Assembly: GCA_029433265.1 (NCBI GenBank)
Contig: JAQTHT010000002.1
Span: 62,001 to 126,000, forward strand
Source of the DNA: Leuconostocaceae bacterium ESL0958
GTDB lineage: Bacteria > Bacillota > Bacilli > Lactobacillales > Lactobacillaceae
Reading direction: 5' to 3'
Length of the DNA: 64,000 nucleotides
Below the pieces are notes generated by a model, which had not been told where the DNA came from, did not search any database, and saw only the letters and a program-made list of their open reading frames with translations. This document shows, in pieces, positions 1 to 64,000 of the stretch; the stretch's first letter is position 1; each line of letters begins with the position of its first letter. A program made the translations under genes and the position numbers.

Positions 1-1102
1 TAGCTTTATTTAAATCACTTTGAGCAGTCGTATTGACATCAACTGTTGAGCCATCGTACAGACCGTGTTTTAGCATATAGTTCACGTAAGCTACTTGAAT
101 CTGTTTATCTGGCCACCAAGTCATCAACAGCGGTCGCCGATCTGAGCTAGAAGCGGTTACCCAATTAGCACCATTAGCCAAAATTTCTTTTGGCTGATAC
201 CAGGAATCTGCAGTAACAAAGCCATCAACACTGTCAACAGCATTCGCTTGTGATGTATTCAACTGGTTATGTGTAGTAAAATCATTACTAATTTTTGAAC
301 TATCGACAGTATATTGTTGACGGTTGGAAATAGTAGCATGACCATCGTTATTATCTAGATAATAATCAACACCATCAATATTAACCGGTTGCTCTCCGCC
401 TTTTACCACTTGTCCTTTATCATTCAACAAGTAGAAATTACCGTTTATTTTTTGTAAGCCCTTTGATAAGTGCCCATTTTCATCAAAATAGTAGGTTTGT
501 CCATCTGGACTATTTAAAAAACCACCTTTAACTTGTGTCCCATCACTATTAAAACCGTAAAGCTGCCCATCGACACTCTGAATACCCGTTGCAGGATCGC
601 CAGAATCCTTCAAAAAATAATAAGTATCAGCACCAACCGTCTTAAAACTACCTTTAATTTGCGTGCCTGTTTGGGGATCAAAGTAATGAACCACACCATC
701 AATTTGATGCAAGCCAGTCAATGCCTGGTTACTATTTTTCAAAATAAACTTAGCGCTAGCATCACTTTGTATTTGAAAATTACCATCAATATTACTAATG
801 AAATTCGTAATATTCAAAGTAGAACCATCGTTAGTTGTGACAGTCGTCTGTGCCCCATTATTATTGATGACGTTATTTTGGCCATCAGTGTTAACGGTAA
901 CTGAATTTTGTCCATCTTTATTTAATGGATTTGTAGGCACATCAGATTGTTTATTCTGGTTAGGAGTCGGTGTATTCACCACCGTACTACTATTGTTAGA
1001 ATCAGCTGATGTCACATGATTCGCGTTGGTAATCGCCAGACCAGTCGCGGCGATAGCAGCAGCCACCCACAATTTACCAGCTTTATACAGCTTTTTACGC
1101 AT
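1..1102 (-). CDS. GH70 glucansucrase, N-terminal part only (runs off window)
   Basis: About 367 codons of an open frame read leftward from the ATG at 1100-1102 to the window edge, with no stop. The N-terminus has the KxYKxGKxW signature (KLYKAGKLW) followed by a hydrophobic segment ending near Ala-Asp, an extended signal peptide typical of lactic GH70 enzymes. Residues about 40-90 are Asn/Thr/Gln-rich. Then come several YG-type glucan-binding repeats (for example QIDGVVHYFDPQTG), and near residue 320 the start of the GH70 fold (VDGFVTADSWYQPKEIL, LLMTWWPDKQIQVAYVNYM). The enzyme would be secreted and build alpha-glucan from sucrose. The catalytic residues lie outside the window, so linkage type cannot be told. 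Ribosome site AAAGGGAG lies 7 bases upstream. It is a separate transcription unit from the neighbouring GH70 gene, which has its own terminator. Confidence 0.9.
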   Translation of the reverse strand, partial: MRKKLYKAGKLWVAAAIAATGLAITNANHVTSADSNNSSTVVNTPTPNQNKQSDVPTNPLNKDGQNSVTVNTDGQNNVINNNGAQTTVTTNDGSTLNITNFISNIDGNFQIQSDASAKFILKNSNQALTGLHQIDGVVHYFDPQTGTQIKGSFKTVGADTYYFLKDSGDPATGIQSVDGQLYGFNSDGTQVKGGFLNSPDGQTYYFDENGHLSKGLQKINGNFYLLNDKGQVVKGGEQPVNIDGVDYYLDNNDGHATISNRQQYTVDSSKISNDFTTHNQLNTSQANAVDSVDGFVTADSWYQPKEILANGANWVTASSSDRRPLLMTWWPDKQIQVAYVNYMLKHGLYDGSTVDVNTTAQSDLNKA

Positions 1103-1150
1103 TCAAGAACTCCCTTTAACTTCTTATCCTGTTTAATAGCAAACAGTTTA

Positions 1151-1179
1151 ATTTTAGACATTTAAATATTAAATTGCAA
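1151..1179 (-). promoter_or_regulatory. Promoter of the left GH70 gene
   Basis: On the minus strand TTGCAA (1174-1179) and TAAAAT (1151-1156) are separated by 17 bases, about 50 bases upstream of the ATG at 1102. The fit to the sigma-A consensus is good. Confidence 0.6.
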
Positions 1180-1195
1180 TATAACTTTAAAAATT

Positions 1196-1234
1196 AAGAA
1201 AACAAAAGGACCGCAAAATGTATTGCAGTCCTTT
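1196..1234 (-). terminator. Terminator of the branching sucrase gene
   Basis: Arms AAAGGAC and GTCCTTT, extended by GCAA and TTGC, form a hairpin at 1205-1234 followed on the minus strand by a T-rich run. It lies just past the stop codon at 1239. Confidence 0.75.
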
Positions 1235-1238
1235 AATA

Positions 1239-4200
1239 TTACCGTAGGTAGTACGTACCATTATCACCGAAGTAATAATTTTGTCCGTCAATGCTTTGCC
1301 AACCTTGAACGGCACGGCCATCAGCATCCGTCCAGTAAGTTAGACCCCAGGCTTGCCGCCAACCAGCGTTCTGACGAACACCGTTCACGAACCAATAGTA
1401 AGTACCGTAGTAATAACGGAAGCCAGTGTACAACTGACCATCCTCATACCAACGATAGCCACCATTTTCTGAGGAACCATCATAGATGTAGCCTGACCAT
1501 GGCGTCAGTGAACCATCATCATTTGCACGATATTCTTGTTCATTGACCTTGACCGTCTGGTTGGTCCGCAAATTATAGGTACCGTTATCACCGAAGTAAT
1601 AAAGCTTACCATCAATATTCTGCAGACCTTGCACAGCACGACCATTATCGTCCGTGTAATACTTCATGCCCCAGGCTTCACGCCAGCCGGCATTTTGACG
1701 GACACCATTCACGAACCAGTAGTAAGTCCCGTAGTAATAACGGAAGCCAGTGTAGAGTTGACCAGCTTCGTACCAACGATAACCGCCATTAGCTGCTGAA
1801 CCATCCCAAAGGTAGCCAGTTGAACGCAAGTAATAAGTACCATCATTACCAAAGTCTAATTCTTGACCATGAATGTTTTGGATACCTTGCACAGCACGGC
1901 CATCAGCATCCGTATAGTAGGTCAATCCCCAGGCCTGGTGGAAGGCATTATCTTGTCGGATACCATCTTGGAACCAATAATAAGTACCTGCATAATGGCG
2001 GAATCCTGTGAAATGCTCACCATTTTCAAACCAACGCCAGCCATTGGCATCGGCATCAAAGAGATAACCTGTCCAGCCATCATGATTTTCTTTATTTTCT
2101 TGTCCATTTGTTACTGGTGCAGTTTGATTATTTGATTCAGCATTAGTTCCAGCACCAGTAATTGGCTGTACGCGTGACTTTGCTGCTGCTTCAGCGGCTT
2201 GCTTTGCGGCATTTTCATCGGCTGCCTTTTTAGCCGCCATTTGAGCAACTGCATCAGCAGACTGTCTAGCCGCAGCCGCATCGGCCGCCTGCTTTGCGGC
2301 TTCATCTGCGGCTTGCTTTGCAGCTGCTGCTTCAGCCGTTTTCTTAGCTGCCTCGTCTGCAGCTTGCTTTGCAGCGGCTTCATCAGCATTCTTTTTAGCT
2401 GCTTCGTCGGCTGCCTGCTTTGCGGCGGCTGCATCCGCATTCTTCTTAGCTGCCTCATCGGCTGCCTGCTTTGCTGCGGCTTCATTCGCATTCTTCTTAG
2501 CTGCCTCATCGGCTGCTTGCTTTGCAGCTTCTGCATCAGCATTCTGCTTGGCTGCTTCATCTGCAGCTTGCTTTGCGGCGGCTGCATCAGCATTTTTCTT
2601 AGCTGCCTCGTCTGCAGCTTGCTTTGCAGCGGCTGCATCAGCATTCTTCTTTGCAGCTTCGGCTTCCGCTGCCTTTTTGGCTGCCTCATCGGCGGCTTGT
2701 TTAGCTGCTGCTTCAGCGGCAGCTTGCTTTGCGGCAGCTTCGTCTGCAGCTTGCTTTGCGGCAGCACTACCAATAGGCCCGATATTGCGAATTAAAATAC
2801 CATCGGCACTAAATTCAAACTCTTCTCCATTAATTACTTGGAATCCAGTCAAACGCAAACCTTGGTTCGCATCATAATAGAATTTATGACCATTCGCATC
2901 CGTTACCCAGTCACCTTTAATTTGAATACCATTCTCATCAAAGTAGCGAAGTTGACCATCAATAGTTTGTAAACCGGTTACCTTATGACCATTATTCAAA
3001 TCATAATATGACCAAGTCCCATTTTGATTTTCTGACCAGCCAGCTCGATAAATTAATCGATCAGCTAGTGATGTCGTATCGCCTGACAATTTGAAGTATT
3101 GGCCATTATTCCAGTCTTTTAGCACATAACCCATGCCACGTCCCAGAATATTCGTTCCATTCATATACTTGGCAGACCATTCCTTAATAACGTCATCAGA
3201 CGGAATAGTAGCACGCGTTGCCATTGCATTAGTTAAGTAAGCCGGGCCACGACCATTGTCAGCATAATTCTTTAAGTAGTACTCATACTGTTTTGAATTA
3301 AAGAGGTCTGGATATTTTTCCTTCAATGTACCTAAGAAAGCACCGCCATACTTCTTCTGGTATTCACCACCACCTTTCGTGTTCACAACATAAAGTTGTT
3401 CACCGAAAGGCAAATCGGCATTGTTACCTGTTACGCCAGCTCTTGAAGCTGAAACAACTTCTTTACCAGGTAAACTGTACAATTGGTTCATGACGACATC
3501 GGCCATTACCTGCATCCCATCGTCATGAAGGGCTGCTATTGCGTTTCGAAGGTCTTCATCAGTACCATATTTGGTTGGAGTACCAAAACCTAAATCATAC
3601 CGATCGCTGAATGCATAGCCATTGTCAATGGTTGAATCAACAAAAGTATGGTCTGCACTAGACCGATACTGTGGTGCCATTTCAAAACTAGTAACACCCC
3701 AATCATGGAACGTTTTTGCATTACGTGCAATGACCACATTGGCCATTTCATCATGTGTGGTTGGCATTGGTTGGAAATTTGAAAATCCTTCAAAAATTAA
3801 TTGTGAATCCAATGCTGCATTTGAATGCAGGACCTTGTTATCGGTAGTAGCAGTAGTAGAACTAGTTGTCCGCGCATCCTGATTTTCACTTGCCCCCACT
3901 GGTACCCAAGCTGCTAAGTAGCCGGATACTTGCGGATTAAGTGTACCTTTAATCTTTGTATTTTCTTGATGATTAATATCTTGATTGGTAAAAGTTAAAT
4001 CGCCATTATCATCAGTCCATACAATTGGCGCGTTTTCATCAGAATTATAAAGCGCCAGACCATCAGGCGTTGTTAACATCAACGCTCGGTAAGCTTGATT
4101 ACGATGCGCTTTTCCCATTGATAAGGTAATTTTTTGATTATCATTTAATGTCGTGGAAGCATCATTACCAACAAGTACACCAATTCCTTGGGTTCTTGTT

Positions 4201-6452
4201 TCGGAATTCCCTTCATCAGCAGCAGTCATAGCGCCTTTACCAAAACGTACACTTTTCAAAATACCGCTTTGATCATCAACGGACATCGTTTGCCCGCCAG
4301 CAACATAAGACTTCCGAGCATTCATTAAGGAACTAATAGCATCGTAATAAATACTTTTATTAGCCATGTACTGTCCATCGTCTTGATACATATCCCCATA
4401 ATAAATACGCGGAACAGTTCCTTTATTGGTCAGCATCAACGCATAAGCTGCGGGTAAATTATAACTATTGTATTGCTTATTGGAAGAACGTTGGTCTTCA
4501 TAATAGGCTTTCAATCCTGTTTTTAACTGCTCATTGGTGAAGTTAGTCCAGTCAGCGCCAGTTAAATCAGAAATTGCCTTACCAACGTTTTCCTGAATAC
4601 CCTTATCGTGTGCATGGATAATAGCGTAATTTGGGATTCCTTCATCCTTTGAATAGTTGGAATGGTCTGCAATTACTTGGTTACTGTCAATATCTTTAAT
4701 TAAGTTAGCTAAAGATTCATTCTTACCAGAAGCATTCACCAAAGAGGTCCTTGCCAATTCTCTAAAGTTTGATTCAATCAACGCTTCTTGATTATAAACA
4801 GTTGTACCAGCATCAACACCTGCTTCAACCAAAGACAAATGATTGTTGGCTGTCCGTTCATTACTTGTTAAATTAAAGGCCTGACGTAAGTAATCATAAG
4901 ACCGCTGCAGTGCATCGTTATGGATGAAATCCACCGCATCAATTCGAACACTATCAAAGTTGGCATTATTAACAGCACCGTTTGTCGTAATAGAGCCAAA
5001 ATTGGTTAAGTAGTAAAGCCAATTTAAATCCTCTGCCTGCACAGCAGGGTTTTGGTTGTCAACATCATTGGCAAGAAGAAAATCAAATGCATTTCCTGGC
5101 TGGCGATAGTTTGAATTTGTGGTAGGAGTTACGACGCTATTCCCATACTTTAAATAGCCTCCTTGGAACCAAGCATCCCCCTGCCATGGTGATTCTGAGT
5201 CTGCATTCCAAATAGATTGTTGGCGAACAAAACCTGATTTACCATCCGCACCGTATAATAAGTTGTTTAACCAAGCCGTACTACCTTCAGCCTTGATTCT
5301 TTTTTCAATTTCGATTTGTGCTTGAAAAGCAGCTGCATTCAAAGCCGTTTGGTCAGAAAAAATACTATATTGAATAGCGTTGGATAACAATCCATTTTCT
5401 TGCATTAACTTCAAGTAGTTCACTTGAACATTCTTGCTAGGCCACCAATTCATAATAAATGGGCGGTACTCCCCTTCGTTAGAAGGACGCCAATTAGTAC
5501 CATTATCCAAGATGTATTTTGGACGATAAGTAGTATCAGCTGTTAAAAAACCATCCACGGTATTTGTGTAATCTGAACTATTGATACTGTTAACAGCATT
5601 TTTTTGACTAACTTCCGTGGAAGGTGTTGTTTCAGTGTTACTAAAAAGATACTGTCCTTCACCATTATTATTAAAATAATAAGTAGCGCCATTTGTTACG
5701 ACTTGTTTTCCCTTCGCCTGCTCACCGGTTGAAGGATCATAATAGTTCAATTTACCATTATTATTGATAAGTCCGCGAAGCGTCGTAGTGTTATCAGCAT
5801 TTCCTTGATTATGATTGGTCGTACTATCAGTTCCCTGAGCATGATCAGTCGTTGTATCCGCTCCCTGAACATGATCAATGGTGCCAATTAATCGTCCATT
5901 ACCAGCATCAAAGTAGTAATTCTTGCCATCAATGTCAACAGATGACCCTTTCACTTGATTACCTGATTCAGTATCAAAGTACAGAATCTGTCCATCAACT
6001 GATGCTAAACCTTTTACAAGTTGACCGTTAGCTTGGTGGTATTGCCAAGTGTTTGAATCACCATTGGTTCCAAAGCTACCGCCAGTAAAAGATGGAATCA
6101 ATTTCCCTTGGCCACTTCCTGCGTCAAAAGAATAAAATTCGCCATCAATACTTAAAATTTGACCCTTAATTTGAAGTCCATCGGCCAAACGGAAATAACG
6201 ATATTGGCCTGCAGAATCTTTAAAAAGTCCCTTAACCGGTTGATTATCAACTGTATAATGCCATGTTGATCCGCCATCATTAGAACCATACTGTCCATTA
6301 CTAGACAGCGTTGGCACATTAGTACTATCTGCACTGGCGACCTTGAGCTCACTAAGACCAAAAACAGAAGCCCCAAAAACAAGCGCAGCTACCCAAACTT
6401 TACCAGCTTTATAGAGCTTTTTTCTTTTTATGATTTGTCTATCAACTTTCAT
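1239..6452 (-). CDS. GH70 branching sucrase (alpha-1,2 or alpha-1,3 type)
   Basis: A secreted 1737-residue enzyme. Residues 1-41 are a KxYKxGKxW signal peptide ([10 protein letters not shown]). Residues about 50-280 hold YG-type glucan-binding repeats. The circularly permuted GH70 domain spans about 300-1170. Residues about 1228-1427 are an Ala/Lys/Gln/Glu-rich helical linker, and about 1440-1737 carry three ~66-residue surface-binding repeats. Seen motifs: [11 protein letters not shown] with predicted nucleophile D505, LVEAGVDAG with acid/base E543, [10 protein letters not shown] with D616, and motif [10 protein letters not shown] (985 on). From family knowledge, FIHND, EAG without the usual aromatic after Glu, and HAHDKG match the branching catalytic domain of DSR-E (GBD-CD2) and related BRS enzymes, not dextransucrases (VDNVDAD, EAW/EDW, RAHDSE). 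I infer transfer of single glucosyl units from sucrose onto dextran, probably made by the neighbouring GH70. Linkage type is unresolved. Ribosome site AAGGAAG. Confidence 0.9.
1242..2080 (-). repeat. Three C-terminal surface-binding repeats of the branching sucrase
   Basis: Three units of about 66 residues, each running from a [17 protein letters not shown] start through [19 protein letters not shown], AWGMxYYTD and GRAVQG to an [10 protein letters not shown] end. They lie roughly at 2075-1825, 1824-1571 and 1510-1242. The same unit recurs in the SGNH protein (21207-23126) and the GH25 protein (23212-25059). The aromatic spacing resembles choline- or glucan-binding YG repeats. The ligand is unknown. 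Confidence 0.85.
2165..2772 (-). repeat. Ala/Lys/Gln/Glu-rich coding repeat (helical linker)
   Basis: About 200 codons built from near-identical 15-residue steps of the type [15 protein letters not shown]. The DNA is visibly repetitive, with gctgcttcatctgcagctt-like units. The residues predict one long charged helix or coiled coil separating catalytic and binding domains. Such tracts expand and contract easily by slippage or recombination. Confidence 0.85.
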
Positions 6453-6753
6453 ACTTTGCTACTTCCTTAATATTAAATTGCTATAAAAAGACAACGTTTA
6501 GATAGTATCACATTAAATGAAAATATACTAGTTTGTCACAAAACAAAAAATTGAAGTTAAGCATGAAGGAAGCGAATAAATCACAGCAAAATGTAGTGGT
6601 TGCACCATTATTCTTTACAAAAATTCAATTTCAAGAAAATAAAAGCGGAGTGGTTCCCAAGGTGCGCTACCTAGAGAACCACTCCGCCATAGAATGTCAT
6701 CACGATTGAACAGCACTATCTTTTTTACCGTGCCTTTCAATTAATCAGCTAAA
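6453..6753. other. Gene-free stretch between branching sucrase and galactofuranosyltransferase-like gene
   Basis: About 300 AT-rich bases. They hold the 5' leader of the branching sucrase and the strong terminator at 6640-6687. I see several weak -10-like sites (for example TACTAT preceded by TG near 6505) but no confident promoter. A 48-codon plus-strand frame (6563-6709) crosses the terminator and is probably chance. Confidence 0.6.
6636..6687 (-). terminator. Terminator after GT2 gene
   Basis: A 12-bp perfect stem, GCGGAGTGGTTC (6645-6656) with GAACCACTCCGC (6676-6687), has a smaller inner AGGT/ACCT pairing. On the minus strand it is followed by TTTTATTTTC. It ends the transcript of the GT2 gene at 6754-7650. 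Confidence 0.85.
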
Positions 6754-7650
6754 TTATAATTTTTCATCCGCAAACTCAATTACAGGATTGAACGTTTTAC
6801 CAGCCTTCATTCCTTTTTTCATGACGGCTAACTTTTCGGCTTTACGATCCGTTTTTGCTAGTTTAATTTGCCAATATTCTGCTAAGGTGCGCAAACGAGC
6901 CCGGTTCTTTCGATACCAATCACGCTTGCGGATATAGTAGCCCTTGTTTCGGTAAGAATAGAAGTAACGGGGTGTCCGATTGGGCCCGTCATTCAACAGA
7001 CTGGATCCGACATTGGCGCCCATTTTATGAGTAACTTTCGCTGCGGGCACAAAGTAACCCGGCGCTACGCGACCAGCTCGTTCTGTATACTCAATATCAT
7101 CACCCCAGATAAAGAAATCAGTAATAGGCAGGCCGATTTGACGGACAATTTCGCGCTTCATCAGCAACGAAACAAAGGTCGCATTTTGCAATTGCACGGG
7201 TTCTGTTTGATCTTCTGGAATCGTTTTTAAGCGGTTCATGGGTGCTGGTTGATTCATTTTGGCCCGATGACCATCCGTCCAGCGGACGTCGGAAGCCAGA
7301 AAACCAAAGTTGTTTTCCTTTTCTGCAAAAGCGAGCAGGTTTTGGAGCGTATCAGGATGGGTCACCGTGTCATCATCCATGACCCAGACGAAGTCGTCGT
7401 CTGTTTTTTCCATGAAATAACGAATGCCCTTATTGAAACCACCGGCACCCCCAAGATTTTCCTCTAACCGTAGGTAATCAATTTGATCGCCCAAAGAGGT
7501 TAAATATGTTTGGGTATCTTCTTCGCTCGCATTATCGACCACGATAATGTGATTTACTTTGACGATCTGTTGCTGCAAACTTTGGATCACTTCCTTTAGT
7601 AAATCCAAACGATTGTAGGTCACAATGACAGCTGATACAGTTTTATTCAT
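6754..7650 (-). CDS. GT2 glycosyltransferase, galactofuranosyl/rhamnosyltransferase-like
   Basis: A 298-residue soluble GT-A enzyme. It starts AVIVTYNRLDLLKEVIQSL, then has IIVVDNASED-type donor binding, the loop ENLGGAGGFNKG and the metal-binding acidic motif VMDDDT. GGAGGFNxG with DDD is characteristic of the GlfT/rhamnosyl group of GT2. With a UDP-galactopyranose mutase gene 6 kb upstream, I infer that it transfers galactofuranose to the surface polysaccharide at the inner membrane face. It has its own promoter and sits behind the terminator of the preceding gene, so it is transcribed apart from the main glycan operon. Rhamnose or another sugar donor remains possible. Confidence 0.8.
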   Translation of the reverse strand: MNKTVSAVIVTYNRLDLLKEVIQSLQQQIVKVNHIIVVDNASEEDTQTYLTSLGDQIDYLRLEENLGGAGGFNKGIRYFMEKTDDDFVWVMDDDTVTHPDTLQNLLAFAEKENNFGFLASDVRWTDGHRAKMNQPAPMNRLKTIPEDQTEPVQLQNATFVSLLMKREIVRQIGLPITDFFIWGDDIEYTERAGRVAPGYFVPAAKVTHKMGANVGSSLLNDGPNRTPRYFYSYRNKGYYIRKRDWYRKNRARLRTLAEYWQIKLAKTDRKAEKLAVMKKGMKAGKTFNPVIEFADEKL

Positions 7651-7681
7651 AACTCATCCTTTATTTAAATAATCCAATAAG

Positions 7682-7710
7682 ATTATAGCATAGCCGCCTC
7701 TTAACAATAA
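7682..7710 (-). promoter_or_regulatory. Promoter of the GT2 gene
   Basis: Minus strand: TTATTG (7705-7710), 17 bases, then a perfect TATAAT (7682-7687) preceded by TGC (extended -10). It lies between the terminator of the upstream gene and the GT2 ATG. Confidence 0.7.
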
Positions 7711-7747
7711 ATTAAAAAAGCAACAACTTCAGCAATGAAGTTGTTGC
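7711..7747 (-). terminator. Terminator of the glycan operon
   Basis: Perfect 11-bp stem GCAACAACTTC (7720-7730) with GAAGTTGTTGC (7737-7747), followed on the minus strand by TTTTTT. It sits directly after the PTPS-related membrane protein gene. Confidence 0.9.
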
Positions 7748-7758
7748 TCCTAACCTAG

Positions 7759-9498
7759 TTAACGTTTTCGATACCAAGCAACAAAGAGAATTGATGCAAC
7801 GACAGCCAGCGATGATAGAACAATCGCGGTCATTTCGAGGGCAGAAGCTTTCCTCTTAACCGTAATCTGGTTACTATCTGCTGTCAAAGTTACGACCATC
7901 TGTGCTTCTTTGTTCAAGTGATACTTTAACGAATGGCCACGTTGATCGGTCAAGACATACTTTGCCCGATAGCCGACCATTGGTAAAGTCAGTTCTCCCT
8001 TTTCAAAGCGACCACGGTAGACAAAGCCATTAGGCTGAGACCGCCAGTCCACAGACATCGCTTGATCATGCTGGACAACCTGATGGTTCAATAAGCTTTG
8101 CGTAGCCACTGTTTTCTTTGGCAGATAATCAAAAGCCCCATAAGTCGTCCAATACTGGGCCAAGTTATCAATCGTATTGGAATGAACAAACCAAGTCCCA
8201 ACTGGATTCATTAAAACAGGTCGTGCAGCCGTTGGTTGATAATCTTGATTTTGAGCAGTTTGTCGAAGGTTATTCAACCAGTACGACCGCGTACCGGTGA
8301 AAAGCATCAATACCGCTATGATCATAGCTAACCCCTGGAAAAAGTGCTGCTGCCCTTTTGTCCGACTCACAACCCGCATTTCATAAACAAAGAGAATCGT
8401 TAGTAGAAAGATAGGAATGGCAAAAACACGGTGTGGGAACTGAATTACACTGAGTGACGTTCGATAAAGATAATACCAAAGATAATACGTGCCACTAATG
8501 ACCATGGTGACCGAAATGAGTAACCAGGCTTGCCATTTTTTACCAAGCTGAAAGAAGAGAAAGATACCCAAAATTAAGGCCATGATGGCCACCAAGCCAA
8601 TGGAATCGGAATGAAATTCATAGGCTTCTTCCCAAATATCAATGACTTTGGGTGCTGCCCAGGTACTTAACTGCTGGTCAGCATGTGGCGTGAACAAGGT
8701 GTTCGTCACACTGTTGACTAAGAATGGCAGTAAGAAAGCCAGCGAGAGAATGAACGACCAAAGGCCGGCAATCATTAGGCTGATAAAAATTTTCAGCCGC
8801 TCCTTTTTTAGCACAAGTAGCAACACCGTGTAACCGGCGGCAAAGGCAGCGATAATGGCAAATGACAAAACATGAGAATAGATGATGCCCGTAAAGCCAA
8901 TCACTAATGGCCAAATACTTGGCCACGCTTCATTAAAATGAAAACGCTGATCTTGATCAGTCCTGCTTAATTGCGTTAAACGATAAAAACCAAGCACAAC
9001 CAGTGGCATAAAACTCATCGCCCAAGCCTGCCCCAAGAGCCATTGCTGAATGGATTCTGTAACCAGGGGCGTTGCGGTCATATAGAGGAAACCAACCACA
9101 TTGGCTTCCATAACAGTTAGCCCCATTTTACGGGCAGCGAAGGACGTCAACCCGTAGGCCAACATGAACTGCAAGAAGAGCAATACATAGATGGCTGCAA
9201 CCTTCGGTAAGACAAAGAAAAGCAGTGCGCCCACATAGGCTGGTAAAGGCGGATACATGGCAATCACATTGGAGCCAATTTGATTAGCCGAATAGGTTGA
9301 AATAAATGGGAAGAACTGACCGTGCGCGATGTTTTCATGAAACTCGAGCATGCGATTGTAGTGAAATTGTAAATCGGCGCCAAAATAAAGCTTATTGCCG
9401 TGACCAACCATCCACAGCAAAGCGGCCATTGTTAGCGCTGCTAACAGATAACCTCCCCAAATTTGATACCAATTTTGTCTTTGATGATTATTTTTCAT
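7759..9498 (-). CDS. PTPS-related polytopic membrane protein, probable GT-C glycosyltransferase
   Basis: A 579-residue protein with about ten or more hydrophobic segments and a C-terminal extracytoplasmic domain of about 150 residues ending in a final membrane helix and YRKR. The N-terminus has an acidic first-loop signature (GADLQFHYNRMLEFHENIAHG) followed by PPLPAYVGA, as in the family annotated '6-pyruvoyl-tetrahydropterin synthase related', which is unrelated to pterin synthesis and resembles YfhO/GT-C transferases. Such proteins are thought to move a sugar from a polyprenyl-phosphate carrier to an outer acceptor. It overlaps the gene upstream by 11 bases, so it is translationally coupled to it and is last in the operon. 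Substrate is not determinable from sequence. Confidence 0.65.
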   Translation of the reverse strand: MKNNHQRQNWYQIWGGYLLAALTMAALLWMVGHGNKLYFGADLQFHYNRMLEFHENIAHGQFFPFISTYSANQIGSNVIAMYPPLPAYVGALLFFVLPKVAAIYVLLFLQFMLAYGLTSFAARKMGLTVMEANVVGFLYMTATPLVTESIQQWLLGQAWAMSFMPLVVLGFYRLTQLSRTDQDQRFHFNEAWPSIWPLVIGFTGIIYSHVLSFAIIAAFAAGYTVLLLVLKKERLKIFISLMIAGLWSFILSLAFLLPFLVNSVTNTLFTPHADQQLSTWAAPKVIDIWEEAYEFHSDSIGLVAIMALILGIFLFFQLGKKWQAWLLISVTMVISGTYYLWYYLYRTSLSVIQFPHRVFAIPIFLLTILFVYEMRVVSRTKGQQHFFQGLAMIIAVLMLFTGTRSYWLNNLRQTAQNQDYQPTAARPVLMNPVGTWFVHSNTIDNLAQYWTTYGAFDYLPKKTVATQSLLNHQVVQHDQAMSVDWRSQPNGFVYRGRFEKGELTLPMVGYRAKYVLTDQRGHSLKYHLNKEAQMVVTLTADSNQITVKRKASALEMTAIVLSSLAVVASILFVAWYRKR

Positions 9499-11083
9499 AG
9501 TTCCCTAACATTGCTGTCTTACTATCCTGCAGTTTGCCTGTGCGATACCAGTGGTAACATTGACAAAACTTTTGAAAGCCAATTCCTGCCAACAAAAGCA
9601 AAACCGGTAGGAATTGAATTAAATAACGTGACCGACCGCCCTCGAACAGTAACAAGAAGGCAAAAAAGCCAATTGCCGTCATCTTTAAAAAGAGCGTCAA
9701 CATGGACTGATCAAAAACAGAAAAGAGCATGAACACGATAATCATTACCCATAATACCTGTTGCACCAATCTAAAACTAAATCGATCTTCCCGTGCAATT
9801 CCGTCAGGATCGACAAACAACTTTCTTTGTGGCATTTGATTTAAGTAATGATTCTGATGATCAAACACCTTAAGGTAATAGATCTCATGCCCCCAACCGA
9901 ACGTACCATCCGCAGAATTTTTAATCTGCTTATGAACTAAAAAGCGTTGATAACCCATCCAACGGCCCTGTGCTTCAAACCGTTCCTTAATGCGATTAAT
10001 GGCATCCTGATTTCGTTCCTTCGGGTCCTTAATAGCAATCGACCGTAGCCGATCAACGCCAGAAAAATCCCCATCACCAGTAATGCCCATAGCCATAAAA
10101 TGGGTCATCGGAAACGCCTCTGAAGGATCCACTTTCACAATGCCATTGTGATAGTAAAGATAATTTTTAGTTAATGGCTGCGTCAGCACAAAGGTTCCTA
10201 ATACAACCCCTAACAACAAAAAAACACCTGCTAGTTTTCTTTTTTTATACTGCCCACTTAACAGCAATACCAGCATAACTGCGATGACTGCCAGGAAAAT
10301 GATAATTAACGAAGGCTTGATGAAATAGGCAACCGTTAGTTGGCAACCAATCAACAGTGCAATGCTAATTTTCGTTACCAACCGATGTGGCTTTATCAAA
10401 GCCAAAAAGGACGTTAACAGTAAGGTACAAAGGAAAAAGGAAACCGTATCGGAATAAGGAATCACAAAAAATGGCACCAAGGTAAAAATCACCAACGTCA
10501 TGACTAAGGTTGCACTAGCAACCTTTGGCTGATTGATTTTTTTAGCGAAACGCCAAATCATCCAAGTGGCCCCATCGACCAATACCGTATTGGCAATATT
10601 CAAGGCAAACATGAATGTTTTAAAGTCAGGTCGGCCCAAGCCATCATAATAAATGCGCTCCAATTTTAAGAGCAACAAATTGTTGGGACTATTAGACCCA
10701 TAATCAGGCCAGGGCCAGCCAGGATGGGCCGTATAAGCTTGCTTGGCGAGAAACATCCAATCCCAAGTACTGGTACCAGAAAGTAACCAGATACAAGAAA
10801 GTTGCCAAAGCAACAACAGGAAAAAGATAACAATCCAAAATTTTGAGCTAGTGGCCCAGTTAGACAAGTAGGTCTTACTTTTTTGCCAGTAGCCTGGCAT
10901 AAAATGGCGGACAGCCAGTAGCAGTAGGACTAAAACCAGTAAGTAATCGACGAACTTCACAAAATGATTGCTAACGCCTTGAATATTTTCAGGGATGAGC
11001 GCAATCGCACCCATTAAGGTAATTACAAGTAAAATAGATAACACAACATTAATCAGTCGATTCGTGAATCTATAAAAAGCCAT
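9488..11083 (-). CDS. GT-C-like integral membrane protein (TIGR03766-type), copy 1
   Basis: A 531-residue polytopic protein with about 12 hydrophobic helices. The first large loop carries TSTWDWMFLAKQAY and NSPNNLLLLKLERIYY, and a conserved mid-region has MAMGITGDGDFSG and ADGTFGWGHEIYYLK. It is a clear paralogue of the product of 12120-13652, sharing SPNNLLLLKLE, YYHNG, MGxTGDG, FLxHKQ and DGTFGWG. I recall the family as TIGR03766, putative GT-C glycosyltransferases of Firmicutes. The start ATG follows the stop of the GT2 gene after 2 bases. Together with that GT2 it probably forms a flip-and-transfer pathway adding a sugar on the outside. Confidence 0.65.
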   Translation of the reverse strand: MAFYRFTNRLINVVLSILLVITLMGAIALIPENIQGVSNHFVKFVDYLLVLVLLLLAVRHFMPGYWQKSKTYLSNWATSSKFWIVIFFLLLLWQLSCIWLLSGTSTWDWMFLAKQAYTAHPGWPWPDYGSNSPNNLLLLKLERIYYDGLGRPDFKTFMFALNIANTVLVDGATWMIWRFAKKINQPKVASATLVMTLVIFTLVPFFVIPYSDTVSFFLCTLLLTSFLALIKPHRLVTKISIALLIGCQLTVAYFIKPSLIIIFLAVIAVMLVLLLSGQYKKRKLAGVFLLLGVVLGTFVLTQPLTKNYLYYHNGIVKVDPSEAFPMTHFMAMGITGDGDFSGVDRLRSIAIKDPKERNQDAINRIKERFEAQGRWMGYQRFLVHKQIKNSADGTFGWGHEIYYLKVFDHQNHYLNQMPQRKLFVDPDGIAREDRFSFRLVQQVLWVMIIVFMLFSVFDQSMLTLFLKMTAIGFFAFLLLFEGGRSRYLIQFLPVLLLLAGIGFQKFCQCYHWYRTGKLQDSKTAMLGNYEK

Positions 11084-11085
11084 GC

Positions 11086-12027
11086 CTACTTTTCTTCCTT
11101 TGCAATATAAATAGGTCGTTTTTTAGTTTCCATAAAGATCGCTGCAATATAACGACCGATAATGCCCAGCGACAACATTTGAATACCACCAATGAAGAGA
11201 ATAATTGTCACCATGGAAGGCCAGCCCGCCACAGCCGTATTCGAGACCAGTGCTCGAATGACGATAAAAAGCCCCGCTAAGATTGATGTTCCAAAAGACA
11301 GTAACCCAAGCACCGTCACAATCATGAGCGGTACGGTCGAAAAGGAAACAATGCCTTCAATCGCATATTTAGCCAAAGCCCAAAACGACCAGGAAGTATT
11401 GCCAGCAACCCGTTCTCTATTTTCAAAGGGAATATATTTTGTTTTGAAGCCAACCCAAGTGAAAATGCCCTTTGAAAATCGTTGATTTTCGGATAGCGAC
11501 AAAATGGCATCCACCATTTGGCGGGACATCACTCGATAGTCACGGGCACCATCTACTAGATGTGTTTGGGAGACCTTATTCATCCATTTATAAAATTGAG
11601 CAGAGAACCAAGAACGCAGTGGGGCCTCCCCTTTACGATCAGCCCGTCTGGTGCCCACTGCGTCAAATGCTCCGGACTGCACATCCGCTAACATGCTTGG
11701 CAGTAACTCTGGTGGATCTTGTAAATCAACATCCATCACGGCGACATAATCGCCGTCTGCTTTCTCTAAACCAGCATAGAGTCCAGCTTCTTTTCCAAAA
11801 TTTCTCGAAAAAGAAACATAGTGAACCGCCGAATCGAACTGGGCATACTGTCGTAAGGTAGTCAGCGTGCCATCCGTTGAGCCATCATCAATAAAGAAAA
11901 AATTAATATGGGCATTCACCTGCCCCTTAATGTTCTGAATTGCATCATAAAAAAGTGGAATGGTTGCTTCTTCATTATGAACGGGCACCACTAATGAGAG
12001 TGTCTTTTGATTTTCTGCCTGTGCCAT
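11086..12027 (-). CDS. Polyprenyl-phosphate glycosyltransferase (GT2, GtrB/CsbB-like)
   Basis: A 313-residue enzyme. The N-terminal GT-A domain has LSLVVPVHNEEATIPLFYDAI, FFIDDGSTDGTL, VSFSRNFGKEAGLYAGLE and the metal site VMDVDLQDPPELLP, with GARDYRVMSR further on. Two C-terminal membrane helices lie at about 230-300. This layout is that of the enzymes that load a sugar from a nucleotide donor onto undecaprenyl phosphate on the cytoplasmic side. It sits between two paralogous GT-C-like proteins, which suggests it feeds one or both. Ribosome site GGAGGAAAG. A weak stem-loop precedes it (see 12028-12119). Confidence 0.85.
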   Translation of the reverse strand: MAQAENQKTLSLVVPVHNEEATIPLFYDAIQNIKGQVNAHINFFFIDDGSTDGTLTTLRQYAQFDSAVHYVSFSRNFGKEAGLYAGLEKADGDYVAVMDVDLQDPPELLPSMLADVQSGAFDAVGTRRADRKGEAPLRSWFSAQFYKWMNKVSQTHLVDGARDYRVMSRQMVDAILSLSENQRFSKGIFTWVGFKTKYIPFENRERVAGNTSWSFWALAKYAIEGIVSFSTVPLMIVTVLGLLSFGTSILAGLFIVIRALVSNTAVAGWPSMVTIILFIGGIQMLSLGIIGRYIAAIFMETKKRPIYIAKEEK

Positions 12028-12119
12028 TACGGGCTTTCCTCCTGTTGATCATTCATTATGTACGCCTCCAGCAAAAACCAATCACTATCGGTTTAATGCG
12101 CAGGAGACAGCTTTATTTT
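12028..12119 (-). other. Intergenic spacer with weak stem-loop inside the glycan operon
   Basis: On the minus strand the arms AAACCGAT and ATTGGTTT form an 8-bp stem with loop AGTG followed by a short T run. It could be a weak attenuator or partial terminator between copy 2 and the GT2 gene. A TACATAAT -10-like box follows without a convincing -35. Confidence 0.4.
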
Positions 12120-13652
12120 TCAATTTATTATATCACGTCTGCGCCAACTTACTTTTCGGCGAAGTTGCTGGTAACCGATACCTGCCAGCAAAAAAATGAC
12201 AGGTAAAGCTTGAATCAAATAGCGCGTTCGGCCGCCCTCAAACAGTAACAAAAAGAGAAAAAAGCCAATCGCTGTTAACTTTAATAACAGTACGCTTTTT
12301 CTGTTATCAAAGAGACTAAACAAGGTGAGCGTTAACGTCAGCAGCCAAATAATCTGCTGGATTAAACGGAAATTGAATTTTAGGGCGGTTGCAATGCCAG
12401 CGTCATTCAAATAGAAATTTTGTACCATCTTTTTTAATCCATGGCTGTCATCCACTTTCACCAGCAAATAAGTTCCTTCCACTCCCCAGCCAAACGTGCC
12501 GTCTGCCGTATTCATTACTTGCTTATGGAACAAGAACTTTTGGTAGCCAAAAAGGCCCCCTAATTCTTGATACCGTGTTTTCATCAGATCAATTGAAGCA
12601 CGATTACGCTCGTCTGGATTCACGATGTTTTTAGATTCAATATCATCGTTGACATTATAACCGCCATCACCTGTCATGCCCATGGCTGCAAAGTGAGTCA
12701 GCGGCAGGGAACGATGTTGTTCGATTTTGATGACCCCATTGTGGTAATACAGATAGTTTTTAAGCCCTAAGAAGCCGACTACAAAGACGACTAGACAACA
12801 GAGACCAGCTTTCAATAGGTTACGCCAACTATTTTGGCTAACAATCAACGGCGCCACCAGGATTGTCGCAATCAACAAAACCATAATCGAGGGTTTCAAA
12901 AAATACCCAACAATTAATTCCATTGCAAAAAACATGGCGTACACATATCGTTTCTTATTCCCCAAGTTTTCTCGCAAGGGAACCATGGTTGCTAACATTA
13001 GCGCAACCACAAAGAAACTAAGAGTATCAGAATAGGGAATGACAAAAAAAGGAACGACTAAAAAAGAAAAGATCACTAGAAGCGTCACAACAACGGTCCC
13101 GCGAATGGCCAAGATCTTGTTTGCAACAAAATAGATGAACAAGGCAGCGACATCGATCAACACAATATTCAATGCATCAAGCCAAATAATAAAGTTTTCA
13201 TAGCCCGGGCTGCCAAGTAAATGCCAATAAATATTTTCCAATTTTAGTAACAATAAGTTGTTCGGACTATAAGAAAAGTAGGCTGGCCAGTCAGGTCGGA
13301 TAGCATTTTGGGTAATAGCTGCCCAATCCCAGCCGGCCGTGCCATGTAGAGCATACAAGCAGAAAAATTGCCACAAGACCAAGAAAAGCAACGCTAGCAT
13401 TAAGAATACCCAACGGTATCGATGTAGGCTGCGCTGATAGAAAACCCGCAATCGCTGCCAAACCATGGCTCGTTTTTTTGCGCCAAGTAAAAAGATGACG
13501 AAAAGAAGAAGAAGGAACAGATTCAATACTTTAACAAAGCTATTCGTCAGGCCATTCACAATTGGCGGTAATAAAGAAACAGCTCCAACCGTACTAACCA
13601 CTAATAAAATAGCTAATAATAAGTTCGTCAAGTCCGTTAGTAATCGTTTCAT
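12120..13652 (-). CDS. GT-C-like integral membrane protein (TIGR03766-type), copy 2
   Basis: A polytopic protein of about 510 residues, paralogous to the product of 9488-11083 over its whole length (GWDWAAITQNAI, SYSPNNLLLLKLENIYW, YYHNGVIK, MGMTGDGGY, FLFHKQ, ADGTFGWG). The chosen start is the ATG at 13652 (MKRLLTDL), which has GGAGG 10 bases upstream. An upstream in-frame ATG at 13676 lacks one. The reaction is inferred: transfer of lipid-linked sugar at the outer face. The two copies differ enough that the duplication is not recent and may give two acceptor or donor specificities. Confidence 0.65.
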   Translation of the reverse strand: MKRLLTDLTNLLLAILLVVSTVGAVSLLPPIVNGLTNSFVKVLNLFLLLLFVIFLLGAKKRAMVWQRLRVFYQRSLHRYRWVFLMLALLFLVLWQFFCLYALHGTAGWDWAAITQNAIRPDWPAYFSYSPNNLLLLKLENIYWHLLGSPGYENFIIWLDALNIVLIDVAALFIYFVANKILAIRGTVVVTLLVIFSFLVVPFFVIPYSDTLSFFVVALMLATMVPLRENLGNKKRYVYAMFFAMELIVGYFLKPSIMVLLIATILVAPLIVSQNSWRNLLKAGLCCLVVFVVGFLGLKNYLYYHNGVIKIEQHRSLPLTHFAAMGMTGDGGYNVNDDIESKNIVNPDERNRASIDLMKTRYQELGGLFGYQKFLFHKQVMNTADGTFGWGVEGTYLLVKVDDSHGLKKMVQNFYLNDAGIATALKFNFRLIQQIIWLLTLTLTLFSLFDNRKSVLLLKLTAIGFFLFLLLFEGGRTRYLIQALPVIFLLAGIGYQQLRRKVSWRRRDIIN

Positions 13653-13844
13653 TATCAAGATACCTCCATTATGCACTCGGAAGCATACTTTTCGTAAAGC
13701 AGGTCATATTGCAAAAAGTTTGCTAAATACAGTGGAACCATCAGCAAAAGCAGTGCTTAAGCCTTGCTGGCACAATCACTTTTGACCGCACCCACCACCT
13801 TCCAACTGGCTCGTTTTTATAATCGACTGATTTTAAATTATGTA

Positions 13845-13862
13845 CGACACCTTAAGGTGTCT
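13845..13862. repeat. Short palindrome GACACCTTAAGGTGTC
   Basis: A perfect 16-base palindrome just past the glf stop codon. It can form a 6-bp hairpin with a TTAA loop but has no T run, so it is not a standard intrinsic terminator. The remaining ~190 bases to the next gene hold only weak hairpins. Confidence 0.5.
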
Positions 13863-13868
13863 TAACCG

Positions 13869-15059
13869 TTATTGCACGTCATCATGGGCAAAGTTAAAGT
13901 CATCATCAATGCCAAATTCTTGACGAACCGTGTTCAAAGCGTCGTTGAAGACCTGGTCCATGTCGAAGTAGCGGTACTTGCCCAAACGACCACCGAACAT
14001 CACTTCTGGTGCATTTTCACGCGCTTCCTTGACGTACTTCTTATAGAGCGCCGTGTTTTCATCGTTGTTAATCGGATAATAAGCTTCCTTCGTCCGATCC
14101 CAGTCCTGTGGGTATTCCCGGGTAATGATGGTCTTTCCCTCATCTCCCAGGCCATCAAAGTGCCGCCATTCCATTTGACGGGTGAACGGCGTTTCGCCAT
14201 CCGTATAGTTAATCACGGCATTGCCCTGGTAGTTTTCCGTATCCAAGGTTTCGTGCTCGAAACGCAGGGAACGGTATTCCAATTCACCGTGCTTGTAGTC
14301 GAAGAACTGGTCAATCATCCCGGTATAAAGCACGCGGGGGAATTCTGCCAAGAAGGTTTCTTTGTGGTCAAAGAAATCCGTGTCGGTCATAACATCAATC
14401 AAGCCGTTAGAACGGGCCACCATGTTTTCAAAGATTTGTGTATAACCGCCGACTGGGATGCCCTGATAGCGGTGGTTAAAGTAGTTGTTATCAAAGATAA
14501 AGCGAACAGGCAGGCGCTTAATGATAAAGGCTGGTAGCTCCGTTGCCTTGCGGCCCCACTGCTTTTCCGTATAGCCCTTAATCAAAGCTTGATAAATGTC
14601 CGTCCCAATCAAGGAGATGGCCTGTTCTTCCAAGTTTCTTGGTTCGCGGTCCCCTAGTTCCTGCAAAGCAGCTTGCTTTTGTTCTTCAATCTTGGCGTGC
14701 GCTTCTTCGGGCGTCTTAGTCCCCCACATCTGATAGAAAGTATTCATGTTAAAGGGCAAGTTATAGAGCTTACCATTATAGTTGGCAACCACCTGGTTTT
14801 GGAAGTTGTTAAATTCCGCAAACTGGTTAATGTAGTCCCATACTTCCTTGTTGTCCGTGTGGAAAATGTGGGCACCAAAATCGTGAACCGTAATGCCGTT
14901 TTCACTGTGGGTATGGGTATTCCCACCGATAAAGGACCGCTTTTCGACAACCAAGGACTTCTTGCCACGCTTAGCTGCTTCATAGGCAAAGGTCATACCA
15001 AAGGGCCCCGCCCCCACGATTAAGTAGTCATACTGCTTAGTGTTAAATTGATTTGTCAT
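13869..15059 (-). CDS. glf: UDP-galactopyranose mutase
   Basis: A 396-residue flavoenzyme converting UDP-galactopyranose to UDP-galactofuranose. The N-terminus has the FAD-binding fold DYLIVGAGPFGMTFAYEAAKRG. Next come ekRSFIGGNTHT-type flavin contacts, GAHIFHTDNKEVWDYI, and the substrate-region motifs YNLPFNMNTFYQMWG, GYTEKQWGR and RLPVRF, with the C-terminal GRLGKYRYFDMDQV. Length is normal for the family. It overlaps the DUF4422 gene by one base (TAATG), so the two are coupled. Its presence implies galactofuranose in the surface polymer and supplies the donor for a Galf transferase, plausibly the GT2 at 6754-7650. Confidence 0.97.
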   Translation of the reverse strand: MTNQFNTKQYDYLIVGAGPFGMTFAYEAAKRGKKSLVVEKRSFIGGNTHTHSENGITVHDFGAHIFHTDNKEVWDYINQFAEFNNFQNQVVANYNGKLYNLPFNMNTFYQMWGTKTPEEAHAKIEEQKQAALQELGDREPRNLEEQAISLIGTDIYQALIKGYTEKQWGRKATELPAFIIKRLPVRFIFDNNYFNHRYQGIPVGGYTQIFENMVARSNGLIDVMTDTDFFDHKETFLAEFPRVLYTGMIDQFFDYKHGELEYRSLRFEHETLDTENYQGNAVINYTDGETPFTRQMEWRHFDGLGDEGKTIITREYPQDWDRTKEAYYPINNDENTALYKKYVKEARENAPEVMFGGRLGKYRYFDMDQVFNDALNTVRQEFGIDDDFNFAHDDVQ

Positions 15060-15826
15060 TAGAAATGTACCTTCTTTTTGCTATTGGGTAAAAACTTACG
15101 CTTCAAAAACTGACTGCCCTTATCTAACCAGTTCGTTTTTTCCAAAGAAACAACCGGCAAATCATGGGCAGCATAACCTCTGGTCGCTAACCAGGTGTCC
15201 ATTAACCTTTCAGAGAGAAAGCCGAAAACGCGACTGTCCTGGCCATGTAATGTGGATAAGTCGACCTGTTCTTCGACCTTATCCAACACAGCGAAAACAA
15301 AGGACGCATAGTCCTCAAAAGCGGCCCGCTTCATGATAAACATGTTAAACAAGTGCGCCTTCGTGGACTGCTCCATCTTCGTAAAGGCCGGATAAAACTC
15401 CGGGAAATCTTGGGCAATCACGTTGGCCATGATGTCATAAGGTGCTTTGGCATGGGCATGAAGATAATGATCCCGCTGATTTTCAATGAAATAGTTGCGC
15501 TGCTTAGGCAGCAAGACATCGTAGTCCGTCAAAAGTTGTCGGACGGCGGCTTCATCAATCCGATCGGCCACATCATGGGATTTTTTCAATCCCAGATAGC
15601 GCCGGTAATGGGCCAGGCCGACAATATCAGACTGGTCATGTTGCCAGATCCAATACAGTGCCGTTAATTCATTGAAGTTCGGATTTTTGGCGGAAATATT
15701 ATGACCAACATCATCCCGCTGATAATCGGCCGGCACCTGATCCCGCAGTGCGGCCCCCACCATAATGGGCTGGTAAAAGCCATCGTTGGGAATGGGATAT
15801 GTTTTGTGCGTGGCAACGTAAATCAT
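15059..15826 (-). CDS. DUF4422-family glycosyltransferase
   Basis: A 255-residue protein with the DUF4422 hallmarks: an initial MIYVATHKTYPIPNDGFYQPI, NFNELTALYWIW, VGLAHYRRYLG and HGQDSRVFGFLSERL, followed by a basic C-terminus. The family occurs in exo- and capsular-polysaccharide loci and is regarded as cytoplasmic glycosyltransferases. It overlaps the polymerase gene by 4 bases (ATGA) and glf by one base, so it is part of the tightly packed operon. Sugar specificity cannot be read from the sequence. Given the glf neighbour, galactofuranosyl transfer is possible. Confidence 0.85.
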   Translation of the reverse strand: MIYVATHKTYPIPNDGFYQPIMVGAALRDQVPADYQRDDVGHNISAKNPNFNELTALYWIWQHDQSDIVGLAHYRRYLGLKKSHDVADRIDEAAVRQLLTDYDVLLPKQRNYFIENQRDHYLHAHAKAPYDIMANVIAQDFPEFYPAFTKMEQSTKAHLFNMFIMKRAAFEDYASFVFAVLDKVEEQVDLSTLHGQDSRVFGFLSERLMDTWLATRGYAAHDLPVVSLEKTNWLDKGSQFLKRKFLPNSKKKVHF

Positions 15827-17220
15827 GGGGCCAACTCCTTTTCAACACGTTCGAGATGCTTCCGATAGAAGAAAAACATCAATAGGTAAGGCCAGAGAAA
15901 GACTTGGATGACGAAGAAAGAGGAAACAAAGGCCAGTATAATCATCACGATAAAGGCAACATGCATAGCCTTGTCCCAAGTATAGTCTGAACTTGGTTCC
16001 TGTGACAGTGTCAGCCGGTAGTTAGACAAATAAGACCGTGCCACTAACTTAAATAAGAGGTAGAGGGCTGGAATCATCACTACAAGGCCAAAGGAGGCAA
16101 ACCAACCAAAGAAATCGGACAAAATTGGATAGCCGAATTGGGCATAGACTTCCTTATACTCGAAATTATTGGTCGTAAAGGCTGGTACATTTTCCAAAAT
16201 AAAGAAGGAAGTGAAACCGTAGCCAACCCCCAAAAAGGGATGCGCCAAGAAAGTTAAGACCAAGGCAATCGATCCGCCTAACCGGTTATCCGTCCCCTGT
16301 TTGGCAAAGAGAATCTGATTAAAGATTTGATGGACAAAGCCCACCTTAAAATAGGCAATCCCCAATAACAACAAGCCGACTACCATCATCGCTGTTAATG
16401 ATTGACGAAGACGACCTTTCGCAAAGGCAATCCAGATGACATAGGCAACAACGGCCGTTAAGAGCCCCGTCGTGGTTTTTGCTAAAAGCAAAATAGCGAT
16501 GATTGACAAAGCAAAGATGGTATTGACCCAGCTATCCGCCCGCTTACTCTTGGTAAAGCGCCAGAATTTTTGTCCAGCCGCTGTGAGTCCCACTAGTAGT
16601 GGTAAGTAGACCACGCCCAAGAGATTGGCCAAGAAAGCCGCTTCCGGTTCGAAGCCGTTGACTCGATTTTGGGACGTGACGTAAGAGCCATTCTGATAAA
16701 AGTCATAGTGGACACTCGTATGCATGCGCCAATGTCGTTCAAATAGACGGCCAATGAAATCATCATAACCTGCAAAGCCGTGAACCCCTAGGGTATAGGC
16801 TAACTGTGGCAGCACAACCAGCAGCAAGTACACAGCCAGCCCAATCAGACCAGCCTTCACAAACTTTTTTTCATCTACTTCTGATAGTACAGTGACCTGA
16901 ATAACGGCCCAAGCCACATAGACCGTGATGGTCCAGGTGAGTAAAAAAATCAGTGAGTGTAAGAGACCGGAAGTTAGTTTGGTATCCCCTGTTTTCTGAT
17001 AAGACAAAAGCATGGCCAATAACTGCATCAGCCAAAAGAAGCCCGTCAGCAGAATGGCTTTCCCAGAAGGGATGATGGCCCCCAGCCGTTCGGGCTTGCG
17101 ATAGACTTGCAGCAGAATAATGGTCAAAAAAACCGGGAAGGCCAGCATAGCGGTCGTTTCCGCGATGGCTCCCGAATAGTTTTTTGAAAATAATGAAATT
17201 GGTAGAAGAAAATTAACCAT
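15823..17220 (-). CDS. wzy: Wzy-like polysaccharide polymerase
   Basis: A polytopic protein of about 465 residues with roughly 12 membrane helices and one large extracytoplasmic loop (about residues 150-200, HGFAGYDDFIGRLFERHWRMH). GFEPEAAFLANLLG and the late FLGVGYGFTSFFI are typical of O-antigen/EPS polymerases, which join lipid-linked repeat units at the outer face. Assignment rests on topology, motifs and the complete Wzx/Wzy gene set around it. I chose the ATG at 17220. A GTG nine bases upstream (17229) is an alternative. Confidence 0.8.
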   Translation of the reverse strand: MVNFLLPISLFSKNYSGAIAETTAMLAFPVFLTIILLQVYRKPERLGAIIPSGKAILLTGFFWLMQLLAMLLSYQKTGDTKLTSGLLHSLIFLLTWTITVYVAWAVIQVTVLSEVDEKKFVKAGLIGLAVYLLLVVLPQLAYTLGVHGFAGYDDFIGRLFERHWRMHTSVHYDFYQNGSYVTSQNRVNGFEPEAAFLANLLGVVYLPLLVGLTAAGQKFWRFTKSKRADSWVNTIFALSIIAILLLAKTTTGLLTAVVAYVIWIAFAKGRLRQSLTAMMVVGLLLLGIAYFKVGFVHQIFNQILFAKQGTDNRLGGSIALVLTFLAHPFLGVGYGFTSFFILENVPAFTTNNFEYKEVYAQFGYPILSDFFGWFASFGLVVMIPALYLLFKLVARSYLSNYRLTLSQEPSSDYTWDKAMHVAFIVMIILAFVSSFFVIQVFLWPYLLMFFFYRKHLERVEKELAP

Positions 17221-17231
17221 GCATCCCACTT

Positions 17232-17855
17232 TTAGTTCTGCTTTTTAGCTTGTTGGTAGTTAGCAACAATACCTGTGAGCAATACGACAAAGAGGCCAAT
17301 GACTAGTCCTGCAAAGGCACCGAAGAGCGTCAACTTCTTTGTGCTCTTGCCTCCTAGGTGCGTCACATCGGAAGCAGTGGCCTTCGACAATACGTTCGGC
17401 TGGCCCATATCAGGATAGAGCCGCTGTCCCTCCTTGGCAAAGGCTTCTGCATAAGCATTGACCAATGTCTTCGAACGGTAAGTAGAGCCTGCTGAAGCCT
17501 TAAAGTCCAACATCACCGTATCAGTTGGATTGGAAACTGTAACGGCCGTATTGATCTCGTCTTTGGTCATCTTGAAGGGCAAAGCGGACTTGACGGTCGT
17601 CAAGACTGCATCATCCTTGGCGATCTTTTCATAAGTGGGCATCAAGGCCTTATCCGCCAAGAACCGGGAATTTGGATCTTTCACATCTGTATTATTTTTG
17701 GCCATCAACACGGAACGGTTGGCTGAAAAATCAGTCGTCGTTTTTGCATGTTTAGCACCAACGAAACCGAGACCAGCAAAAACCACCATCAACAAGACAG
17801 TCAGCCAGGCGTAATGCCAAAACCGTTTTAACAAATCCGTAAAAGAAAATTCCAT
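17232..17855 (-). CDS. CpsC/Wzz-like chain-length and assembly protein
   Basis: A 207-residue protein with an N-terminal helix (about 15-33), an extracytoplasmic middle domain, and a second helix near the C-terminus (about 172-195) followed by a short basic tail (QQAKKQN). This is the two-helix layout of the chain-length/kinase-adaptor family of Gram-positive capsule loci. It would set polymer length and coordinate export. No CpsD-type tyrosine kinase or CpsB phosphatase is encoded in the surrounding 20 kb. The C-terminal tail is short, so control by a partner kinase is not evident. Confidence 0.75.
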   Translation of the reverse strand: MEFSFTDLLKRFWHYAWLTVLLMVVFAGLGFVGAKHAKTTTDFSANRSVLMAKNNTDVKDPNSRFLADKALMPTYEKIAKDDAVLTTVKSALPFKMTKDEINTAVTVSNPTDTVMLDFKASAGSTYRSKTLVNAYAEAFAKEGQRLYPDMGQPNVLSKATASDVTHLGGKSTKKLTLFGAFAGLVIGLFVVLLTGIVANYQQAKKQN

Positions 17856-17879
17856 GATATTATTTACTCCTTCATCCCT

Positions 17880-18512
17880 TTAAAAGGCGCCATCGCCTTT
17901 AAAAATGGCGATAATCGTTTGAAACATAATCTTAAAATCTAAGCCCAAGTTTGCTTGTTGCACATAGGACAGCTCAATCTCCGCCCGTTCTGGATAGCCA
18001 ATGTTCGAACGACCAGAAGCCTGCCACAGACCAAAAACGCCTGGCTTCACCGATAGTAGCTGATCAATTCGTTCTTGGCTACCGTATTCCACGAGTTCCC
18101 GGCGAACCACGGGCCTGGGCCCAATGATGGACATATTCCCAATCAGGGTGTTCCAAAACTGAGGCAATTCATCAAGAGAGGTCTTCCGCAGGAAAGCCCC
18201 GATCTTAGTGATGCGTGGGTCTTCCTTAGTGGGTAATTTGTAGCCATTGGCCACGAATTTTTCATACAGGGCTTGATCTGCTTTTAACATCTCATCCGCC
18301 CCATCCACCATGGTTTGAAATTTGTAGATTTTAAAGTCTCGATTATATTGACCAACCCGTACTTGTGCATAAAAGACATGGGACGTCCCTTTATGCATTT
18401 TAATTAACAGGGCAACAATCAAAAATACTGGCGACAGAATTACTAGTGCTGCTAAAGAAACGCTAATGTCTAATAGGCGTTTCGGAAGCAAATAAAGCAA
18501 TCGTCTTCTCAT
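17880..18512 (-). CDS. Undecaprenyl-phosphate sugar phosphotransferase (priming transferase)
   Basis: A 210-residue bacterial sugar transferase. One N-terminal membrane helix (about 13-35) is followed by the catalytic core FYAQVRVGQYNRDFKIYKFQTM, DPRITKIGAFLRKTSLDELPQFWN and IGNMSIIGPRPVVRRELVEYG. KFRTM-like and DELPQ-GDMSIVGPRP-like motifs mark the enzymes that place the first sugar-1-phosphate (often Gal or Glc) on undecaprenyl phosphate at the inner membrane face. It is preceded by an extended -10 promoter and GGAGG, so it may begin the core glycan transcript. Confidence 0.93.
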   Translation of the reverse strand: MRRRLLYLLPKRLLDISVSLAALVILSPVFLIVALLIKMHKGTSHVFYAQVRVGQYNRDFKIYKFQTMVDGADEMLKADQALYEKFVANGYKLPTKEDPRITKIGAFLRKTSLDELPQFWNTLIGNMSIIGPRPVVRRELVEYGSQERIDQLLSVKPGVFGLWQASGRSNIGYPERAEIELSYVQQANLGLDFKIMFQTIIAIFKGDGAF

Positions 18513-18560
18513 GCGCCAACCTCCGATTTATTAATTTACTGTTGACAGCAGAACAAACTG

Positions 18561-18590
18561 ATTATACCAGACTTTTATTGTGACCGAAAG
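18561..18590 (-). promoter_or_regulatory. Internal promoter before the priming transferase
   Basis: Minus strand: perfect TATAAT (18561-18566) preceded by TGG (extended -10), with only a weak -35 (TTTCGG) 17 bases upstream. It overlaps the end of the flippase gene and would drive the priming transferase and the genes downstream. Confidence 0.5.
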
Positions 18591-20014
18591 CGAGCCAACT
18601 GCTTTAAAATCGGCGCCCTTAGGAGCAAGAGCATGAGTCCATAGACCAGCAAGCCCAGGATGCCTTGCGAAGCGGTGGCCAACATGTTCTTTCCTTGATA
18701 AGAAGCGAGCCAAACCACAGCCCCGTACATAACCGCTGCCGCCAACAGGTAGCGCCAGATTCCAGTAAAGTGAGCCCAAACGGCCATGTCTTTGCGAGTA
18801 ACAAAAAGCTGGTAAGCAATGACGGCAAATTCAGCAATCGTGGTGGCCAAGGCTGCGCCGTTGACGCCCCAGAAATAAATGAAGACAAAGTTGAGAACTA
18901 TATTCAAAACAGCCCCGAAGGTTACGGACCAAGTAAAATCATTCAGGCGTTTTGTGGGAATCAGATACTGGTTCCCAATGACATTGGACCAACCGATAAA
19001 GACGATAATCGGCGTTAACCAAACCAAAGCGGGACCAACATCACCCCAGGAAGGACCCAAAAACCAAATCATGGCGGATGGGCCCACCGCTGCAATACCA
19101 AAGGCTAAGGGAATGGCGATGGCTGACACAAAGTCCATGGAGGCATGCAAAGCCTTCTTCATTTGTTCGTGTTCCCCAGCGGCAAAATGCGCCGACATTC
19201 TGGGCAACATGACCATGCCGACGGAAGTGACCAAGGCCAGGCAGACCTTGATGATCTTATCGGCATTATCATAAACACCCGCAGAGGCCGTCGAACCCGT
19301 CATGAAGGGCAGCATGGTTTTATTTAATTGTAAGTAAATTTGCGTGGCAATCGTCGGCAAGAACATCAAGAAAACAGGCTGCCAGTGCATTTTCAAATCT
19401 AACTTCGCCCACTTTGGCCAGTGGAACTGGCCGATAAGATAAAACCACATCGACAAGTTGCCGAAAACCTGCGATAAGGCCAAGAGTAAGATGTAGGCCC
19501 CAACATCGCTAGGTTTTTTAACGAGCACAAAAATCAACACCGTCATCGAGATTTTGATGAGCATATTCCGCAGAACAGTCTTCTTGAAATCCTCTAGCCC
19601 AATAAAGTACCAGGAAATGTCCAAAATACCAGAAATGACCACCCAAATTTGATACCAGAGAAAGAGCTGGTTATTGGCAATCCGCGTATTAACCGCGCCA
19701 CCGAGATAGATGAAGGCCACGTATAGCAAAAGTGCGACCACGCCTGCAATCGTGTGGATAATCTGGATTTCCCAGAACTTTTTCTGGCGTTCCGCTAGGT
19801 CCTGGTGAACGTAGGCAATTTCCCGAGACCCATAGGTAACAATCCCTAAACTGGCAATCAAGAGGAAGTATGTGGCCAATGAATTCGTCCAGGAAGCAAT
19901 CCCGACGCCGTCCTTCCCCAACACCCGGGCCAGGTAAGGCAGGGTAATGATCGGTGCAATAATATTTAATAGCTGATAAGCAGCATTATAGAGATAATTT
20001 TTTGCAACTTGCAT
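18575..20014 (-). CDS. wzx: Wzx-type polysaccharide flippase
   Basis: A protein of about 479 residues with 12-14 membrane helices. It starts MQVAKNYLYNAAYQLLNIIAPIITLPYLARVLG, with the conserved GxASWTNSLATYF next, as in the polysaccharide biosynthesis (MOP/PST) exporters that flip lipid-linked repeat units. QLNKTMLPFMTGSTASAGVYDNADKI and TSVGMVMLPRMS are typical internal motifs. Start: ATG at 20014, with AGGA 7 bases upstream. The GTG at 20020 is less likely. It lies 36 bases from the acyltransferase gene and is probably cotranscribed with it. Confidence 0.92.
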   Translation of the reverse strand: MQVAKNYLYNAAYQLLNIIAPIITLPYLARVLGKDGVGIASWTNSLATYFLLIASLGIVTYGSREIAYVHQDLAERQKKFWEIQIIHTIAGVVALLLYVAFIYLGGAVNTRIANNQLFLWYQIWVVISGILDISWYFIGLEDFKKTVLRNMLIKISMTVLIFVLVKKPSDVGAYILLLALSQVFGNLSMWFYLIGQFHWPKWAKLDLKMHWQPVFLMFLPTIATQIYLQLNKTMLPFMTGSTASAGVYDNADKIIKVCLALVTSVGMVMLPRMSAHFAAGEHEQMKKALHASMDFVSAIAIPLAFGIAAVGPSAMIWFLGPSWGDVGPALVWLTPIIVFIGWSNVIGNQYLIPTKRLNDFTWSVTFGAVLNIVLNFVFIYFWGVNGAALATTIAEFAVIAYQLFVTRKDMAVWAHFTGIWRYLLAAAVMYGAVVWLASYQGKNMLATASQGILGLLVYGLMLLLLRAPILKQLARFRSQ

Positions 20015-20050
20015 GAACACGTCCTAACTCAATCAGCGCTGACCGCAACA

Positions 20051-21091
20051 TTACACAATCCGACGCAGATAAGGAATTTTTTGAATGACCATCACTAGCG
20101 CCATCGATAGTAACCAAATCAGCAAAGGTAAAGCGAGTAGATAATACAGGGAATGGTTACTGAGTAAATGATGGTAATCAATATAATCATAAAAGAAATA
20201 GTGCAGCACATAAACCCCTTGGGAACTAGCGGCGACTGTGCGAAGGATTTTGCCCAACTTTGCACCCGGCTGCCAATTCAATAGATGGTTTTGAATAAAG
20301 ACAAAAATAGCAGCCGACCAGGTCAGTCCAAAAATACCCCAAATACTATAAACCTGGCGCTGATAAGCGCCTCTTTCTTGCGAAAGATAGATGGTCAGCC
20401 CAATCATGATGATAGCGGACAAGGCCCCGGCCAAATAGAGGAAGCGGGCCTGCTTTGCTTTCAGCGGGAAGTGCTTTACATACCAGCCTAAGGCAAAGAA
20501 AATAACGGAACCAGACACCCCGATACTTAAGCCGCCAATAAAGGCCGTGGGACTTTGCTGCTGTAAGTCATAATAGTAGCCAATCAGTCCTCCAAAAACA
20601 AGGCCCAGCAATAACAAATATTGGACTGTTCTTTTATTGGTAACCGTCATGATTTTTGAAAGAACTGGTGCCGATAAGTAAAAACCAATAATCACGTAGA
20701 AAAACCAGAAAATCGGTTGAATACTCCCATGCAGCAATTGATCCACGAATTGGCCATAAGTCTGCCAATGATTCAAAGCCAAGGAGCCCTTCTGTTGACG
20801 GTAGTAAAGAAACCAGATAATGGACCAACTGAGAAAGGGCAGCAATACCCGTTGTAAGCGCCTTTTAAAGAAAGACCAGCTGTCCATTCGCTGACGGTAG
20901 TCCAAGTTGTTGGCCCCCGAAAGCATAAAAAAAACGGGGACTGCCCAAATAAAGAGCACTTGCACTGCCACTGCTAAAGTCCAAATGTGGCCTCCTCGAT
21001 TACTAAAAGCGTAGCTAGAACCGTGTAAAATCACGACAGCCAGGGTGGCCATCACATTTAAAATATCCATGTAAGCATAACGCCGCTTCAT
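20051..21091 (-). CDS. Acyltransferase family 3 membrane O-acyltransferase
   Basis: A 346-residue protein of about ten helices with the opening MDILNVMATLAVVILHGSSYAF (histidine in the first helix), an arginine-rich loop (DYRQRMDSWSFFKRRLQRVLLPFLSW) and a later FYVIIGFYLSAPVLSKI. This is the layout of the acyltransferase-3 family, which moves acetyl or other acyl groups across the membrane onto surface sugars. Placed next to the flippase and an SGNH hydrolase, it probably acylates the locus polysaccharide. Ribosome site AGAGGG. An AT-rich TAAAAT box lies upstream without a good -35. Confidence 0.85.
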   Translation of the reverse strand: MKRRYAYMDILNVMATLAVVILHGSSYAFSNRGGHIWTLAVAVQVLFIWAVPVFFMLSGANNLDYRQRMDSWSFFKRRLQRVLLPFLSWSIIWFLYYRQQKGSLALNHWQTYGQFVDQLLHGSIQPIFWFFYVIIGFYLSAPVLSKIMTVTNKRTVQYLLLLGLVFGGLIGYYYDLQQQSPTAFIGGLSIGVSGSVIFFALGWYVKHFPLKAKQARFLYLAGALSAIIMIGLTIYLSQERGAYQRQVYSIWGIFGLTWSAAIFVFIQNHLLNWQPGAKLGKILRTVAASSQGVYVLHYFFYDYIDYHHLLSNHSLYYLLALPLLIWLLSMALVMVIQKIPYLRRIV

Positions 21092-21154
21092 AAATAACCC
21101 TCTTATGTCTTATTTTCACCAATATTGCTATTTTACCGCAATCCATCTTGTAAA

Positions 21155-21194
21155 AAGAAAAAGCTTTTGTAAAGTTTTTCTTTACAAAAGCTTT
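21155..21194 (-). terminator. Terminator of the SGNH protein gene
   Basis: Perfect 15-bp stem AAAGCTTTTGTAAAG (21160-21174) and its complement (21180-21194), loop of five, followed on the minus strand by a T-rich run. It separates the SGNH gene from the acyltransferase gene. Confidence 0.9.
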
Positions 21195-21206
21195 GCTAAC
21201 ATCTAA

Positions 21207-23126
21207 TCAGCGCAAGTAATAGGTGCCGTCATCACCAAAGTAGTAGTTAACTTGGTTAATCCGCTGCCAACCTTGCACAGCTCGACCATCTTGATCAGTA
21301 TAGTAAGTCATGCCCCAGGCTTGGCGCCAACCGGCATTCTGCCGCACACCATTGATAAACCAGTAGTAGGTGCCATAATAATAGCGGAAACCGGTATATG
21401 GTCGGCCATTTTCATACCAGCGGTAGCCCCCATTTTCAGGGGAACCGTCCCACAAATAACCGGAAGACCGCAAGTAGTAGGTCCCATCATGGCCGAAATC
21501 ATAGCGACTGCCGTGCAGCCAAACAACGCCTTGAACGGCCCGACCATCACGATCCGTGTAATAAGTCATGCCCCAGGCTTGACGGAAACCTTCATTTTGG
21601 CGAACACCGTCCACAAACCAATAGTAGGTCCCGTAATAGTAACGGAAGCCCGTAAATAATTGGCCATTTTCATACCAGCGGTAACCACCATTTTGAGCGG
21701 AACCATCATAAATATAACCAGACCAAGGCTGAACCCGGCCATCTTGGTCAATTCGCAGTTCCTGCCCATCCCGGTGGATGACCATGTTACGTCGCATGTA
21801 GAAGGTACCATCGTCTCCGAAGTAATACAAGTGACCATTAATGTTTTGGAAGCCTTGAACAGCTCGGCCGTCAGCGCCAACATAGTAGCGCATGCCCCAA
21901 GCCTCGTGCCAAGAATTTTCCTGTCGGATGCCCTTGTCAAACCAGTAGTAAGTACCAGCGTACTTTCTAAACCCAGTAAAGACCTGGTCATTTTCCAACC
22001 AACGCCAACCAGCGGCAGTATTGTAATAACCGGACAAGTTGTGTTTGTCGTAAACCTTCGTACTTTTACGATAGTTGTTGTTAGGATTTTCTTGAATGAC
22101 TTGGGCCACCCGATGACCAATCGCCTCATAGGCTGCCTTCGTTGGGTGAACGCCATCCGGAATCGTCTCGTTATGATTGCCGTCATTGACCACCCCAGCA
22201 TCGATGACCGGCAAGCCCATGGATTGACCAATTTCGCGCAAGACCTGCTTCAATTGATTCATCGAGTAGCCACCAGCATGAATCGTATCATTATTACCAC
22301 CATTCAGGTAATTGCCCTGAGGTAGCAGGAGATAAATTTTCACTGCTGGATTGGCAGCGTGAATTCGCTCTAAATTGTCTTGATAAATTTGAGCTACCTT
22401 ATCCAGAGGCATATTCCCATAGGAAACATCGTTAACGCCCAGTCCTACAACAATGTTGGTCGCCTCTTTAAAAGCAGGATTGGCAACCAACTTATCCGTC
22501 ATGGCCGTCATATCTTTTGTAATCTGCGTACCCGAAATGCCATACGTCGCCACGTACTTTTGATCCAAGTCCTTAGCAGCGTAAACATCAAACGATTGGC
22601 CGCTGTCGTCATAAGGGTTCCAGCCGACCGTAGTAGAATCGCCAAAGCCCCAAAGTTGGCCTTGTTTTTGCTGCTGGGCCGCCACCTTAGTTAAGATTCC
22701 TTTTTGATCCGCTTGATACGTGTTGCCATCAATAATTAATTGTTGCTGGTTGATCCGTAAACGAAAGGTAGCATCATCTCCAAAGTAATAATCGTGGCCA
22801 TCAATTGATTGTAAACCGGAAACCGCATGCCCTGTCTGATCGAAATAGTAAGTTCGATCATTGATGGTTGCCCAAGTACTGAATTGTTGGACATCCTGTC
22901 GATAGTAAGTCAAATACTCCCCATCTTGGCGGAGTTGGCCATTGGACATTTTGATGACCGTTCGCATGGACTCTGACAAATTTTGGGTTTTAGCAGCCGG
23001 ATCCAAATCTGCTGCGTTAGCACTGACCTTGTGTTGTACGACCACTGGTAGTGAGAGCAGCGAAAGTGCTACTAGCCCAACAAAGTACTGTTTCCCACCA
23101 TGCTGTCCCATTTGCTTCTTCCTCAT
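21207..23126 (-). CDS. Secreted SGNH/GDSL hydrolase with surface-binding repeats
   Basis: About 639 residues. The ATG at 23126 (MRKKQMGQ) has GAGGAAAG upstream; the ATG at 23138 has none. A signal peptide ends near VSANA (about 37). One YG-type repeat follows (about 75-115), then the SGNH domain (about 155-345): GFGDSTTVG with S164, the block II glycine in YGISGTQI, GLGVNDVSYG, and IPDGVHPTKAAY with D324 and H327. Three ~66-residue repeats fill the C-terminus, matching those of the GH25 and branching sucrase. SGNH enzymes act on ester-linked groups. With an O-acyltransferase next door, deacylation or acyl transfer on surface glycan or peptidoglycan is an inference. It is monocistronic between two terminators. 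Confidence 0.88.
   Translation of the reverse strand: MRKKQMGQHGGKQYFVGLVALSLLSLPVVVQHKVSANAADLDPAAKTQNLSESMRTVIKMSNGQLRQDGEYLTYYRQDVQQFSTWATINDRTYYFDQTGHAVSGLQSIDGHDYYFGDDATFRLRINQQQLIIDGNTYQADQKGILTKVAAQQQKQGQLWGFGDSTTVGWNPYDDSGQSFDVYAAKDLDQKYVATYGISGTQITKDMTAMTDKLVANPAFKEATNIVVGLGVNDVSYGNMPLDKVAQIYQDNLERIHAANPAVKIYLLLPQGNYLNGGNNDTIHAGGYSMNQLKQVLREIGQSMGLPVIDAGVVNDGNHNETIPDGVHPTKAAYEAIGHRVAQVIQENPNNNYRKSTKVYDKHNLSGYYNTAAGWRWLENDQVFTGFRKYAGTYYWFDKGIRQENSWHEAWGMRYYVGADGRAVQGFQNINGHLYYFGDDGTFYMRRNMVIHRDGQELRIDQDGRVQPWSGYIYDGSAQNGGYRWYENGQLFTGFRYYYGTYYWFVDGVRQNEGFRQAWGMTYYTDRDGRAVQGVVWLHGSRYDFGHDGTYYLRSSGYLWDGSPENGGYRWYENGRPYTGFRYYYGTYYWFINGVRQNAGWRQAWGMTYYTDQDGRAVQGWQRINQVNYYFGDDGTYYLR
21210..22060 (-). 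repeat. Three C-terminal surface-binding repeats of the SGNH protein
   Basis: Units at about 22030-21790, 21730-21470 and 21467-21210, each with [43 protein letters not shown] and FGxDGTYYLR. The first is the most diverged (AAGWRWLENDQVF, WFDKGIRQENSW). Confidence 0.85.
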
Positions 23127-23161
23127 CACTTTCCTCATTTACGATTACTTCTACAAACATA

Positions 23162-23190
23162 CAAAATAAAAACAGGGATTAATCCCTGTT
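23162..23190 (-). terminator. Terminator of the GH25 gene
   Basis: Perfect palindrome AACAGGGATT/AATCCCTGTT (23171-23190) followed on the minus strand by TTTATTTTGT, just past the GH25 stop codon. Confidence 0.85.
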
Positions 23191-23211
23191 CAATTTACTC
23201 GTTTCGTTGCT

Positions 23212-25059
23212 TTAGCGCAAGTAGTAAGTGCCATCAGATCCGAAGTTATACGTTTGACCATCAATTGTTTGCTGACCTTGCACAGCCCGGCCATCCTGGT
23301 CCGTATAATACTTCATGCCCCAGGCTTCGCGCCAGCCCTGGTTTTGACGGACACCATTCACAAACCAATAGTAGGTGCCAGCATAATAACGGAAGCCAGT
23401 ATACAATTGTCCATTTTCGTACCAACGATAGCCGCCATTTTCAGATGAACCATCATAAATGTAGCCTGAATGTGGCTGCAAAACACCATCTGCATCGGCA
23501 GTATATTGCTGCCCATTGGCTGTTACGACCGCATTGATACGGAGGTTGTAAGTTCCGTTGTCCCCAAAGTAATAGGACTTGCCATCAATATTTTGTAGAC
23601 CTTGCACTGCACGGCCATCTTGGTCCGTGTAATACTTCATACCCCAGGCTTCGCGCCAGCCTTGGTTTTGACGGACACCGTCAATGAACCAGTAGTAGGT
23701 CCCGGCGTAATAACGGAAGCCAGTAAAGAGCTTACCTTTTTCATACCAACGATAACCACCATTCTGGTCTGAGCCATCATAAAGGTAACCAGTTGAACGC
23801 AAGTAGTAAGTACCGTCCTGGCCAAAGTTTAGCTTTTGGCCATTAATGGTCTGAACCCCTTGGACCGCACGGCCATTTTCATCCGTATAGTAAGTCATCC
23901 CCCAAGCTTGGCGGAAGCCTTGATTTTGCCGAACACCATTCATAAACCAGTAGTAGGTGCCGGCATAGTAACGGAAGCCGGTATACAATTGGCCATTTTC
24001 ATACCAGCGGTAACCGCCATTTTGAGCGGAACCATCATAGATATAACCAGACCAAGGGTGCGCAACCCCCTGATCATCTAATTGCATTTGCTGGCCATTA
24101 TCCGTGACAATCGTATTCAACTGCATGGCGTGGTTATTATCGAAGTAGTACCGTTTGCCATCAATCGTCTGCCAACCTTGAACTGGTCGACCATCGTTAC
24201 CCAAATAAATTCGGTGACCATTTTGATCTTGCCAAGTATTTTTCGGCTGGTCAGCAGTGTCTGCATTACTTTTTGCTTCGGAAGCTTTATCCGCAGGATC
24301 ATTGTCATGATTCCGAGCAACATCAGAAGCCATCGCTTCGTAATCGACCGACATGTCAAAGCTACCATTAATGCCAGGAATGTGAGCGTTAGACGTCCAC
24401 TGCCACATACCATACTGGCGGTGCCACAAATCTTGTGAAGAAGGTTCGTATGGATAGGAGGCAATCCAAATCATCTTATTATCAACGAAGGAAGTATCCA
24501 AATGTTGGGAAGTAATGTAGTACTGATACGTATACAACCCGACCCGATTAAAGCCGCGGCTGACCAATTGGTCATGGAAAGCCCGCGCGTTGTCTGAAGT
24601 CGTTGCAGTCTTGGTCTCGTTTGCTTCCAAATCATCCACTAACAAATCATTGCTACTGAGGCCCAACTGACTGGCATAATCAGCAAAATAATTGGCTTCC
24701 GCCCGTGCTTCATCCTGGTTGCTATAACGGGAGAAATGATAAACAGAAACACGCAAGCCAGCGGCCTTAGCATTATCAATCTGTTCCTTAGCATAGGGAT
24801 TATGATAAGAAGTTTCTTCCGTAATCTTGACGATTACCCCGCGGACCCCTTTTGACTTCATATTTTCAAAATCAGCAACCGACAAATGTCCTTGGTGGGA
24901 AGAAACATCCACCACATCCATTGGTGGTCGTGTGCTATCCCCAATATTAACGGAGGCAATGCTCTGGGCATCCGCCCGGTGCGTCTGACTAATCGCTGTG
25001 CCGGCCACGCCGAAGGCGGAAACGGCAGCTAGCGTCAGTAACGAGTTTCTTAAATTCAT
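23212..25059 (-). CDS. GH25 muramidase (lysozyme) with surface-binding repeats
   Basis: A 615-residue secreted protein. The signal peptide ends near THRADA (about 31). The GH25 domain (about 45-245) has the catalytic-face motifs VVDVSSHQGHLSV, VIVKITEETSYHNPYA, VSVYHFSRY and LLVDDLEANE (the DxE pair), and ends QWTSNAHIPGINGSFDMSVDY. One YG repeat (GWQTIDGKRYYFDNN) and three ~66-residue repeats follow. It cleaves the beta-1,4 bond after N-acetylmuramic acid in peptidoglycan. The repeats probably hold it at the cell surface. It follows the 130-residue membrane protein gene by 18 bases and shares its transcript. Confidence 0.93.
   Translation of the reverse strand: MNLRNSLLTLAAVSAFGVAGTAISQTHRADAQSIASVNIGDSTRPPMDVVDVSSHQGHLSVADFENMKSKGVRGVIVKITEETSYHNPYAKEQIDNAKAAGLRVSVYHFSRYSNQDEARAEANYFADYASQLGLSSNDLLVDDLEANETKTATTSDNARAFHDQLVSRGFNRVGLYTYQYYITSQHLDTSFVDNKMIWIASYPYEPSSQDLWHRQYGMWQWTSNAHIPGINGSFDMSVDYEAMASDVARNHDNDPADKASEAKSNADTADQPKNTWQDQNGHRIYLGNDGRPVQGWQTIDGKRYYFDNNHAMQLNTIVTDNGQQMQLDDQGVAHPWSGYIYDGSAQNGGYRWYENGQLYTGFRYYAGTYYWFMNGVRQNQGFRQAWGMTYYTDENGRAVQGVQTINGQKLNFGQDGTYYLRSTGYLYDGSDQNGGYRWYEKGKLFTGFRYYAGTYYWFIDGVRQNQGWREAWGMKYYTDQDGRAVQGLQNIDGKSYYFGDNGTYNLRINAVVTANGQQYTADADGVLQPHSGYIYDGSSENGGYRWYENGQLYTGFRYYAGTYYWFVNGVRQNQGWREAWGMKYYTDQDGRAVQGQQTIDGQTYNFGSDGTYYLR
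23215..24060 (-). repeat. Three C-terminal surface-binding repeats of the GH25 protein
   Basis: Units at about 24060-23790, 23787-23540 and 23470-23215. They are nearly identical to one another and close to those of the branching sucrase (shared [19 protein letters not shown] and [13 protein letters not shown]). Sequence identity extends to the DNA, so recombination between the loci is plausible. Confidence 0.85.
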
Positions 25060-25077
25060 AGCAATCCTTCTTTCTGT

Positions 25078-25470
25078 TTACCGATAATTTTCTTTCGCAT
25101 AGGTAACAACGGAGACCCCGTTATTTTGAGCACCATTGATGATTTGTTGAATATCTGAGGGTGCCCACTGGTCAGCAGGTAGTCCAGCGGCCGTTAACTG
25201 CGCCTGAACTTGTGCTACTTCTGATTTCGACACTTCCTTTGGTTCCTGCTGGTCGGTTGGAGCAGCAGATTGACTACTGCTTGCGCTAGCCTGCTGCTGT
25301 TTGGAAGACTGAGCAGGTTGCGTCGACTTACTACTAGCCACCGTCTGCCGGTGACTAGTCGATTCTTCTTTGCTGTCGCCGTGACGGCTACTTTGTCCCA
25401 ATAGATAAAGGCCAACCAATCCAGCCAACACTAGCACGACCAGGACGGTCCAAACCGTTTTCTTTTTCAT
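25078..25470 (-). CDS. Membrane-anchored small protein of unknown function
   Basis: 130 residues. KKK, then one hydrophobic helix (about 6-25, VWTVLVVLVLAGLVGLYLLG), then a Ser/Gln/Lys-rich low-complexity spacer (about 27-75) and a compact acidic C-terminal domain (about 78-130, VAQVQAQLTAAGLPADQWAP, IIQIINGAQNN-like) ending YAKENYR. The topology is a single anchor with the domain outside the cell. I do not recognise the domain. It is the first gene of the GH25 transcript, so a role in muramidase control or wall turnover is possible but unproven. Confidence 0.7.
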   Translation of the reverse strand: MKKKTVWTVLVVLVLAGLVGLYLLGQSSRHGDSKEESTSHRQTVASSKSTQPAQSSKQQQASASSSQSAAPTDQQEPKEVSKSEVAQVQAQLTAAGLPADQWAPSDIQQIINGAQNNGVSVVTYAKENYR

Positions 25471-25540
25471 CAGCTACCCCTCTGCATCATTCAATAAACG
25501 AATATTTTCACGTTCCCTGTACTATTCTACTCATCTCACG

Positions 25541-25580
25541 AAAAAAAGACCAGTTTTTTGCCTGGTCTTTACCATTTTTT
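25541..25580. terminator. Terminator between mgtE and the GH25 operon
   Basis: Stem AAAGACCAG (25545-25553) with CTGGTCTTT (25562-25570). On the minus strand it is followed by TTTTTTT, serving mgtE. The plus-strand side also has a T run but no plus gene to serve. Confidence 0.8.
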
Positions 25581-25659
25581 TGCGTTTTCAAGTATTACCT
25601 ACTAGCACAGCATTCAACCAGAGTCGCCGCAATTATTCATAACGGTACTGGCCAAAGCC

Positions 25660-27027
25660 CTATTTGCCAACAAAAGCATCCAGCATCATAGCAGCTAGCC
25701 CGAAGTAGACCAGCAGCGCAGCCCAGTCACAGACTGTCGTGACCAAGGGGCCGTTGATGACCGCTGGATCGAAGTTGAGCTTGTTGAAGAGAGCTGGAAT
25801 GGCATGGGCGATTAAAGCAGCTAGCCAAATGCCGATGGCAATGGAGAGCGCAATGGTCAAGGCCAGTTGGTCATTGCCCTGCCAGAACATCACGATCAGC
25901 CCGAGGACGAAGCCAGCCACAACTGCCAGGATGGCAGCGGAGATCAATTCAGAGACCAGGTTCTTCCAGCCTGATTTTTCGCTACCCGTGCCGAAGTGGC
26001 GAATCGCAAGTGCCAAGGACTGCGTCCCGGCATTCCCAGCGGTCCCAGCAATAATGGGAATAAAGGCAGCCAGAATTGGCGCCTGGCGGATGGTCGATTC
26101 AAAGGCATTGACCGAAAAAGTTGTCACAAGGCCTAAGAGGAGAAGGGATAGCAACCAAGGAATCCGTTTAACAGCAGAATGCCAAGCGCTGTCGTCCGTA
26201 TCGGACACATCCACTGCTGCTAGCCCCGAATACTCTTCCCGGGCTTCCTCATCAATGACATCGACAATATCGTCGACCGTGACAATGCCGAGCAAGCGGC
26301 CATCATCATCCGTCACGGGGATCGAAAAGAAGTTATAGTCCGCAACCACCTGGGCCACGTCCCGTTGGTCATCGCCCGCTTTGACGGAAACAACCCGGGT
26401 ATTAGTAATCTGGTCGACCGTCATGTCATCCGGGTGAATCAACAAATCCCGCAGGGAGGCAACGCCAATCAGCCGATGGCCATCATCTACGACATAGACA
26501 TAAGTAATGGACTCGGCATCCTCCGCCTGTTTTTTGACCTGACCCAGTACGTCTTCAATGGTGGCCCCTTGGTGCACGGCCAAATACTCCGTAGCCATGA
26601 GGGCGCCGGCTGTTTGATCTTCATAACGAATCAGCCGGCGAATTTTCTGAGCCTCGTCCTTGGTCATCAAGGACAAATAAGTCGCTACAGTCCGCTGGTT
26701 CATCGCTTGCATCAAATCAGCTTCGTTATCCGCAAACATTTTTTGTAACACGTTGGCACCACGTTGTGGTGGCATTTCTGCTAACAATCGAACGATGTCC
26801 TCTTGGTCGATTTCCAAGTTGTCGAAAACCGTTGCCAGCGTTTCATCGTCCATAATCCGCCAAGCCACGCCGCGAATGTTTTCGGGTAAAGCAGCATAAA
26901 CCTGACCCATTTCAAAATCGTGGAGCTGGGTAAAGCGGTTCATAAATTGATCGTCTTGACCGGATTCAATAAAATCCGTTAACGAATGTACCGTCTGGTC
27001 CAATTGTTGGTCCTGATCAAAGTCCAT
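25660..27027 (-). CDS. mgtE: MgtE-family magnesium transporter
   Basis: A 455-residue protein in the standard MgtE order: N-terminal helical domain (about 20-130), paired CBS domains (about 135-260, with TAGALMATEYLAV and FFSIPVTDDDGRLLGIVTVDD), a connecting acidic helix, then five membrane helices (about 285-455) with PILAAFIPIIAGTAGNAGTQS and DPAVINGPLVTTVCD. The channel admits Mg2+ and is gated by Mg2+ bound to the cytosolic domains. It lies 48 bases downstream of the pseudouridine synthase gene and is probably the last gene of the relQ-nadK-rluD-mgtE transcript. Confidence 0.96.
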   Translation of the reverse strand: MDFDQDQQLDQTVHSLTDFIESGQDDQFMNRFTQLHDFEMGQVYAALPENIRGVAWRIMDDETLATVFDNLEIDQEDIVRLLAEMPPQRGANVLQKMFADNEADLMQAMNQRTVATYLSLMTKDEAQKIRRLIRYEDQTAGALMATEYLAVHQGATIEDVLGQVKKQAEDAESITYVYVVDDGHRLIGVASLRDLLIHPDDMTVDQITNTRVVSVKAGDDQRDVAQVVADYNFFSIPVTDDDGRLLGIVTVDDIVDVIDEEAREEYSGLAAVDVSDTDDSAWHSAVKRIPWLLSLLLLGLVTTFSVNAFESTIRQAPILAAFIPIIAGTAGNAGTQSLALAIRHFGTGSEKSGWKNLVSELISAAILAVVAGFVLGLIVMFWQGNDQLALTIALSIAIGIWLAALIAHAIPALFNKLNFDPAVINGPLVTTVCDWAALLVYFGLAAMMLDAFVGK

Positions 27028-27075
27028 GAAAGTTATCCTCTTGCATCTTCATTCGCAAATCAAGGCTGATTTACG

Positions 27076-27984
27076 TTACTTGTCTTCTAAATCTTTTAAC
27101 GCCTGAAGGTCGGCCGGCAGAGAAGTCATCAGGTGCCGGTCCGTCTCCGCGAAGGGGTCGTAAAAAGTCATCTGATAGGCGTGGAGCGCCTGCCGCTGTA
27201 AGCCATGCCAGAGCGGTCCCCCGTACAAATCGTCCCCCACTAAAGGATAGCCGAGATGGGCAAAGTGCACCCGAATCTGATGGGTCCGCCCCGTGTGGAG
27301 CTGGACCCTGACCCGGGTCATTTCCTGTCCATCGTCTGCCTGATAGCGGCGTTCGACCCAGTACTCTGTCTTGGAGGGTTTGCCATCCGCCGTGACCGTC
27401 CGCTTGATAAAGTCCCCTGGTAAGCGGCCGATGGGCTCCTCAATCAGGCCATGGTCTTCTGGTAAAATCCCGGACACATAGGCCGTGTAAAATTTTTGCA
27501 CCGAATGTTCCTGCAACTGCTTGTCCAACACGGCGTGGGCAAAGCGGTGCTTGGCCAACAGGACTAGACCGGAAGTATCCCGATCTAGACGGGTAATGAC
27601 GTGCGGAACTAAGTCCTCCGCGCCTTCATCCAGCAAATGCCCTTTGACCTGGTTGACCAACGTATGTAAACGGTCGGCATGGCCGGGCACGGTCGTGACC
27701 CCATAGGGCTTGTCCACGGCCAAAAAATGTTCATCCTCATAGACGACATGAAGTGGCTGATAATCGGGTACGACCAAGTCGTTACTGGCCTCGATTGGCA
27801 TGACAATGGTTACCACGTCTTGGGGGTGCAAATAGTCTGACGTATAGACCGGCTGGTCATTAACCAGAATGGCGCCCCCATTGTGTTTCATTTGTGAGAA
27901 CATCCGGTGGGAAACGCCGTGGCTTTGCAAAAAGCCACGCACTTTACGATCCTCTGTTCCCTGATAGGTCCAAGAAAATTTCAT
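27076..27984 (-). CDS. RluD-family 23S rRNA/RNA pseudouridine synthase
   Basis: A 302-residue RluA/RluD-type enzyme. An S4-like N-terminal region (about 14-65) is followed by the synthase domain with the catalytic motif HVITRLDRDTSGLVLLAK (the Asp after Arg-Leu), FYTAYVSG, and the C-terminal LHTGRTHQIRVHFAHLGYPLVGDDLYGG. It isomerises uridine in large-subunit RNA. The exact target (several paralogues exist in most Firmicutes) cannot be told from sequence. Start ATG with AAGGATG upstream. It is 29 bases after nadK. Confidence 0.93.
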   Translation of the reverse strand: MKFSWTYQGTEDRKVRGFLQSHGVSHRMFSQMKHNGGAILVNDQPVYTSDYLHPQDVVTIVMPIEASNDLVVPDYQPLHVVYEDEHFLAVDKPYGVTTVPGHADRLHTLVNQVKGHLLDEGAEDLVPHVITRLDRDTSGLVLLAKHRFAHAVLDKQLQEHSVQKFYTAYVSGILPEDHGLIEEPIGRLPGDFIKRTVTADGKPSKTEYWVERRYQADDGQEMTRVRVQLHTGRTHQIRVHFAHLGYPLVGDDLYGGPLWHGLQRQALHAYQMTFYDPFAETDRHLMTSLPADLQALKDLEDK

Positions 27985-28013
27985 AACATCCTTTTTCTAC
28001 TAAGTGCTAGCGC

Positions 28014-28838
28014 TTAATCTGAAAAATCAGCGATAAAGGCCTGCTGGACACGGTGCCAAAAATCAAGATGACGGAAAGAAGCGAAGTGCACCTGTTGTTC
28101 GGAAACTTTGAATTCGATTCGTAACACATCTTTGGCTTCGATTTCCATTTGATCGCAGGTCAGTAAAAAGTCCTCTTGCTGAGGCCAGACCGTAATCACC
28201 TGCCCCTTAGGCACAATCAGTGGTGATCCTAGTGTCCGGAAGACCCGGTTGTTAATGGAGGCAATTTCTGACATCTGCAAGGCCTGGATGGACGGATGCA
28301 AAATTGCGCCACCATTAGCCTTGTTGTAGGCCGTGGATCCTGTGGGCGTGGCAATGGCCACGCCGTCGCCCCGAAAGCGTTCGAAATGCTGTTTCCCTAA
28401 GTAGACATCGGCCACCAATGTCCCGATGGGCTTTTTCACCGTCGCTTCGTTCAGGGCCTTATAAAGGGTCCGACTGCCATCCCGGCTCACAGTCGTCATT
28501 TCCAAAATCGGATAGGACACCCGCTGGCCTTGGTCAGCCAATAGCGAGGCCACCAGCTCATCAACTTCGGAACTGAGCCAATCCGTATAAAAGCCCAAGT
28601 GGCCGGTGTGCAGTCCGACAAAACGGCGCTGATCACAACCATCAATGTAATGGTGGAAAGCGCCCAGCAGGGTGCCATCCCCGCCAACCGAAATGACCAG
28701 TTCTGGATTTTGATCATCCATCACAAAACCATGATTCAGCAAAGCCGTCCGTAGTTCCGCCACAATAGCTAACGAACGCTTTTGATGATTGTGATATAAC
28801 GCAATGCGCATGCCTCTTTGCCCTTTTTCTTTATCCAT
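28014..28838 (-). CDS. nadK: NAD kinase
   Basis: Phosphorylates NAD to NADP using ATP. The family motifs are present: VISVGGDGTLLGAFHHY (GGDG), HTGHLGFYTDW, TPTGSTAYNKANGG and SPLIVPKG. 274 residues from the ATG at 28838. The ATG at 28811 (MRIALYHNH, where most homologues start) is an alternative with AAAGGG 9 bases upstream. It overlaps the alarmone synthetase gene by 8 bases if the longer form is used, a common Firmicutes pairing. Confidence 0.96.
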   Translation of the reverse strand: MDKEKGQRGMRIALYHNHQKRSLAIVAELRTALLNHGFVMDDQNPELVISVGGDGTLLGAFHHYIDGCDQRRFVGLHTGHLGFYTDWLSSEVDELVASLLADQGQRVSYPILEMTTVSRDGSRTLYKALNEATVKKPIGTLVADVYLGKQHFERFRGDGVAIATPTGSTAYNKANGGAILHPSIQALQMSEIASINNRVFRTLGSPLIVPKGQVITVWPQQEDFLLTCDQMEIEAKDVLRIEFKVSEQQVHFASFRHLDFWHRVQQAFIADFSD

Positions 28839-29409
28839 GACTTTTCATTTCCGATAGTTCCTGCTCCAACGCAAAGGTTTGCTCTGAAATATCGGTTAGT
28901 TGCTGCTGCAAGGCTTCGGATAACCCGTCACTGTGCTTGTAGCGCAAGTCCTGATCAATTGTGGCCCAAAAATTCATGGCCAAAGTCCGAATCTGAATTT
29001 CGGCCAACACTTTTTGTTCCCCAGAGTACAACTGGACGGGGTATTCAATCACCATGTGGTAGGACCGATAGCCAGAGGGCTTAGCGTTCATCACATAGTC
29101 CCGCTCTTCAATAATGGTAAAATCCGTCCGCTGCCGGAGGGCCTCGACGACCGTATAAATATCATCAATATACTTCGTCATCACCCGCAGACCGGCAATG
29201 TCCTGCAAATCGAGGGCCAAGCGGTCTTCATGTAGGTGGCGGCGAACAATTTTTTCTTCAATGGAGGCCCTGGTCTTAACCCGCCCGGTGACAAATTCGA
29301 CCGGCGAGGACTGGCCGTTTTGCTGATACTGCACCCGGAGGTAGCGTAATTTCACTTTGAGCTCATCCACTGTTTGGCTGTAGGGCTCAAAAAAACGATT
29401 CCAATCCAT
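28831..29409 (-). CDS. relQ: Small alarmone synthetase (RelQ/YjbM-type)
   Basis: A 192-residue single-domain (p)ppGpp synthetase. Motifs: FVTGRVKTRASIEEKIVRR, LDLQDIAGLRVMTKYIDDIY, NAKPSGYRSYHMVIEYP and VLAEIQIRTLAMNFWATIDQDLRYK. It lacks the HD hydrolase and C-terminal regulatory domains of long RelA. The C-terminal helix (LQQQLTDISEQTFALEQELS) fits tetramer formation. The chosen start is the ATG at 29409, with AAGGAG 6 bases upstream; a TTG at 29433 is less likely. First gene of the relQ-nadK-rluD-mgtE cluster, with an extended -10 (TGTTAAAAT) just upstream. Confidence 0.94.
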   Translation of the reverse strand: MDWNRFFEPYSQTVDELKVKLRYLRVQYQQNGQSSPVEFVTGRVKTRASIEEKIVRRHLHEDRLALDLQDIAGLRVMTKYIDDIYTVVEALRQRTDFTIIEERDYVMNAKPSGYRSYHMVIEYPVQLYSGEQKVLAEIQIRTLAMNFWATIDQDLRYKHSDGLSEALQQQLTDISEQTFALEQELSEMKSHG

Positions 29410-29553
29410 CGGGGTCTCCTTCCGTTTATTCAAGCAACGATAACATTCATTTTAACATAAAATTGACCGGCAGCTGACCGCACAAAAAAACAGCCTGTCG
29501 AAGCCGATTCTGCCACTGTTGGCAAAAGTTCGTGCAAGCTGTTTTGACTTTGA

Positions 29554-30516
29554 TTACTTTGCAAGGGAAGCGGCGCCGATGACCCCCGCATCGTTACCCA
29601 ATTCGGCCAACTTGACCTTAGTAGAGGTACGGACCGTTGGGAAGGCAAAAATTTGCCAATTCTTTTCTACCCGTGAACGCAAGAATTCACCGGCAGCAGC
29701 CACACCCCCACCAATGACGATGGCAGATGGGTTCAAGATGTTCGAAATAGCGGCAGCGGCGAAGCCCAAGTAATAGGCCAACTTGTCCACCGTTTCGTTG
29801 GCCAAGTAGTCCCCTTCCTTCGCCAAGTCGAAGATAATCTTGGAGGTCACTTCGTCTCCGTCGTTAATCATCTTCTTCAACTTAGAGTCGCCTACGTACT
29901 GTTCCGCAAAATCTTGTGCCAAGTGCACAACACCCGTTGCAGAAGCGTACTGTTCCAAGCAACCGTTATTGCCACAAGTACATTCGTAACCATTTGGTTC
30001 GACGATGATGTGGCCAACCTCACCGCCGGCACCAGCCACACCGTGAATCAACTGACCATTGGCAACTAAGCCACCGCCAACGCCAGTGCCCAGGGTAATG
30101 AAGGACACATCGTCATCGTTGTTACCAGCACCCTTCCAGGCTTCGCCCAGCGCAGCCACATTGGCATCGTTATCGATGGTCAATGGGAAGCCAGTACCGT
30201 CTTCGATGGGGCCCTTCACGTCCTGTTCGTTGGCCCAGCCGAGGTTATAGCCACCCTTGACAGCACCAGCCACGCGGTCGACCGTACCTGGCGTACCCAT
30301 GCCGATTCCAATAATCCGCTCCCGGCTCAGCTGGTAGATATTGAGATGATGGTTAATGGAATCGATGATATCCGGCACGATGTGCTTGCCATCTTCCAAA
30401 ATGTTGGTCTGAATGGACCACTTTTGTTGGACTTCCCCTTTGTCGGTCAAAATCGCAAACTTAATCGTAGTGCCACCCAAGTCAACGCCAATTAATTTAT
30501 CTTTTGCCATAATCAT
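29554..30516 (-). CDS. glk: ROK-family glucokinase
   Basis: 320 residues from the ATG at 30516 (318 from the ATG at 30510). Phosphorylates glucose to glucose-6-phosphate. Seen: the N-terminal phosphate-binding IGVDLGGTTIKFAI, FPLTIDNDANVAALGE, TLGTGVGGGLV and the ROK zinc site EPNGYECTCGNNGCLEQYAS (C-x-C-x4-C). Preceded by yqgQ as in Bacillus. The promoter is overlapped by a cre site, and the start codon is separated from a strong AGGAGG by a 7-bp hairpin and a short leader reading frame, both listed separately. Confidence 0.96.
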   Translation of the reverse strand: MIMAKDKLIGVDLGGTTIKFAILTDKGEVQQKWSIQTNILEDGKHIVPDIIDSINHHLNIYQLSRERIIGIGMGTPGTVDRVAGAVKGGYNLGWANEQDVKGPIEDGTGFPLTIDNDANVAALGEAWKGAGNNDDDVSFITLGTGVGGGLVANGQLIHGVAGAGGEVGHIIVEPNGYECTCGNNGCLEQYASATGVVHLAQDFAEQYVGDSKLKKMINDGDEVTSKIIFDLAKEGDYLANETVDKLAYYLGFAAAAISNILNPSAIVIGGGVAAAGEFLRSRVEKNWQIFAFPTVRTSTKVKLAELGNDAGVIGAASLAK

Positions 30517-30559
30517 GATCTTGGTTCTGCCGGCCAGGGCAAAACAGAACCATCCTCCT
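30497..30559 (-). promoter_or_regulatory. Glucokinase leader: SD, hairpin and 18-codon overlapping frame
   Basis: Minus strand: AGGAGG (30554-30559) lies 37 bases before the glk ATG at 30516. Between them GGTTCTG (30545-30551) and CAGAACC (30523-30529) form a perfect 7-bp stem. Folding leaves AGGAGG about 8 bases from the ATG. An 18-codon frame (30497-30553, MVLFCPGRQN start) also begins here, with AAGGA upstream, and ends out of frame inside glk. Either hairpin bridging or coupled translation is possible. Confidence 0.55.
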
Positions 30560-30581
30560 GTCCTTTATTCTTACAATTCTT

Positions 30582-30610
30582 ATTTTAACGAGCGCTGCCT
30601 TTTTTTGCAA
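30582..30610 (-). promoter_or_regulatory. Promoter of glk
   Basis: Minus strand: TTGCAA (30605-30610), 17 bases, TAAAAT (30582-30587). The -35 lies inside the cre site. Confidence 0.7.
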
Positions 30611-30619
30611 GCGTTTACA
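30606..30619. promoter_or_regulatory. cre site (CcpA operator)
   Basis: TGTAAACGCTTGCA on the minus strand matches the cre consensus TGWAARCGYTWNCW at every position and overlaps the glk -35. Placement predicts CcpA repression of glk. Confidence 0.8.
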
Positions 30620-30633
30620 AAAAAGAGTAGGCC

Positions 30634-30849
30634 CTACCTTGCCAGTCTTGCTTCGCGTTTGGCTTCTTCCTGCTGCTCCCGGGCTAGCACAATTTTCATA
30701 CGCCGATAATCCTTGTCAGATAGGACTTGGGCCTGGTAAAGATGGTCCACTTCCATGGCCGCAAATTCAATGTCCCACAGTCTTTTGCCTAAGTGGATAT
30801 AGACTTGATAGGTCTTCAAATATTGTAAGACGTCATAAAAATTTTTCAT
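30634..30849 (-). CDS. yqgQ: YqgQ-family (DUF910) small protein
   Basis: About 71 residues from the ATG at 30849 (MKNFYDVLQYLKTY), with AAAGGGAG upstream. The core YLKTYQVYIHLGKRLWDIEFAAMEVDHLYQAQVL and a basic, Arg/Glu-rich helical end are characteristic of YqgQ. Function is unknown; the family forms a three-helix bundle and is almost always next to ROK glucokinase. A TATAAT box at 30900-30905 probably belongs to its promoter. Confidence 0.85.
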   Translation of the reverse strand: MKNFYDVLQYLKTYQVYIHLGKRLWDIEFAAMEVDHLYQAQVLSDKDYRRMKIVLAREQQEEAKREARLAR

Positions 30850-30946
30850 CCGACTCCCTTTCCTATCTGCCAAAGGTTTCCTGCATTGGATTATCTGCCA
30901 TTATACGCCGGCCCTGCCAATAAAAAAAGCGGGGAGCGGTTAAAAA

Positions 30947-33900
30947 TCAGTCTGTTTCCTGCTGACAAGTAACTACCAACGTGGCCGCCAGTAGCACTAG
31001 CCGTGCCTCCTGTACCTGATAGTCAGGATACTGATCTTGTAAGGCCTGCCGATAGAGATTGACCTGTCCCCGGTAGCGGCTCTTGATTGCAGCCAATGCT
31101 GCCTGTGCTTTGCGCCCACCGCCTTTTGGCAGATAGTCCGTTTTGTAATCAAAGAGCGTAATCGTCTTCGCTGCTCGGTCAATAAAGTAGCCATCGATAA
31201 TCCCGTGAATCAGGATGGGCGTCTCATCATCGAGGTCAGTGTAGACCTGCTTAGCCGGCATTAGCATGGCAAAGGGGGCTTCCCGGAACAGGGTCGCTTG
31301 ATGGCTGGCGATGGTGGCCGCAAAGTCAGTCCGCAAAAAGGCCAGCACTTGGTCCAGCTTGACTTCTGCCGCAACGGCTTCGTCTACCTTCCCGGCCGCC
31401 ACTAGCTCTGCTAGTGCCGCTTTCAGACTGGCCTCAGTTGATTCTTGCCCAAAGTCAACAAACTGTAATAGGAGATGGGTTGCGGAACCAACGGCCGTTG
31501 CCGACACCTGCTTGGGCTGATTGGCCATCAAATCAGGCAGCGGCAAGTCAGTACTCGTCAAGGCGTAGGCCTGAGCGGCCGGTAGCTGTACCTGTTCAGG
31601 TAGTTGCGTCGGCTGTTGGCTTGCATCCCCCTCGGCCTGATTGGCATCGAACTGTCGGTTAAAGTGGCCCTGCTCATCCACCGTTAGTGCGGCCATTTGC
31701 CCTTCATCGGGGTCCTCAAAGAGACGCTTGATTTCGGACACGGACTGGTAAGCGGCCGTTCGCGTCGCCTGTTCGTGGGGATAACGGTAAGCCAACTGTT
31801 TTTGCAAAGCGGCCCAATCAATGGCTGTCTGGTCTGCTTCCAGCGGCTGCTTGGCTGCTGTTTGGACCGGCTTTTCTCTGGCCAAGGCCGCTAGCTTTTC
31901 TTCCGCCACAATCTGGACTGTTACTTGCCCGTTTTGGGGCGTTTCTGCACTGGGGTCCGCCCGATCTAGGCTTTCTTCTCCCAATAGTGCTTCGTCCAGT
32001 GCGGGCCAGTGCAGGCGGGCAAAGGCTTGCAGGGTCCAATCCAAATAGGAATTGACCCCCAGTCGTTGTGCCACCGGCAGAAACTGTCCGGAAGTTCTCG
32101 CGGCCGTTTGGTAGACCCGTTCCGCGTTCGTCAGCTGCTCCCCAGTCAACGGGTCGATTTGCCCCAACAAATAGAGCTGCTGCTCGGCTCGGGTCAGGGC
32201 CACGTAGTACAAGCGCATTTCTTCGGACCAGGCCTGCTTTTTAATGGCTTCCTGTACCACAAACTTGGATAGTGTTGGTATGTTCACCTGGGCATTCGGT
32301 TCGCGATAGTCCAGCCCCAAGCCCGCTTCACGATGAATCAGCAGCGAACCATGTTGGTCCTGTTGATTAAAGGCTTTGTCTAAATCAGGCAGAATCACGA
32401 TGGGAAATTCCAGCCCCTTCGATTTATGAATGGTCATCAGCGAAATGGCCTCTGCCGCACTATCCTGGGCCACTTCGCCCACATCCGTTGCGCCTTCCTG
32501 TAGGGCAACCACATAGCGGATGAAAGCATAGAGGCCTGCCTGCCCCTTTTCTTGAAAGGCGGCTGCCTTTTGATAGAGCGCATGCAAGTTGGACTGCCGT
32601 TGAAGACCACCGGGTAGCCCGGCCACATAATTCAACCAGTCAGTATCTTGGTAAATTTGCCAAATCAGGCCGACCAAATCATTTTGCTGGGCCAGTAACC
32701 GCCAGCCCTGCAAATGCGCTAAGAACTTTTGCGCTTTTTCGTTGCCAGCAGCGGCATAGCGTTGAAAGGCAGTCCAGAAATCATGTTGCTGGTCAGCCAA
32801 GCGGATCGCAGCTAATTCATTTTCATCCAAGCCGACCATCGGCGAGCGCAGGACTGCAGCCAGCGGGATATCCCGATGGGGATTATCAATCACCCGCAGT
32901 AAGTCCAACATCAAATAAACTTCGAGCACCTGGTAGTAATTACCGACGCTGTCGGATTGGATGGGAATCTGTGCCTCGTGGGCGAGCCGCAGGAGGTCAG
33001 GGTAACCACCCTTGCCCCGGGTCAAAATGGCAATGTCCGAAAAACGGACGGGTCGGTTGGTCCCTAACTGCCGATCATAAACCGTCCCTTCAGCCATGAT
33101 GGTTTTGATCTTCGCCAGTAAGTAACGGTTGGCTTTTTCCCGTTTATCAGGCGCCTGATCTGGTCCATCTTCACTGTCATCCGCATTGGCTGCCCCAGCC
33201 GATTGCTTGCGCGCAATTTCTAACAAATCCAGCTGCACAACTGGTTGCACGATGGCGGGATAAGGGGCCTTGGCCACCAATTTGGCTGAACCGGCGTAGG
33301 CAACATCCCCCAGTTCCTGGTCCATCAACTGGGTAAAGAGCTGGTTAATGACCGTCGTTACGTTATTTTCGGACCGGAAATTATCGGCGAGTTCAATCAG
33401 CTCATCGTCATTGCTGGCCTCTTGGAAGCGACGGTACTTAGCTGCAAAGAGCTGGGGGGCCGCCTGGCGGAAGCCATAAATCGACTGTTTGATGTCGCCG
33501 ACCATGTAGAAATTATCCCCGGTCGTCAAATCCTGCAAAAAGGCTTCTTGCAGACGGTTTACGTCCTGATACTCATCGACCATGACTTCGCTAAACTGCG
33601 CCTGCACTAACTGTTGCACTTGATCGTGCTTTAAAATTTGCCGGGCAAAAAAGACCAAATCGGAAAAGTGCAAGATGTTATCAGCTCGCTTCTGTTCGGC
33701 CAGTGCAGCCAGGTAGTCCTCTGTCACAGTGACAAGCGCCGTCAACACTGCTGCGCCCCGCTGGTTAACATCCTGCCACTGGGCTTCCGTCAAACGGAAA
33801 AAGCGTTGGATGACTTGCTGTAAGGGCGCTTTTTGGTTGGCAAAATAGCGGTCCTTAAAGGTCAAAAAATGTTCCAGCTGTTCCGCTTGGGCTTGTAAGT

Positions 33901-34816
33901 CCCCCGTTTCGTCTGCTGCTATTTTTTTAGCACTTGGACGGGCCGGAAATTTACTACTAAAGGACTGCTGGAAGGCCTGGCGGAGGTCGTCGTAGTCCGT
34001 TGGCATAGATAGTAACCGATCAATTTGCTGCAAGTAGTCCCGTCGTTCCGCTAGTGCAGCCGCCGCCTTGGCGAGTAGAGACTGGTCATGATCTTCATAG
34101 GCCATTGCCCGTTCTGCATCTGCCAATGCTTCTTGGATTAGCGGCCGGACCTGTTCTGCCAGATAACCTTGGTAACGGGCTTGTTCTTGCAGTGGTTGCT
34201 GGCTGTCCTGGTCCAAAAGCGACTGGAGCCAGTGGTCTTCCTCAGGTCGGGCCAGCGCAAAATTGGCTAATTTGAGCACAATCTCTTGCAGGGGCCCATC
34301 GGCACTGGGTTTGGCAAAGTTATGCACGGCTGTCATCAGCGCCTCGTGGTGGGGGTGATCCACTGCATACAGTTCCTGGAAGAGGTCGTCCAGCACCTGA
34401 TTTTGCAGCAAGGCCACCTCAGCACTATCCGCCACCAGCCGAAAAGCTGGATCAAGATCAATTAAATAGTAATAACGCTCAATCAAAGAAAGAGCAAAGG
34501 AATCGATGGTCGTCACATTGGCCGTCGGCAAAATAGTCAACTGTTCCTGTACAAAGGCCCGTGTCTTGGCATCATCGGCCTGGGCCAGTTCCTTTTGCAG
34601 GGCTTCTTCCAGTTTTCTTTTCATGGAATCAGCTGCCGCCCGCGTAAAGGTCACGATTAAAAACTGATCGACCGATTGGCGCTGATCCATGATTTTACGA
34701 ATGAGGCGCTCAATCAAGACCGTGGTTTTACCAGAACCGGCGGAGGCGGAAACGAGAATATTGTGGCCGTGCTGATCAATAGCGGACTGCTGGTGCTCGG
34801 TATAACTAGTTGGCAT
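30947..34816 (-). CDS. rexA: ATP-dependent helicase/nuclease subunit A (AddA/RexA)
   Basis: A 1289-residue UvrD-like helicase with a C-terminal nuclease. Walker A ASAGSGKTTVLIERLIRK (about 22), Walker B VMVDEYQDVNRLQ (about 410), VGDIKQSIYGFRQA, MTIHKSKGLEFPIV and YVALTRAEQQLYLLG are helicase motifs. The nuclease end has HGIIDGYFID and TLFDYKTDYLPKGGG. With RexB it unwinds and resects double-strand breaks until a Chi sequence and loads RecA, replacing RecBCD. It overlaps rexB by 11 bases. Start ATG with AAGGGA upstream. Confidence 0.96.
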   Translation of the reverse strand: MPTSYTEHQQSAIDQHGHNILVSASAGSGKTTVLIERLIRKIMDQRQSVDQFLIVTFTRAAADSMKRKLEEALQKELAQADDAKTRAFVQEQLTILPTANVTTIDSFALSLIERYYYLIDLDPAFRLVADSAEVALLQNQVLDDLFQELYAVDHPHHEALMTAVHNFAKPSADGPLQEIVLKLANFALARPEEDHWLQSLLDQDSQQPLQEQARYQGYLAEQVRPLIQEALADAERAMAYEDHDQSLLAKAAAALAERRDYLQQIDRLLSMPTDYDDLRQAFQQSFSSKFPARPSAKKIAADETGDLQAQAEQLEHFLTFKDRYFANQKAPLQQVIQRFFRLTEAQWQDVNQRGAAVLTALVTVTEDYLAALAEQKRADNILHFSDLVFFARQILKHDQVQQLVQAQFSEVMVDEYQDVNRLQEAFLQDLTTGDNFYMVGDIKQSIYGFRQAAPQLFAAKYRRFQEASNDDELIELADNFRSENNVTTVINQLFTQLMDQELGDVAYAGSAKLVAKAPYPAIVQPVVQLDLLEIARKQSAGAANADDSEDGPDQAPDKREKANRYLLAKIKTIMAEGTVYDRQLGTNRPVRFSDIAILTRGKGGYPDLLRLAHEAQIPIQSDSVGNYYQVLEVYLMLDLLRVIDNPHRDIPLAAVLRSPMVGLDENELAAIRLADQQHDFWTAFQRYAAAGNEKAQKFLAHLQGWRLLAQQNDLVGLIWQIYQDTDWLNYVAGLPGGLQRQSNLHALYQKAAAFQEKGQAGLYAFIRYVVALQEGATDVGEVAQDSAAEAISLMTIHKSKGLEFPIVILPDLDKAFNQQDQHGSLLIHREAGLGLDYREPNAQVNIPTLSKFVVQEAIKKQAWSEEMRLYYVALTRAEQQLYLLGQIDPLTGEQLTNAERVYQTAARTSGQFLPVAQRLGVNSYLDWTLQAFARLHWPALDEALLGEESLDRADPSAETPQNGQVTVQIVAEEKLAALAREKPVQTAAKQPLEADQTAIDWAALQKQLAYRYPHEQATRTAAYQSVSEIKRLFEDPDEGQMAALTVDEQGHFNRQFDANQAEGDASQQPTQLPEQVQLPAAQAYALTSTDLPLPDLMANQPKQVSATAVGSATHLLLQFVDFGQESTEASLKAALAELVAAGKVDEAVAAEVKLDQVLAFLRTDFAATIASHQATLFREAPFAMLMPAKQVYTDLDDETPILIHGIIDGYFIDRAAKTITLFDYKTDYLPKGGGRKAQAALAAIKSRYRGQVNLYRQALQDQYPDYQVQEARLVLLAATLVVTCQQETD

Positions 34817-37800
34817 GGTCTGTCCCTTCTTGTTCCTGACGTAACTGTTCTAAAATCGCTGACGCTCGACCGTGATACTTTGGTTGCAAATAGCGGTCCC
34901 CCAGGGCATGGTCAAAGCGCATGACATCCGTATAGGGGGAATAAGTCAAGCTATCTTCCTTTGGCGTCAGGTCAAAGGCTCCCTGGGCAATTTTATTGGC
35001 CGCCGCCAACATGAGCGCTTGGTTTTGTTGGATGAGTAAGTCCAGATCCGCTTTACTGATGCCATTGGAATTGGCAGTCAACTGGCCGTTTTGCTTCAAG
35101 GACAGCTGATAGGCGCTGGCTTGTGCCCCCGGTTCAACTGGTTCCAATGCCTGATAGTAGTCCTCATCATCTAAAAAGAGCCCCGTTAACTTGCCATTTT
35201 GCGGTGCAACCTCGCCCGCTAAGAGCTTTTCGACCGCTTGTTCATCGCCCTTATAGTCAGTAAAGCGGGTTGGCTTGCTTTCAATGGGGGCAAAGAAAGC
35301 GCCCCCAACCTGAGCCTGTTGGTTGAGTCCCAATTGCTGCAGGTTTTGATTGGCTGCCTGCCAGTAAGTGAGCAATTGTAGCTCAAAACCATTGGCCGCA
35401 TCCGCATAACGAAAGGATTTACCCGACAACTTATAGTCGATAATCGTACCATAGTGGCCCGCGGGATCTTGCTGATCAAAACGGTCTAATTTACCGCGGA
35501 GCCCGAGATCCTGTTGGCCCGCTTGATAGTGCAGGGTCGGTAATTCATCCGGCCGTAAGCCAAAGGACATTTCGGTTGCCAGCGGACGACTGGCATTGGG
35601 TTGACTAGCTTGTCGCAGCGCTTGTAAGACTCGAACCGCCTGTTGACTCATATACTGGGCCAGTGCTTGTCCCCGGCCGGCTTCTGACAGCGCCGCGTAC
35701 GCTGGCTCGGTCATCAACTTGTCCAAGGCCGCTGTTACGGCCGATTGAATGGCCGCATCGGTTAACACGGCTAGACGGTCATGTTTTTGCACGACGGCCG
35801 TGACCACCCGGTCAAAGACCTCGTGATAGACCGTGCCTTCAATCCGAGCATCAATCACGGTGCTTGGATTTTCTTGTAGACGCAATCCATAGCGGAGGAA
35901 GTATTCATAAGGATTCCGGTAGAAGGATTCCACCTGCGAAATCGAAACTAGGAGTGGCTTCGGAAAAAGCTGGTCAATGTAAACCGGGTCAATCCGTGCC
36001 GGCTGGTTTTGATAGTGGTGGCTAGCTAGGGCTGCTGTCACGCGGTTTCGGTCCGCTTTTTCCGGAACTGCCTGCAGGAAGGCGGATAGCTCAGCGGCCC
36101 TGTCTGCCGCTTCGGGCAGCTTAACCAGCTGTGCAATCGTAGCCGACAAGGTGCCCGTGTACTCCTGGACCAAGTCCGCCATGGACGCCGCCTGCCCATT
36201 GACCACCCGCATTTGCGCCGGGTCGATTCCAAAAGCAGTTAGCAGTCGGTTGTAGTAGGGCGAACGCTCATTAGCCAGCCCTTCCCCGTCCAAAAAGGCA
36301 TAGGACAGGGTCACGTGTTCGCTAGCAGCCTGCAGCGCATTGTAAAAGACCAAACTTTCTTCGGCCATCTGCTCCTGTGCGGTTTGCCGCAAATAACGGG
36401 GCTGTGGCTGATCCGCCAACTGGGCCTGGACGAGTAGTCGGTCTTGATCGGACAACAGTGCTTTATTCTGAATCTGAGCTGGTAGGGCCACTCGGCTACC
36501 ACCGATAAAGTACAGCCGGCGATAATTTTGACTTTGCACAATGCCGGCTTCGGAAATAGTTAACTGGTCGAGCTGGTTGGGAATCCCGGAAAAAGTGCCC
36601 CCAGCAAAGCCAGCCTGGAGGGCCTTTAAAAGCAGGTCTCGCTGGAAACTTTCATTCCCGGCCACCTGCACTACCTGATCTAAAATATTCACAAAAAGTT
36701 GCCAAACTTCGAGCAACTGCTGGGCCTTCATTAACTGCCCCTGGGCTAGCAATTGGTCGCGGCTAGCTAGAATTTGGTCAGTCACCTGGAAATCTTGCAA
36801 AAACTGCATCAGGAAACGAACGCCATCAGCCAGTGTTTCGGCCTGCTGCAAGCCCTGATCAAAGGCGCTAAAGGCTTGGTGAACAAAACGTTTCAGTGCT
36901 GTCAAAGCGCTATTGACCTGCCGGTCCGCTGCTGTTTGATCACTTTCATCATCCGCAGGCAGGGTAAAGTAGGCAAAGGCTGCCTGATCGTCCTGCCAAG
37001 TTTGCTTGGCGACGCGATGGCTGGCCAAGTAATTTTCCAAATAAGCCACTGCGTCAAAATAGGCGGCGTCGCTTGTGACCGTCTCGTTTTGGCTGGGTCG
37101 TAGATAACCAGACTTTAAAATCGTGAGGATGCTGGCCTGGCGGTAACTGGCTTGGCCGGGCCCTAAAAGCGTGACGACTAATTCGACCAACGGATGGTTG
37201 CCCATTTTGATGTCATCGTCTAAGAAATAAGGCAGGTCGAATTGCTGCATCACGGCTGGCAGATGCTGGCGGTATGGACCCAAGTCACGGGCCAAGACCA
37301 AGATGTCCCGAAAGCGGAGCGTGTCATCTTCCTGAAGGTCCCGCCGAATACGCCGGGCAACTTCTTCTAATTCGGTCAGCGTGTTGGCGGCCGCAAAGGC
37401 CGATAGCCCAACTTTTTCGGCTGCTCCTTGATAGGGTTGATAGGAGCCCAAGGCTGCCCACGCCGTCAGTAAGTAGTCCCGGGTCTGTTTGGGGACAGCT
37501 GCCGGCACTGCTTGCACTTGGCAGTCCACGCCCGCCTCTTTGGCTAGCAGCCGCATGCGCCGGGCCGTTTCCAAGGGCTTCGCAAAAACAGAGCCAGTTG
37601 GCTGATTGCCCAAGGGGTCAGCGGGCTGGGCCTGCCCCAGCAGCACGACGTTAACGTCGGCCTTTTGAATCAGCAGCTGGATGACCGACCATTCGGCGGC
37701 GGTAAAAGCAGTAAAGCCTTCTAAATAGAAAACCGCCTGCGATAAGTCTAACTGGTTCGACTGGTCGACAAAATATGGCAGCGTATCTTGGGCCAAAATA

Positions 37801-38375
37801 AACCGGTCTGCCAGTGCTTCGTTAAAAGCCGCGGCCACTACTGACAGGTCCCGTAACTTTTCTTCCAAATTTTTGGCCGTCAGTGCCTGGCGCTGATCTA
37901 CTTGCCCATCCAACTGCTGTACAATGGCCAACAAGTCGAGGGGGGTGATTTGGCTAGCCCGCAGTTCGGCTAACTGCGCTACTAATTTTTCAATAAAACC
38001 GGCCTTGGCAGCCATGCGAGCAAAAGTAGGTAAGCTGTCTTTCTGCTCCGCCACAATTTTTGAAACCAGCACAAAGAGACCGGCTGGTCCTAGAACCGGT
38101 GGCTGGACCTGGCCTTGCTCCTGCAAAAAATGCCAGGCTAAACGGGTCAGAGAAAAGACTTGGACCTGCGACTGGGCATAACTGCTGCCTGCCGCCTTGC
38201 CTTGGGCCCGGCCAAGGCGACTGAGAACATCGACTTCTGCATCAAATTTAACGTGGTTAGGCACCAAGTAGAAAATGTGCCGTGTCTCACCCGCCTGCAG
38301 CTGGTCGGCAATGGCTTGGACGTAGCGCTGCCGGCTATCAACGGTTCCGGGGGCAATGGTGATGGTTAACGACAT
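34806..38375 (-). CDS. rexB: ATP-dependent helicase/nuclease subunit B (RexB/AddB)
   Basis: A protein of about 1189 residues from the ATG at 38375 (MSLTITIAPGTVDS), with AAGGA 6 bases upstream. An N-terminal inactivated helicase-like region is followed by a RecB-type nuclease near the C-terminus: ISQVESFYRNPYEYFLRYGL, GTVYHEVFDRVV, LRGKLDRFD and TIIDYKLSGKSFRYADA (catalytic Asp-Tyr-Lys). It forms the second nuclease and Chi-scanning subunit with RexA. I saw no four-cysteine cluster around the nuclease, in line with RexB rather than Bacillus AddB. Confidence 0.95.
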   Translation of the reverse strand: MSLTITIAPGTVDSRQRYVQAIADQLQAGETRHIFYLVPNHVKFDAEVDVLSRLGRAQGKAAGSSYAQSQVQVFSLTRLAWHFLQEQGQVQPPVLGPAGLFVLVSKIVAEQKDSLPTFARMAAKAGFIEKLVAQLAELRASQITPLDLLAIVQQLDGQVDQRQALTAKNLEEKLRDLSVVAAAFNEALADRFILAQDTLPYFVDQSNQLDLSQAVFYLEGFTAFTAAEWSVIQLLIQKADVNVVLLGQAQPADPLGNQPTGSVFAKPLETARRMRLLAKEAGVDCQVQAVPAAVPKQTRDYLLTAWAALGSYQPYQGAAEKVGLSAFAAANTLTELEEVARRIRRDLQEDDTLRFRDILVLARDLGPYRQHLPAVMQQFDLPYFLDDDIKMGNHPLVELVVTLLGPGQASYRQASILTILKSGYLRPSQNETVTSDAAYFDAVAYLENYLASHRVAKQTWQDDQAAFAYFTLPADDESDQTAADRQVNSALTALKRFVHQAFSAFDQGLQQAETLADGVRFLMQFLQDFQVTDQILASRDQLLAQGQLMKAQQLLEVWQLFVNILDQVVQVAGNESFQRDLLLKALQAGFAGGTFSGIPNQLDQLTISEAGIVQSQNYRRLYFIGGSRVALPAQIQNKALLSDQDRLLVQAQLADQPQPRYLRQTAQEQMAEESLVFYNALQAASEHVTLSYAFLDGEGLANERSPYYNRLLTAFGIDPAQMRVVNGQAASMADLVQEYTGTLSATIAQLVKLPEAADRAAELSAFLQAVPEKADRNRVTAALASHHYQNQPARIDPVYIDQLFPKPLLVSISQVESFYRNPYEYFLRYGLRLQENPSTVIDARIEGTVYHEVFDRVVTAVVQKHDRLAVLTDAAIQSAVTAALDKLMTEPAYAALSEAGRGQALAQYMSQQAVRVLQALRQASQPNASRPLATEMSFGLRPDELPTLHYQAGQQDLGLRGKLDRFDQQDPAGHYGTIIDYKLSGKSFRYADAANGFELQLLTYWQAANQNLQQLGLNQQAQVGGAFFAPIESKPTRFTDYKGDEQAVEKLLAGEVAPQNGKLTGLFLDDEDYYQALEPVEPGAQASAYQLSLKQNGQLTANSNGISKADLDLLIQQNQALMLAAANKIAQGAFDLTPKEDSLTYSPYTDVMRFDHALGDRYLQPKYHGRASAILEQLRQEQEGTDHAN

Positions 38376-38464
38376 GACCAATCCTTTCTGGTTCAAAGAA
38401 AATTGCTGTGTCTTATTTTCTCATAGTTCGGATAAAAAAGCTGTGGCGCAAGACCAGACAACAA

Positions 38465-38494
38465 AAAACAGGAAGCGACTGCTTCCTGTTTTTC
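38465..38494. terminator. Terminator of the DUF402 gene
   Basis: Perfect 12-bp stem AAAACAGGAAGC (38465-38476) and complement (38481-38492), loop of four, followed by TTTTTTG on the minus strand. Confidence 0.9.
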
Positions 38495-38496
38495 TA

Positions 38497-39066
38497 TCAA
38501 CGACGATCGTTCAACCGCTGTTGCATCAAATATTGGTAGCGGGAATACCAAACGTCCACATAGCCCTGCGAGAATGGTCCCTGTTCGTGATTGATCCAGT
38601 CCACTAGGATTTTGACATGGGCCTTTAAAATACGGTCAGTCACCTTGGGATAGTGCCATTTTTTACTATGGGCCGCATACTCGTCGGCATCTAACAGGTG
38701 CTTCTCCCCGTTTGGAAAAACTTTAACATCTAAATCGTAGTCGATGTACTTTAAAGCTTCCTTATCCAAGGTGTATGGCGAGGCCAAATTACAGTAGTAA
38801 GAAATTCCGTTCTCACGGATCATGGCAACAATGTTAAACCAATACTTCTTGTGAAAGTAGAGAATGGCGGGCTCCCTGGTCACCCAGCGGCGGCCATTAT
38901 CCTCTGTCACTAAAGTATGATCATTTAATCCAATAATCGCATTTTCACTGGTTTTGAGCACCATGGTGTCGCGCCAAGTTCGATGCAGCGAGCCGTCGTG
39001 CTTATAGCTTTTGATCGTGATGACATCCCCTTCGCGTGGCCCGCGATTTGGTTTATCAACAGTCAT
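38497..39066 (-). CDS. DUF402-domain protein (YgaC/Ntdp-type nucleoside phosphatase)
   Basis: About 189 residues from the ATG at 39066 ([20 protein letters not shown]); longer frames upstream lack a ribosome site. The fold is a DUF402 barrel: [39 protein letters not shown]-like [16 protein letters not shown] and [10 protein letters not shown]. Homologues hydrolyse nucleoside tri- and diphosphates using divalent metal bound by these Asp/Glu residues. It lies downstream of recX on the same strand. Confidence 0.85.
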
Positions 39067-39173
39067 AGCTCGTCCCACTTTTCTGAAAAAAATTCCTTCT
39101 CGAGTATACCACAATTGCGGTGGAAAAAGAAAAGGACGATGGGGAACAAGCACTGCTTGTCAAGGGTCTGGTC

Positions 39174-39977
39174 CTAATCCGTTGCTTCCCAGTCAATTTG
39201 GTCCAAGGCCTGTTCTAATGCAGTTCCGCGAAAGCCCTTGGCATAGAGCTTCTGTTTGACTTGATAATAGCGGGCTTTGGGGCTGAGTCGCCGCTGCCGG
39301 TGCGCCATTTTCTCGGCTTGACGCAAGGCGTTTTCAGCTTCCTCATTGGCATCCGCTTCCACCGTTACAGCCGTCAGCGCCTCTTCCGCAATTTCAAAAG
39401 AAAAACCTTTTTGTACCAATGCTTGGGTCACCTTTTGCCGGCGTACTAGGGCAGCATCGCGGCGGTGGCTCCTGGCTGCTTTTTCAGCTAATTTCACGGC
39501 TACGGCCAGCTGCTCTTCAGCGGAATAGGACAGGAGGGCCGATTCAATAGTTGCTTCGGCCACCCCCGCCTGGTGCAGGTCCTGGGCGATAACCCGGGGG
39601 CCCTTGGGCTGGATTCTTTTCTTGGTAGCCACATAGTGCTGTGCATAGCTGGCATCGTCCAGTAGCTGCTGTTTTTGCAGGTAGTCCACCACCTGATCGG
39701 CAATGGCTGCCGAAACTTCCTTTTGACTGAGCTTTTGACGGACTTGGGCCACCGTCCGAAGGGCTGGCGACAAGTAGTTCAAGGCGATTTTCAAGGCCTG
39801 ATCCACCTGATCGGCCTCCTTAATCTGAGCAATCAGTGCCTCGTCTAATGTCCGCCCCTTCATCAAGCCAAACTTGGCTAAAACGGCTTCTGACAGTCCA
39901 AAAGCAAAGTGGCCGTCCAGTTCGATATTATAGCGACCGGCTCTTTTCTGCGTACTGATTCGCGTAATTTTCTTCAT
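39174..39977 (-). CDS. recX: Regulatory protein RecX
   Basis: 267 residues of tandem three-helix repeats: LDEALIAQIKEADQVDQALKIALNYLSPALRT, VDYLQKQQLLDDASYAQHYV and QPKGPRVIAQDLHQAGVAEATIE, repeated to the C-terminus ARYYQVKQKLYAKGF. RecX binds RecA filaments and limits their activity. The nearest strong AGGAGG is about 17 bases from the ATG, further than usual, and I see no better in-frame start between. It is divergent from the Dyp peroxidase gene. Confidence 0.93.
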   Translation of the reverse strand: MKKITRISTQKRAGRYNIELDGHFAFGLSEAVLAKFGLMKGRTLDEALIAQIKEADQVDQALKIALNYLSPALRTVAQVRQKLSQKEVSAAIADQVVDYLQKQQLLDDASYAQHYVATKKRIQPKGPRVIAQDLHQAGVAEATIESALLSYSAEEQLAVAVKLAEKAARSHRRDAALVRRQKVTQALVQKGFSFEIAEEALTAVTVEADANEEAENALRQAEKMAHRQRRLSPKARYYQVKQKLYAKGFRGTALEQALDQIDWEATD

Positions 39978-40061
39978 ATAGGTTATTTTACGGACCTCCT
40001 TAGCAAATAGCTAGGCAAGCGCTTAGAAAATCCCTTTTATTTTAGAATCGATATAAATTAC

Positions 40062-40090
40062 GTGACAAATAGCCCCCTTTCCCCTATAAT
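40062..40090 (+). promoter_or_regulatory. Promoter of the Dyp-type peroxidase gene
   Basis: GTGACA (40062-40067), 17 bases, perfect TATAAT (40085-40090). It is one of the best sigma-A matches in the window. A palindromic AAGCGCTT core with partial cre likeness lies just upstream near 40018. Confidence 0.75.
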
Positions 40091-40123
40091 TATTAATAAG
40101 TTAAGGAAGTGAGGATAGAAACA

Positions 40124-41083
40124 ATGCCAATCAATCCCAAGTATGCCCAAGATGTCTGGAAAGATATCGGAGAAAGCGTCCAGTTTACTGTTTTGAAGTT
40201 CAAAGACCTACCGGTCGCCGAATTACAGGAAGCCTTTACCACTTTTGTCGGCCGCTACAAGCCAATTGTGCACTCCCTGCGAATTCGGGATGGGCAACCC
40301 AACGGGCTGCCCTCTTCGCTGAAAATTGCCTTTGGCCTGTCCAACCACGCCTGGGATATCCTTTACCCCAACACGGCCAAACCGAAGGAACTAGAAGATT
40401 TTGCGGGCGTGCAAGGGCCCAAGTACGCCATGCCAGCCACGGAAGGCGACCTCTTCTTTCACATTAGGGCCAATAACCAAGCCGTCGTCTACGAAGCGCA
40501 GGAGCAGTTCATGCGCTTTCTCAAGGAAATCACCGAAGTGGTCGATTCTACACAGGGCTTCCGCTACTTTGAAGGTCGGGCCATCATCGGTTTTATTGAC
40601 GGGACGGAAGCGCCTGAATCCTATGAAGCTGCGGACTACGCCATCATTGGGGACGAGGACGAGGACTTCATCAACGGTTCCTATGCCTTTGCCCAAAAGT
40701 GGCGGCACAACATGGACTTCTGGAATAAGATGAAGACCGAACACCAGGAAAAGGCAATCGGTCGAGAAAAGTTCACCGATCTAGAATTAGAGGACGAAGA
40801 TAAGTACCATAATGCTCATAACGTGGCCTCCCAGTACGAAGAAAACGGTGAAGAGCAGAAAATCATTCGAATGAACGTCCCTTATTCCGACCCCGCTTCG
40901 GGCAATACAGGCACCTATTTCATGGGTTACGCCCGGCACTGGCGGGTTACCAAGGGAATGTTGCAAAACATGGTCGATCAATCCGACTATCTCTTGACCT
41001 TCTCTGAAATTTTAACGGGCCAACTCTTCTTCATCCCCTCGCGTACAACTTTGGAAGCGATGGCAGATGGGGCCTTCTCATAA
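40124..41083 (+). CDS. Dyp-type heme peroxidase
   Basis: 319 residues from the ATG at 40124, with GAGGA 8 bases upstream. The GTG at 40109 abuts a purine run and is less likely. Family motifs: GFIDGTEAPES (the GxxDG with the distal Asp), an His-rich KYHNAHNVASQYE where the heme-ligating His is expected, and TYFMGYARHWRV containing the conserved distal Arg. No signal or Tat sequence, so it acts in the cytosol. Substrate is unknown; reported activities of the family are peroxide-dependent oxidation of dyes and phenols, with deferrochelatase activity proposed for some. Monocistronic and divergent from recX. Confidence 0.93.
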   Translation: MPINPKYAQDVWKDIGESVQFTVLKFKDLPVAELQEAFTTFVGRYKPIVHSLRIRDGQPNGLPSSLKIAFGLSNHAWDILYPNTAKPKELEDFAGVQGPKYAMPATEGDLFFHIRANNQAVVYEAQEQFMRFLKEITEVVDSTQGFRYFEGRAIIGFIDGTEAPESYEAADYAIIGDEDEDFINGSYAFAQKWRHNMDFWNKMKTEHQEKAIGREKFTDLELEDEDKYHNAHNVASQYEENGEEQKIIRMNVPYSDPASGNTGTYFMGYARHWRVTKGMLQNMVDQSDYLLTFSEILTGQLFFIPSRTTLEAMADGAFS

Positions 41084-41087
41084 AAGC

Positions 41088-41124
41088 AAACAGGCACAGG
41101 ATGACGTCCCGTGCCTGTTTTTTT
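41088..41124. terminator. Bidirectional terminator between Dyp peroxidase and holA
   Basis: Stem AAACAGGCAC (41088-41097) with GTGCCTGTTT (41111-41120). T run follows on the plus strand (TTTT) and a T-rich stretch on the minus strand. It serves convergent genes and reaches the holA stop codon. Confidence 0.9.
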
Positions 41125-42139
41125 AGGCTTCCTGCGGTAAGGTAAAAGTCAAGATGAACGATTCAAAGAGTTCGTCCGCATCCACTCGCTGCGATTTGAG
41201 TTTCCGTTCCATGTCGACAATGGACAAAAAACCAGTCCGGAGTCGACCCAAGGCGTAAAACTGTAAAGACTGCCGGGCCAGCTTGACCCGGTATGGATGA
41301 ACTTTTAACTGCTGGGCCAACTGCTTCTCCGGCCCAGTCATGCCCGCTACCTGTAGTAAGAGGCGGAAATGTCCTAGCAAAAGGGCAATCAAGCGAAGGG
41401 GAGCTTCCCCATTCTTGATTAAATCGTGGTAAAGCGTCATAGCTGCTGCAGTTTGCCCCTTTAAGAGCAAGTCCGCCATATCGAAGGCTTTCGCCGTTGA
41501 TTCCCTCGGCACCAGCTGGGCCACTGCTTCTCTTTCAATCAGCCGACTATCCTGTGCATAGGCTAGTAGTTTCGGCAGTTCTACCAGTAACTGGCTATAG
41601 GAAGCCTGCGTGCGCACTAACAATTCCTCGGCCGCCACTGGTTCAATCCGATAGCCCCGCTGGTCTAGGAGTTGCTGCAGAGCGGCCTTGGTTTGCTGCT
41701 CATTGAGGGCCTTTAAATCTAACTGCTCAGCAGTTGCCAGCACCGTCTTAGTCAATTTTTTCCGCTTATCGAGGTTCATGCCTGGGGCCAGCAGGACCGT
41801 CACATTCCCCGCCACCGGTCGCTCCAATAAGGAAATAAAGGCTGCTTCATCCGCTTCGCTCACCTTGGGCCCGGAGGCGGCTAAAAAACTAGGATTAGCG
41901 ACAATGGTCAAGCGGTGATCGCCAAAAAAAGCCGGACTTTTCATGTCCGCTAAAATGGGGGCCAGCCCCTGGCTGGCAAAGTCATAACGACCTTCATTCA
42001 TCTCCCGGTCTTCGGCAGGAATGATCTGACCAAAAAGTCGTTGGGCCCGGCTAATCAAGGCCGACTCATCCCCCGTTAACAAGTAGAGTGGGGCCAAGGC
42101 CTGGTCCTGTATCTGTTCTTTTAAGTCAGCTAATTTCAT
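41123..42139 (-). CDS. holA: DNA polymerase III delta subunit
   Basis: 338 residues from the ATG at 42139 (MKLADLKEQIQDQ); the longer upstream frame overlaps comEC and lacks support. Seen: LAPLYLLTGDESALISRAQ, FFGDHRLTIVANPSFL, VLLAPGMNLDKRKKLTKTV and the C-terminal GQTAAAMTLYHDLIKNGEAPLRLIALLLGHFRLLLQV. Delta opens the beta clamp within the clamp loader. It overlaps comEC by 14 bases, and the comEA-comEC-holA order is usual in Firmicutes. Confidence 0.95.
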   Translation of the reverse strand: MKLADLKEQIQDQALAPLYLLTGDESALISRAQRLFGQIIPAEDREMNEGRYDFASQGLAPILADMKSPAFFGDHRLTIVANPSFLAASGPKVSEADEAAFISLLERPVAGNVTVLLAPGMNLDKRKKLTKTVLATAEQLDLKALNEQQTKAALQQLLDQRGYRIEPVAAEELLVRTQASYSQLLVELPKLLAYAQDSRLIEREAVAQLVPRESTAKAFDMADLLLKGQTAAAMTLYHDLIKNGEAPLRLIALLLGHFRLLLQVAGMTGPEKQLAQQLKVHPYRVKLARQSLQFYALGRLRTGFLSIVDMERKLKSQRVDADELFESFILTFTLPQEA

Positions 42140-44402
42140 GATTCCAGCACACCTGAAAACGCCCTTTCTCGCCATCTTTGTACACATATCTTAGCATACC
42201 CTGCTGCTGTGTGCTGTAGACGACCATGCCTTCTTTGGCCGCCGTTGCTAAGGTTGCCGCATGCGGATGACCGTAACGATTCCGTCTACCGGCAGAAATC
42301 AGACCATAATGGGGCCGCCAAGCTGCCATGACCGCAGGATTCGTCGCCGTCTTGGAGCCATGATGGCCAAATTTGATAATGTCCGGCCTGAAGGTCGGAT
42401 ATTTCGCCAAAATGGCCGCTTCTCCCTGCTGGTCTAAATCCCCCGCTGTAAAAATGGTTGCCTGGCCGGCCTGGACAGCAAAAGATAGGGAATCTTCATT
42501 TTCCCCCTGACCGGGCGCAAAGGGATAGAGCACCTTCAACGGCAAGCCTGGCAGGGCCACTTGATCCGTCAATTCCAGGACCTTGGTTCGTCCGAGATAA
42601 GGGCGGACTTTTTTGGCAAAGGCCGGCTGTGCCGGTAACCCAGCCGGTACCAGTAGGCGGTCCACCTTCACATGCTGAAGGAGGAAGCCTGCATCCCCAA
42701 TGTGGTCCTGATCTTGATGGGACAGCGAGAGCGCATCGACTTTCGCAATCCCCTTGGCATGGAGGTAGGGCAAAATAACCTGCTCGGCCCGACCTACTGG
42801 CACGGCCTTGGCGAAACCCGGGCGACCAAAGGATACCTTACCGCCCGTGTCGATGAGTGTCACCGTCCGGTTGTAAGGTTCCCGCAACAGGGCGGCATCC
42901 CCCTGGCCAATGTCAAAGGTCGTATACTCCCCCTGGCTCGGCCAGTGCACCTGGTAGTAGCCCAGTCCCAGAGCGCCACACCAGAGAGTGAACAGCCACA
43001 ACTGGCGAATGCGCCCTTGCCCAACCCAAAACCAGGGCAGCAGAAATAATAGGCACCAGCAGCCCCAGGGCAAAGCACCCAAAACGATTTGACCAGGCCA
43101 ACTTGCCAGCCAAGCCACCGTCTGGTCAAAGGTAGCCACGAGTCCGTTCGCTAGCTGTACCAGAACTGGCAAAAAGCAACCCAGATAACCCAAAAGTACC
43201 GCCGGTAGGACTAAGTAGGTAAACAATGGTATGGCGAGACCGTTGGCGAGCGTTTGCCAACAGTTCCAGGTATAGTGCTGGGCGGTTAGAAGGGGAAAGG
43301 TAATCACTGACAGGAAGAAGGTCCGTTGCCAGTAGCGGTACCGTTTGGTCACAATCAGGGCCAAGGTCAAGCTAAAAGATAGTTGTCCACCGAGCGTCAG
43401 TAAAATCATCGGCTGCAGTAGTAAAGTCAAAAGCAAGGACAGGCCCCAAATCGATTGGGCCGACCATTGCAAGCCCCAGTGCCTTTTGATGAGCCGGGCT
43501 TCCCCTGCAATCACGGCCCGAATCAGCACCGCCGCCATGCCAGTAAAGCAATAAAAGAGCGGGAGCAGCACCAACAACATCCCCGCCAACCAGGCCCGTT
43601 CGATGCGCAGCCAGCGCCCCAATTTTTGGCAAAAAGCCAGTAAAAAAGCAACGTGAAAGCCTGACATGGAAAAGAGATGGACTAAACCTAACTCCTGTAG
43701 TCCTGGATGATTCCGGTAAAGTGCTGGCTCACGGCCCCCGAGTAACACGGTTTGGGCGTAGACGCTGAGTGGTTGGGGCAAAGTAGCCGCAGCTGCTAGG
43801 GCCTGCGCTTGGCTAGTGCGCAGGCGAAAATATACTGCCTGCCAAGGCCCCTTTGGTCGCGCCAAGCCTTGCTGCCTGATTTGATGAATGACTAATTGAT
43901 GGGTGAGCCCCTGGCAACGGGCATAGCCCCGGTAGTCAAATTGATAAAAGTTGCTAGGCGCTTCAATAGGCTGGTAGTCCCCCTGTACCTGCAACAGCAA
44001 GGGGGCGCGGGCCTTGCGAAAAGCCGCAAGCGCTTGCGGCTGGTCCAGCTGGTAGTAGTAGTTCACTGATTGGCCATTTGCCAGGCGGCCCCGACCTGTT
44101 AGGCGGCCATCATCCGTCAAATGCCAGTCAGCCGGCTGCACCAATAATGTCCAGCGGCCATTCACCTGCACGGGTAAGCGACTATCTTTGGTGAGGGCTT
44201 GCTGGTGGAGGGCAAAATAGCAAGCATAGCAGCAGCAAAGCGGCAAAAGCCAGTACCAACTTTGTCGGCGGCGAACGCCCCAGGCCAGGGCCGGCAGCCC
44301 ACATGAGGCTGCGGTGATGGTCAGTGGATTGGGCTGGCCAATGACTAAGGAGAGCAGGGCCACCAATAGGGCCAGTCGGAGACAGCCATCCACTTCTCTC
44401 AT
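42126..44402 (-). CDS. comEC: DNA uptake channel protein ComEC
   Basis: 758 residues. N-terminal DUF4131-like and OB-type region (about 30-190), the Competence membrane domain (about 200-470) with GLVHLFSMSGFHVAFL and the conserved VLIRAVI, and a C-terminal metallo-beta-lactamase-like domain with TTFDIGQGDAALLREP, LIDTGG, LSLSHQDQDHIGDAGFLL and IIKFGHHGS. ComEC forms the inner-membrane pore for transforming DNA. The gene appears intact. It overlaps comEA by 4 bases (ATGA). Confidence 0.95.
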   Translation of the reverse strand: MREVDGCLRLALLVALLSLVIGQPNPLTITAASCGLPALAWGVRRRQSWYWLLPLCCCYACYFALHQQALTKDSRLPVQVNGRWTLLVQPADWHLTDDGRLTGRGRLANGQSVNYYYQLDQPQALAAFRKARAPLLLQVQGDYQPIEAPSNFYQFDYRGYARCQGLTHQLVIHQIRQQGLARPKGPWQAVYFRLRTSQAQALAAAATLPQPLSVYAQTVLLGGREPALYRNHPGLQELGLVHLFSMSGFHVAFLLAFCQKLGRWLRIERAWLAGMLLVLLPLFYCFTGMAAVLIRAVIAGEARLIKRHWGLQWSAQSIWGLSLLLTLLLQPMILLTLGGQLSFSLTLALIVTKRYRYWQRTFFLSVITFPLLTAQHYTWNCWQTLANGLAIPLFTYLVLPAVLLGYLGCFLPVLVQLANGLVATFDQTVAWLASWPGQIVLGALPWGCWCLLFLLPWFWVGQGRIRQLWLFTLWCGALGLGYYQVHWPSQGEYTTFDIGQGDAALLREPYNRTVTLIDTGGKVSFGRPGFAKAVPVGRAEQVILPYLHAKGIAKVDALSLSHQDQDHIGDAGFLLQHVKVDRLLVPAGLPAQPAFAKKVRPYLGRTKVLELTDQVALPGLPLKVLYPFAPGQGENEDSLSFAVQAGQATIFTAGDLDQQGEAAILAKYPTFRPDIIKFGHHGSKTATNPAVMAAWRPHYGLISAGRRNRYGHPHAATLATAAKEGMVVYSTQQQGMLRYVYKDGEKGRFQVCWNHEIS

Positions 44403-45073
44403 AGGGTTACCTGTTCCGCTAAGGCCGCCAGCCGCTTCGGACCCAGACCAGGGACGCCGGCCAAGTCTGCTATTTTTTGGAAAGGTCCATGGCTCTCCCG
44501 GTAAGCCACAATCTGCTCGGCCTTTTTAGGACCAATCCCATTGAGCGATTCAAGCTCTTTGGCTGTGGCCGTATTCAAATTGACTGGCCCGGATCCGGTC
44601 CCCTGGTCGCTATTGGCAGCACTGGGGGCAGGACCAGTCAGTCCGGCCGGGGCTTGCTCGCCCCGTTGGCAAATATAGACGACGGTACCATCTACCAATG
44701 GTTGTGCACGATTGATCCGGTCTTCATCAGCCGTTGCCGTTAACCCCCCTGCCTTTTTGAGCAGGTCCTGGACCCGAGCACCGGCCGCCAACTGGTACAA
44801 GCCTGGCTGTTGGACTGCCCCCTTCAAATCGACTTGAAGGCCGGCCTGCTTTTCCTTTACCGCCGCTTTCTTTGCGGGTTGCTGCTGGCTACTACTTGCA
44901 CTGCCCATGGCGGCCGGTTCTGCTGGCTTGGACGAGGGTCGGTCACTTCCCTTTGGCCAGAGCAAAAAAGCGAGCAAGCAAAGCATGCTCAGGCAGAGCA
45001 AGACTGCGAGTAGCCACCGTTCCTTTTTCAAGCAAAGCCATTCCCAAAGTCGTAGATACCAAGCAGATGCCAT
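44399..45073 (-). CDS. comEA: DNA receptor ComEA
   Basis: 224 residues. One N-terminal membrane anchor (about 18-38), a Ser/Gln/Pro/Lys-rich spacer (about 40-72), an SLBB domain (about 75-130, VDLKGAVQQPGLYQLAAGARV) and paired helix-hairpin-helix motifs (about 165-224, VNLNTATAKELESLNGIGPKKAEQIV and VPGLGPKRLAAL). It binds double-stranded DNA outside the membrane and passes it to ComEC. Ribosome site GGGGAGGA. No ComK-type promoter could be recognised. Confidence 0.95.
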   Translation of the reverse strand: MASAWYLRLWEWLCLKKERWLLAVLLCLSMLCLLAFLLWPKGSDRPSSKPAEPAAMGSASSSQQQPAKKAAVKEKQAGLQVDLKGAVQQPGLYQLAAGARVQDLLKKAGGLTATADEDRINRAQPLVDGTVVYICQRGEQAPAGLTGPAPSAANSDQGTGSGPVNLNTATAKELESLNGIGPKKAEQIVAYRESHGPFQKIADLAGVPGLGPKRLAALAEQVTL

Positions 45074-45118
45074 CGCCAGTCCTCCCCCTTATTAACTAGC
45101 TCATCAAACGCAGGCAAA

Positions 45119-45148
45119 AGAAAAAACTTTGCCGACCGGCAAAGTTTT
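45119..45148 (-). terminator. Terminator of the M42-ftsW-ylbG-rsmD-coaD operon
   Basis: Stem AAAACTTTGCC (45123-45133) with GGCAAAGTTTT (45138-45148), loop gacc, followed by a T run on the minus strand. The stem overlaps the coaD stop codon. Confidence 0.88.
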
Positions 45149-45623
45149 ATTGAAAGTGTTCCTCTAACGCAGCAACTACCACCGCTGGTACAAAGGCTGC
45201 CAAGCGGTCCGTTCCCACTTTGGCAATTTCTTTGACCATGGAAGAGGAGATGTTTTGATTTTCTGGTTTGGCAAAGAGTAGGACGGTTTCCATATTAGCC
45301 AGCGCTGCATTAGCGCCCGCAATATCGCGCTCATACTCAAAATCTTTACAATTTCGCAAGCCGCGAATAATGTAGGAAGCACCGACAGACTGGGCATAAT
45401 TGACCGTCAAACCTTCAATAATCCCCACCGACACATTGGGCATGTCTGCGACCGCCGCTTCTACCAAAGCCAGCCGTTCGGCTGGTGGAAAGAGGCCTTT
45501 TTTATTGGTATTGATGCCAACGGCCACCACCACCTCATCAAAAAGTTCGGCTGCACGGCGAATAATGTCCATGTGGCCATTGGTAAGCGGATCAAACGAC
45601 CCGGGAAAAACTGCTTTTTTCAT
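45147..45623 (-). CDS. coaD: Phosphopantetheine adenylyltransferase
   Basis: 158 residues, normal length. Transfers AMP from ATP to 4'-phosphopantetheine in coenzyme A synthesis. Motifs: AVFPGSFDPLTNGHMDIIRRA with the nucleotidyl-transferase HxGH-like site (NGHM), IIRGLRNCKDFEYE, and the C-terminal NISSSMVKEIAKVG. It is 12 bases after rsmD and is the last gene of the operon. Confidence 0.97.
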   Translation of the reverse strand: MKKAVFPGSFDPLTNGHMDIIRRAAELFDEVVVAVGINTNKKGLFPPAERLALVEAAVADMPNVSVGIIEGLTVNYAQSVGASYIIRGLRNCKDFEYERDIAGANAALANMETVLLFAKPENQNISSSMVKEIAKVGTDRLAAFVPAVVVAALEEHFQ

Positions 45624-45635
45624 TTTTACTCCTGA

Positions 45636-46190
45636 TTACGCCCGATATTCATAGAGGGAGACCCTGGTAATGCCGTACTGCTTTTGCTGTAGCAAAACAA
45701 GTTGCCCATCCGGTTCCGGTAAATTAGCCGCCTCATCCGATTCAATCATGACAATGGCGCCATCCTGGAGAAGGCCCCCCTTGATCATGGCATCTAAATC
45801 CGCCTGCACCCGTTCCTTGGCATAGGGCGGATCCAATAACACCAAGTCGAAGCGTTGCCGATCGTCAATCAAGCGTTTTAAGGCCGCCGTTGCGGGCGCT
45901 TTGATGACTTGAAAGGCGGCTGCTGCTTTTGTTTTCTCAATGTTGTGCTGGATCACTTGAATGGCCGCATACTGCCGGTCGACCAAAACCGCTGCGGCCA
46001 TGCCCCGTGAGACTGCCTCAATGGCCAAGCCACCCGTCCCCGCATAGAGGTCGAGCACCCGCCCCCCTTGGAGATGCGGCGCCAACATTGAAAAGACGGC
46101 CTCCTTGACTTTATCAGTGGTCGGCCGCGTTTGTCGGCCCTTAACGGCTTCTAAGCGAAGGCCCCCAAAACGTCCTGCAATGACCCGCAT
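45636..46190 (-). CDS. rsmD: 16S rRNA (guanine-966-N2)-methyltransferase
   Basis: 184 residues. Begins MRVIAGRFGGLRLEAVKGRQTRPTTDKVKEAVF, then the SAM-binding VLDLYAGTGGLAIEAVSRG and the catalytic LVLLDPPYAKE (DPPY type, for exocyclic amino nitrogen). Length and order match RsmD/YhhF. It abuts ylbG by one base and precedes coaD as in most Firmicutes. Confidence 0.96.
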   Translation of the reverse strand: MRVIAGRFGGLRLEAVKGRQTRPTTDKVKEAVFSMLAPHLQGGRVLDLYAGTGGLAIEAVSRGMAAAVLVDRQYAAIQVIQHNIEKTKAAAAFQVIKAPATAALKRLIDDRQRFDLVLLDPPYAKERVQADLDAMIKGGLLQDGAIVMIESDEAANLPEPDGQLVLLQQKQYGITRVSLYEYRA

Positions 46191-46498
46191 TAGTCCTGCC
46201 CTCCTGCTGTTAGCTGGCCCAAATCCTCTTGCTCATAAGCCTCAAAGAAGAGATCGTCGTGTTGGCCAGCGAAGTCTGGGTCAATATCAGGCCTAGGTGA
46301 TGTTTTGACCCTTTTAACGAAACGATAGGCCGCCAATTTTTCAGCGACAGTGGCCACCTCTTCTTCATTGACATAGAGGGCCACATAGGACATGGGCTTG
46401 GAAATATAGGTTAAATCTCCAAATTTTTTTAATTGATTGACGTGTTTGAGCCCTCGTAAATAAACGTAGAGCGCCCGTCTTTTCTGCATGGTAAACAT
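46190..46498 (-). CDS. ylbG: YlbG-family protein (DUF2129)
   Basis: 102 residues, small and basic at the N-terminus (QKRRALYVYLRGLKHVNQLKKFGDL), with YISKPMSYVALYVN and FVKRVKTSPRPDIDPDF as in DUF2129 proteins. No biochemical function is established that I can name. The conserved place before rsmD-coaD is its main recognisable trait. It shares a boundary base with ftsW and with rsmD. Confidence 0.88.
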   Translation of the reverse strand: MFTMQKRRALYVYLRGLKHVNQLKKFGDLTYISKPMSYVALYVNEEEVATVAEKLAAYRFVKRVKTSPRPDIDPDFAGQHDDLFFEAYEQEDLGQLTAGGQD

Positions 46499-47682
46499 TA
46501 GCGCTTCAGTTCCCTTCTAGCCGCATTGTCTTGCGGATCTAATACTTTTCTCTTTTTATTTTTAGCGGACAAATTCAAAGCAAAGCCGATGGCGGCCGAG
46601 AAGAAGACGAAGGAAGAACCACCCCCAGAAATAAAGGGGAAGACCACGCCCGTAATCGGTAGCAGACCAAGCACGCCCCCTAAATTAACGAAAGTCTGCA
46701 TTAACAGGAGGGTTGCCAGGCCAAACATAAACAGACGGTTAAACTGGTTCTTTTGCTTAATGCCCAAATAGATCAGGCGGCCAATTAAGAGAAAGACCAT
46801 CATTAAGACGATGCTTACCAAAATGGCGCCCAACTCTTCTGCCGTCACGGCCATGATAAAGTCGGTGTTGGATTCTGGCAAATAGGGTTTGAGCAATGAA
46901 TTCCCCAGTCCGACACCAAAGAGACCGCCATGCGAAATTGCATAGTAAGCGTAGAGCAGCTGCCGGCTTTGGTCAATATCATGCCAGGGATTCACGAAAT
47001 TGGTCAATCGGCGAATCGCATAGTTAGAGGTACTGCCCAGGTGAAGGAGCGAAATCAATTCCGGCAAGAAAAGGAGCACTAGGAAGAAAAAAAGCATCGT
47101 CACGATGTTCCACTTCCAAGAAACTCCGGAGGCTAGCAGCAAGCAGGACAGGACGGCCATCGTAATGAAGAGATTGCCTAAATCGGGCATAATGATGACC
47201 ATGACGAGCATCAAGCCTGGCAGCCAGAGCTTACTAAAAAAATGACCGGCCGCCCAATGCCGCCACTGTTTGAAAATACCCGAACGGGGTACCCAAGGTT
47301 TCTTCGTCAGTAAATCAGCAAAGTAAATAATCAGGACGATTTTCGCTAACTCAACCGGCTGGAGTGTAAAACCGCCAAAGTTAATCCAACCGTGGGCCCC
47401 GTTCACCGCCGGGGCTAAGCGGGCAATGACCAGCAAAATTAAGGTCGTGACCATCAGAAAATTCAAGACTTTGGGTCGCCGAGCCACCTTTGGGTTCAGA
47501 TGAAAAGTCAAAAGCGCCCCCGCCCAACCAATGAGCACAAAAAGGGCTTGCTTCAGAAAGGAAGCTAAGGGATTTAGGTAAGCATTTTGCGTAGCCGAAA
47601 AAACCATCACGATTCCCAAAACGGATAGGGTGGCGTATGGCACTAAAATCCAGTAATCAACGCGTTGAAATTTTTTTAACAT
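46498..47682 (-). CDS. ftsW: FtsW/RodA-family peptidoglycan polymerase
   Basis: A 394-residue SEDS protein with ten membrane helices. Motifs: VDYWILVPYATLSVLGIVMVFSATQNA, LQPVELAKIVLIIYFADLL, the extracytoplasmic loop SRQLLYAYYAISHGGLFGVGLGNS, and LPESNTDFIMAVTAEELGAI. It polymerises lipid II glycan strands with a partner class B PBP. FtsW versus RodA is judged by context (next to ylbG-rsmD-coaD, where FtsW lies in lactobacilli) and by the division-type loop. It overlaps the M42 gene by 7 bases. Confidence 0.9.
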   Translation of the reverse strand: MLKKFQRVDYWILVPYATLSVLGIVMVFSATQNAYLNPLASFLKQALFVLIGWAGALLTFHLNPKVARRPKVLNFLMVTTLILLVIARLAPAVNGAHGWINFGGFTLQPVELAKIVLIIYFADLLTKKPWVPRSGIFKQWRHWAAGHFFSKLWLPGLMLVMVIIMPDLGNLFITMAVLSCLLLASGVSWKWNIVTMLFFFLVLLFLPELISLLHLGSTSNYAIRRLTNFVNPWHDIDQSRQLLYAYYAISHGGLFGVGLGNSLLKPYLPESNTDFIMAVTAEELGAILVSIVLMMVFLLIGRLIYLGIKQKNQFNRLFMFGLATLLLMQTFVNLGGVLGLLPITGVVFPFISGGGSSFVFFSAAIGFALNLSAKNKKRKVLDPQDNAARRELKR

Positions 47683-48752
47683 GACCGCCCTACCAGTTCA
47701 TCATAGGTTTTTTGGTCGATTTTTTTCGCCAAAGCAACGACTAGTGCTACCGCTGCTTCAAAATCCGGTACGGACCAAACGGTTTCGTGGCTGTGAATGC
47801 TCCGAGAAGCCACCCCCAAGGCAACGGCCGGAATGCCCATGCCGACCTGGGCACTGGCCCCTGCGTCCGTCCCACCTGGTGAAACAAAGGACTGGTAAGG
47901 GATGTCATTTTCTTCAGCGGTCTGCTGAATCAGGGCCTGTAACTTTGGCCGGGTCACCACCGTCGGGTCAAAGACCCGCAGGAGCGTGCCTTGGTCTAGC
48001 TGCCCCTGACGGCCGGCTTGCTGGTCGAGGTCGTTGGCTGCAGAAGAATCGATGGCAAAGAACAGGTCGGGTTGCAGGGCTTGTAAGGAGGCCTTGGCCC
48101 CGCGCAGACCAACTTCTTCTTGAACATTGGCCCCCATGAGTAAGGTGTTGGGCGTACGAACGCCTTGCAGGGCTTCCAGTGCGGTCAAAATCGTCACCAC
48201 ACCAAAGCGGTTATCCCAGGCCTTCGACACCACGCGGTTCGGATTGGCTAAGCGGGTCGTTGGCGTGCTGGGCACAATGAAATCGCCGACTGCCACACCG
48301 AAGTCAGCAGCCTGCGCCGCTGATTCAAAGCCGGCATCAAAGAGGATGTCGGCTGCTTTGACATCCGCCTGGGCCCGTCCCCGCATCAGGTGGGGGGCTA
48401 AGCCGGCGGAAACCAAGGGATACTGTTGGCCTTTTTTTGTAAAGAGGGTAAAGCGTTGGGCCGAAACCGTCATCGGATTCCAGCCACCCAAGGGCACTAC
48501 CTGCAGTGCCCCGGTTGGTAGAATGGCGGCTACCATAAAACCAACCTCATCCAAGTGTGCCGCAAACATAATCTTGGGCCCTGATGGCTGGCCCTTTTTA
48601 ATGCCAAAAACGCCGGCATCTGGATTCGCCCAGACTTCGTCCACTAACGGTGTCAGATCCGATTGAAAGGCTTGCGCGACCGCCTCTTCCTGGCCAGAAG
48701 TACCCTGTAGTTCTGTATACTTCACAATTCGTTGCCAGCACTTTTCTTCCAT
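47676..48752 (-). CDS. M42-family metallo-aminopeptidase
   Basis: About 358 residues from the ATG at 48752 (MEEKCWQRIVKYTELQG), which has AGGAGG upstream; the longer frame from 48878 lies in the promoter. Metal ligands and catalytic residues of the M42 (PepA/FrvX/deblocking aminopeptidase) family are visible: MFAAHLDEVGFMV, KAWDNRFGVVTILTAL, NVQEEVGLRGA, FFAIDSS and SPGGTDAGASAQVG. A cytosolic, dinuclear-metal peptidase that trims N-terminal residues from peptides. First gene of the M42-ftsW-ylbG-rsmD-coaD operon. Confidence 0.92.
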   Translation of the reverse strand: MEEKCWQRIVKYTELQGTSGQEEAVAQAFQSDLTPLVDEVWANPDAGVFGIKKGQPSGPKIMFAAHLDEVGFMVAAILPTGALQVVPLGGWNPMTVSAQRFTLFTKKGQQYPLVSAGLAPHLMRGRAQADVKAADILFDAGFESAAQAADFGVAVGDFIVPSTPTTRLANPNRVVSKAWDNRFGVVTILTALEALQGVRTPNTLLMGANVQEEVGLRGAKASLQALQPDLFFAIDSSAANDLDQQAGRQGQLDQGTLLRVFDPTVVTRPKLQALIQQTAEENDIPYQSFVSPGGTDAGASAQVGMGIPAVALGVASRSIHSHETVWSVPDFEAAVALVVALAKKIDQKTYDELVGRSC

Positions 48753-48792
48753 TGTGGCCGCCTCCTCTTTTTTCCTGGTAATCAGTACCTTC

Positions 48793-48821
48793 ATTATAGC
48801 GGGTCGACTAGGACCGCGCAA
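48793..48821 (-). promoter_or_regulatory. Promoter of the M42 peptidase operon
   Basis: Minus strand: TTGCGC (48816-48821), 17 bases, perfect TATAAT (48793-48798). Confidence 0.7.
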
Positions 48822-48856
48822 AGCTGTTGCGGGCCTTTTCGACCAATGGCCGATAG

Positions 48857-48944
48857 CCGTTCGCTTTTTAACAACCATTCGCGGCGGTTATTTTTCTGTT
48901 TTATGCGAATATTACATTAAATTTTATTTTAATGTTCGTTTTTT
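48857..48944. promoter_or_regulatory. Candidate PurBox cluster upstream of the purine permease
   Basis: GCGAATATT (48905-48913) and, inverted, AATGTTCGTTTTTT (48931-48944) resemble the PurR box AWWWCCGAACWWT. Further partial copies (GTTCGCTTTTT near 48859 and ATTCGCGG near 48878) lie to the left. A permease for purine bases downstream and purR in the window support PurR control, but the first box departs from consensus. Confidence 0.45.
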
Positions 48945-48968
48945 ATCGCTTATTTTCTCATTTTTGCT

Positions 48969-48997
48969 CTGACAAAGGGGCAATTCCCTGCTACACT
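48969..48997 (+). promoter_or_regulatory. Promoter of the NCS2 permease gene
   Basis: CTGACA (48969-48974), 17 bases, TACACT (48992-48997) preceded by TGC (extended -10). Confidence 0.65.
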
Positions 48998-49028
48998 ATT
49001 CAGGTAATCAAAAAACAAGGAGACAGTT

Positions 49029-50336
49029 ATGTCCGCTATTGCGAAGTATTTCCACTTTGACCAGCTCGGCACTTCCTTCAAGACCGAAGTTGTCGCTGGT
49101 TTCACCACCTTTGTGGCCATGTCCTACATTTTGTTCTTAAACCCAACGGTACTGGGCGCTGCTGGCATGGACAAAGGCGCCGTCTTTACGGCGACCGCCA
49201 TCGCCTGTGCCGTGGCCACCATTTTCATGGGGCTGGTCGCCCGCTATCCCATTGCCATCGGTCCTGGCCTAGGGATTAACGCCTTCTTCGCCTACTCTGT
49301 TGTCGTTGGGATGGGCGTATCCTGGCAGACAGCCATGGCCGGCATCCTGATTGCCGCGATTATTTTTCTACTCCTCACACTGTTTAAAATCCGAGAAAAA
49401 ATCATCGATGCCATCCCCCACGATTTAAAAACAGCGATTGCGGCTGGCATTGGCCTCTTCATTGCCTTCATTGGCTTGCACAATGCCGGTTTGATTGTGG
49501 CCAACCCATCCACCATGGTCGGCATCGGCAATCTCACCAGTGCCAAAACGCTGCTTGCCATCTTTGGCATCGTCATTACCTTGGTACTGCTGGCAGTGCG
49601 AGTGCCAGCCGCTATTTTCTTTGGAATGGTCATCACCGCCCTGGCCGGTATCCTCACCGGTCAAATCGACTTGCCAAGTAAAATCGTAACGACGGCACCT
49701 TCTTTGGCACCAACTGCTGGTGCGAGTTTGCAACACCTAGGCGACATTAACACCTTCCAACTGTGGGTCGTTGTCCTCACCTTCCTGATTGTTGTCTTCT
49801 TCGATACCGCTGGTACCTTGATTGGACTGGCTGAACAGGCTAACTTACTGGAAAATGGCAAGATGCCCCGTATCGGCCGTGCTTTAATGGCCGATGCCGT
49901 CGGCATGACAACTGGCGCACTCTTAGGTACTTCACCTACGTCCGCCTATGTTGAATCTTCTTCCGGGATTGCTGTTGGGGGCCGCTCCGGCTTTACCTCA
50001 GTCATTACCGGCTGCCTCTTCTTTGCCTCCCTTCTCTTCTCACCACTCTTAACAGTGGTGACCTCTCAGGTCACAGCCCCAGCCCTGGTTGTGGTTGGCA
50101 TTTTGATGGCCAAGAACTTGCAGAAGATTAATTGGGATGACATTGCCATTGCTTCCCCAGCCTTTTTGATTGTTATCGGTATGCCGCTCACTTACTCGAT
50201 TTCTGACGGCATTGCGCTCGGCTTCATCGTTTACCCAATTACGATGGTTGCCACGAAGCGGGCCAAGGATGTTAACTGGCTCATGTACTTACTGGCCATC
50301 ATCTTTATCTTCTTCCTCTATGCCACGCATAGCTAA
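49029..50336 (+). CDS. NCS2/AzgA-family purine permease
   Basis: 435 residues, about 13 membrane helices. Starts FHFDQLGTSFKTEVVAGFTTFVAMSYILFLNP, then GPGLGINAFFAYSVVVGMG, and the conserved VVFFDTAGTLIGLAEQANLL, GALLGTSPTSAYVESSSGIAVGGRSG. These are the signatures of the AzgA branch (guanine, hypoxanthine and adenine/proton symporters such as PbuG/PbuO). The exact base is not predictable. Ribosome site AAGGAGA. Monocistronic, with PurBox-like sites upstream. Confidence 0.94.
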   Translation: MSAIAKYFHFDQLGTSFKTEVVAGFTTFVAMSYILFLNPTVLGAAGMDKGAVFTATAIACAVATIFMGLVARYPIAIGPGLGINAFFAYSVVVGMGVSWQTAMAGILIAAIIFLLLTLFKIREKIIDAIPHDLKTAIAAGIGLFIAFIGLHNAGLIVANPSTMVGIGNLTSAKTLLAIFGIVITLVLLAVRVPAAIFFGMVITALAGILTGQIDLPSKIVTTAPSLAPTAGASLQHLGDINTFQLWVVVLTFLIVVFFDTAGTLIGLAEQANLLENGKMPRIGRALMADAVGMTTGALLGTSPTSAYVESSSGIAVGGRSGFTSVITGCLFFASLLFSPLLTVVTSQVTAPALVVVGILMAKNLQKINWDDIAIASPAFLIVIGMPLTYSISDGIALGFIVYPITMVATKRAKDVNWLMYLLAIIFIFFLYATHS

Positions 50337-50340
50337 AGCA

Positions 50341-50381
50341 AAAAATAGCTCAGTGATTGTGCCGATCACTGAGCTATTTTT
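50341..50381. terminator. Bidirectional terminator between permease and aldo/keto reductase
   Basis: Perfect 17-bp stem (50341-50357 with 50365-50381), A run on one side and T run on the other, serving two convergent genes. It overlaps the reductase stop codon. Confidence 0.92.
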
Positions 50382-51246
50382 ATTCATAAGCAACGCTGCG
50401 AGTAGCCATCCAGTCAATCATAGCGGGATCGGCATGGTCGAAGAACATACTTTGACCGGTATCAAGGGTACTAATGGCCGTTAATTCAGCTAGGGTCAAG
50501 GTGAAATCAAAGACCGCCTGGTTTTCTTGCATCCGTTCATAACGACTAGATTTTGCAACGACCAGCAAATCCCGCTGCAAGCACCAGCGCAGGATGACCT
50601 GCGCAATGGATTTGTGGTGGGCAGCGGCAATCTCTGCCAGAAGCGGCTGTTGGAAGAGGTCATGCTTTCCTTCCGCAAAAGGCGCCCAAGCCACTGGCTG
50701 CACCCCCTGCGCCAAACAGTAGTTCACCAGTGCTTGATTCTGCTGGAAGGGATTGACTTCAATCTGATTAACCATGGGCTTCCTCTTGGAAAAAGCTGAT
50801 AGGTTAGCTAACTGACTAATACTAAAGTTTGAAACGCCAATGGCCCGCAGTTGTCCCTTTTCATAGGCCGCTTCCATGGCCCGCCAGGCAGCAAAAACAT
50901 CGTTGTAGGGCTGGTGGAGCAAATACAGATCAAGATACTCTAAGCCCAAGCGGTCAAGTGTAGCGTTAATGGCCGCCGCGGCCCGTTCCGGACAAGCATC
51001 CGCCACCCACATTTTGCTCGTCACAAAAAGCTCCGCTCGAGTAACCAGGCCGTCCGCGATGGCCTGACGAATGCCAGCACCAACGGCCCGTTCATTGCCA
51101 TAACTGGCGGCTGTATCGATTTGACGGTAACCCGCTTGAATCGCTGCATAAACCGCCTGTTGGGCTGTTTGTGCTTCCTTCATTTGATAAACGCCAAAAC
51201 CCAGGACGGGCATGGCGACTTGATTTGCTAGTGTTTTACTGTGCAT
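50380..51246 (-). CDS. Aldo/keto reductase
   Basis: A 288-residue (alpha/beta)8 NADPH oxidoreductase. MPVLGFGVYQMKEA, RQIDTAASYGNERAVG (catalytic Asp and Tyr), LFVTSKMWV (Lys), LYLLHQPYNDV (His) and AIGVSNFSISQL give the full catalytic tetrad. It reduces aldehydes or ketones. Substrate is not predictable, and 2,5-diketogluconate-reductase-type annotations are common. It is third in the flavodoxin-MerR-reductase operon, 11 bases after the regulator, so the regulator probably controls it. Confidence 0.93.
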   Translation of the reverse strand: MHSKTLANQVAMPVLGFGVYQMKEAQTAQQAVYAAIQAGYRQIDTAASYGNERAVGAGIRQAIADGLVTRAELFVTSKMWVADACPERAAAAINATLDRLGLEYLDLYLLHQPYNDVFAAWRAMEAAYEKGQLRAIGVSNFSISQLANLSAFSKRKPMVNQIEVNPFQQNQALVNYCLAQGVQPVAWAPFAEGKHDLFQQPLLAEIAAAHHKSIAQVILRWCLQRDLLVVAKSSRYERMQENQAVFDFTLTLAELTAISTLDTGQSMFFDHADPAMIDWMATRSVAYE

Positions 51247-51257
51247 GCAATGGCTCC

Positions 51258-51635
51258 TTATAATAAATGCTGTTCACTACTGCGCATGTGGGAATCGTAG
51301 TGCTCAATTTTATAATGCAAGTAGTCCCGCGCTTCTGTTAACGCTTGAATTTTTTGCGACATGTTTTCGGCGGCTTCGGCCAGCAAGGCTTTTCTAGCCG
51401 GGACCGTTTCATCATCATCCTCATAAATGTAGTCAATGTACTGTTTGAGTAATTCAATACTCATCCCCGCCTGCCGCATTACTTTGGCAAAATGAAGCTG
51501 ATTTAAGGACCGTTGTCCAAAATCACGAATGTCATTAGCTAAACGGGGCACCGGCCCAATAATGCCGATTCGTTCATAATAACGGATTGTATCAGCTGTC
51601 AGTCCGGTTTCTGCGGCTGCTTTTTTAATGTTCAT
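51258..51635 (-). CDS. MerR-family transcriptional regulator
   Basis: 125 residues: N-terminal winged helix-turn-helix MNIKKAAAETGLTADTIRYYERIGIIGPVPR, then NDIRDFGQRSLNQLHFAKVMRQAGMSIELLKQYIDY and a dimerising coiled coil (about 80-112). No cysteine or metal-binding tail is present, as in the AdhR/NmlR-like and TipAL-N-like reductase regulators. It overlaps the flavodoxin gene by 11 bases. The dyad at 52207-52226 between a -35 and -10 spaced by 19 bases is its likely operator, so the operon is self-regulated. Confidence 0.92.
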   Translation of the reverse strand: MNIKKAAAETGLTADTIRYYERIGIIGPVPRLANDIRDFGQRSLNQLHFAKVMRQAGMSIELLKQYIDYIYEDDDETVPARKALLAEAAENMSQKIQALTEARDYLHYKIEHYDSHMRSSEQHLL

Positions 51636-52170
51636 GACGGTACTCCTGTTCGCTGCTGGCCACCCAGTCGGCTAACTCTTGGGCTAGTTGTGGTCGGTCA
51701 GCCGGCTGAATGCCTACCCGCTGCCCCTGTTTTTCATGCCCACCGGCTCTGGTAAAGCAAGCCCTGATGTTAGCTTGGGGACAGTACTGGCGGATCTGCT
51801 CTAGGCTGCGCCCTAACCCATAACCCCCGTTGGTATTAAAGGGATGGCAAGTTCGCTGTCCCAGCGGATAATCTGTCAAAAAAGAAAGTAACACTTGTGG
51901 TAGGGCCATGTTCCAAGTTGGGAAGCCAAGGAAAATATCGTCGTAGTCAGCCAAGCTGGTCAAATCCAAGGTGTACCCCGGTAAATGACCCGCCGTTTGG
52001 TCCTGCACATTTTGGTCGACCTCCGCTTGGTAGTCCGTTGGACCAGCCGGTTGCCGGCGGATAGCCAGCAAGTCTGCCCGGTCAGTCCCGAGCACCTGCT
52101 GCAAGGTTTCCGCCACTACTGCCGTATTACCAGTCCGTGTAAAATAAACAATCAAAGCTTTTTTGTTCAT
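51625..52170 (-). CDS. Flavodoxin-like protein
   Basis: 181 residues. The FMN phosphate loop YFTRTGNTAVVAETL opens the protein. Then come LADYDDIFLGFPTWNMALPQVLLSFLTDYPL and FNTNGGYGLGRSLEQIRQYCP, which match the flavodoxin_4 group of small FMN electron carriers or quinone/azo reductases. It probably works as an FMN-dependent reductase in an electrophile-stress response together with the downstream aldo/keto reductase. First gene of the operon. Confidence 0.88.
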   Translation of the reverse strand: MNKKALIVYFTRTGNTAVVAETLQQVLGTDRADLLAIRRQPAGPTDYQAEVDQNVQDQTAGHLPGYTLDLTSLADYDDIFLGFPTWNMALPQVLLSFLTDYPLGQRTCHPFNTNGGYGLGRSLEQIRQYCPQANIRACFTRAGGHEKQGQRVGIQPADRPQLAQELADWVASSEQEYRHEH

Positions 52171-52198
52171 GCCCGCTCCCTTCTTGACTATGTTGTCT

Positions 52199-52229
52199 AG
52201 CTTACAACTTGGAGCACACTCTAAGTAAA
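52199..52229 (-). promoter_or_regulatory. MerR-type operator-promoter of the flavodoxin operon
   Basis: Minus strand: TTTACT (-35, 52224-52229) and TAAGCT (-10, 52199-52204) with a 19-base spacer. The spacer centres on the dyad ACTTGGAG/ACTCTAAGT (52207-52226). The long spacer with a dyad of the CTTGGAGT-ACTCCAAG type is characteristic of MerR activators. Confidence 0.75.
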
Positions 52230-52277
52230 GCTTTTTTTCAAAAAATTTGGCTGAGGGCCGACGGACGCCTGGCAGTA

Positions 52278-52311
52278 AAAAAACAGGTTGCGGTCACAAC
52301 CTGTTTTTTTA
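52278..52311 (-). terminator. Terminator of the recN operon
   Basis: Stem AAAAAAACAGGTTG with CAACCTGTTTTTTT (52278-52311), loop of six, T run on the minus strand. It overlaps the recN stop. Confidence 0.88.
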
Positions 52312-53994
52312 CTTTGCTTTTTCTCGTAAGTCGTGGGCATTGGCCAGCGCTGCCGCCGTCACGGAAGACCCAGACAGCATCATGGCAATCGCTTGGTCCC
52401 GTTCTGCCTCTGGCAAATCGGTCACGGCCGTCACCGTCCGCTCGCCCTGCACACTTTTCTCAATCAGGAAATGGTGGTCAGCCGCCGCGGCCACCTGGGG
52501 CAAGTGCGTAATGGCTAACACTTGGGTCCGTGCCCCGATTGTTTTCATCTTGTCCGCAATGGCCGAGCCAACCCGACCGGAAACGCCCGTGTCAATTTCA
52601 TCAAAGACGACTGTCCCAATGCCTTGCTGGGTGATAAAGACCGTCTTCAAGGCCAACATGAGTCGGGCCGCTTCCCCACCAGAAACCACTTTTTCCAAGG
52701 GCTTGACCCCTTCCCCCTGGTTGGTCTGCACAAAGAAGTGAACCTTATCCTGGCCCGTTGGCAGAAAGCCAGTTACCGCCTCAATCACCACTTCAAATCG
52801 GGCCTGTGGCATCAATAAGTCCGCCAGTTCTTGGTTAACGGCTGTTTCCAGCCGCTGGGCGGCTTGCTGACGGGCGGCTGTCAATTGATCAGCGGCTGCC
52901 ACCAATTTCGTCCGTAAGCCATCTTTTTCCGCCTGTAACTGATCCAAATCAAAGGCGCCCCCGTCTAAGGAAGCCAGATCCCGATTAACCTTATCCTGGA
53001 AAGCCAAAATTTCTGAAACAGTCTGTCCGTACTTCCGCTTTAACGAATGCAATAGTTGCAAACGATCGTCAATGGCCAGTAAGGCCTGTTCGTCATAGGA
53101 GAGGGCACCCATGGCCTCTGACAATTGTCGAGCGGCATCATTGGCGGCATAGTAAGCTTCCGCAACTGTATTGGCCAGATTTTCATAGTCCTGGTCATAA
53201 TCGGTTACTTTGGCCAGCGACTGGTTGGCCGCCGCCAGTAAATCCACTGCGCCCCCGTCTAAGCCAGGACTCAAGGCCTGGTCTGCCTGTTCCAGGCCGT
53301 CCGCAATCTTCTTGTAATTGACCAACTTCCGCCGCTGTTCGGTGAGCGTTTCTTCCTCACCCTCTTGTAAGGCGGCTGCCGCTAACTCGTCCCGCTGGAA
53401 AGTTAGTAAGTCAACCTGCTGGTTTAAGGACTGTTGATTTTTTTCCAACTGGTTGATTTGCTGGGTCAAGTCCCGGTAGCGGGTAAACAGGCCCTGATAG
53501 TTCGTCAGGGCGGTCGCTAATGACTGTCGGGCGTAATCATCCAGCAACTGCAAGTGGGAATCTGCTTGTAGCAGTAACGAGGTATCGTGTTGTCCTTGAA
53601 TTTCTACTAAGTAGCGGCCCAGTGTGGCCAACGTTTTCAAGGTCACAATGACCCCATTTACCCGAATCACCGAACGGCCCTTCTGATTGACAGAACGGTA
53701 AAGGACCACCTGGTCCTCATCGACGGGGATGCCGGCTGCTTCAAAAGCGGCCCGCGCACCAGCTTGATCTGCCCTTGCACTCGGTAAGGAAAAGACGGCC
53801 TGCAGCACTGCCTTGTCAGCACCCTGCCGAATCATCTCCGAACTGGCCCGGCCGCCCGTTAGCAGTGCTAGCGCATCGATGATAATCGACTTACCAGCCC
53901 CCGTTTCCCCAGTGAGCACGGTTAAGTGATCATCAAAGGTCAGATCCACCTGGTCAATGATTGCAAAATTTTCAATAAGTAATTGCTCAAGCAT
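52309..53994 (-). CDS. recN: DNA repair protein RecN
   Basis: 561-residue SMC-like ATPase. Walker A VLTGETGAGKSIIIDALALLTGG (about 28), long coiled-coil middle (about 150-370), signature GGEAARLMLALKTVF, Walker B VVFDEIDTGVSGRVG and the H-loop AITHLPQVAAAADHHFLIEK. It gathers and holds DNA ends in double-strand-break repair alongside RexAB. It closes the xseA-xseB-ispA-tlyA-recN cluster; the argR gene often found between tlyA and recN is missing here. Confidence 0.96.
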   Translation of the reverse strand: MLEQLLIENFAIIDQVDLTFDDHLTVLTGETGAGKSIIIDALALLTGGRASSEMIRQGADKAVLQAVFSLPSARADQAGARAAFEAAGIPVDEDQVVLYRSVNQKGRSVIRVNGVIVTLKTLATLGRYLVEIQGQHDTSLLLQADSHLQLLDDYARQSLATALTNYQGLFTRYRDLTQQINQLEKNQQSLNQQVDLLTFQRDELAAAALQEGEEETLTEQRRKLVNYKKIADGLEQADQALSPGLDGGAVDLLAAANQSLAKVTDYDQDYENLANTVAEAYYAANDAARQLSEAMGALSYDEQALLAIDDRLQLLHSLKRKYGQTVSEILAFQDKVNRDLASLDGGAFDLDQLQAEKDGLRTKLVAAADQLTAARQQAAQRLETAVNQELADLLMPQARFEVVIEAVTGFLPTGQDKVHFFVQTNQGEGVKPLEKVVSGGEAARLMLALKTVFITQQGIGTVVFDEIDTGVSGRVGSAIADKMKTIGARTQVLAITHLPQVAAAADHHFLIEKSVQGERTVTAVTDLPEAERDQAIAMMLSGSSVTAAALANAHDLREKAK

Positions 53995-54025
53995 CTGGCT
54001 TCCTTTCTGACCTGGTCATCCCTTC

Positions 54026-54856
54026 CTACTGGTCGCTTCCTTGGTTCAGTTGTGCGTTGGCTGCCGCCACAACGGCTGCAATATCGACTTGCTGGTCAAT
54101 GGCCGGACTATCTGTTTTGCGGAAACAGGCCAAAAATTCAATATTGCCATGGCCGCCCTTAATTGGCGAAAAGGTTAAACCATCGACGGCAAAACCTGTC
54201 GCCACGGCCATTTCCAAGACCGTCGTCAACACTGTTTGGTGTACTGCAGGATCTTTAACAATGCCATGCTTACCAACGGCCGTTCGGCCCGCTTCAAACT
54301 GGGGTTTAATTAACGCAGCCACCTGCCCTTCATTGGCCAAAATTGACTGCAAGGTTGGCAAAATTAACTTTAACGAAATAAAGGAAACATCAATCGTTGC
54401 CATCGTCGGTTGCCCAGCCGTAAAGTCGGCCAGCTGCGCGTAACGGAAATTGGTATTTTCCATGACCGTCACCCGGTCATCAATCCGTAATTTCCAGGCT
54501 AACTGATTGGTCCCGACGTCCAGGGCATAGACGTGGGCGGCGCCGTGTTGCAGCGAAACATCCGTAAAGCCACCCGTCGAGGACCCAATATCTAAGACAA
54601 TCTGCCCCTGCATGTCCAGCTGGAAATGATCAATGGCCTGGACCAGCTTGTAACCGCCCCGGGAAACAAAGGGCAGTGGTTCGCCTTTGAAATGGAGCTC
54701 AGTCGTGACGGGAATTTTCTGTCCTGCTTTATCCAAGCGTTCTTCATTGGTCCCTAAAATTTGGCCGGCCATAATGGCCCGCTTGGCTTGCTCCCGCGAC
54801 GTGAAAAGGCCCTGCTGTACGAGTAGCACATCCACCCGTTCTTTTGCTACGCCCAT
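54026..54856 (-). CDS. tlyA: TlyA-family rRNA 2'-O-methyltransferase
   Basis: 276 residues. N-terminal S4 RNA-binding domain (about 3-62, RVDVLLVQQGLFTSREQAKRAIMAGQIL) and an FtsJ-like methyltransferase with VLDIGSSTGGFTDVSLQHGAAHVYALDVG and the catalytic lysine region VAALIKPQFEAGR. Homologues methylate ribosomal RNA; hemolysin annotations are historical. It overlaps ispA by 10 bases. Ribosome site GGAGG. Confidence 0.93.
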   Translation of the reverse strand: MGVAKERVDVLLVQQGLFTSREQAKRAIMAGQILGTNEERLDKAGQKIPVTTELHFKGEPLPFVSRGGYKLVQAIDHFQLDMQGQIVLDIGSSTGGFTDVSLQHGAAHVYALDVGTNQLAWKLRIDDRVTVMENTNFRYAQLADFTAGQPTMATIDVSFISLKLILPTLQSILANEGQVAALIKPQFEAGRTAVGKHGIVKDPAVHQTVLTTVLEMAVATGFAVDGLTFSPIKGGHGNIEFLACFRKTDSPAIDQQVDIAAVVAAANAQLNQGSDQ

Positions 54857-55734
54857 GGTTTTCCTCCAATTTTTTGCCAGAGATCTGTGAATAAGTGGCG
54901 ATCAAAGTCTGAGTTAGCCCCAGCCAATGCCTGAAGGGCCTGTTGGTACTGTTGGGCTAACCGATCTAACAGAGCAGTTGCGGCAGACCGGCCAAGGACA
55001 TGCACCAGTGATTGGACCCCTTCCGCTTCATCTTGTGCATAGTCATCCAAGTCGTCGATAATCTGAAAGGCCAGGCCCAAGGCTTGTGTTAAGCGGGCGA
55101 TTTCCGCAGTGGTAGCTGCTGATAATTCCTGGTAAGCGGCACCAAGCAAGGCCGCGGCTTGTAATAGGTCCGCCGTTTTCTTCTGATAAATCTGTGTCAG
55201 TAAGTCTTCTTGCTGAACGGCACTAGCGGCGACATCATGGTTGGCCATATCGAGCACCTGGCCGTAGACCATACCAGCGGCACCCGCCCGCTTCGACAGC
55301 ACCTGCACGAAGGTTACTTTTTGCGCCGACGTCACGGCCGGTAAGTCCGCTAACAACGCAAAAGCCCCAGTCAACAGGCCATCGCCAACTAAAATCGCAT
55401 TGGCTGGGCCGAACTTAGCCTGGACGGACAGCTGGCCCCGCCGGTAACGATCATTGTCCATGTCCGGTAAGTCATCATGGACTAGTGAATAAGCGTGGAC
55501 CCACTCAATGATGGCGGCAGCCGCAATCGCCTCGTCATCGATTTTGTGGCCAAAGGAAGCCAAAGTCGTCAAAAATAAAAGGGGCCGCAAGCGCTTACCC
55601 GGCGTCAACAGTGCGTAGGTCAGCATTTCCTGCCAATCAGTGGCTGTTCCCGCCGTTATCTGACTGACTTGAACCCGCAACTGTTGATCAATCAACGGCC
55701 GATAGTGCTCGGCGAAATCTGTAAAACTAGTCAT
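54847..55734 (-). CDS. ispA: Polyprenyl (farnesyl) diphosphate synthase
   Basis: 295 residues. First Asp-rich motif [17 protein letters not shown] and second [14 protein letters not shown], with [12 protein letters not shown] at the substrate site. The residues before the first motif (HAYSLVHDD) fit short-chain (farnesyl/geranyl) synthases. It makes the primer used for undecaprenyl phosphate, on which the glycan locus depends. It overlaps xseB by 8 bases. Confidence 0.94.
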
Positions 55735-55954
55735 GGTTGGTTAATTCCAAATCTGTCAGGCTGCCATCTTCTTGCATCACTTTTGCCAGTGACTTTTCAG
55801 CCTTTTGCAGGGTTTCTTGTAAATCCTTGGCTAAGGCCACACCCTTTTGAAAGTCGGACAAGGCCCCTTCCAATGGTCGATCGCCCTGGTCCAAGGCCTG
55901 AACAATGCCTTCTAATTCCTGTAACTTTGCTTCAAAACTTTTTTCTTCAGCCAT
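55727..55954 (-). CDS. xseB: Exodeoxyribonuclease VII small subunit
   Basis: 75 residues, an all-helical protein with the family pattern [43 protein letters not shown]. It binds XseA to form exonuclease VII, which degrades single-stranded DNA. It overlaps xseA by 8 bases and ispA by 8 bases. Confidence 0.95.
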
Positions 55955-57221
55955 TCTTCTCTCCTGTTATGGCGGCACTGACCGCCCCATCTGCAAAGGT
56001 CAATTCTACCTGATCGCCGACTGTCAAGTCCTGCCGTCGCTTCACTAATTTTCCCTGTTCATTACGGACTAAGGTGTAGCCGGCCGACAAAATTTTCAAC
56101 GGGGACACCAGGTCCAGCTTCGTACTGAGCAAGGATACTTGCTCCTGGTAGGGCCGGAGTAACGTCCGCCTGGCTTGCACCAGCTGCCAAAACGCCTGGT
56201 CAAAGCGAGCCTGTTGGCGATTGACTTGCTGTTCAAAGCTTTTATGGAGCCGTTCTTCTAGGTAGTCGACCCGTTGCTGATAGGCTGTGTACAGTCGGTC
56301 CGGTTGTTGCAAAATCGGGCGGTTTAACAGCTGATTCAGCCGCTCCTGCCGATTGGTTAACAAGCGTTTGAGCGCCGCCACTAAACGGAGGCGGTCCTCA
56401 TAGAGTCGGTCCACTAGTTGCGCTTCGGTAATCGGCGTCGCCAGCTCTGCCGCAGCCGTTGGCGTCGCCGCCCGGCGGTCCGCTACAAGGTCCACCAAGG
56501 TATTGTCTGTTTCATGGCCAACTGAAGCAATGACTGGCGTTGCCAATTGACGGACCCGGCGAACTAGCTGTTCATCATTAAAGGCCCAGAGGTCTTCGAT
56601 GGAACCACCGCCTCGGCCAATGATCAGCGCGTCAAAGCCCAGCTCGTCCACCCGGTCTAGCTGCGCTAGGAGAGAAGGCACGGCTTGCTCTCCCTGTACG
56701 ACAGCCGGCAAAAGCAGGACTTGAGCCGTTGGAAAGCGCCTGGCTACCGTCTGCGCCACATCTTCAATGACCGCCCCTGTCGGGGAAGTGATGACCCCAA
56801 TTTTTTTAGGAAAGGGAGGCAACGTCTTTTTTTCAAAGTTAAAGAGCCCTTCCCGCTGCAAACGCGCCCGTAGTTGCGTCAGCGCTAAGTACAGGTCGCC
56901 CACCCCGTCGGCTTTCATTTCATCGATGATAATGGAATAAGAACCCGCTGGTTCATAAACTTGGACGTGTCCAACAGCAAAAACTTTCATGCCTTCTTTG
57001 GGTTCAAAAGAAAGGCGGGACTGGTAGGAAAAGAAAGCCGCCCGGATGACCGCCGGCTGGTCGGGGTCTTTGATTGAAAAATAAAGGTGGCGCCCCTTCC
57101 GATTCCCTAGGTTCGAAATCTCCCCCGTTAGGTATACTTTGCCCAGATAAGGGTCCCGGTCAAATTTTGCTTTCAAGTAACCGGTTAAGGCGGCTACACT
57201 GAGGTACTGTGCTTGTTCCAT
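55947..57221 (-). CDS. xseA: Exodeoxyribonuclease VII large subunit
   Basis: About 424 residues from the ATG at 57221 ([21 protein letters not shown]), with AGGAG upstream; the frame back to 57251 lacks support. Order: N-terminal OB fold (about 12-105, [20 protein letters not shown]), catalytic domain with [37 protein letters not shown] and [29 protein letters not shown], then a coiled coil and a short C-terminal domain. A TATAAT box sits just upstream, downstream of the intergenic RNA terminator. Confidence 0.96.
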
Positions 57222-57274
57222 ACTGACTCCTAGCATCAATCTAGCTTTCATTATAACAGAGTCTGCCAGGACAA

Positions 57275-57505
57275 ATAAAAAACAGCTAACCGTAGTTAGC
57301 TGTTAGTTTGGCATGCCAGATCCGCTCTGACGGGCGGCTAACCGCAGTTAGCAAGTCTCCGTCACCTCAGCAGCGCTGATAGTCGTGGTGAGACTAGACA
57401 AATTCCACAATTTGCTAGTCATCTACGCCAAATCCGTGGCTTGGAATTGAATCCAGTAGACCGGGTGAGCGTCCCAAAATGGACGCGCTCGACTCATCGC
57501 ATACC
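57275..57505 (-). ncRNA. Candidate structured small RNA of unassigned family
   Basis: About 230 bases on the minus strand between the ywnB-like gene and xseA, bounded by its own promoter and terminator. The 5' GGTATGC (57499-57505) can pair with GCATGCC (57311-57317) to close the molecule. Inside are hairpins at 57467-57490 (GAGCG arms), TCTAC/GTAGA (57422-57460), 57392-57420 (GACTAG arms) and TGACGG/CCGTCA (57328-57364) capped by GCTAAC/GTTAGC. There is no open frame of note. I see no SRP, RNase P, tmRNA or T-box hallmark. 6S RNA or a cis-regulatory leader cannot be excluded. Confidence 0.6.
57279..57304 (-). terminator. Terminator of the intergenic RNA
   Basis: Perfect 10-bp stem AACAGCTAAC (57281-57290) and GTTAGCTGTT (57295-57304). 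On the minus strand the loop is UACG closed by C-G (a stable UNCG tetraloop), followed by TTTTATTT. Confidence 0.9.
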
Positions 57506-57508
57506 ATC

Positions 57509-57537
57509 ATTATGCCAGTTTTTCTTGGGAAAGGCAA
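57509..57537 (-). promoter_or_regulatory. Promoter of the intergenic RNA
   Basis: Minus strand: TTGCCT (57532-57537), 17 bases, CATAAT (57509-57514), starting 3 bases past the ywnB-like stop codon. Confidence 0.7.
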
Positions 57538-57540
57538 GTC

Positions 57541-58398
57541 TTAATTCGTCAACAGTGCGCGAACAGCCGCTGTCAAATCTAAGTTAGCTAAGGAAGCCCA
57601 GCTCTGCATGGTAGTGGCCGGCACCGCCAGTGAACCACTGGCCACAATTTCCTGTGCGCCCGCTAAGAAAGCAGCGGCCGGTGCGGCCAGCTGGACCGTC
57701 TCTTCCAAAAAACGCGCCGCTGCCTGCTGGTCCCCTTCTTGCACCGCCACTTCTTGATCGGTCACCTGACCCACAGCAGCCAAGAGATCGTCGTAGCTGT
57801 GCAAAGGACCGCCAATTTCCAATACGGCAGCGGGATCGGTCACCTGTAAGCTAGCTTGTGCGGCGATTTGTCCGTAGACCTTTTTCGGCAGCCAACCGGC
57901 TTTTCCAGCAGCCCCCGCATGCACTGCCCGGCCAGTCTTGGCAGCTGCTTGGAGCAGGGGCGCTTCATTCTCCAAATACCAATTGTTTCGTAGGAAAACA
58001 TAGTCAAGGCCCGTCGACTCAATCAAGCGCTCCGTAAAGGCGTGGTCAGCGGCCAAGGGACTAGTAGACGTCTGCGCCTTTGGAAAACTTGTATAAACAA
58101 TTCTGGTAACGCCCGCTTTTTGGGCCGCCTCGACCACGTTCCGATGCTGCTGCTGCCGGGCTGTTAGCTCACTACTCGAAACAAAGAGCACAGTATCAAT
58201 GTCTTCAAAGGCTTGGGTCAAGGCAGCAGGGTCATCGTAATTACCCAGGCGAACCTGGACCCCTGCTGCTTGCAGGGACGCTGCTTTCTCTTGACTGCGA
58301 GCCAGAGCGTAAAGTGCTGTCGGTGTTACTTGCTGCTGTAAGGTTGCCAGGGCAGCCTGGCCCAGGCCGCCCGTAGCGCCGGTTACTAAAATCTTCAT
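57541..58398 (-). CDS. NAD(P)H-binding SDR (NmrA/YwnB-like) protein
   Basis: About 285 residues from the ATG at 58398 (MKILVTGATGGLGQAAL), with AAAGGA upstream. The Rossmann GATGGLGxxA motif, a conserved VLFVSSSE loop and RIVYTSFPKAQ place it in the atypical SDR group of NmrA, quinone-oxidoreductase-2 and YwnB. The catalytic Tyr-x3-Lys of classical SDRs is not evident, so it may be a redox sensor or quinone reductase. Divergent from an Rrf2 regulator, as ywnB from ywnA in Bacillus. Confidence 0.85.
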   Translation of the reverse strand: MKILVTGATGGLGQAALATLQQQVTPTALYALARSQEKAASLQAAGVQVRLGNYDDPAALTQAFEDIDTVLFVSSSELTARQQQHRNVVEAAQKAGVTRIVYTSFPKAQTSTSPLAADHAFTERLIESTGLDYVFLRNNWYLENEAPLLQAAAKTGRAVHAGAAGKAGWLPKKVYGQIAAQASLQVTDPAAVLEIGGPLHSYDDLLAAVGQVTDQEVAVQEGDQQAAARFLEETVQLAAPAAAFLAGAQEIVASGSLAVPATTMQSWASLANLDLTAAVRALLTN

Positions 58399-58432
58399 GG
58401 TCAATCCTTTCTTGCGTCTACTTCGTTAAACT

Positions 58433-58451
58433 TGTATATTTATATTGTACA
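58433..58451. promoter_or_regulatory. Candidate Rrf2 operator
   Basis: An AT-rich imperfect palindrome with TGTA (58433-58436) and TACA (58448-58451) ends lies midway between the divergent ywnB-like and Rrf2 genes. Confidence 0.35.
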
Positions 58452-58505
58452 GCTCTTTCCATCAAAAAGCATTAGGATAAAAGTAATGCTTATAAGGAGG
58501 TCCTG

Positions 58506-58934
58506 ATGAAAGCTTCCGTTCAATTTTCAGATGCCATTCATATTTTAGCCTACCTAACGCTTTTCGCAGCAGAACCAGCTCGACTTAGCAGTCAGGCTAT
58601 CGCCGACAGCGTTCATACCAATGCGGCCAATGTCCGTAAGATTATGGCCCTGTTAAAAAAGGGGCAACTCATTGAAACCCAGGTGGGCAAAGCGGCGCCT
58701 AAGCTCAGTCGGCCGCCAGAAGCCATTACCTTTACGGCTATTTACCGCTGCTTGGCGCTTTCGGATCAAAGCCTCTTCCCCATTGATCAGAACACCGAAG
58801 GTAATTGCCCCGTTGGCGCGCACATTCAATCCGTTTTGAAGCAGCAATACGCCCGCATCCAAGCCGCTGTCGAAGCGGAAATGGATCAGATGACACTGGC
58901 GGATGTTGTCGCTGATTTACAAGCCGCGCAATAA
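58506..58934 (+). CDS. Rrf2-family transcriptional regulator
   Basis: 142 residues. N-terminal winged helix (about 5-70): MKASVQFSDAIHILAYLTL, LSSQAIADSVHTNAANVRKIMALLKKGQLI. The usual three-cysteine Fe-S site is not there; a single Cys occurs in EGNCPVGAHIQSVL. It therefore resembles thiol- or ligand-sensing members such as YwnA and CymR. Ribosome site AAGGAGG is near-perfect. It probably controls itself and the divergent SDR gene. Confidence 0.9.
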   Translation: MKASVQFSDAIHILAYLTLFAAEPARLSSQAIADSVHTNAANVRKIMALLKKGQLIETQVGKAAPKLSRPPEAITFTAIYRCLALSDQSLFPIDQNTEGNCPVGAHIQSVLKQQYARIQAAVEAEMDQMTLADVVADLQAAQ

Positions 58935-58954
58935 GAACCATTAGTAGGAAGCCC

Positions 58955-59218
58955 ATGCTCATTATCCACCACATTAAAAGCAGTGCCCTGAGAAACTTTG
59001 GCCAACGGGACAGTCAGGAATGGCCCGACCTCACCCTGCCAATCGCTGCCCAACAAAAGCAGCAAGACCTTTTAGCTGCAGTCATCGAAGCCTATGACTT
59101 GGGCCAAGTTATTAGCCAAACACAGGTTAGCAACCAACGCGTGCTCAAAGCGACCGTCGAAAAAGACGGTCAGCAGTACCAGCTAACCGCCAAGATTCGT
59201 GAGGAAGAGGATGACTAA
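58955..59218 (+). CDS. Small hypothetical protein
   Basis: 87 residues, no membrane segment. Begins MLIIHHIKSSALRNFGQ and has a mid helix (QQKQQDLLAAVIEAYDLGQVI) followed by a beta-rich end (VLKATVEKDGQQYQLTAKI) and an acidic tail. AGGAAG lies upstream, 20 bases past the Rrf2 gene, so the two are cotranscribed. I do not recognise the family. Confidence 0.65.
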   Translation: MLIIHHIKSSALRNFGQRDSQEWPDLTLPIAAQQKQQDLLAAVIEAYDLGQVISQTQVSNQRVLKATVEKDGQQYQLTAKIREEEDD

Positions 59219-59229
59219 TCCCAATAGAA

Positions 59230-59263
59230 AAAGCAGTCCCTACTTGTTTGGGGACTGCTGGTC
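59230..59263 (-). terminator. Terminator for the minus-strand hypothetical gene
   Basis: Arms AGCAGTCCC and GGGACTGCT, followed on the minus strand by TTTTTC. It serves transcripts from the gene at 59431-59949. Confidence 0.75.
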
Positions 59264-59377
59264 TTAGAACTGCCAGGGCTATTAGACTTCAGAAGAAATA
59301 AAACAGATTTCGCACCGCTAAATTAATCGATGTTCACAAAAAATAATATACTAGCACCAAGTTGATTAGGGGTTTCT

Positions 59378-59413
59378 AAGACCATCACCGGCCAGTGATG
59401 GTCTTTTTTATTG
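59378..59413 (+). terminator. Plus-strand terminator
   Basis: Arms AAGACCATCAC and GTGATGGTCTT, followed on the plus strand by TTTTATT. It serves the Rrf2-hypothetical transcript. Confidence 0.85.
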
Positions 59414-59430
59414 AAGAAACGCCCACCTTC

Positions 59431-59949
59431 CTATTCTGACTTAGCCTGCTTACCCTCTTTTTCTGCTGCTGCGGCCGTTTCCTGGTCCGCCTCTTCGGCC
59501 AGATTTTGATTTTCTTGAATCAAGTCCACCATTTCGGCAAACCAAGCTGCCATCTTCTGCTGAACCGTTTCCGGGTCGTCTTGATAAGCAGATAAGGAAG
59601 CCGCCTTCTGTATTTTTAACTGCGACTTTGAGATATAAGGATTATCCACTACTTGATAAACCTGCAGTTCATAGTTTTCTTCTGGATAAATCAGTTTCTT
59701 TTCCTGGTTGGCATAGCGCAAGGGCAAGTTAATCGCATTAATTTCTAAAGCAAAAACAGAGCCACCAGCTTCAATCCCACCGTCCAAAACCAACGCTGCT
59801 CGACCAATATCATTTCGCTTGGCTAACGTGGCAAAACTGGCAAAAAGGCTGTCCAGATCAATGGCCTGGCCCGCTTTACCGGTCATTGTTTCTGCTGCGT
59901 ATGTTTGTTCAGCGATTTGATCCAAAATCGTCTGTCCCTTTACTTCCAT
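59431..59949 (-). CDS. Hypothetical protein
   Basis: 172 residues from the ATG at 59949 (MEVKGQTILDQIAEQ), with GGAGG upstream. Soluble: an N-terminal helix, a beta-rich centre (GGSVFALEINAINLPLRYA, ENYELQVYQVVDN) and a C-terminal coil (about 125-172) ending in a Glu/Ala/Lys-rich tail with EEADQETAAAAEKEG. I do not recognise the family. Its promoter overlaps the terminator of the upstream oxidoreductase gene. Confidence 0.65.
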   Translation of the reverse strand: MEVKGQTILDQIAEQTYAAETMTGKAGQAIDLDSLFASFATLAKRNDIGRAALVLDGGIEAGGSVFALEINAINLPLRYANQEKKLIYPEENYELQVYQVVDNPYISKSQLKIQKAASLSAYQDDPETVQQKMAAWFAEMVDLIQENQNLAEEADQETAAAAEKEGKQAKSE

Positions 59950-59972
59950 GCTCGCCTCCGCTTTCCAATAAT

Positions 59973-60007
59973 AAAAAAAGTATAGCATAGGCTATACTTT
60001 TCGCAAA
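59973..60007 (-). terminator. Terminator of the FAD oxidoreductase gene, overlapping the next promoter
   Basis: Stem AAAGTATAGC (59977-59986) with GCTATACTTT (59991-60000), followed on the minus strand by TTTTTATT. The same bases contain TGC-TATACT and, 16 bases upstream, TTGCGA, a good extended -10 promoter for the gene at 59431-59949. Confidence 0.75.
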
Positions 60008-60016
60008 AGATTTTCC

Positions 60017-61360
60017 TTAAACCAGTGGCAGGCGCCGTTGGAAAGTATATTCCAGGGATGGGAAGGTGTAAATCAAATCGTTTAACTGTTCCTTGCTCAA
60101 GCCCATCTGGATGTAAGGCACAATCGCATTGATCATGTTGTCTGCTTCGTGTGACAGTTCGGCCGCCCCAACCAGCAAGCCAGATTGCTTGTCAAAAATC
60201 ATGGTCAACTTGGCACCCTGTTCGTTTTCCACTTGGCGGAACCAGTCCCCGTCATAAGAAACTTCCGTCATGTCATAACGGTCAGGGTCCGCTTCGGCAT
60301 CAGCGATGCGAACACCCACTTGGGCAATCCGTGGCGAAGTGAAGACAATTTCCGAAATGGCTGGGTACTGGATTGGCTGGTCCGTACTACCCTTAAAGAG
60401 TGCCGTCAAGTAGCGGGATTCAAAAGCAGCCGTTGGCGTCAACTTTGGGATGGTCTTGTCAATGGCATCCCCCGCCGCATAAATGTTGTCTACGGAAGTT
60501 TGCAAATATTCGTTGACCGTAATTCCCCGATTGGTGTAAGCCACACCGGCAGCTTCCAAATTCAATTGGTCGTGATTTGGAATCCGACCGGTTGCATCCA
60601 GCACATAATCAGTCGTTAACTGGAAATCGCGTGGGCCATGCAAGGTAATCTGACCGTCTGCCGTCTTTTCAGCAGCGCTCACAGACATGTCAGGAATAAA
60701 GCGTACGCCCCGGCTCGCTAAGTCAGCCTTGACTTCAGCCACGTACTTCGCAGGGAACTGCTTGAGCAATTGACTACCACGGGTAATCACATCCACTTGA
60801 GCGCCGACTGCATTGGCAATCGTAGCAAATTCAATGGCCACAAAGCCACCACCCAAAATCGTCACATGTTTGGGCATGTGTGGCAAGGAAAGAAAATCCG
60901 TGGAATTGTCAAAGAGTGCTGCACCAGGAATGTCCAAACGATGAGGGCGCAGGCCTGTTGCAATAACAATCTTATCCGCCGTATACTGCTTGCCATCGAC
61001 GGACACAGTGTGCGCGTCCACAAATTCAGCATGACCCGTGATGGTGGTAATCCCAGCATTCACCAGGCGGTCCTTGCCGTGTTGATCCTGCGGTACGATT
61101 AATTCGTGCTTGTGTGCCATCAAATCTTCCCAATTGATGGTTGGGACGCCGTCCAGGCCCCGGCCCTGCATGGCCCGAATCTTTTCGACCATTTCAATAG
61201 GCTTATCCAAAATGATTTTGGCATTGCAGCCCTTATTGGAGCAAACGCCACCGTACTGGCTTTCTTCAATCACACCGATTTTAACGCCGGTTTTGGCCAG
61301 CGGCACAGCGCCGTTCCAAGTCCCCTGTCCCGAACCAATGTAGAGTACTGAAAAATCCAT
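60017..61360 (-). CDS. FAD-dependent pyridine nucleotide-disulfide oxidoreductase
   Basis: 447 residues from the ATG at 61360, with AAGGAAG upstream. FAD site VLYIGSGQGTWNGAVPLAK; redox-active GGVCSNKGCNAK with C40 and C45 (C-x4-C); NAD(P)H site VTILGGGFVAIEFATIANAVG; second FAD motif NIYAAGDAID; and a C-terminal dimerisation domain with SHEADNMINAIVPYI. It groups with glutathione/mercuric-type or dihydrolipoamide-like reductases rather than NADH oxidases. The C-terminal His-x4-Glu of glutathione reductase is replaced here, so the substrate is uncertain. Confidence 0.9.
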   Translation of the reverse strand: MDFSVLYIGSGQGTWNGAVPLAKTGVKIGVIEESQYGGVCSNKGCNAKIILDKPIEMVEKIRAMQGRGLDGVPTINWEDLMAHKHELIVPQDQHGKDRLVNAGITTITGHAEFVDAHTVSVDGKQYTADKIVIATGLRPHRLDIPGAALFDNSTDFLSLPHMPKHVTILGGGFVAIEFATIANAVGAQVDVITRGSQLLKQFPAKYVAEVKADLASRGVRFIPDMSVSAAEKTADGQITLHGPRDFQLTTDYVLDATGRIPNHDQLNLEAAGVAYTNRGITVNEYLQTSVDNIYAAGDAIDKTIPKLTPTAAFESRYLTALFKGSTDQPIQYPAISEIVFTSPRIAQVGVRIADAEADPDRYDMTEVSYDGDWFRQVENEQGAKLTMIFDKQSGLLVGAAELSHEADNMINAIVPYIQMGLSKEQLNDLIYTFPSLEYTFQRRLPLV

Positions 61361-61463
61361 GAATGCTTCCTTTCTATGCTGCACCGTCTATCACGACGGC
61401 TTTGCTAACAACGAGCGTTCTGGGCCTGCCACCCGATTGGTCTACTCGTTTTTTACTACTTCT

Positions 61464-61493
61464 ATTATACAATAAAAGAAAATGGATAGGCAA
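61464..61493 (-). promoter_or_regulatory. Promoter of the FAD oxidoreductase gene
   Basis: Minus strand: TTGCCT (61488-61493), 18 bases, TATAAT (61464-61469). The ~95-base leader holds small hairpins (ACGAG/CTCGT and CCGTC/GACGG) before the ribosome site. Confidence 0.7.
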
Positions 61494-61559
61494 GCACCCC
61501 AGCCCCCAGCGGGCAGCAGGCTGCTACTGTAACCCAGTGCTCAAACAGACGATAAAATC

Positions 61560-61602
61560 CAAACAAAAAAGACCCAGCTCGCCCTAACAGCGATGCCGTG
61601 TC
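61560..61602 (-). terminator. Terminator of the purR-glmU operon
   Basis: Arms GCCGTGTC (61595-61602) and GACCCAGC (61571-61578) pair with one mismatch on the minus strand and are followed by TTTTTTG. Confidence 0.65.
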
Positions 61603-61634
61603 CTTATCATTAACGCTTCATTAGGGGGGCGGCA

Positions 61635-63005
61635 CTAATCTTTTTTATGGGGCATCCGGTCCCAAAAGTCTTTTTTATTTGTTTGCCGACTACGGGCAAT
61701 CCCCATTTCATGGTAGCCAATATCTGCGGTAATGGTCGAACCAGCGGCGGTAATACTTTCATCCGCTATGGTTACGGGAGCAATGATCTTGGTATTCGAC
61801 CCAATGAAGGCCCGATCACCAACCGTCGTATTAAACTTGTGTACGCCATCGTAATTGACAAAGATTGTGCCAGCACCCACATTAACTGCTGCGCCTAAGT
61901 TGGCATTGCCAACATAAGACAGGTGACCGACCTTGCTGCCTTGCCCAATACTTGCCTGCTTGACTTCGACAAAATTCCCCAGGTGGGCTTGATCTGCAAT
62001 CGTCGAGTTAGGGCGCACATGGGCGTAAGGACCGATAGTCGTCCGGTTCGCAATGATCGAAGCTTCCAAAGTGGAGGACGTAATGACATTGTCATCCCCC
62101 AGCTGCATGTCCACCAGCCGGCTACCAGCGGTTAGGTAATTCCCGCTACCCAGACTGGTCTGTCCCTGTAAGGTGACATTACCCTCAATCACGGTGTCCT
62201 GACCAATGGTCACGTCAGCGCCAATGTTAGTCGTGGCGGGATCAAGCAAGGTAACCCCATTTTTCATGTGCTGGCGGTTAATCCGCCGGCGCATCGCCTG
62301 GTTGGCAGCTGCCAGCGCTACGCGATCATTAACCCCCATGGATTCTTCAAAATCTAGGGCCTGGTAGGCGCCAATAGGATAGCCCATTTCCCGCAAGATA
62401 TCGAGCGTATCTGGCAAATAGTATTCCTGCTGGGCATTGTCATTATTGACTTTTGACAGTGCTGCAAAGAGCAAGTCGTTATTAAAAATGTACACGCCCG
62501 TATTGATTTCTTGGATACGGCGCTCCGTGACAGAGGCATCCTTTTCCTCGACAATTTTCAAGACCATCCCGTCTTCGCCCCGGACAATCCGGCCGTAACC
62601 GGTTGGATCAGGCGCCTCCGCCGTTAAAACGGTCACAGCATTTTGCGTTCGCTCATGCTCGGTGATGAGCGCAGCTAACGTATCCGTCGTAAAAAGCGGT
62701 GTGTCCCCTGACAAAATCAAAGTGGCGCCCGCCTGCAAATAGTCCTGGGCCTGCATGACGGCATGGCCTGTGCCCAACTGCTCTGCCTGCGTTGCAAACT
62801 CGGAGCGATTGCCGACGTGATCCCGGACCGCCTCAGCCCCAACACCCGTGACGGTAATGATTTTTTGCGGTTGTAACGGCTGTACTGCAGTAATCACCCA
62901 GTCAATCATAGCCCGACCGGCCACTTCGTGCAGCACTTTGGGGCGCTTGGATTTCATACGGGAGCCGTTGCCCGCTGCTAAAATAACCACGTTAATCTGC
63001 GTCAT
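61635..63005 (-). CDS. glmU: Bifunctional GlmU (GlcNAc-1-P uridyltransferase / GlcN-1-P acetyltransferase)
   Basis: 456 residues. The uridylyltransferase domain (1-230) has NVVILAAGNGSRMKSKRPKVLHEVAG (Ser in place of the usual Thr in GxGTRM) and ILSGDTPLF. The acetyltransferase left-handed beta-helix (about 250-456) shows hexapeptide repeats with DVTIGQDTVIEGNV, NFVEVKQASIGQGSKVGHLSYVG and IFVNYDGVHKFNTTVGDRAFIG. It makes UDP-GlcNAc for peptidoglycan and surface polymers. It overlaps purR by 4 bases. Confidence 0.97.
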   Translation of the reverse strand: MTQINVVILAAGNGSRMKSKRPKVLHEVAGRAMIDWVITAVQPLQPQKIITVTGVGAEAVRDHVGNRSEFATQAEQLGTGHAVMQAQDYLQAGATLILSGDTPLFTTDTLAALITEHERTQNAVTVLTAEAPDPTGYGRIVRGEDGMVLKIVEEKDASVTERRIQEINTGVYIFNNDLLFAALSKVNNDNAQQEYYLPDTLDILREMGYPIGAYQALDFEESMGVNDRVALAAANQAMRRRINRQHMKNGVTLLDPATTNIGADVTIGQDTVIEGNVTLQGQTSLGSGNYLTAGSRLVDMQLGDDNVITSSTLEASIIANRTTIGPYAHVRPNSTIADQAHLGNFVEVKQASIGQGSKVGHLSYVGNANLGAAVNVGAGTIFVNYDGVHKFNTTVGDRAFIGSNTKIIAPVTIADESITAAGSTITADIGYHEMGIARSRQTNKKDFWDRMPHKKD

Positions 63006-63862
63006 TTTTCATCCTTTTTCTCGTAAATCTCCGTTAAATAATTACCGGGCGTCACTTGGATGGACTGGCCCGATTCAATACTGGTATCAACATGGAGCAG
63101 GGCCGTATAATCTTCTAACAGCCGAACATCGGACCGTCCCTCCGCAAAGACTGCGGTACCCACTACTGTGCCAGCAAATTCACGAACCAAGGCCTGCATT
63201 CCTTGAATGGTCCCGCCAGCCTTCATGAAGTCGTCCACAATCAGAACCCGAGCCCCTGCCTGCAAAGACCGCTTGGACAGGGCCATCTTTTCCACGCGCT
63301 TAGAAGAACCTGTCAAATAATTGACGGAAATCATGGACCCTTCGGTCACTTTGGCATCGTCGCGCACAATCACAAAGGGAACGTTTAGCTGTTCCGCTAC
63401 GGCCTGAGCCAATGGAATTCCCTTCGTGGCCGCCGTCATCACGGCGTCGATTTCCGTGCCAACGTACTGGGAGGTAATCAAACGGCCTGTCTGCCGCAAG
63501 ACTTGGGGGTCGCCCAACAAATCGGACAGGTAGACATAGCCACCGGGCAAAACCCGCGACTCATCACGGACCTTTTCACAAATGCTATCAATAAAGGTCC
63601 GCGCTTCTTCCTCCCCCATCAGGGGTGTATAGTAAACGCCACCGGCAGCACCAGGGTAGGTCTTGACCTCCCCCGTTCCCCGGGTGCGGTAGGCGCGACG
63701 AATAATGGCCAGGTCTTCTGAAATGGACGACTTGGCTGCATCGTAGCGGTCAGAAAAGAAGGTCAGGGAAATCAGTTCCCGCGGGTGGTCGAGTAGATAA
63801 TGGGACATGTCAACCAGACGGTCGGCACGCCGAATTTTGCTGTGATCTTGGGGCATGGTCAA
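63002..63862 (-). CDS. purR: Pur operon regulator PurR
   Basis: 286 residues. Winged-helix N-terminus (about 8-75, RRADRLVDMSHYLLDHPRELISL) and a phosphoribosyltransferase-like domain with the PRPP motif VLIVDDFMKAGGTIQGM. PurR senses PRPP and controls purine genes by binding PurBox pairs. The promoter just upstream is overlapped by an inverted repeat with CGAAC cores, so self-control is likely. Ribosome site AGGAG. First gene of purR-glmU. Confidence 0.96.
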   Translation of the reverse strand: MTMPQDHSKIRRADRLVDMSHYLLDHPRELISLTFFSDRYDAAKSSISEDLAIIRRAYRTRGTGEVKTYPGAAGGVYYTPLMGEEEARTFIDSICEKVRDESRVLPGGYVYLSDLLGDPQVLRQTGRLITSQYVGTEIDAVMTAATKGIPLAQAVAEQLNVPFVIVRDDAKVTEGSMISVNYLTGSSKRVEKMALSKRSLQAGARVLIVDDFMKAGGTIQGMQALVREFAGTVVGTAVFAEGRSDVRLLEDYTALLHVDTSIESGQSIQVTPGNYLTEIYEKKDEK

Positions 63863-63891
63863 ACTCCTAAAAAAGTGAATTGATAAGTTCT

Positions 63892-63920
63892 AGTATAGCA
63901 TATAAAAGCAAAAAACGAAC
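63892..63920 (-). promoter_or_regulatory. Promoter of purR-glmU
   Basis: Minus strand: TATACT (63892-63897) preceded by TGC. The -35 region (GTTCGT, 63915-63920) is poor and lies inside the inverted repeat, in keeping with regulator dependence. Confidence 0.55.
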
Positions 63921-63951
63921 GTTCGCTGAAAGGTGCGCGTTCGTTTTTTGC
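63908..63951. promoter_or_regulatory. 14-bp inverted repeat: PurBox-like operator and/or terminator
   Basis: GCAAAAAACGAACG (63908-63921) and its exact complement (63938-63951) are separated by 16 bases. Each arm contains AAAACGAAC, close to the PurBox AWWWCCGAACWWT, and inverted pairs are the usual PurR target. The same sequence can form a terminator (T run on both strands) for the gene that ends at 63952. Confidence 0.65.
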
Positions 63952-64000
63952 TTATTCGGCTGTCAGGGCTGAGACTAAGTAGATGACGACTTCAATTACC
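63952..64000 (-). CDS. C-terminal end of an unidentified protein (runs off window)
   Basis: The last 15 codons before TAA (63952-63954) read VIEVVIYLVSALTAE. The hydrophobic stretch suggests a terminal membrane helix or buried strand. The stop is directly followed by a T-rich inverted repeat able to terminate transcription. Too short to identify. Confidence 0.5.
   Translation of the reverse strand, partial: VIEVVIYLVSALTAE

Follow-up and report, generated by a model that had tools for sequence, protein, structure and literature searches.

Several described glycosylation systems combine a charging enzyme of the GtrB type with transferases acting at the outer face of the membrane. In Bacillus and Staphylococcus, CsbB, GtcA and YfhO provide a charger, a flippase and an outer YfhO-type transferase, respectively (PMC8035078). 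In Listeria monocytogenes serovar 4b, GttA supplies both GttB (WTA) and GtlB (LTA) (PMC7155027, PMC8035078). The pgfS-M1-E-M2 operon of Streptococcus mutans holds one GT2, two polytopic proteins and an epimerase, and has a protein target (PMC5856776); in the pgf-type loci of G442 and G420 both membrane partners belong to the YfhO family. Finally, glucan exopolysaccharide in Lactobacillus johnsonii requires a GtrB/GtrA-type pair, alongside which the accessible part of the source names no GT-C (PMC7117936).

The initial annotation of the locus analyzed here started from the view that, in known systems, each such GT2 works with a single GT-C enzyme. This is contradicted by Listeria GttA and by the streptococcal pgf loci, and we rejected a strict one-to-one rule. 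The feeding of two GT-Cs by GttA provides a precedent for the sharing of a charged-lipid pool.

A four-gene cassette at the end of an exopolysaccharide operon

The window, i.e. the whole stretch of 64,000 nt that we analyzed, comes from a Fructobacillus genome. Four ORFs on its minus strand, all present between 7759 and 13652 as initially annotated, form the end of a Wzx/Wzy-type exopolysaccharide (EPS) operon. Along the strand, these are a TIGR03766-like polytopic protein (TIG-A, 12120..13652), a GT2 of 313 aa (11086..12027), a second TIGR03766-like polytopic protein that is a paralogue of the former (TIG-B, 9488..11083), and a short YfhO-like polytopic protein of 579 aa (7759..9498). TIG-A and the GT2 gene are separated by 92 nt, the GT2 gene and TIG-B by 2 nt, and TIG-B overlaps the YfhO-like gene by 11 nt. 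A mechanical ORF call starts TIG-A upstream at a GTG (13676); an ATG behind a GGAGG Shine-Dalgarno sequence lies at 13652, bearing out the end point first proposed.

A strong terminator-like hairpin (7716..7751, minus strand), made of 16 pairs and then a T run, follows 3' of the YfhO-like gene. Beyond it, a GlfT1-like GT2 devoid of membrane helices (6754..7650, minus strand) matches PF00535 at 4.9e-26 and scores 96.9 bits on NF050113, whose cut-off is 330. Upstream of the cassette are glf, coding for UDP-galactopyranose mutase (13869..15059, minus strand; TIGR00031, 410.5 bits, over the cut-off), and the core of the EPS operon (15059..20020, minus strand), which includes a DUF4422 protein, Wzy-like and Wzz-like proteins, a priming sugar transferase and a Wzx-like protein named by inspection. 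Genes for large secreted repeat proteins flank the operon on either side. The number of promoter-like sites across this region corresponds to chance (25 against 25.8).

By family, the GT2 is a polyprenyl-phosphate glycosyltransferase of the GtrB/PgfS type, and putatively the undecaprenyl-phosphate sugar synthase that would act as the charging enzyme. It matches Glycos_transf_2 (PF00535) at 6.8e-29 and the solved GtrB-type protein sll0501 at 1.7e-65, and a crude scan gives about three hydrophobic segments. Its score of 303.6 bits on the PgfS model NF047588 is below the equivalog cut-off of 500, and the model is unspecific at this level, as 293 out of 295 genomes from the order have a match and only 28 pass the cut-off.

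The three polytopic proteins

TIG-A and TIG-B, which share 41% identity (395 bits), score 274.3 and 246.3 bits on TIGR03766, both short of its equivalog cut-off of 500, to be compared with 725.8 bits for an XrtG-linked protein. The initial description of a GtrB/CsbB-like GT2 lying between two paralogous proteins of this type stands. The GT-C fold of TIG-A is confirmed by its predicted structure (pLDDT 76.1, pTM 0.83), whose best match is ArnT with undecaprenyl phosphate (Z 21.5 over 310 residues). Ranks 1 to 45 of the structural list, oligosaccharyltransferases included (Z 13-17), are GT-C or GT-C-like by title, and Z drops from 11.0 to 5.8 at rank 46. A Foldseek search with the same model gave nothing under 0.001 (best 3.9e-3). 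For TIG-B, a GT-C fold follows by homology to TIG-A. Asp117 of TIG-A, counted from the GTG start, is invariant in all 11 aligned sequences, and the loop Asp is kept in both TIG proteins.

In the tree, TIG-A groups with a protein of F. papyriferae (G007; 94/86, short of what the tree tool counts as firm) and TIG-B with those of F. tropaeoli (G012) and F. ficulneus (G005) (100/99), to which it is 52% and 51% identical, respectively. Since each pairs with different Fructobacillus proteins, we rejected a recent local duplication; TIG-A and TIG-B are old paralogues. We also rejected their being parts of an XrtG system, because they form a separate clade and XrtG was found in none of 13 Fructobacillus genomes by a search that was positive in three of five control genomes. 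A literature search on TIGR03766 returned no papers, viral contigs yielded no relatives, and searches of PDB sequences with both the TIG and the YfhO-like families gave chance-level matches only.

The 579-residue protein was initially called PTPS/YfhO-like. At 1e-3, neither Pfam nor NCBIfam yields a match for it, and it does not reach the gathering score of PF09586 (YfhO); the one protein of the genome that does is a separate full YfhO on contig C23, for which a PDB sequence search found nothing. The YfhO part of the name is nonetheless upheld at a distance by profile-profile comparison, in which its family matches YfhO with 97.3-99.2% probability, against at most 0.4% for the Wzx/Wzy controls. 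On these profiles the protein is a distant, short relative of YfhO, and D42, H46 and R49, among other residues, are invariant in 16 of 16 sequences. It is predicted to be a GT-C-type transferase with a helix-poor C-terminal part, an assignment that is indirect, via YfhO; its own predicted structure has a pLDDT of 38, from three sequences only. The proposal of three GT-C-like proteins holds by model for TIG-A and by homology for TIG-B; for the third, this kinship makes it a candidate. The TIG profile and the YfhO and YfhO-like profiles are mutually unmatched (5% and 26%).

A probable shared charged-lipid pool and its alternatives

The genome encodes three PF00535 proteins, two of them of the GtrB type: the GT2 of the cassette and a second one on contig C8, which adjoins a YkcB-like GT-C. 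It has a single GtrA (PF04138, 63.5 bits), on contig C11, and five GT-C-type candidates, including the full YfhO on C23, whose neighbours comprise no GT2. Two chargers and one flippase for five candidates make it likely that several GT-C-type proteins draw on one charged-lipid pool. These counts favour the original idea that one charger serves three transferases; the single pool itself is what we infer, together with the activity, the sugar and the acceptor. Elements of a three-component system have counterparts here: a GtrB-type GT-A enzyme, a flippase of the GtrA or Wzx type elsewhere in the genome, and a GT-C fold in TIG-A.

We consider the cassette a probable multi-component transmembrane glycosylation module. 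At the inner membrane face, the GT2 would charge undecaprenyl phosphate with the sugar of a nucleotide-sugar donor, and the sole GtrA-type protein of the genome would flip the charged lipid. At the outer face, TIG-A, TIG-B and the YfhO-like protein would all draw on this single pool and transfer the sugar to different positions or acceptors, for which the EPS of the same operon is the likeliest target.

The same chain might instead act on secreted surface proteins, as pgf does on Cnm and WapA (PMC5856776), or on teichoic acids, which are GT-C acceptors in Listeria (PMC7155027). This possibility, to which we give appreciable but clearly lesser weight, draws on the resemblance of the GT2 to PgfS and on the repeat proteins flanking the operon; however, the PgfS score is unspecific, and the genes lie inside an EPS operon here and behind glf in 13 of 13 genomes. 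It is rather unlikely that only one of the three proteins partners the GT2, the others using the product of the C8 enzyme or an undecaprenyl-diphosphate-linked glycan in the manner of a ligase or oligosaccharyltransferase. The existence of the C8 enzyme, the oligosaccharyltransferases among the structural matches of TIG-A and a second GtrB-like gene in the sister loci of G007, G004 and G009 all speak for such other donors; in G007 and G004, some partners may have a charger of their own. However, the C8 GT2 already has a GT-C of its own, the full YfhO on C23 also lacks a neighbouring GT2, so that two chargers are already few, and ArnT, an enzyme using monophosphate-linked sugar, tops the matches of TIG-A, well above any oligosaccharyltransferase (Z at most 17).

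Lastly, one or two of the membrane proteins could be non-enzymatic, acceptor-binding partners of an active GT-C, or decaying copies. One review speculates that acceptor binding by small GT-C enzymes may depend on a second protein (PMC8035078), and broken TIG or c8 copies occur in relatives (L081, L105, L118; L034). However, the three genes of the window are intact, with the loop Asp and D42/H46/R49 retained, and we regard this as improbable.

For the favoured module with a shared pool, relatives are informative. An orthologue of the GT2 lies beside glf in all 13 Fructobacillus genomes, accompanied by none to three GT-C-type genes of several families: the GT2 is fixed and its partners vary. The initial annotation would have given up its reading if other genomes showed no linkage of the genes. 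By this standard the exact four-gene set fails, as it is found in one of the 13, and we rejected its conservation; linkage of the GT2 with GT-C-type genes, located between glf and the GlfT1-like gene, holds in ten. F. ficulneus (G005) also has three at the locus, and one genome of another genus carries up to four tandem TIGR03766-like copies beside one GT2. Pfam scans of the other GT-C-type proteins of the genus gave a single sub-threshold YfhO match (E 0.1). Counted against a module are the rarity of the exact set, the three genomes with no GT-C-type gene directly beside the GT2, the second GtrB-like gene in the loci of G007 and G004, the Foldseek result for TIG-A, the low pLDDT of the YfhO-like model, and the position of GtrA outside the locus, within which it lies in 9 of 12 sister genomes.

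A broader and more tentative reading, which we would place somewhat short of probable, is that the Fructobacillus EPS operon combines a fixed charger with an interchangeable slot for GT-Cs of several families fed by one undecaprenyl-phosphate sugar pool. Species would swap transferases and so alter surface decorations, perhaps phage receptors, and the large XrtG-independent TIGR03766-like branch would consist of uncharacterised transferases of this kind.

Relation to described systems

If this is correct, a single charged lipid supplies several outer transferases, and species can exchange these with the charger untouched, a simple route to surface diversity for bacteria associated with flowers, fruit and bees. 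The reading would also give the TIGR03766-like branch a testable role, for which the database name 'XrtG-associated' is misleading, and would caution against inferring glycan side groups by a one-charger/one-transferase rule.

TIG-A and TIG-B belong to the same superfamily as the XrtG-associated TIGR03766 glycosyltransferase, but reach about half its cut-off and fall in a separate, GT2-linked clade, in a genus where 13 genomes revealed no XrtG. The CsbB/GtcA/YfhO systems offer the same division of labour and a distant YfhO kinship, whereas the window protein has 579 residues and no PF09586 match, the full YfhO of the genome being encoded elsewhere. The S. mutans pgf operon likewise associates two polytopic partners with a GT2 from the same broad family; unlike the cassette, it includes an epimerase in its published form and has a protein target, and neither the TIG profile nor that of the short YfhO-like family matches its partners, of ~870-930 aa. 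The Listeria serovar 4b system GttA/GtcA/GttB plus GtlB, compared by description rather than by sequence, shares the principle of one GtrB-type charger and one flippase for two outer GT-Cs with different acceptors. In Listeria, however, the gene for the second GT-C has another genomic location and teichoic acids serve as acceptors, whereas in the window three GT-C-type genes of two superfamilies sit beside the charger in an EPS operon. The cassette is predicted to vary a known scheme, and its relatives retain the charger and swap the predicted outer transferases.

An operon-end cassette around one predicted charging enzyme

The EPS operon of ESL0958 (genome 1.30 Mb, completeness 98.97%) runs on the minus strand in the order Wzx-like (named by inspection), priming transferase, Wzz-like, Wzy-like, DUF4422, glf, TIG-A (12120–13652), GT2 (11086–12027), TIG-B (9488–11083) and a short YfhO-like gene (7759–9498). 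The last four form the cassette described in the initial annotation, which is indeed present as the 3' end of this operon: GT2 and TIG-B are 2 nt apart, the spacing from TIG-B to the YfhO-like gene is −11 nt, and a terminator-like hairpin of 16 pairs follows (7751–7716, minus strand). The start proposed earlier for TIG-A is most likely correct, the ATG at 13652 being preceded by GGAGG.

Judged by its sequence, the GT2 is of GtrB type, since it matches the solved GtrB-type protein sll0501 at 1.7e-65 over 302 residues, against 3e-35 for ArnC-type enzymes; PgfS is ruled out by the curated rule, the score with that model being 303.6 bits and the cut-off 500.

GC3 of the cassette together with the GlfT1-like gene (window 6754–13676) is 0.42–0.48, below that of the neighbouring genes glf to wzz (0.53–0.59) and of addAB (0.59), a difference that would fit exchange; yet the genus-wide GT2 has the lowest value (0.417). 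Directly downstream of the operon (1–6452) lie genes for two large secreted repeat proteins, glucansucrase-like by inspection only, the second of which (1239–6452) contains a long [12 protein letters not shown]-type repeat. This protein shares a C-terminal [16 protein letters not shown] repeat with two secreted proteins of 643 and 615 aa encoded upstream of the operon (21207–25059).

The membrane partners as candidate GT-C enzymes

TIG-A and TIG-B score 274 and 246 bits with TIGR03766, both below its cut-off of 500, and a Pfam scan of six aligned TIG members found PMT_2 in two (best 9.8e-6) and no match in TIG-A itself. For TIG-A, an AlphaFold2 model built on an alignment of 11 sequences (pLDDT 76.1, pTM 0.83) gave AglB and ArnT as best Foldseek matches, at only 3.9e-3. 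With VIA-align 2, rank 1 was ArnT with undecaprenyl phosphate (Z 21.5, rmsd 3.5, 310 residues), and ranks 1–45 were all GT-C or GT-C-like, as read from entry titles, down to Z 11.0, before a fall to 5.8 at rank 46. Because helical bundles can reach Z values of about 13 by chance with this program, what supports the fold is the height of the first Z, the gap below rank 45 and the uniform character of the entries above it. Asp117 (counting from the GTG start) is invariant in 11/11 sequences and in the model directly follows helix 70–110, inside the ArnT-matched stretch; in solved GT-C enzymes, the proposed catalytic Asp is located after the first transmembrane helix, according to the sections consulted of PMC11127046. 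Of the GT-C fold and catalytic Asp that structure prediction was initially meant to check, the model of TIG-A shows the fold and offers Asp117 as a candidate for the residue.

At 1e-3, neither Pfam nor NCBIfam gave a match to the short YfhO-like protein. When a profile built from 16 Fructobacillus members was compared with a YfhO profile, the probability was 97.3%, rising to 99.2% when nine proteins of 529–578 residues from other genera, chosen as weak PF09586 matches, were added; control comparisons with Wzx and Wzy gave 0.1–0.4%. The short YfhO-like family profile recovers all nine (1e-44 to 1e-96), and the YfhO profile built here recovers five of them (4e-7 to 3e-11). D42, H46, R49, Y82, P83, H209, Q353 and R357 are invariant in 16/16 short proteins. 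Since the protein's own structure model failed, we infer its GT-C fold from kinship with YfhO, which is treated as GT-C-type in the part consulted of a review (PMC8035078).

A fixed GT2 with changing partners

Starting at glf, we compared the gene content of 13 Fructobacillus genomes, ESL0958 included. The GT2 is present in all: in 11 it is the gene following glf, and in two (the window and G004) one gene lies between them. By profile search, the membrane-protein family c3 falls with the TIG proteins, whereas c4 and c5 fall with the YfhO-like proteins; scanned members of c8 and c11 are DUF6020 and are provisionally counted as GT-C-type. Before the GlfT1-like gene, ESL0958 has TIG, TIG and YfhO-like; F. 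ficulneus (G005) c3, TIG and c4; F. tropaeoli (G012) c3 and TIG; G001 and G006 c4 and c3; G009 c3 and c4; F. papyriferae (G007) one TIG followed by a second GtrB-like gene; G002 one YfhO-like; and G004 one YfhO-like, with a second GtrB-like gene and further membrane proteins after it. In G003 the GT2 is followed directly by a DUF6020-related c8 gene that is broken into two open frames (L034:11091-12990), so this slot may be decaying. G008, G010 and G011 have none at this position, with c8, c11 or c4 genes further along. Co-occurrence of the four genes, put forward initially as a check, is therefore partial: the window's exact set occurs in 1/13 genomes, and the GT2 with GT-C-type genes before the GlfT1-like gene in 10/13.

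In the wider family, 151 of 397 genomes, from 29 of 40 genera, encode TIG-B relatives. Outside Fructobacillus 144 genomes gave a match, and we read the loci of the 40 ranked highest; 14 of these top-ranked loci have a GtrB-type GT2 (>200 bits) within the stretch, the rest being mostly XrtG loci or neither. The TIG tree holds 55 proteins (those in the 40 loci that reach 480 residues and 240 bits, and eight others; shorter or weaker pieces excluded), of which 22 are linked to GT2, 18 to XrtG, three to both and 12 to neither, as scored within 4–5 genes at loci some of which stop at contig ends. The window's TIG proteins fall in a 17-row clade (99/98) with 15 GT2-linked, two unlinked and no XrtG-linked rows; an 18-row clade (95/83) is XrtG-linked throughout, one row being also GT2-linked. 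One XrtG cluster (L103:7176-11150, G369) comprises XrtG, TIGR03111, TIGR03766 and a small 6-pyruvoyl tetrahydropterin synthase-related protein (TIGR03112, 123.3 bits) that lies between the two glycosyltransferases.

Four tandem TIG genes stand beside a single divergent GtrB-type GT2, then glf and a priming transferase, in G178 (L079:4535-17426); a similar locus in G156 (L081) has broken TIG copies, and L100 carries TIG, TIG, GT2-type and TIG adjoining an XrtG system. Several TIG genes per charger are thus a recurrent condition, reached according to the tree partly via separate duplications.

Probable sharing of one charger, and known systems

Dolichol- and decaprenyl-phosphate sugar pools supply many GT-C enzymes. 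The ESL0958 genome has three PF00535 proteins: the cassette GT2, a GlfT1-like protein in which a crude hydropathy scan showed no membrane helices, and a second GtrB-type GT2 beside a YkcB-like GT-C (PMT_2, YkcB_C) on contig C8 (15405–18564; L036:7405-10564). Distant GT2 matches of the latter kind (about 30% identity) lie away from the EPS GT2 in 13/13 genomes. GT-C-type candidates number five: the cassette's three, the YkcB-like protein, and a full YfhO on C23 whose neighbouring genes include no GT2. With two chargers for five candidates, at least one charger would serve more than one transferase, unless some candidates use other donors or are partners rather than enzymes, or the genome fraction that is missing encodes a further charger. 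The sole GtrA (PF04138) is among unrelated genes on C11 (211217–211570; L035:8127-8588), 62–71% identical to the type found on the EPS contig in 9/12 sister genomes (on other contigs in G002, G003 and G006) and 36–39% identical to a second type present in seven genomes.

Known systems had been said to pair one GT2 with one GT-C enzyme. The portions consulted of the published accounts contradict this: for Listeria 4b, the proposal is that GttA makes a lipid-linked galactose pool from which GttB modifies WTA and GtlB LTA, functions separated by gttB and gtlB deletions (PMC7155027), and in S. mutans pgfS acts with pgfM1 and pgfM2 (PMC5856776); sharing of one flippase is published for L. lactis CflA (PMC8035078). 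Among eight genomes with high PgfS matches (seven above the cut-off, one below), two large membrane proteins directly follow GT2 in four, the others having one or none there; both partners are YfhO-family in G442 and G420.

The cassette is best read, from the gene counts, as one charger serving several outer transferases; the earlier suggestion stands in this form, as an arrangement with precedents. No description of it came up in the literature searched on TIGR03766, for which there were no papers, or on XrtG, Fructobacillus EPS clusters and lactobacilli GT-C side chains. Like Listeria GttA, its GT2 would charge for more than one outer transferase; what is new is an EPS operon in which a single charger is joined by three GT-C-type proteins from two superfamilies, a slot with a fixed charger and changing transferases, and a TIGR03766-like branch independent of XrtG.

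Follow-up and report, generated by a model that had tools for sequence, protein, structure and literature searches.

A Ref68/Lacto-3 RNA gene next to xseA in a Leuconostocaceae bacterium and its complementarity to helices 89 and 90 of 23S rRNA

The RNA gene and its neighbourhood

A genuine structured RNA gene is located on the minus strand of the window (the whole 64,000-nucleotide stretch of contig JAQTHT010000002.1 that was analysed), where it runs from position 57502 to ca. 57276 and is flanked by an NmrA-like gene and by xseA, in a Fructobacillus-type genome of 1.30 Mb (Table 1). Its close kin at this locus are Fructobacillus species, with xseA identity of 64–71%. A free-standing structured RNA gene running from promoter to terminator beside xseA had been proposed in an earlier note made from the letters of the sequence, and the promoter and terminator scans, the predicted fold, and covariation among relatives all agree with it. 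The 17-spaced promoter, TTGCCT-17-CATAAT, is the sole promoter-like site within positions 57000–57800 (0.4 expected in shuffles), and it begins, as the note had it, 3 bases past a stop codon, that of the upstream open reading frame 57541–58404. The stretch described there as devoid of an open frame is indeed without a meaningful one, the longest with a start codon on the RNA strand comprising 40 codons, while the UNCG-loop terminator was recovered as a 10-pair stem with a UACG loop; the terminator loops in relatives are mostly UUCG or UACG. The separate TATAAT of xseA, located after the RNA terminator, was seen as well, likewise in L002 and L007.

Table 1. Features of the RNA locus in the window
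Feature	Position	Strand	Remarks
Ref68/Lacto-3 RNA gene	57276..57502	-	about 227 nt; ends placed by the -10 box (5') and the terminator (3')
Predicted RNA start, A/U of AUGCGAUG		-	placed from the -10 box
Promoter TTGCCT-17-CATAAT, extended -10 TG	57509..57537	-	promoter scan; same layout in relatives
Site 1, 5'-terminal guide AUGCGAUGAGUCGA	57489..57502	-	complementary to 23S 2506–2519 (5' strand of helix 90)
Hairpin H1 (GCGUC...GACGC)	57469..57488	-	in other genera part of a three-way element
Branched hairpin P2, conserved loop CGGAU	57421..57461	-	Rfam alignment and covariation
Hairpin P3, carrying the loop complementary to 23S	57393..57419	-	covariation
Site 2, loop UGUGGA	57404..57409	-	complementary to 23S 2473–2478 (UCCACA, apical loop of helix 89)
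Hairpin P4 (CUCACC...GGUGACG)	57360..57392	-	alignment of relatives and covariation
Hairpin P5, Leuconostocaceae-specific 3' domain	57337..57352	-	arms resemble the terminator arms in this species alone
Site 3, UGCCAAAC in the linker before the terminator	57306..57313	-	complementary to 23S 2490–2497; Leuconostocaceae only
Intrinsic terminator, UACG loop, T-run	57277..57304	-	terminator scan; stem 57304..57281
xseA (exodeoxyribonuclease VII large subunit)	55947..57251	-	adjacent gene with a separate -10
NmrA-like NAD(P)-binding protein gene	57541..58404	-	upstream neighbour; absent from that place in relatives

The RNA gene adjoins xseA in Fructobacillus and Convivina, and the flanking genes of Ref68, the family to which it belongs, vary from genus to genus. 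A special tie to xseA is not borne out by these differing neighbours, and because of them Ref68 would be expected to act in trans. In many Lactobacillaceae, the gene upstream of Ref68, located 24–52 bases before the RNA, is a conserved one whose counterpart in the window (59431–59988, minus strand) codes for a protein of ca. 185 amino acids, and the orthology of the RNA is thus backed by synteny; in the window, an rrf2-like gene, the nmrA-like gene, and a small open reading frame now sit between the two. In three Lactobacillaceae genera (g3, g8, and g11; L243, L244, L245, L252, and L253) Ref68 is preceded at ca. 1.4–2 kb by the 5S gene of an rRNA operon, in the same direction, which is a weak genomic hint in favour of the action proposed below.

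Family membership, fold, and distribution

A search with Rfam models gives a match to RF02840 (Ref68, Enterococcus sRNA 68, Lacto-3 RNA) at 57501–57400 on the minus strand, covering model positions 1–124 of 124 with 45.5 bits against a gathering score of 44. The earlier note had left the family unassigned and had itself named a hit to a known family as grounds for giving up its reading, so on this point it was overturned. The RNA has the traits of the family, namely the 5' end UGCGAUGAGUCGA and, after it, the modelled hairpins with their CGGAUU and GUGG loops, and it is a divergent, enlarged member of Ref68/Lacto-3. It shares with the RF02840 RNAs this 5' end and the same three modelled hairpins, the CGGAUU and UGUGGA loops included, but the Fructobacillus and Leuconostoc members score at or under the cut-off and their H1 is short. 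Their 3' domain, which is enlarged and contains a possible third 23S site, is not covered by the Rfam model. In this genus the model ends at about position 102 of the 227-nt RNA, and P4 together with the 3' domain (57276–57399) lies outside it. Members of the Streptococcus and Leuconostoc types score under the RF02840 cut-off though they are clearly homologous. No stated function of Ref68/Lacto-3 was found in the open-access papers searched; earlier reports may exist outside them.

The RNA folds with a predicted free energy of -85.2 kcal/mol (z -3.6), a stability reached by none of 200 shuffles, and the fold contains the four or more internal hairpins described previously. The covariance check in related genomes proposed in the earlier note turned out in favour of a conserved structure, with compensatory changes in 32 of 67 consensus pairs among 15 relatives; the structure counts exceed those of all 500 shuffles and of every slid version. 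The closing stem joining the two ends of the molecule is a less well supported element, as its bases are near-invariant in the same 15 relatives and hence uninformative for covariation. Pairings within the molecule that would compete with an outside partner are predicted for the 5' end of the Leuconostocaceae RNA. The GCTAAC/GTTAGC arms shared by the penultimate hairpin and the terminator, on which an alternative-pairing switch had been proposed, are present in this species; they are not found in relatives, and the switch was abandoned on account of this lack of conservation. The core of the P2 loop (CGGAU/AGGAU/AGGAA) is kept throughout the order. A consistent 23S complement of this loop (CGGAU/AGGAA) was searched for and none was seen; the loop might be a protein-binding site or be engaged in a tertiary contact.

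Ref68 is a single-copy, free-standing RNA family spread over the order Lactobacillales. Its model finds a match in 148 of 296 Lactobacillales genomes, representing 47 of 75 genera, always one per genome, and a pattern search for the 5' motif places it, some chance matches included, in 192 genomes of 54 genera. A search of 200 genomes from the class outside Lactobacillales yielded no Ref68, and among 14 control genomes only Lactococcus, which belongs to the order, had it. Within Lactobacillales, the families f8 and f9 appear to be without Ref68, though their 23S target sequence is identical. Because of its apparent absence from these two families and from the rest of the class, Ref68 is not generally essential for making the 50S subunit. 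The Enterococcus faecalis element EF0408_EF0409, considered as the same RNA, was ruled out, being RNAI of the par toxin–antitoxin locus.

Complementarity to 23S rRNA

The complementarity of the RNA to 23S rRNA and the covariation with it were not seen in the earlier note. The 5'-terminal AUGCGAUGAGUCGA pairs in 14 of 14 positions, one of them G-U, with UCGGCUCAUCGCAU of the genome's own 23S rRNA, positions 2506–2519 (E. coli numbering, counted from m2A2503), the 5' strand of helix 90, adjacent to the peptidyl transferase centre. No shuffle out of 1500 of the 13-mer of this site matches 23S rRNA equally well, and the duplex reaches -23.1 kcal/mol against the whole 23S, compared with -19.2 for the best of 300 shuffles; 23S rRNA was picked as the partner by recognition and not in an unbiased transcriptome scan. 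The best 14-mers of the whole RNA against 23S are the 5'-terminal ones. The guide is invariant in the genus and nearly so across the order, and the conservation of the RNA 5' end stops where its complementarity to 23S stops. In 41 genomes, exact matches to the 13-base TCGRCTCRTCGCA lie almost exclusively in 23S genes and in the RNA gene, and no recurrent mRNA target was found among these exact 13-base matches.

Variation within site 1 is compatible with pairing. The combinations of 23S position 2513 with RNA position 6 are A-U (49 cases), G-U (15), and G-C (15), with A-C never occurring; C6 is thus found in the RNA only together with G2513 (15 cases, against 0 of 49 with A2513). In two genera (g28 and g71) of families otherwise having A2513 and U6, C6 was noticed first and G2513 was then found as predicted. 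In family f5, G10 stands opposite G2508 in several genera and the 5' helix is shortened to 10 pairs. The proposed pairing of site 1 with 23S rRNA is well supported by the 14-bp complementarity and these compatible changes.

The second site lies in the loop of hairpin P3, which throughout the order has the form UGUGRA and complements UYCACA at 23S positions 2473–2478, the apical loop, or tip, of helix 89. The variable base stands opposite position 2474, its counterpart in the window being base 57405 (minus strand), and the two agree in all 78 genomes in which both partners were read and hairpin 3 was identified by folding, some draft genomes without a 23S sequence having been left out: C2474 occurs with G in 43 of 43 and U2474 with A in 35 of 35. 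In an alignment of 77 RNAs the information of the 2474 label (0.994 bits) is captured in full by the site-2 column, and the runner-up column reaches 0.647. Position 2474 changed at least seven times on an rpoB tree of 30 genomes, built by a quick method; for the five switches on its strongly supported branches, all five independent pairs are concordant (sign test p 0.0625, which alone is above 0.05). In several lineages with U2474 the loop pairing extends to 9–10 contiguous pairs, GAUGUGAAC(U) with (A)GUUCACAUC. The perfect and repeated covariation makes the predicted pairing of site 2 with 23S rRNA very well supported. One genome (G020, L246:3083) has a Ref68 copy with an intact 5' guide that has lost hairpin 3 with its UGUGRA loop.

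In Leuconostocaceae, a third candidate site is found in the linker between the last hairpin of the 3' domain and the terminator. The linker in Fructobacillus, Convivina, and Leuconostoc, and likewise in L234, is GCAUGCCAAACUAA, with CAUGCCAAACUA invariant. Within it, UGCCAAAC, invariant in 15 sequences, forms 8 of 8 Watson–Crick pairs with 23S 2490–2497, which falls between the targets of sites 1 and 2 on 23S rRNA. A pairing of site 3 is suggestive, and its position between the other two strengthens the case.

Proposed action on 23S rRNA and alternative readings

Conserved complementarity to rRNA accompanied by covariation with the partner, as expected of an rRNA-pairing RNA, was found for Ref68. 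Taken together, the 23S stretches opposite the three sites take in the tip of helix 89, its 3' strand, and the 5' strand of helix 90, next to the peptidyl transferase loop. The order of sites 1 and 2 along the RNA is the reverse of that of their targets along 23S, as a single antiparallel multi-site duplex needs; site 3 is out of this order and would need to loop back. The 5' end of the RNA would pair with the 5' strand of helix 90 (2506–2519), hairpin loop 3 would kiss the apical loop of helix 89 (2473–2478), and in Leuconostocaceae the single-stranded 3' linker would also cover 2490–2497. In the mature 50S subunit the helix-90 site is base-paired and buried; the action of Ref68 is therefore likely to fall on immature 23S rRNA, during 50S assembly. 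Helix 89 is a late-folding part of the peptidyl transferase centre and needs assembly factors and uL16 for its placement (PMC11260487). It is on account of the closed helix 90 and of the late, factor-dependent folding of helix 89 that a role in assembly is proposed. Until proteins like uL16 arrive, Ref68 would keep helix 89 and helix 90 separate, or in register, in the immature particle, and would then be released, much like the U3-type RNAs of eukaryotes. On the comparative evidence, Ref68 is probably a free-standing RNA that pairs with 23S helices 89 and 90 and acts during 50S assembly; the assembly role taken by itself stands slightly above even odds, and both binding in cells and the timing of the contact are what we infer from the sequences. 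It is an evenly balanced proposition that Ref68 is a bacterial chaperone or guide RNA for the catalytic centre of the ribosome, a counterpart of the snoRNA type whose two linked sites, three in Leuconostocaceae, direct the folding of helices 89 and 90 in the pre-50S particle.

The proposed action resembles that of the U3-type, rRNA-chaperoning snoRNAs of eukaryotes and of the archaeal C/D or H/ACA guides, which are likewise trans-acting RNAs that carry a number of short antisense segments for a single rRNA region, with a proposed action before the subunit matures; the U3 snoRNP chaperones pre-18S rRNA (PMC8058203). Ref68 differs from them in being bacterial, in having an intrinsic terminator and a target in the peptidyl transferase centre of 23S rRNA, and in that no modification is implied. 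Inspection of the invariant columns in the alignment of relatives revealed no C/D (RUGAUGA/CUGA) or H/ACA boxes, and the invariant 5' end of Ref68 is the antisense stretch itself. RbgA, ObgE, YjgA, and uL16, which take part in late maturation of the 50S subunit and its peptidyl transferase centre, act on the same helix 89–93 region (PMC11260487), but they are widely distributed proteins, whereas Ref68 would be an RNA confined to one order.

The same pairing could serve a later purpose, with Ref68 acting on damaged, inactive, or degrading 50S subunits or 23S rRNA, in hibernation, quality control, or rRNA decay, or sensing free 23S rRNA. All the pairing evidence applies to this possibility equally, and the sites become accessible only when 23S is unfolded, a state that decay also yields; we regard it as doubtful, since the helix-90 site is paired in the mature 50S and two or three linked sites conserved so precisely would fit a structured intermediate better than random fragments. 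That Ref68 mimics the helix 89/90 region as a decoy and sequesters a ribosome-assembly protein is very unlikely: its 5' end does resemble the 3' strand of helix 90, because both complement the same 23S strand, but the 5' end and the loop complement 23S rRNA rather than copy the strand presumed to be bound by a protein, and loop 3 covaries as a pairing partner.

A free-standing gene with its own promoter and terminator would suit an ordinary trans-acting sRNA that regulates mRNAs through its 5' seed, the match to 23S being coincidental or secondary, and sRNAs that target mRNAs typically have a conserved, single-stranded seed at the 5' end (PMC8058203). Nevertheless, the 13-base targets in 41 genomes are almost only the 23S genes and the gene itself, and agreement at the second site in 78 of 78 genomes through at least seven changes is left unexplained, which makes such a role highly unlikely. 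The long, hairpin-rich RNA adjoining xseA in Fructobacillus and Convivina could also be seen as a cis-acting leader or switch of that gene or as a divergent 6S RNA, both hardly credible. A terminator and the separate -10 box of xseA intervene, the neighbours change between genera, and neither a fixed position before the same gene nor co-transcription with it was found. 6S RNA, one of the families named for checking in the earlier note, is a stand-alone structured RNA of similar size, yet no covariance-model match to it (RF00013) was obtained in the window or region, where RF02840 matches instead; a weak 6S-like match occurs at another locus in a Fructobacillus relative. Where both were seen, Ref68 and 6S lie at different loci, and the two families co-occur in genomes elsewhere in the order.

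Ref68 is conserved in the majority of lactic acid bacterial families, and the proposed pairing with 23S rRNA provides it with a concrete target, located at the peptidyl transferase centre. Pairing of a small RNA with helices 89 and 90 of 23S rRNA, with repeated covariation in trans, appears to be new for bacteria. To our knowledge, trans-acting RNAs for the building of the large subunit have been described only for eukaryotes and archaea; if the assembly role of Ref68 is true, such an RNA would be at work in bacteria as well.
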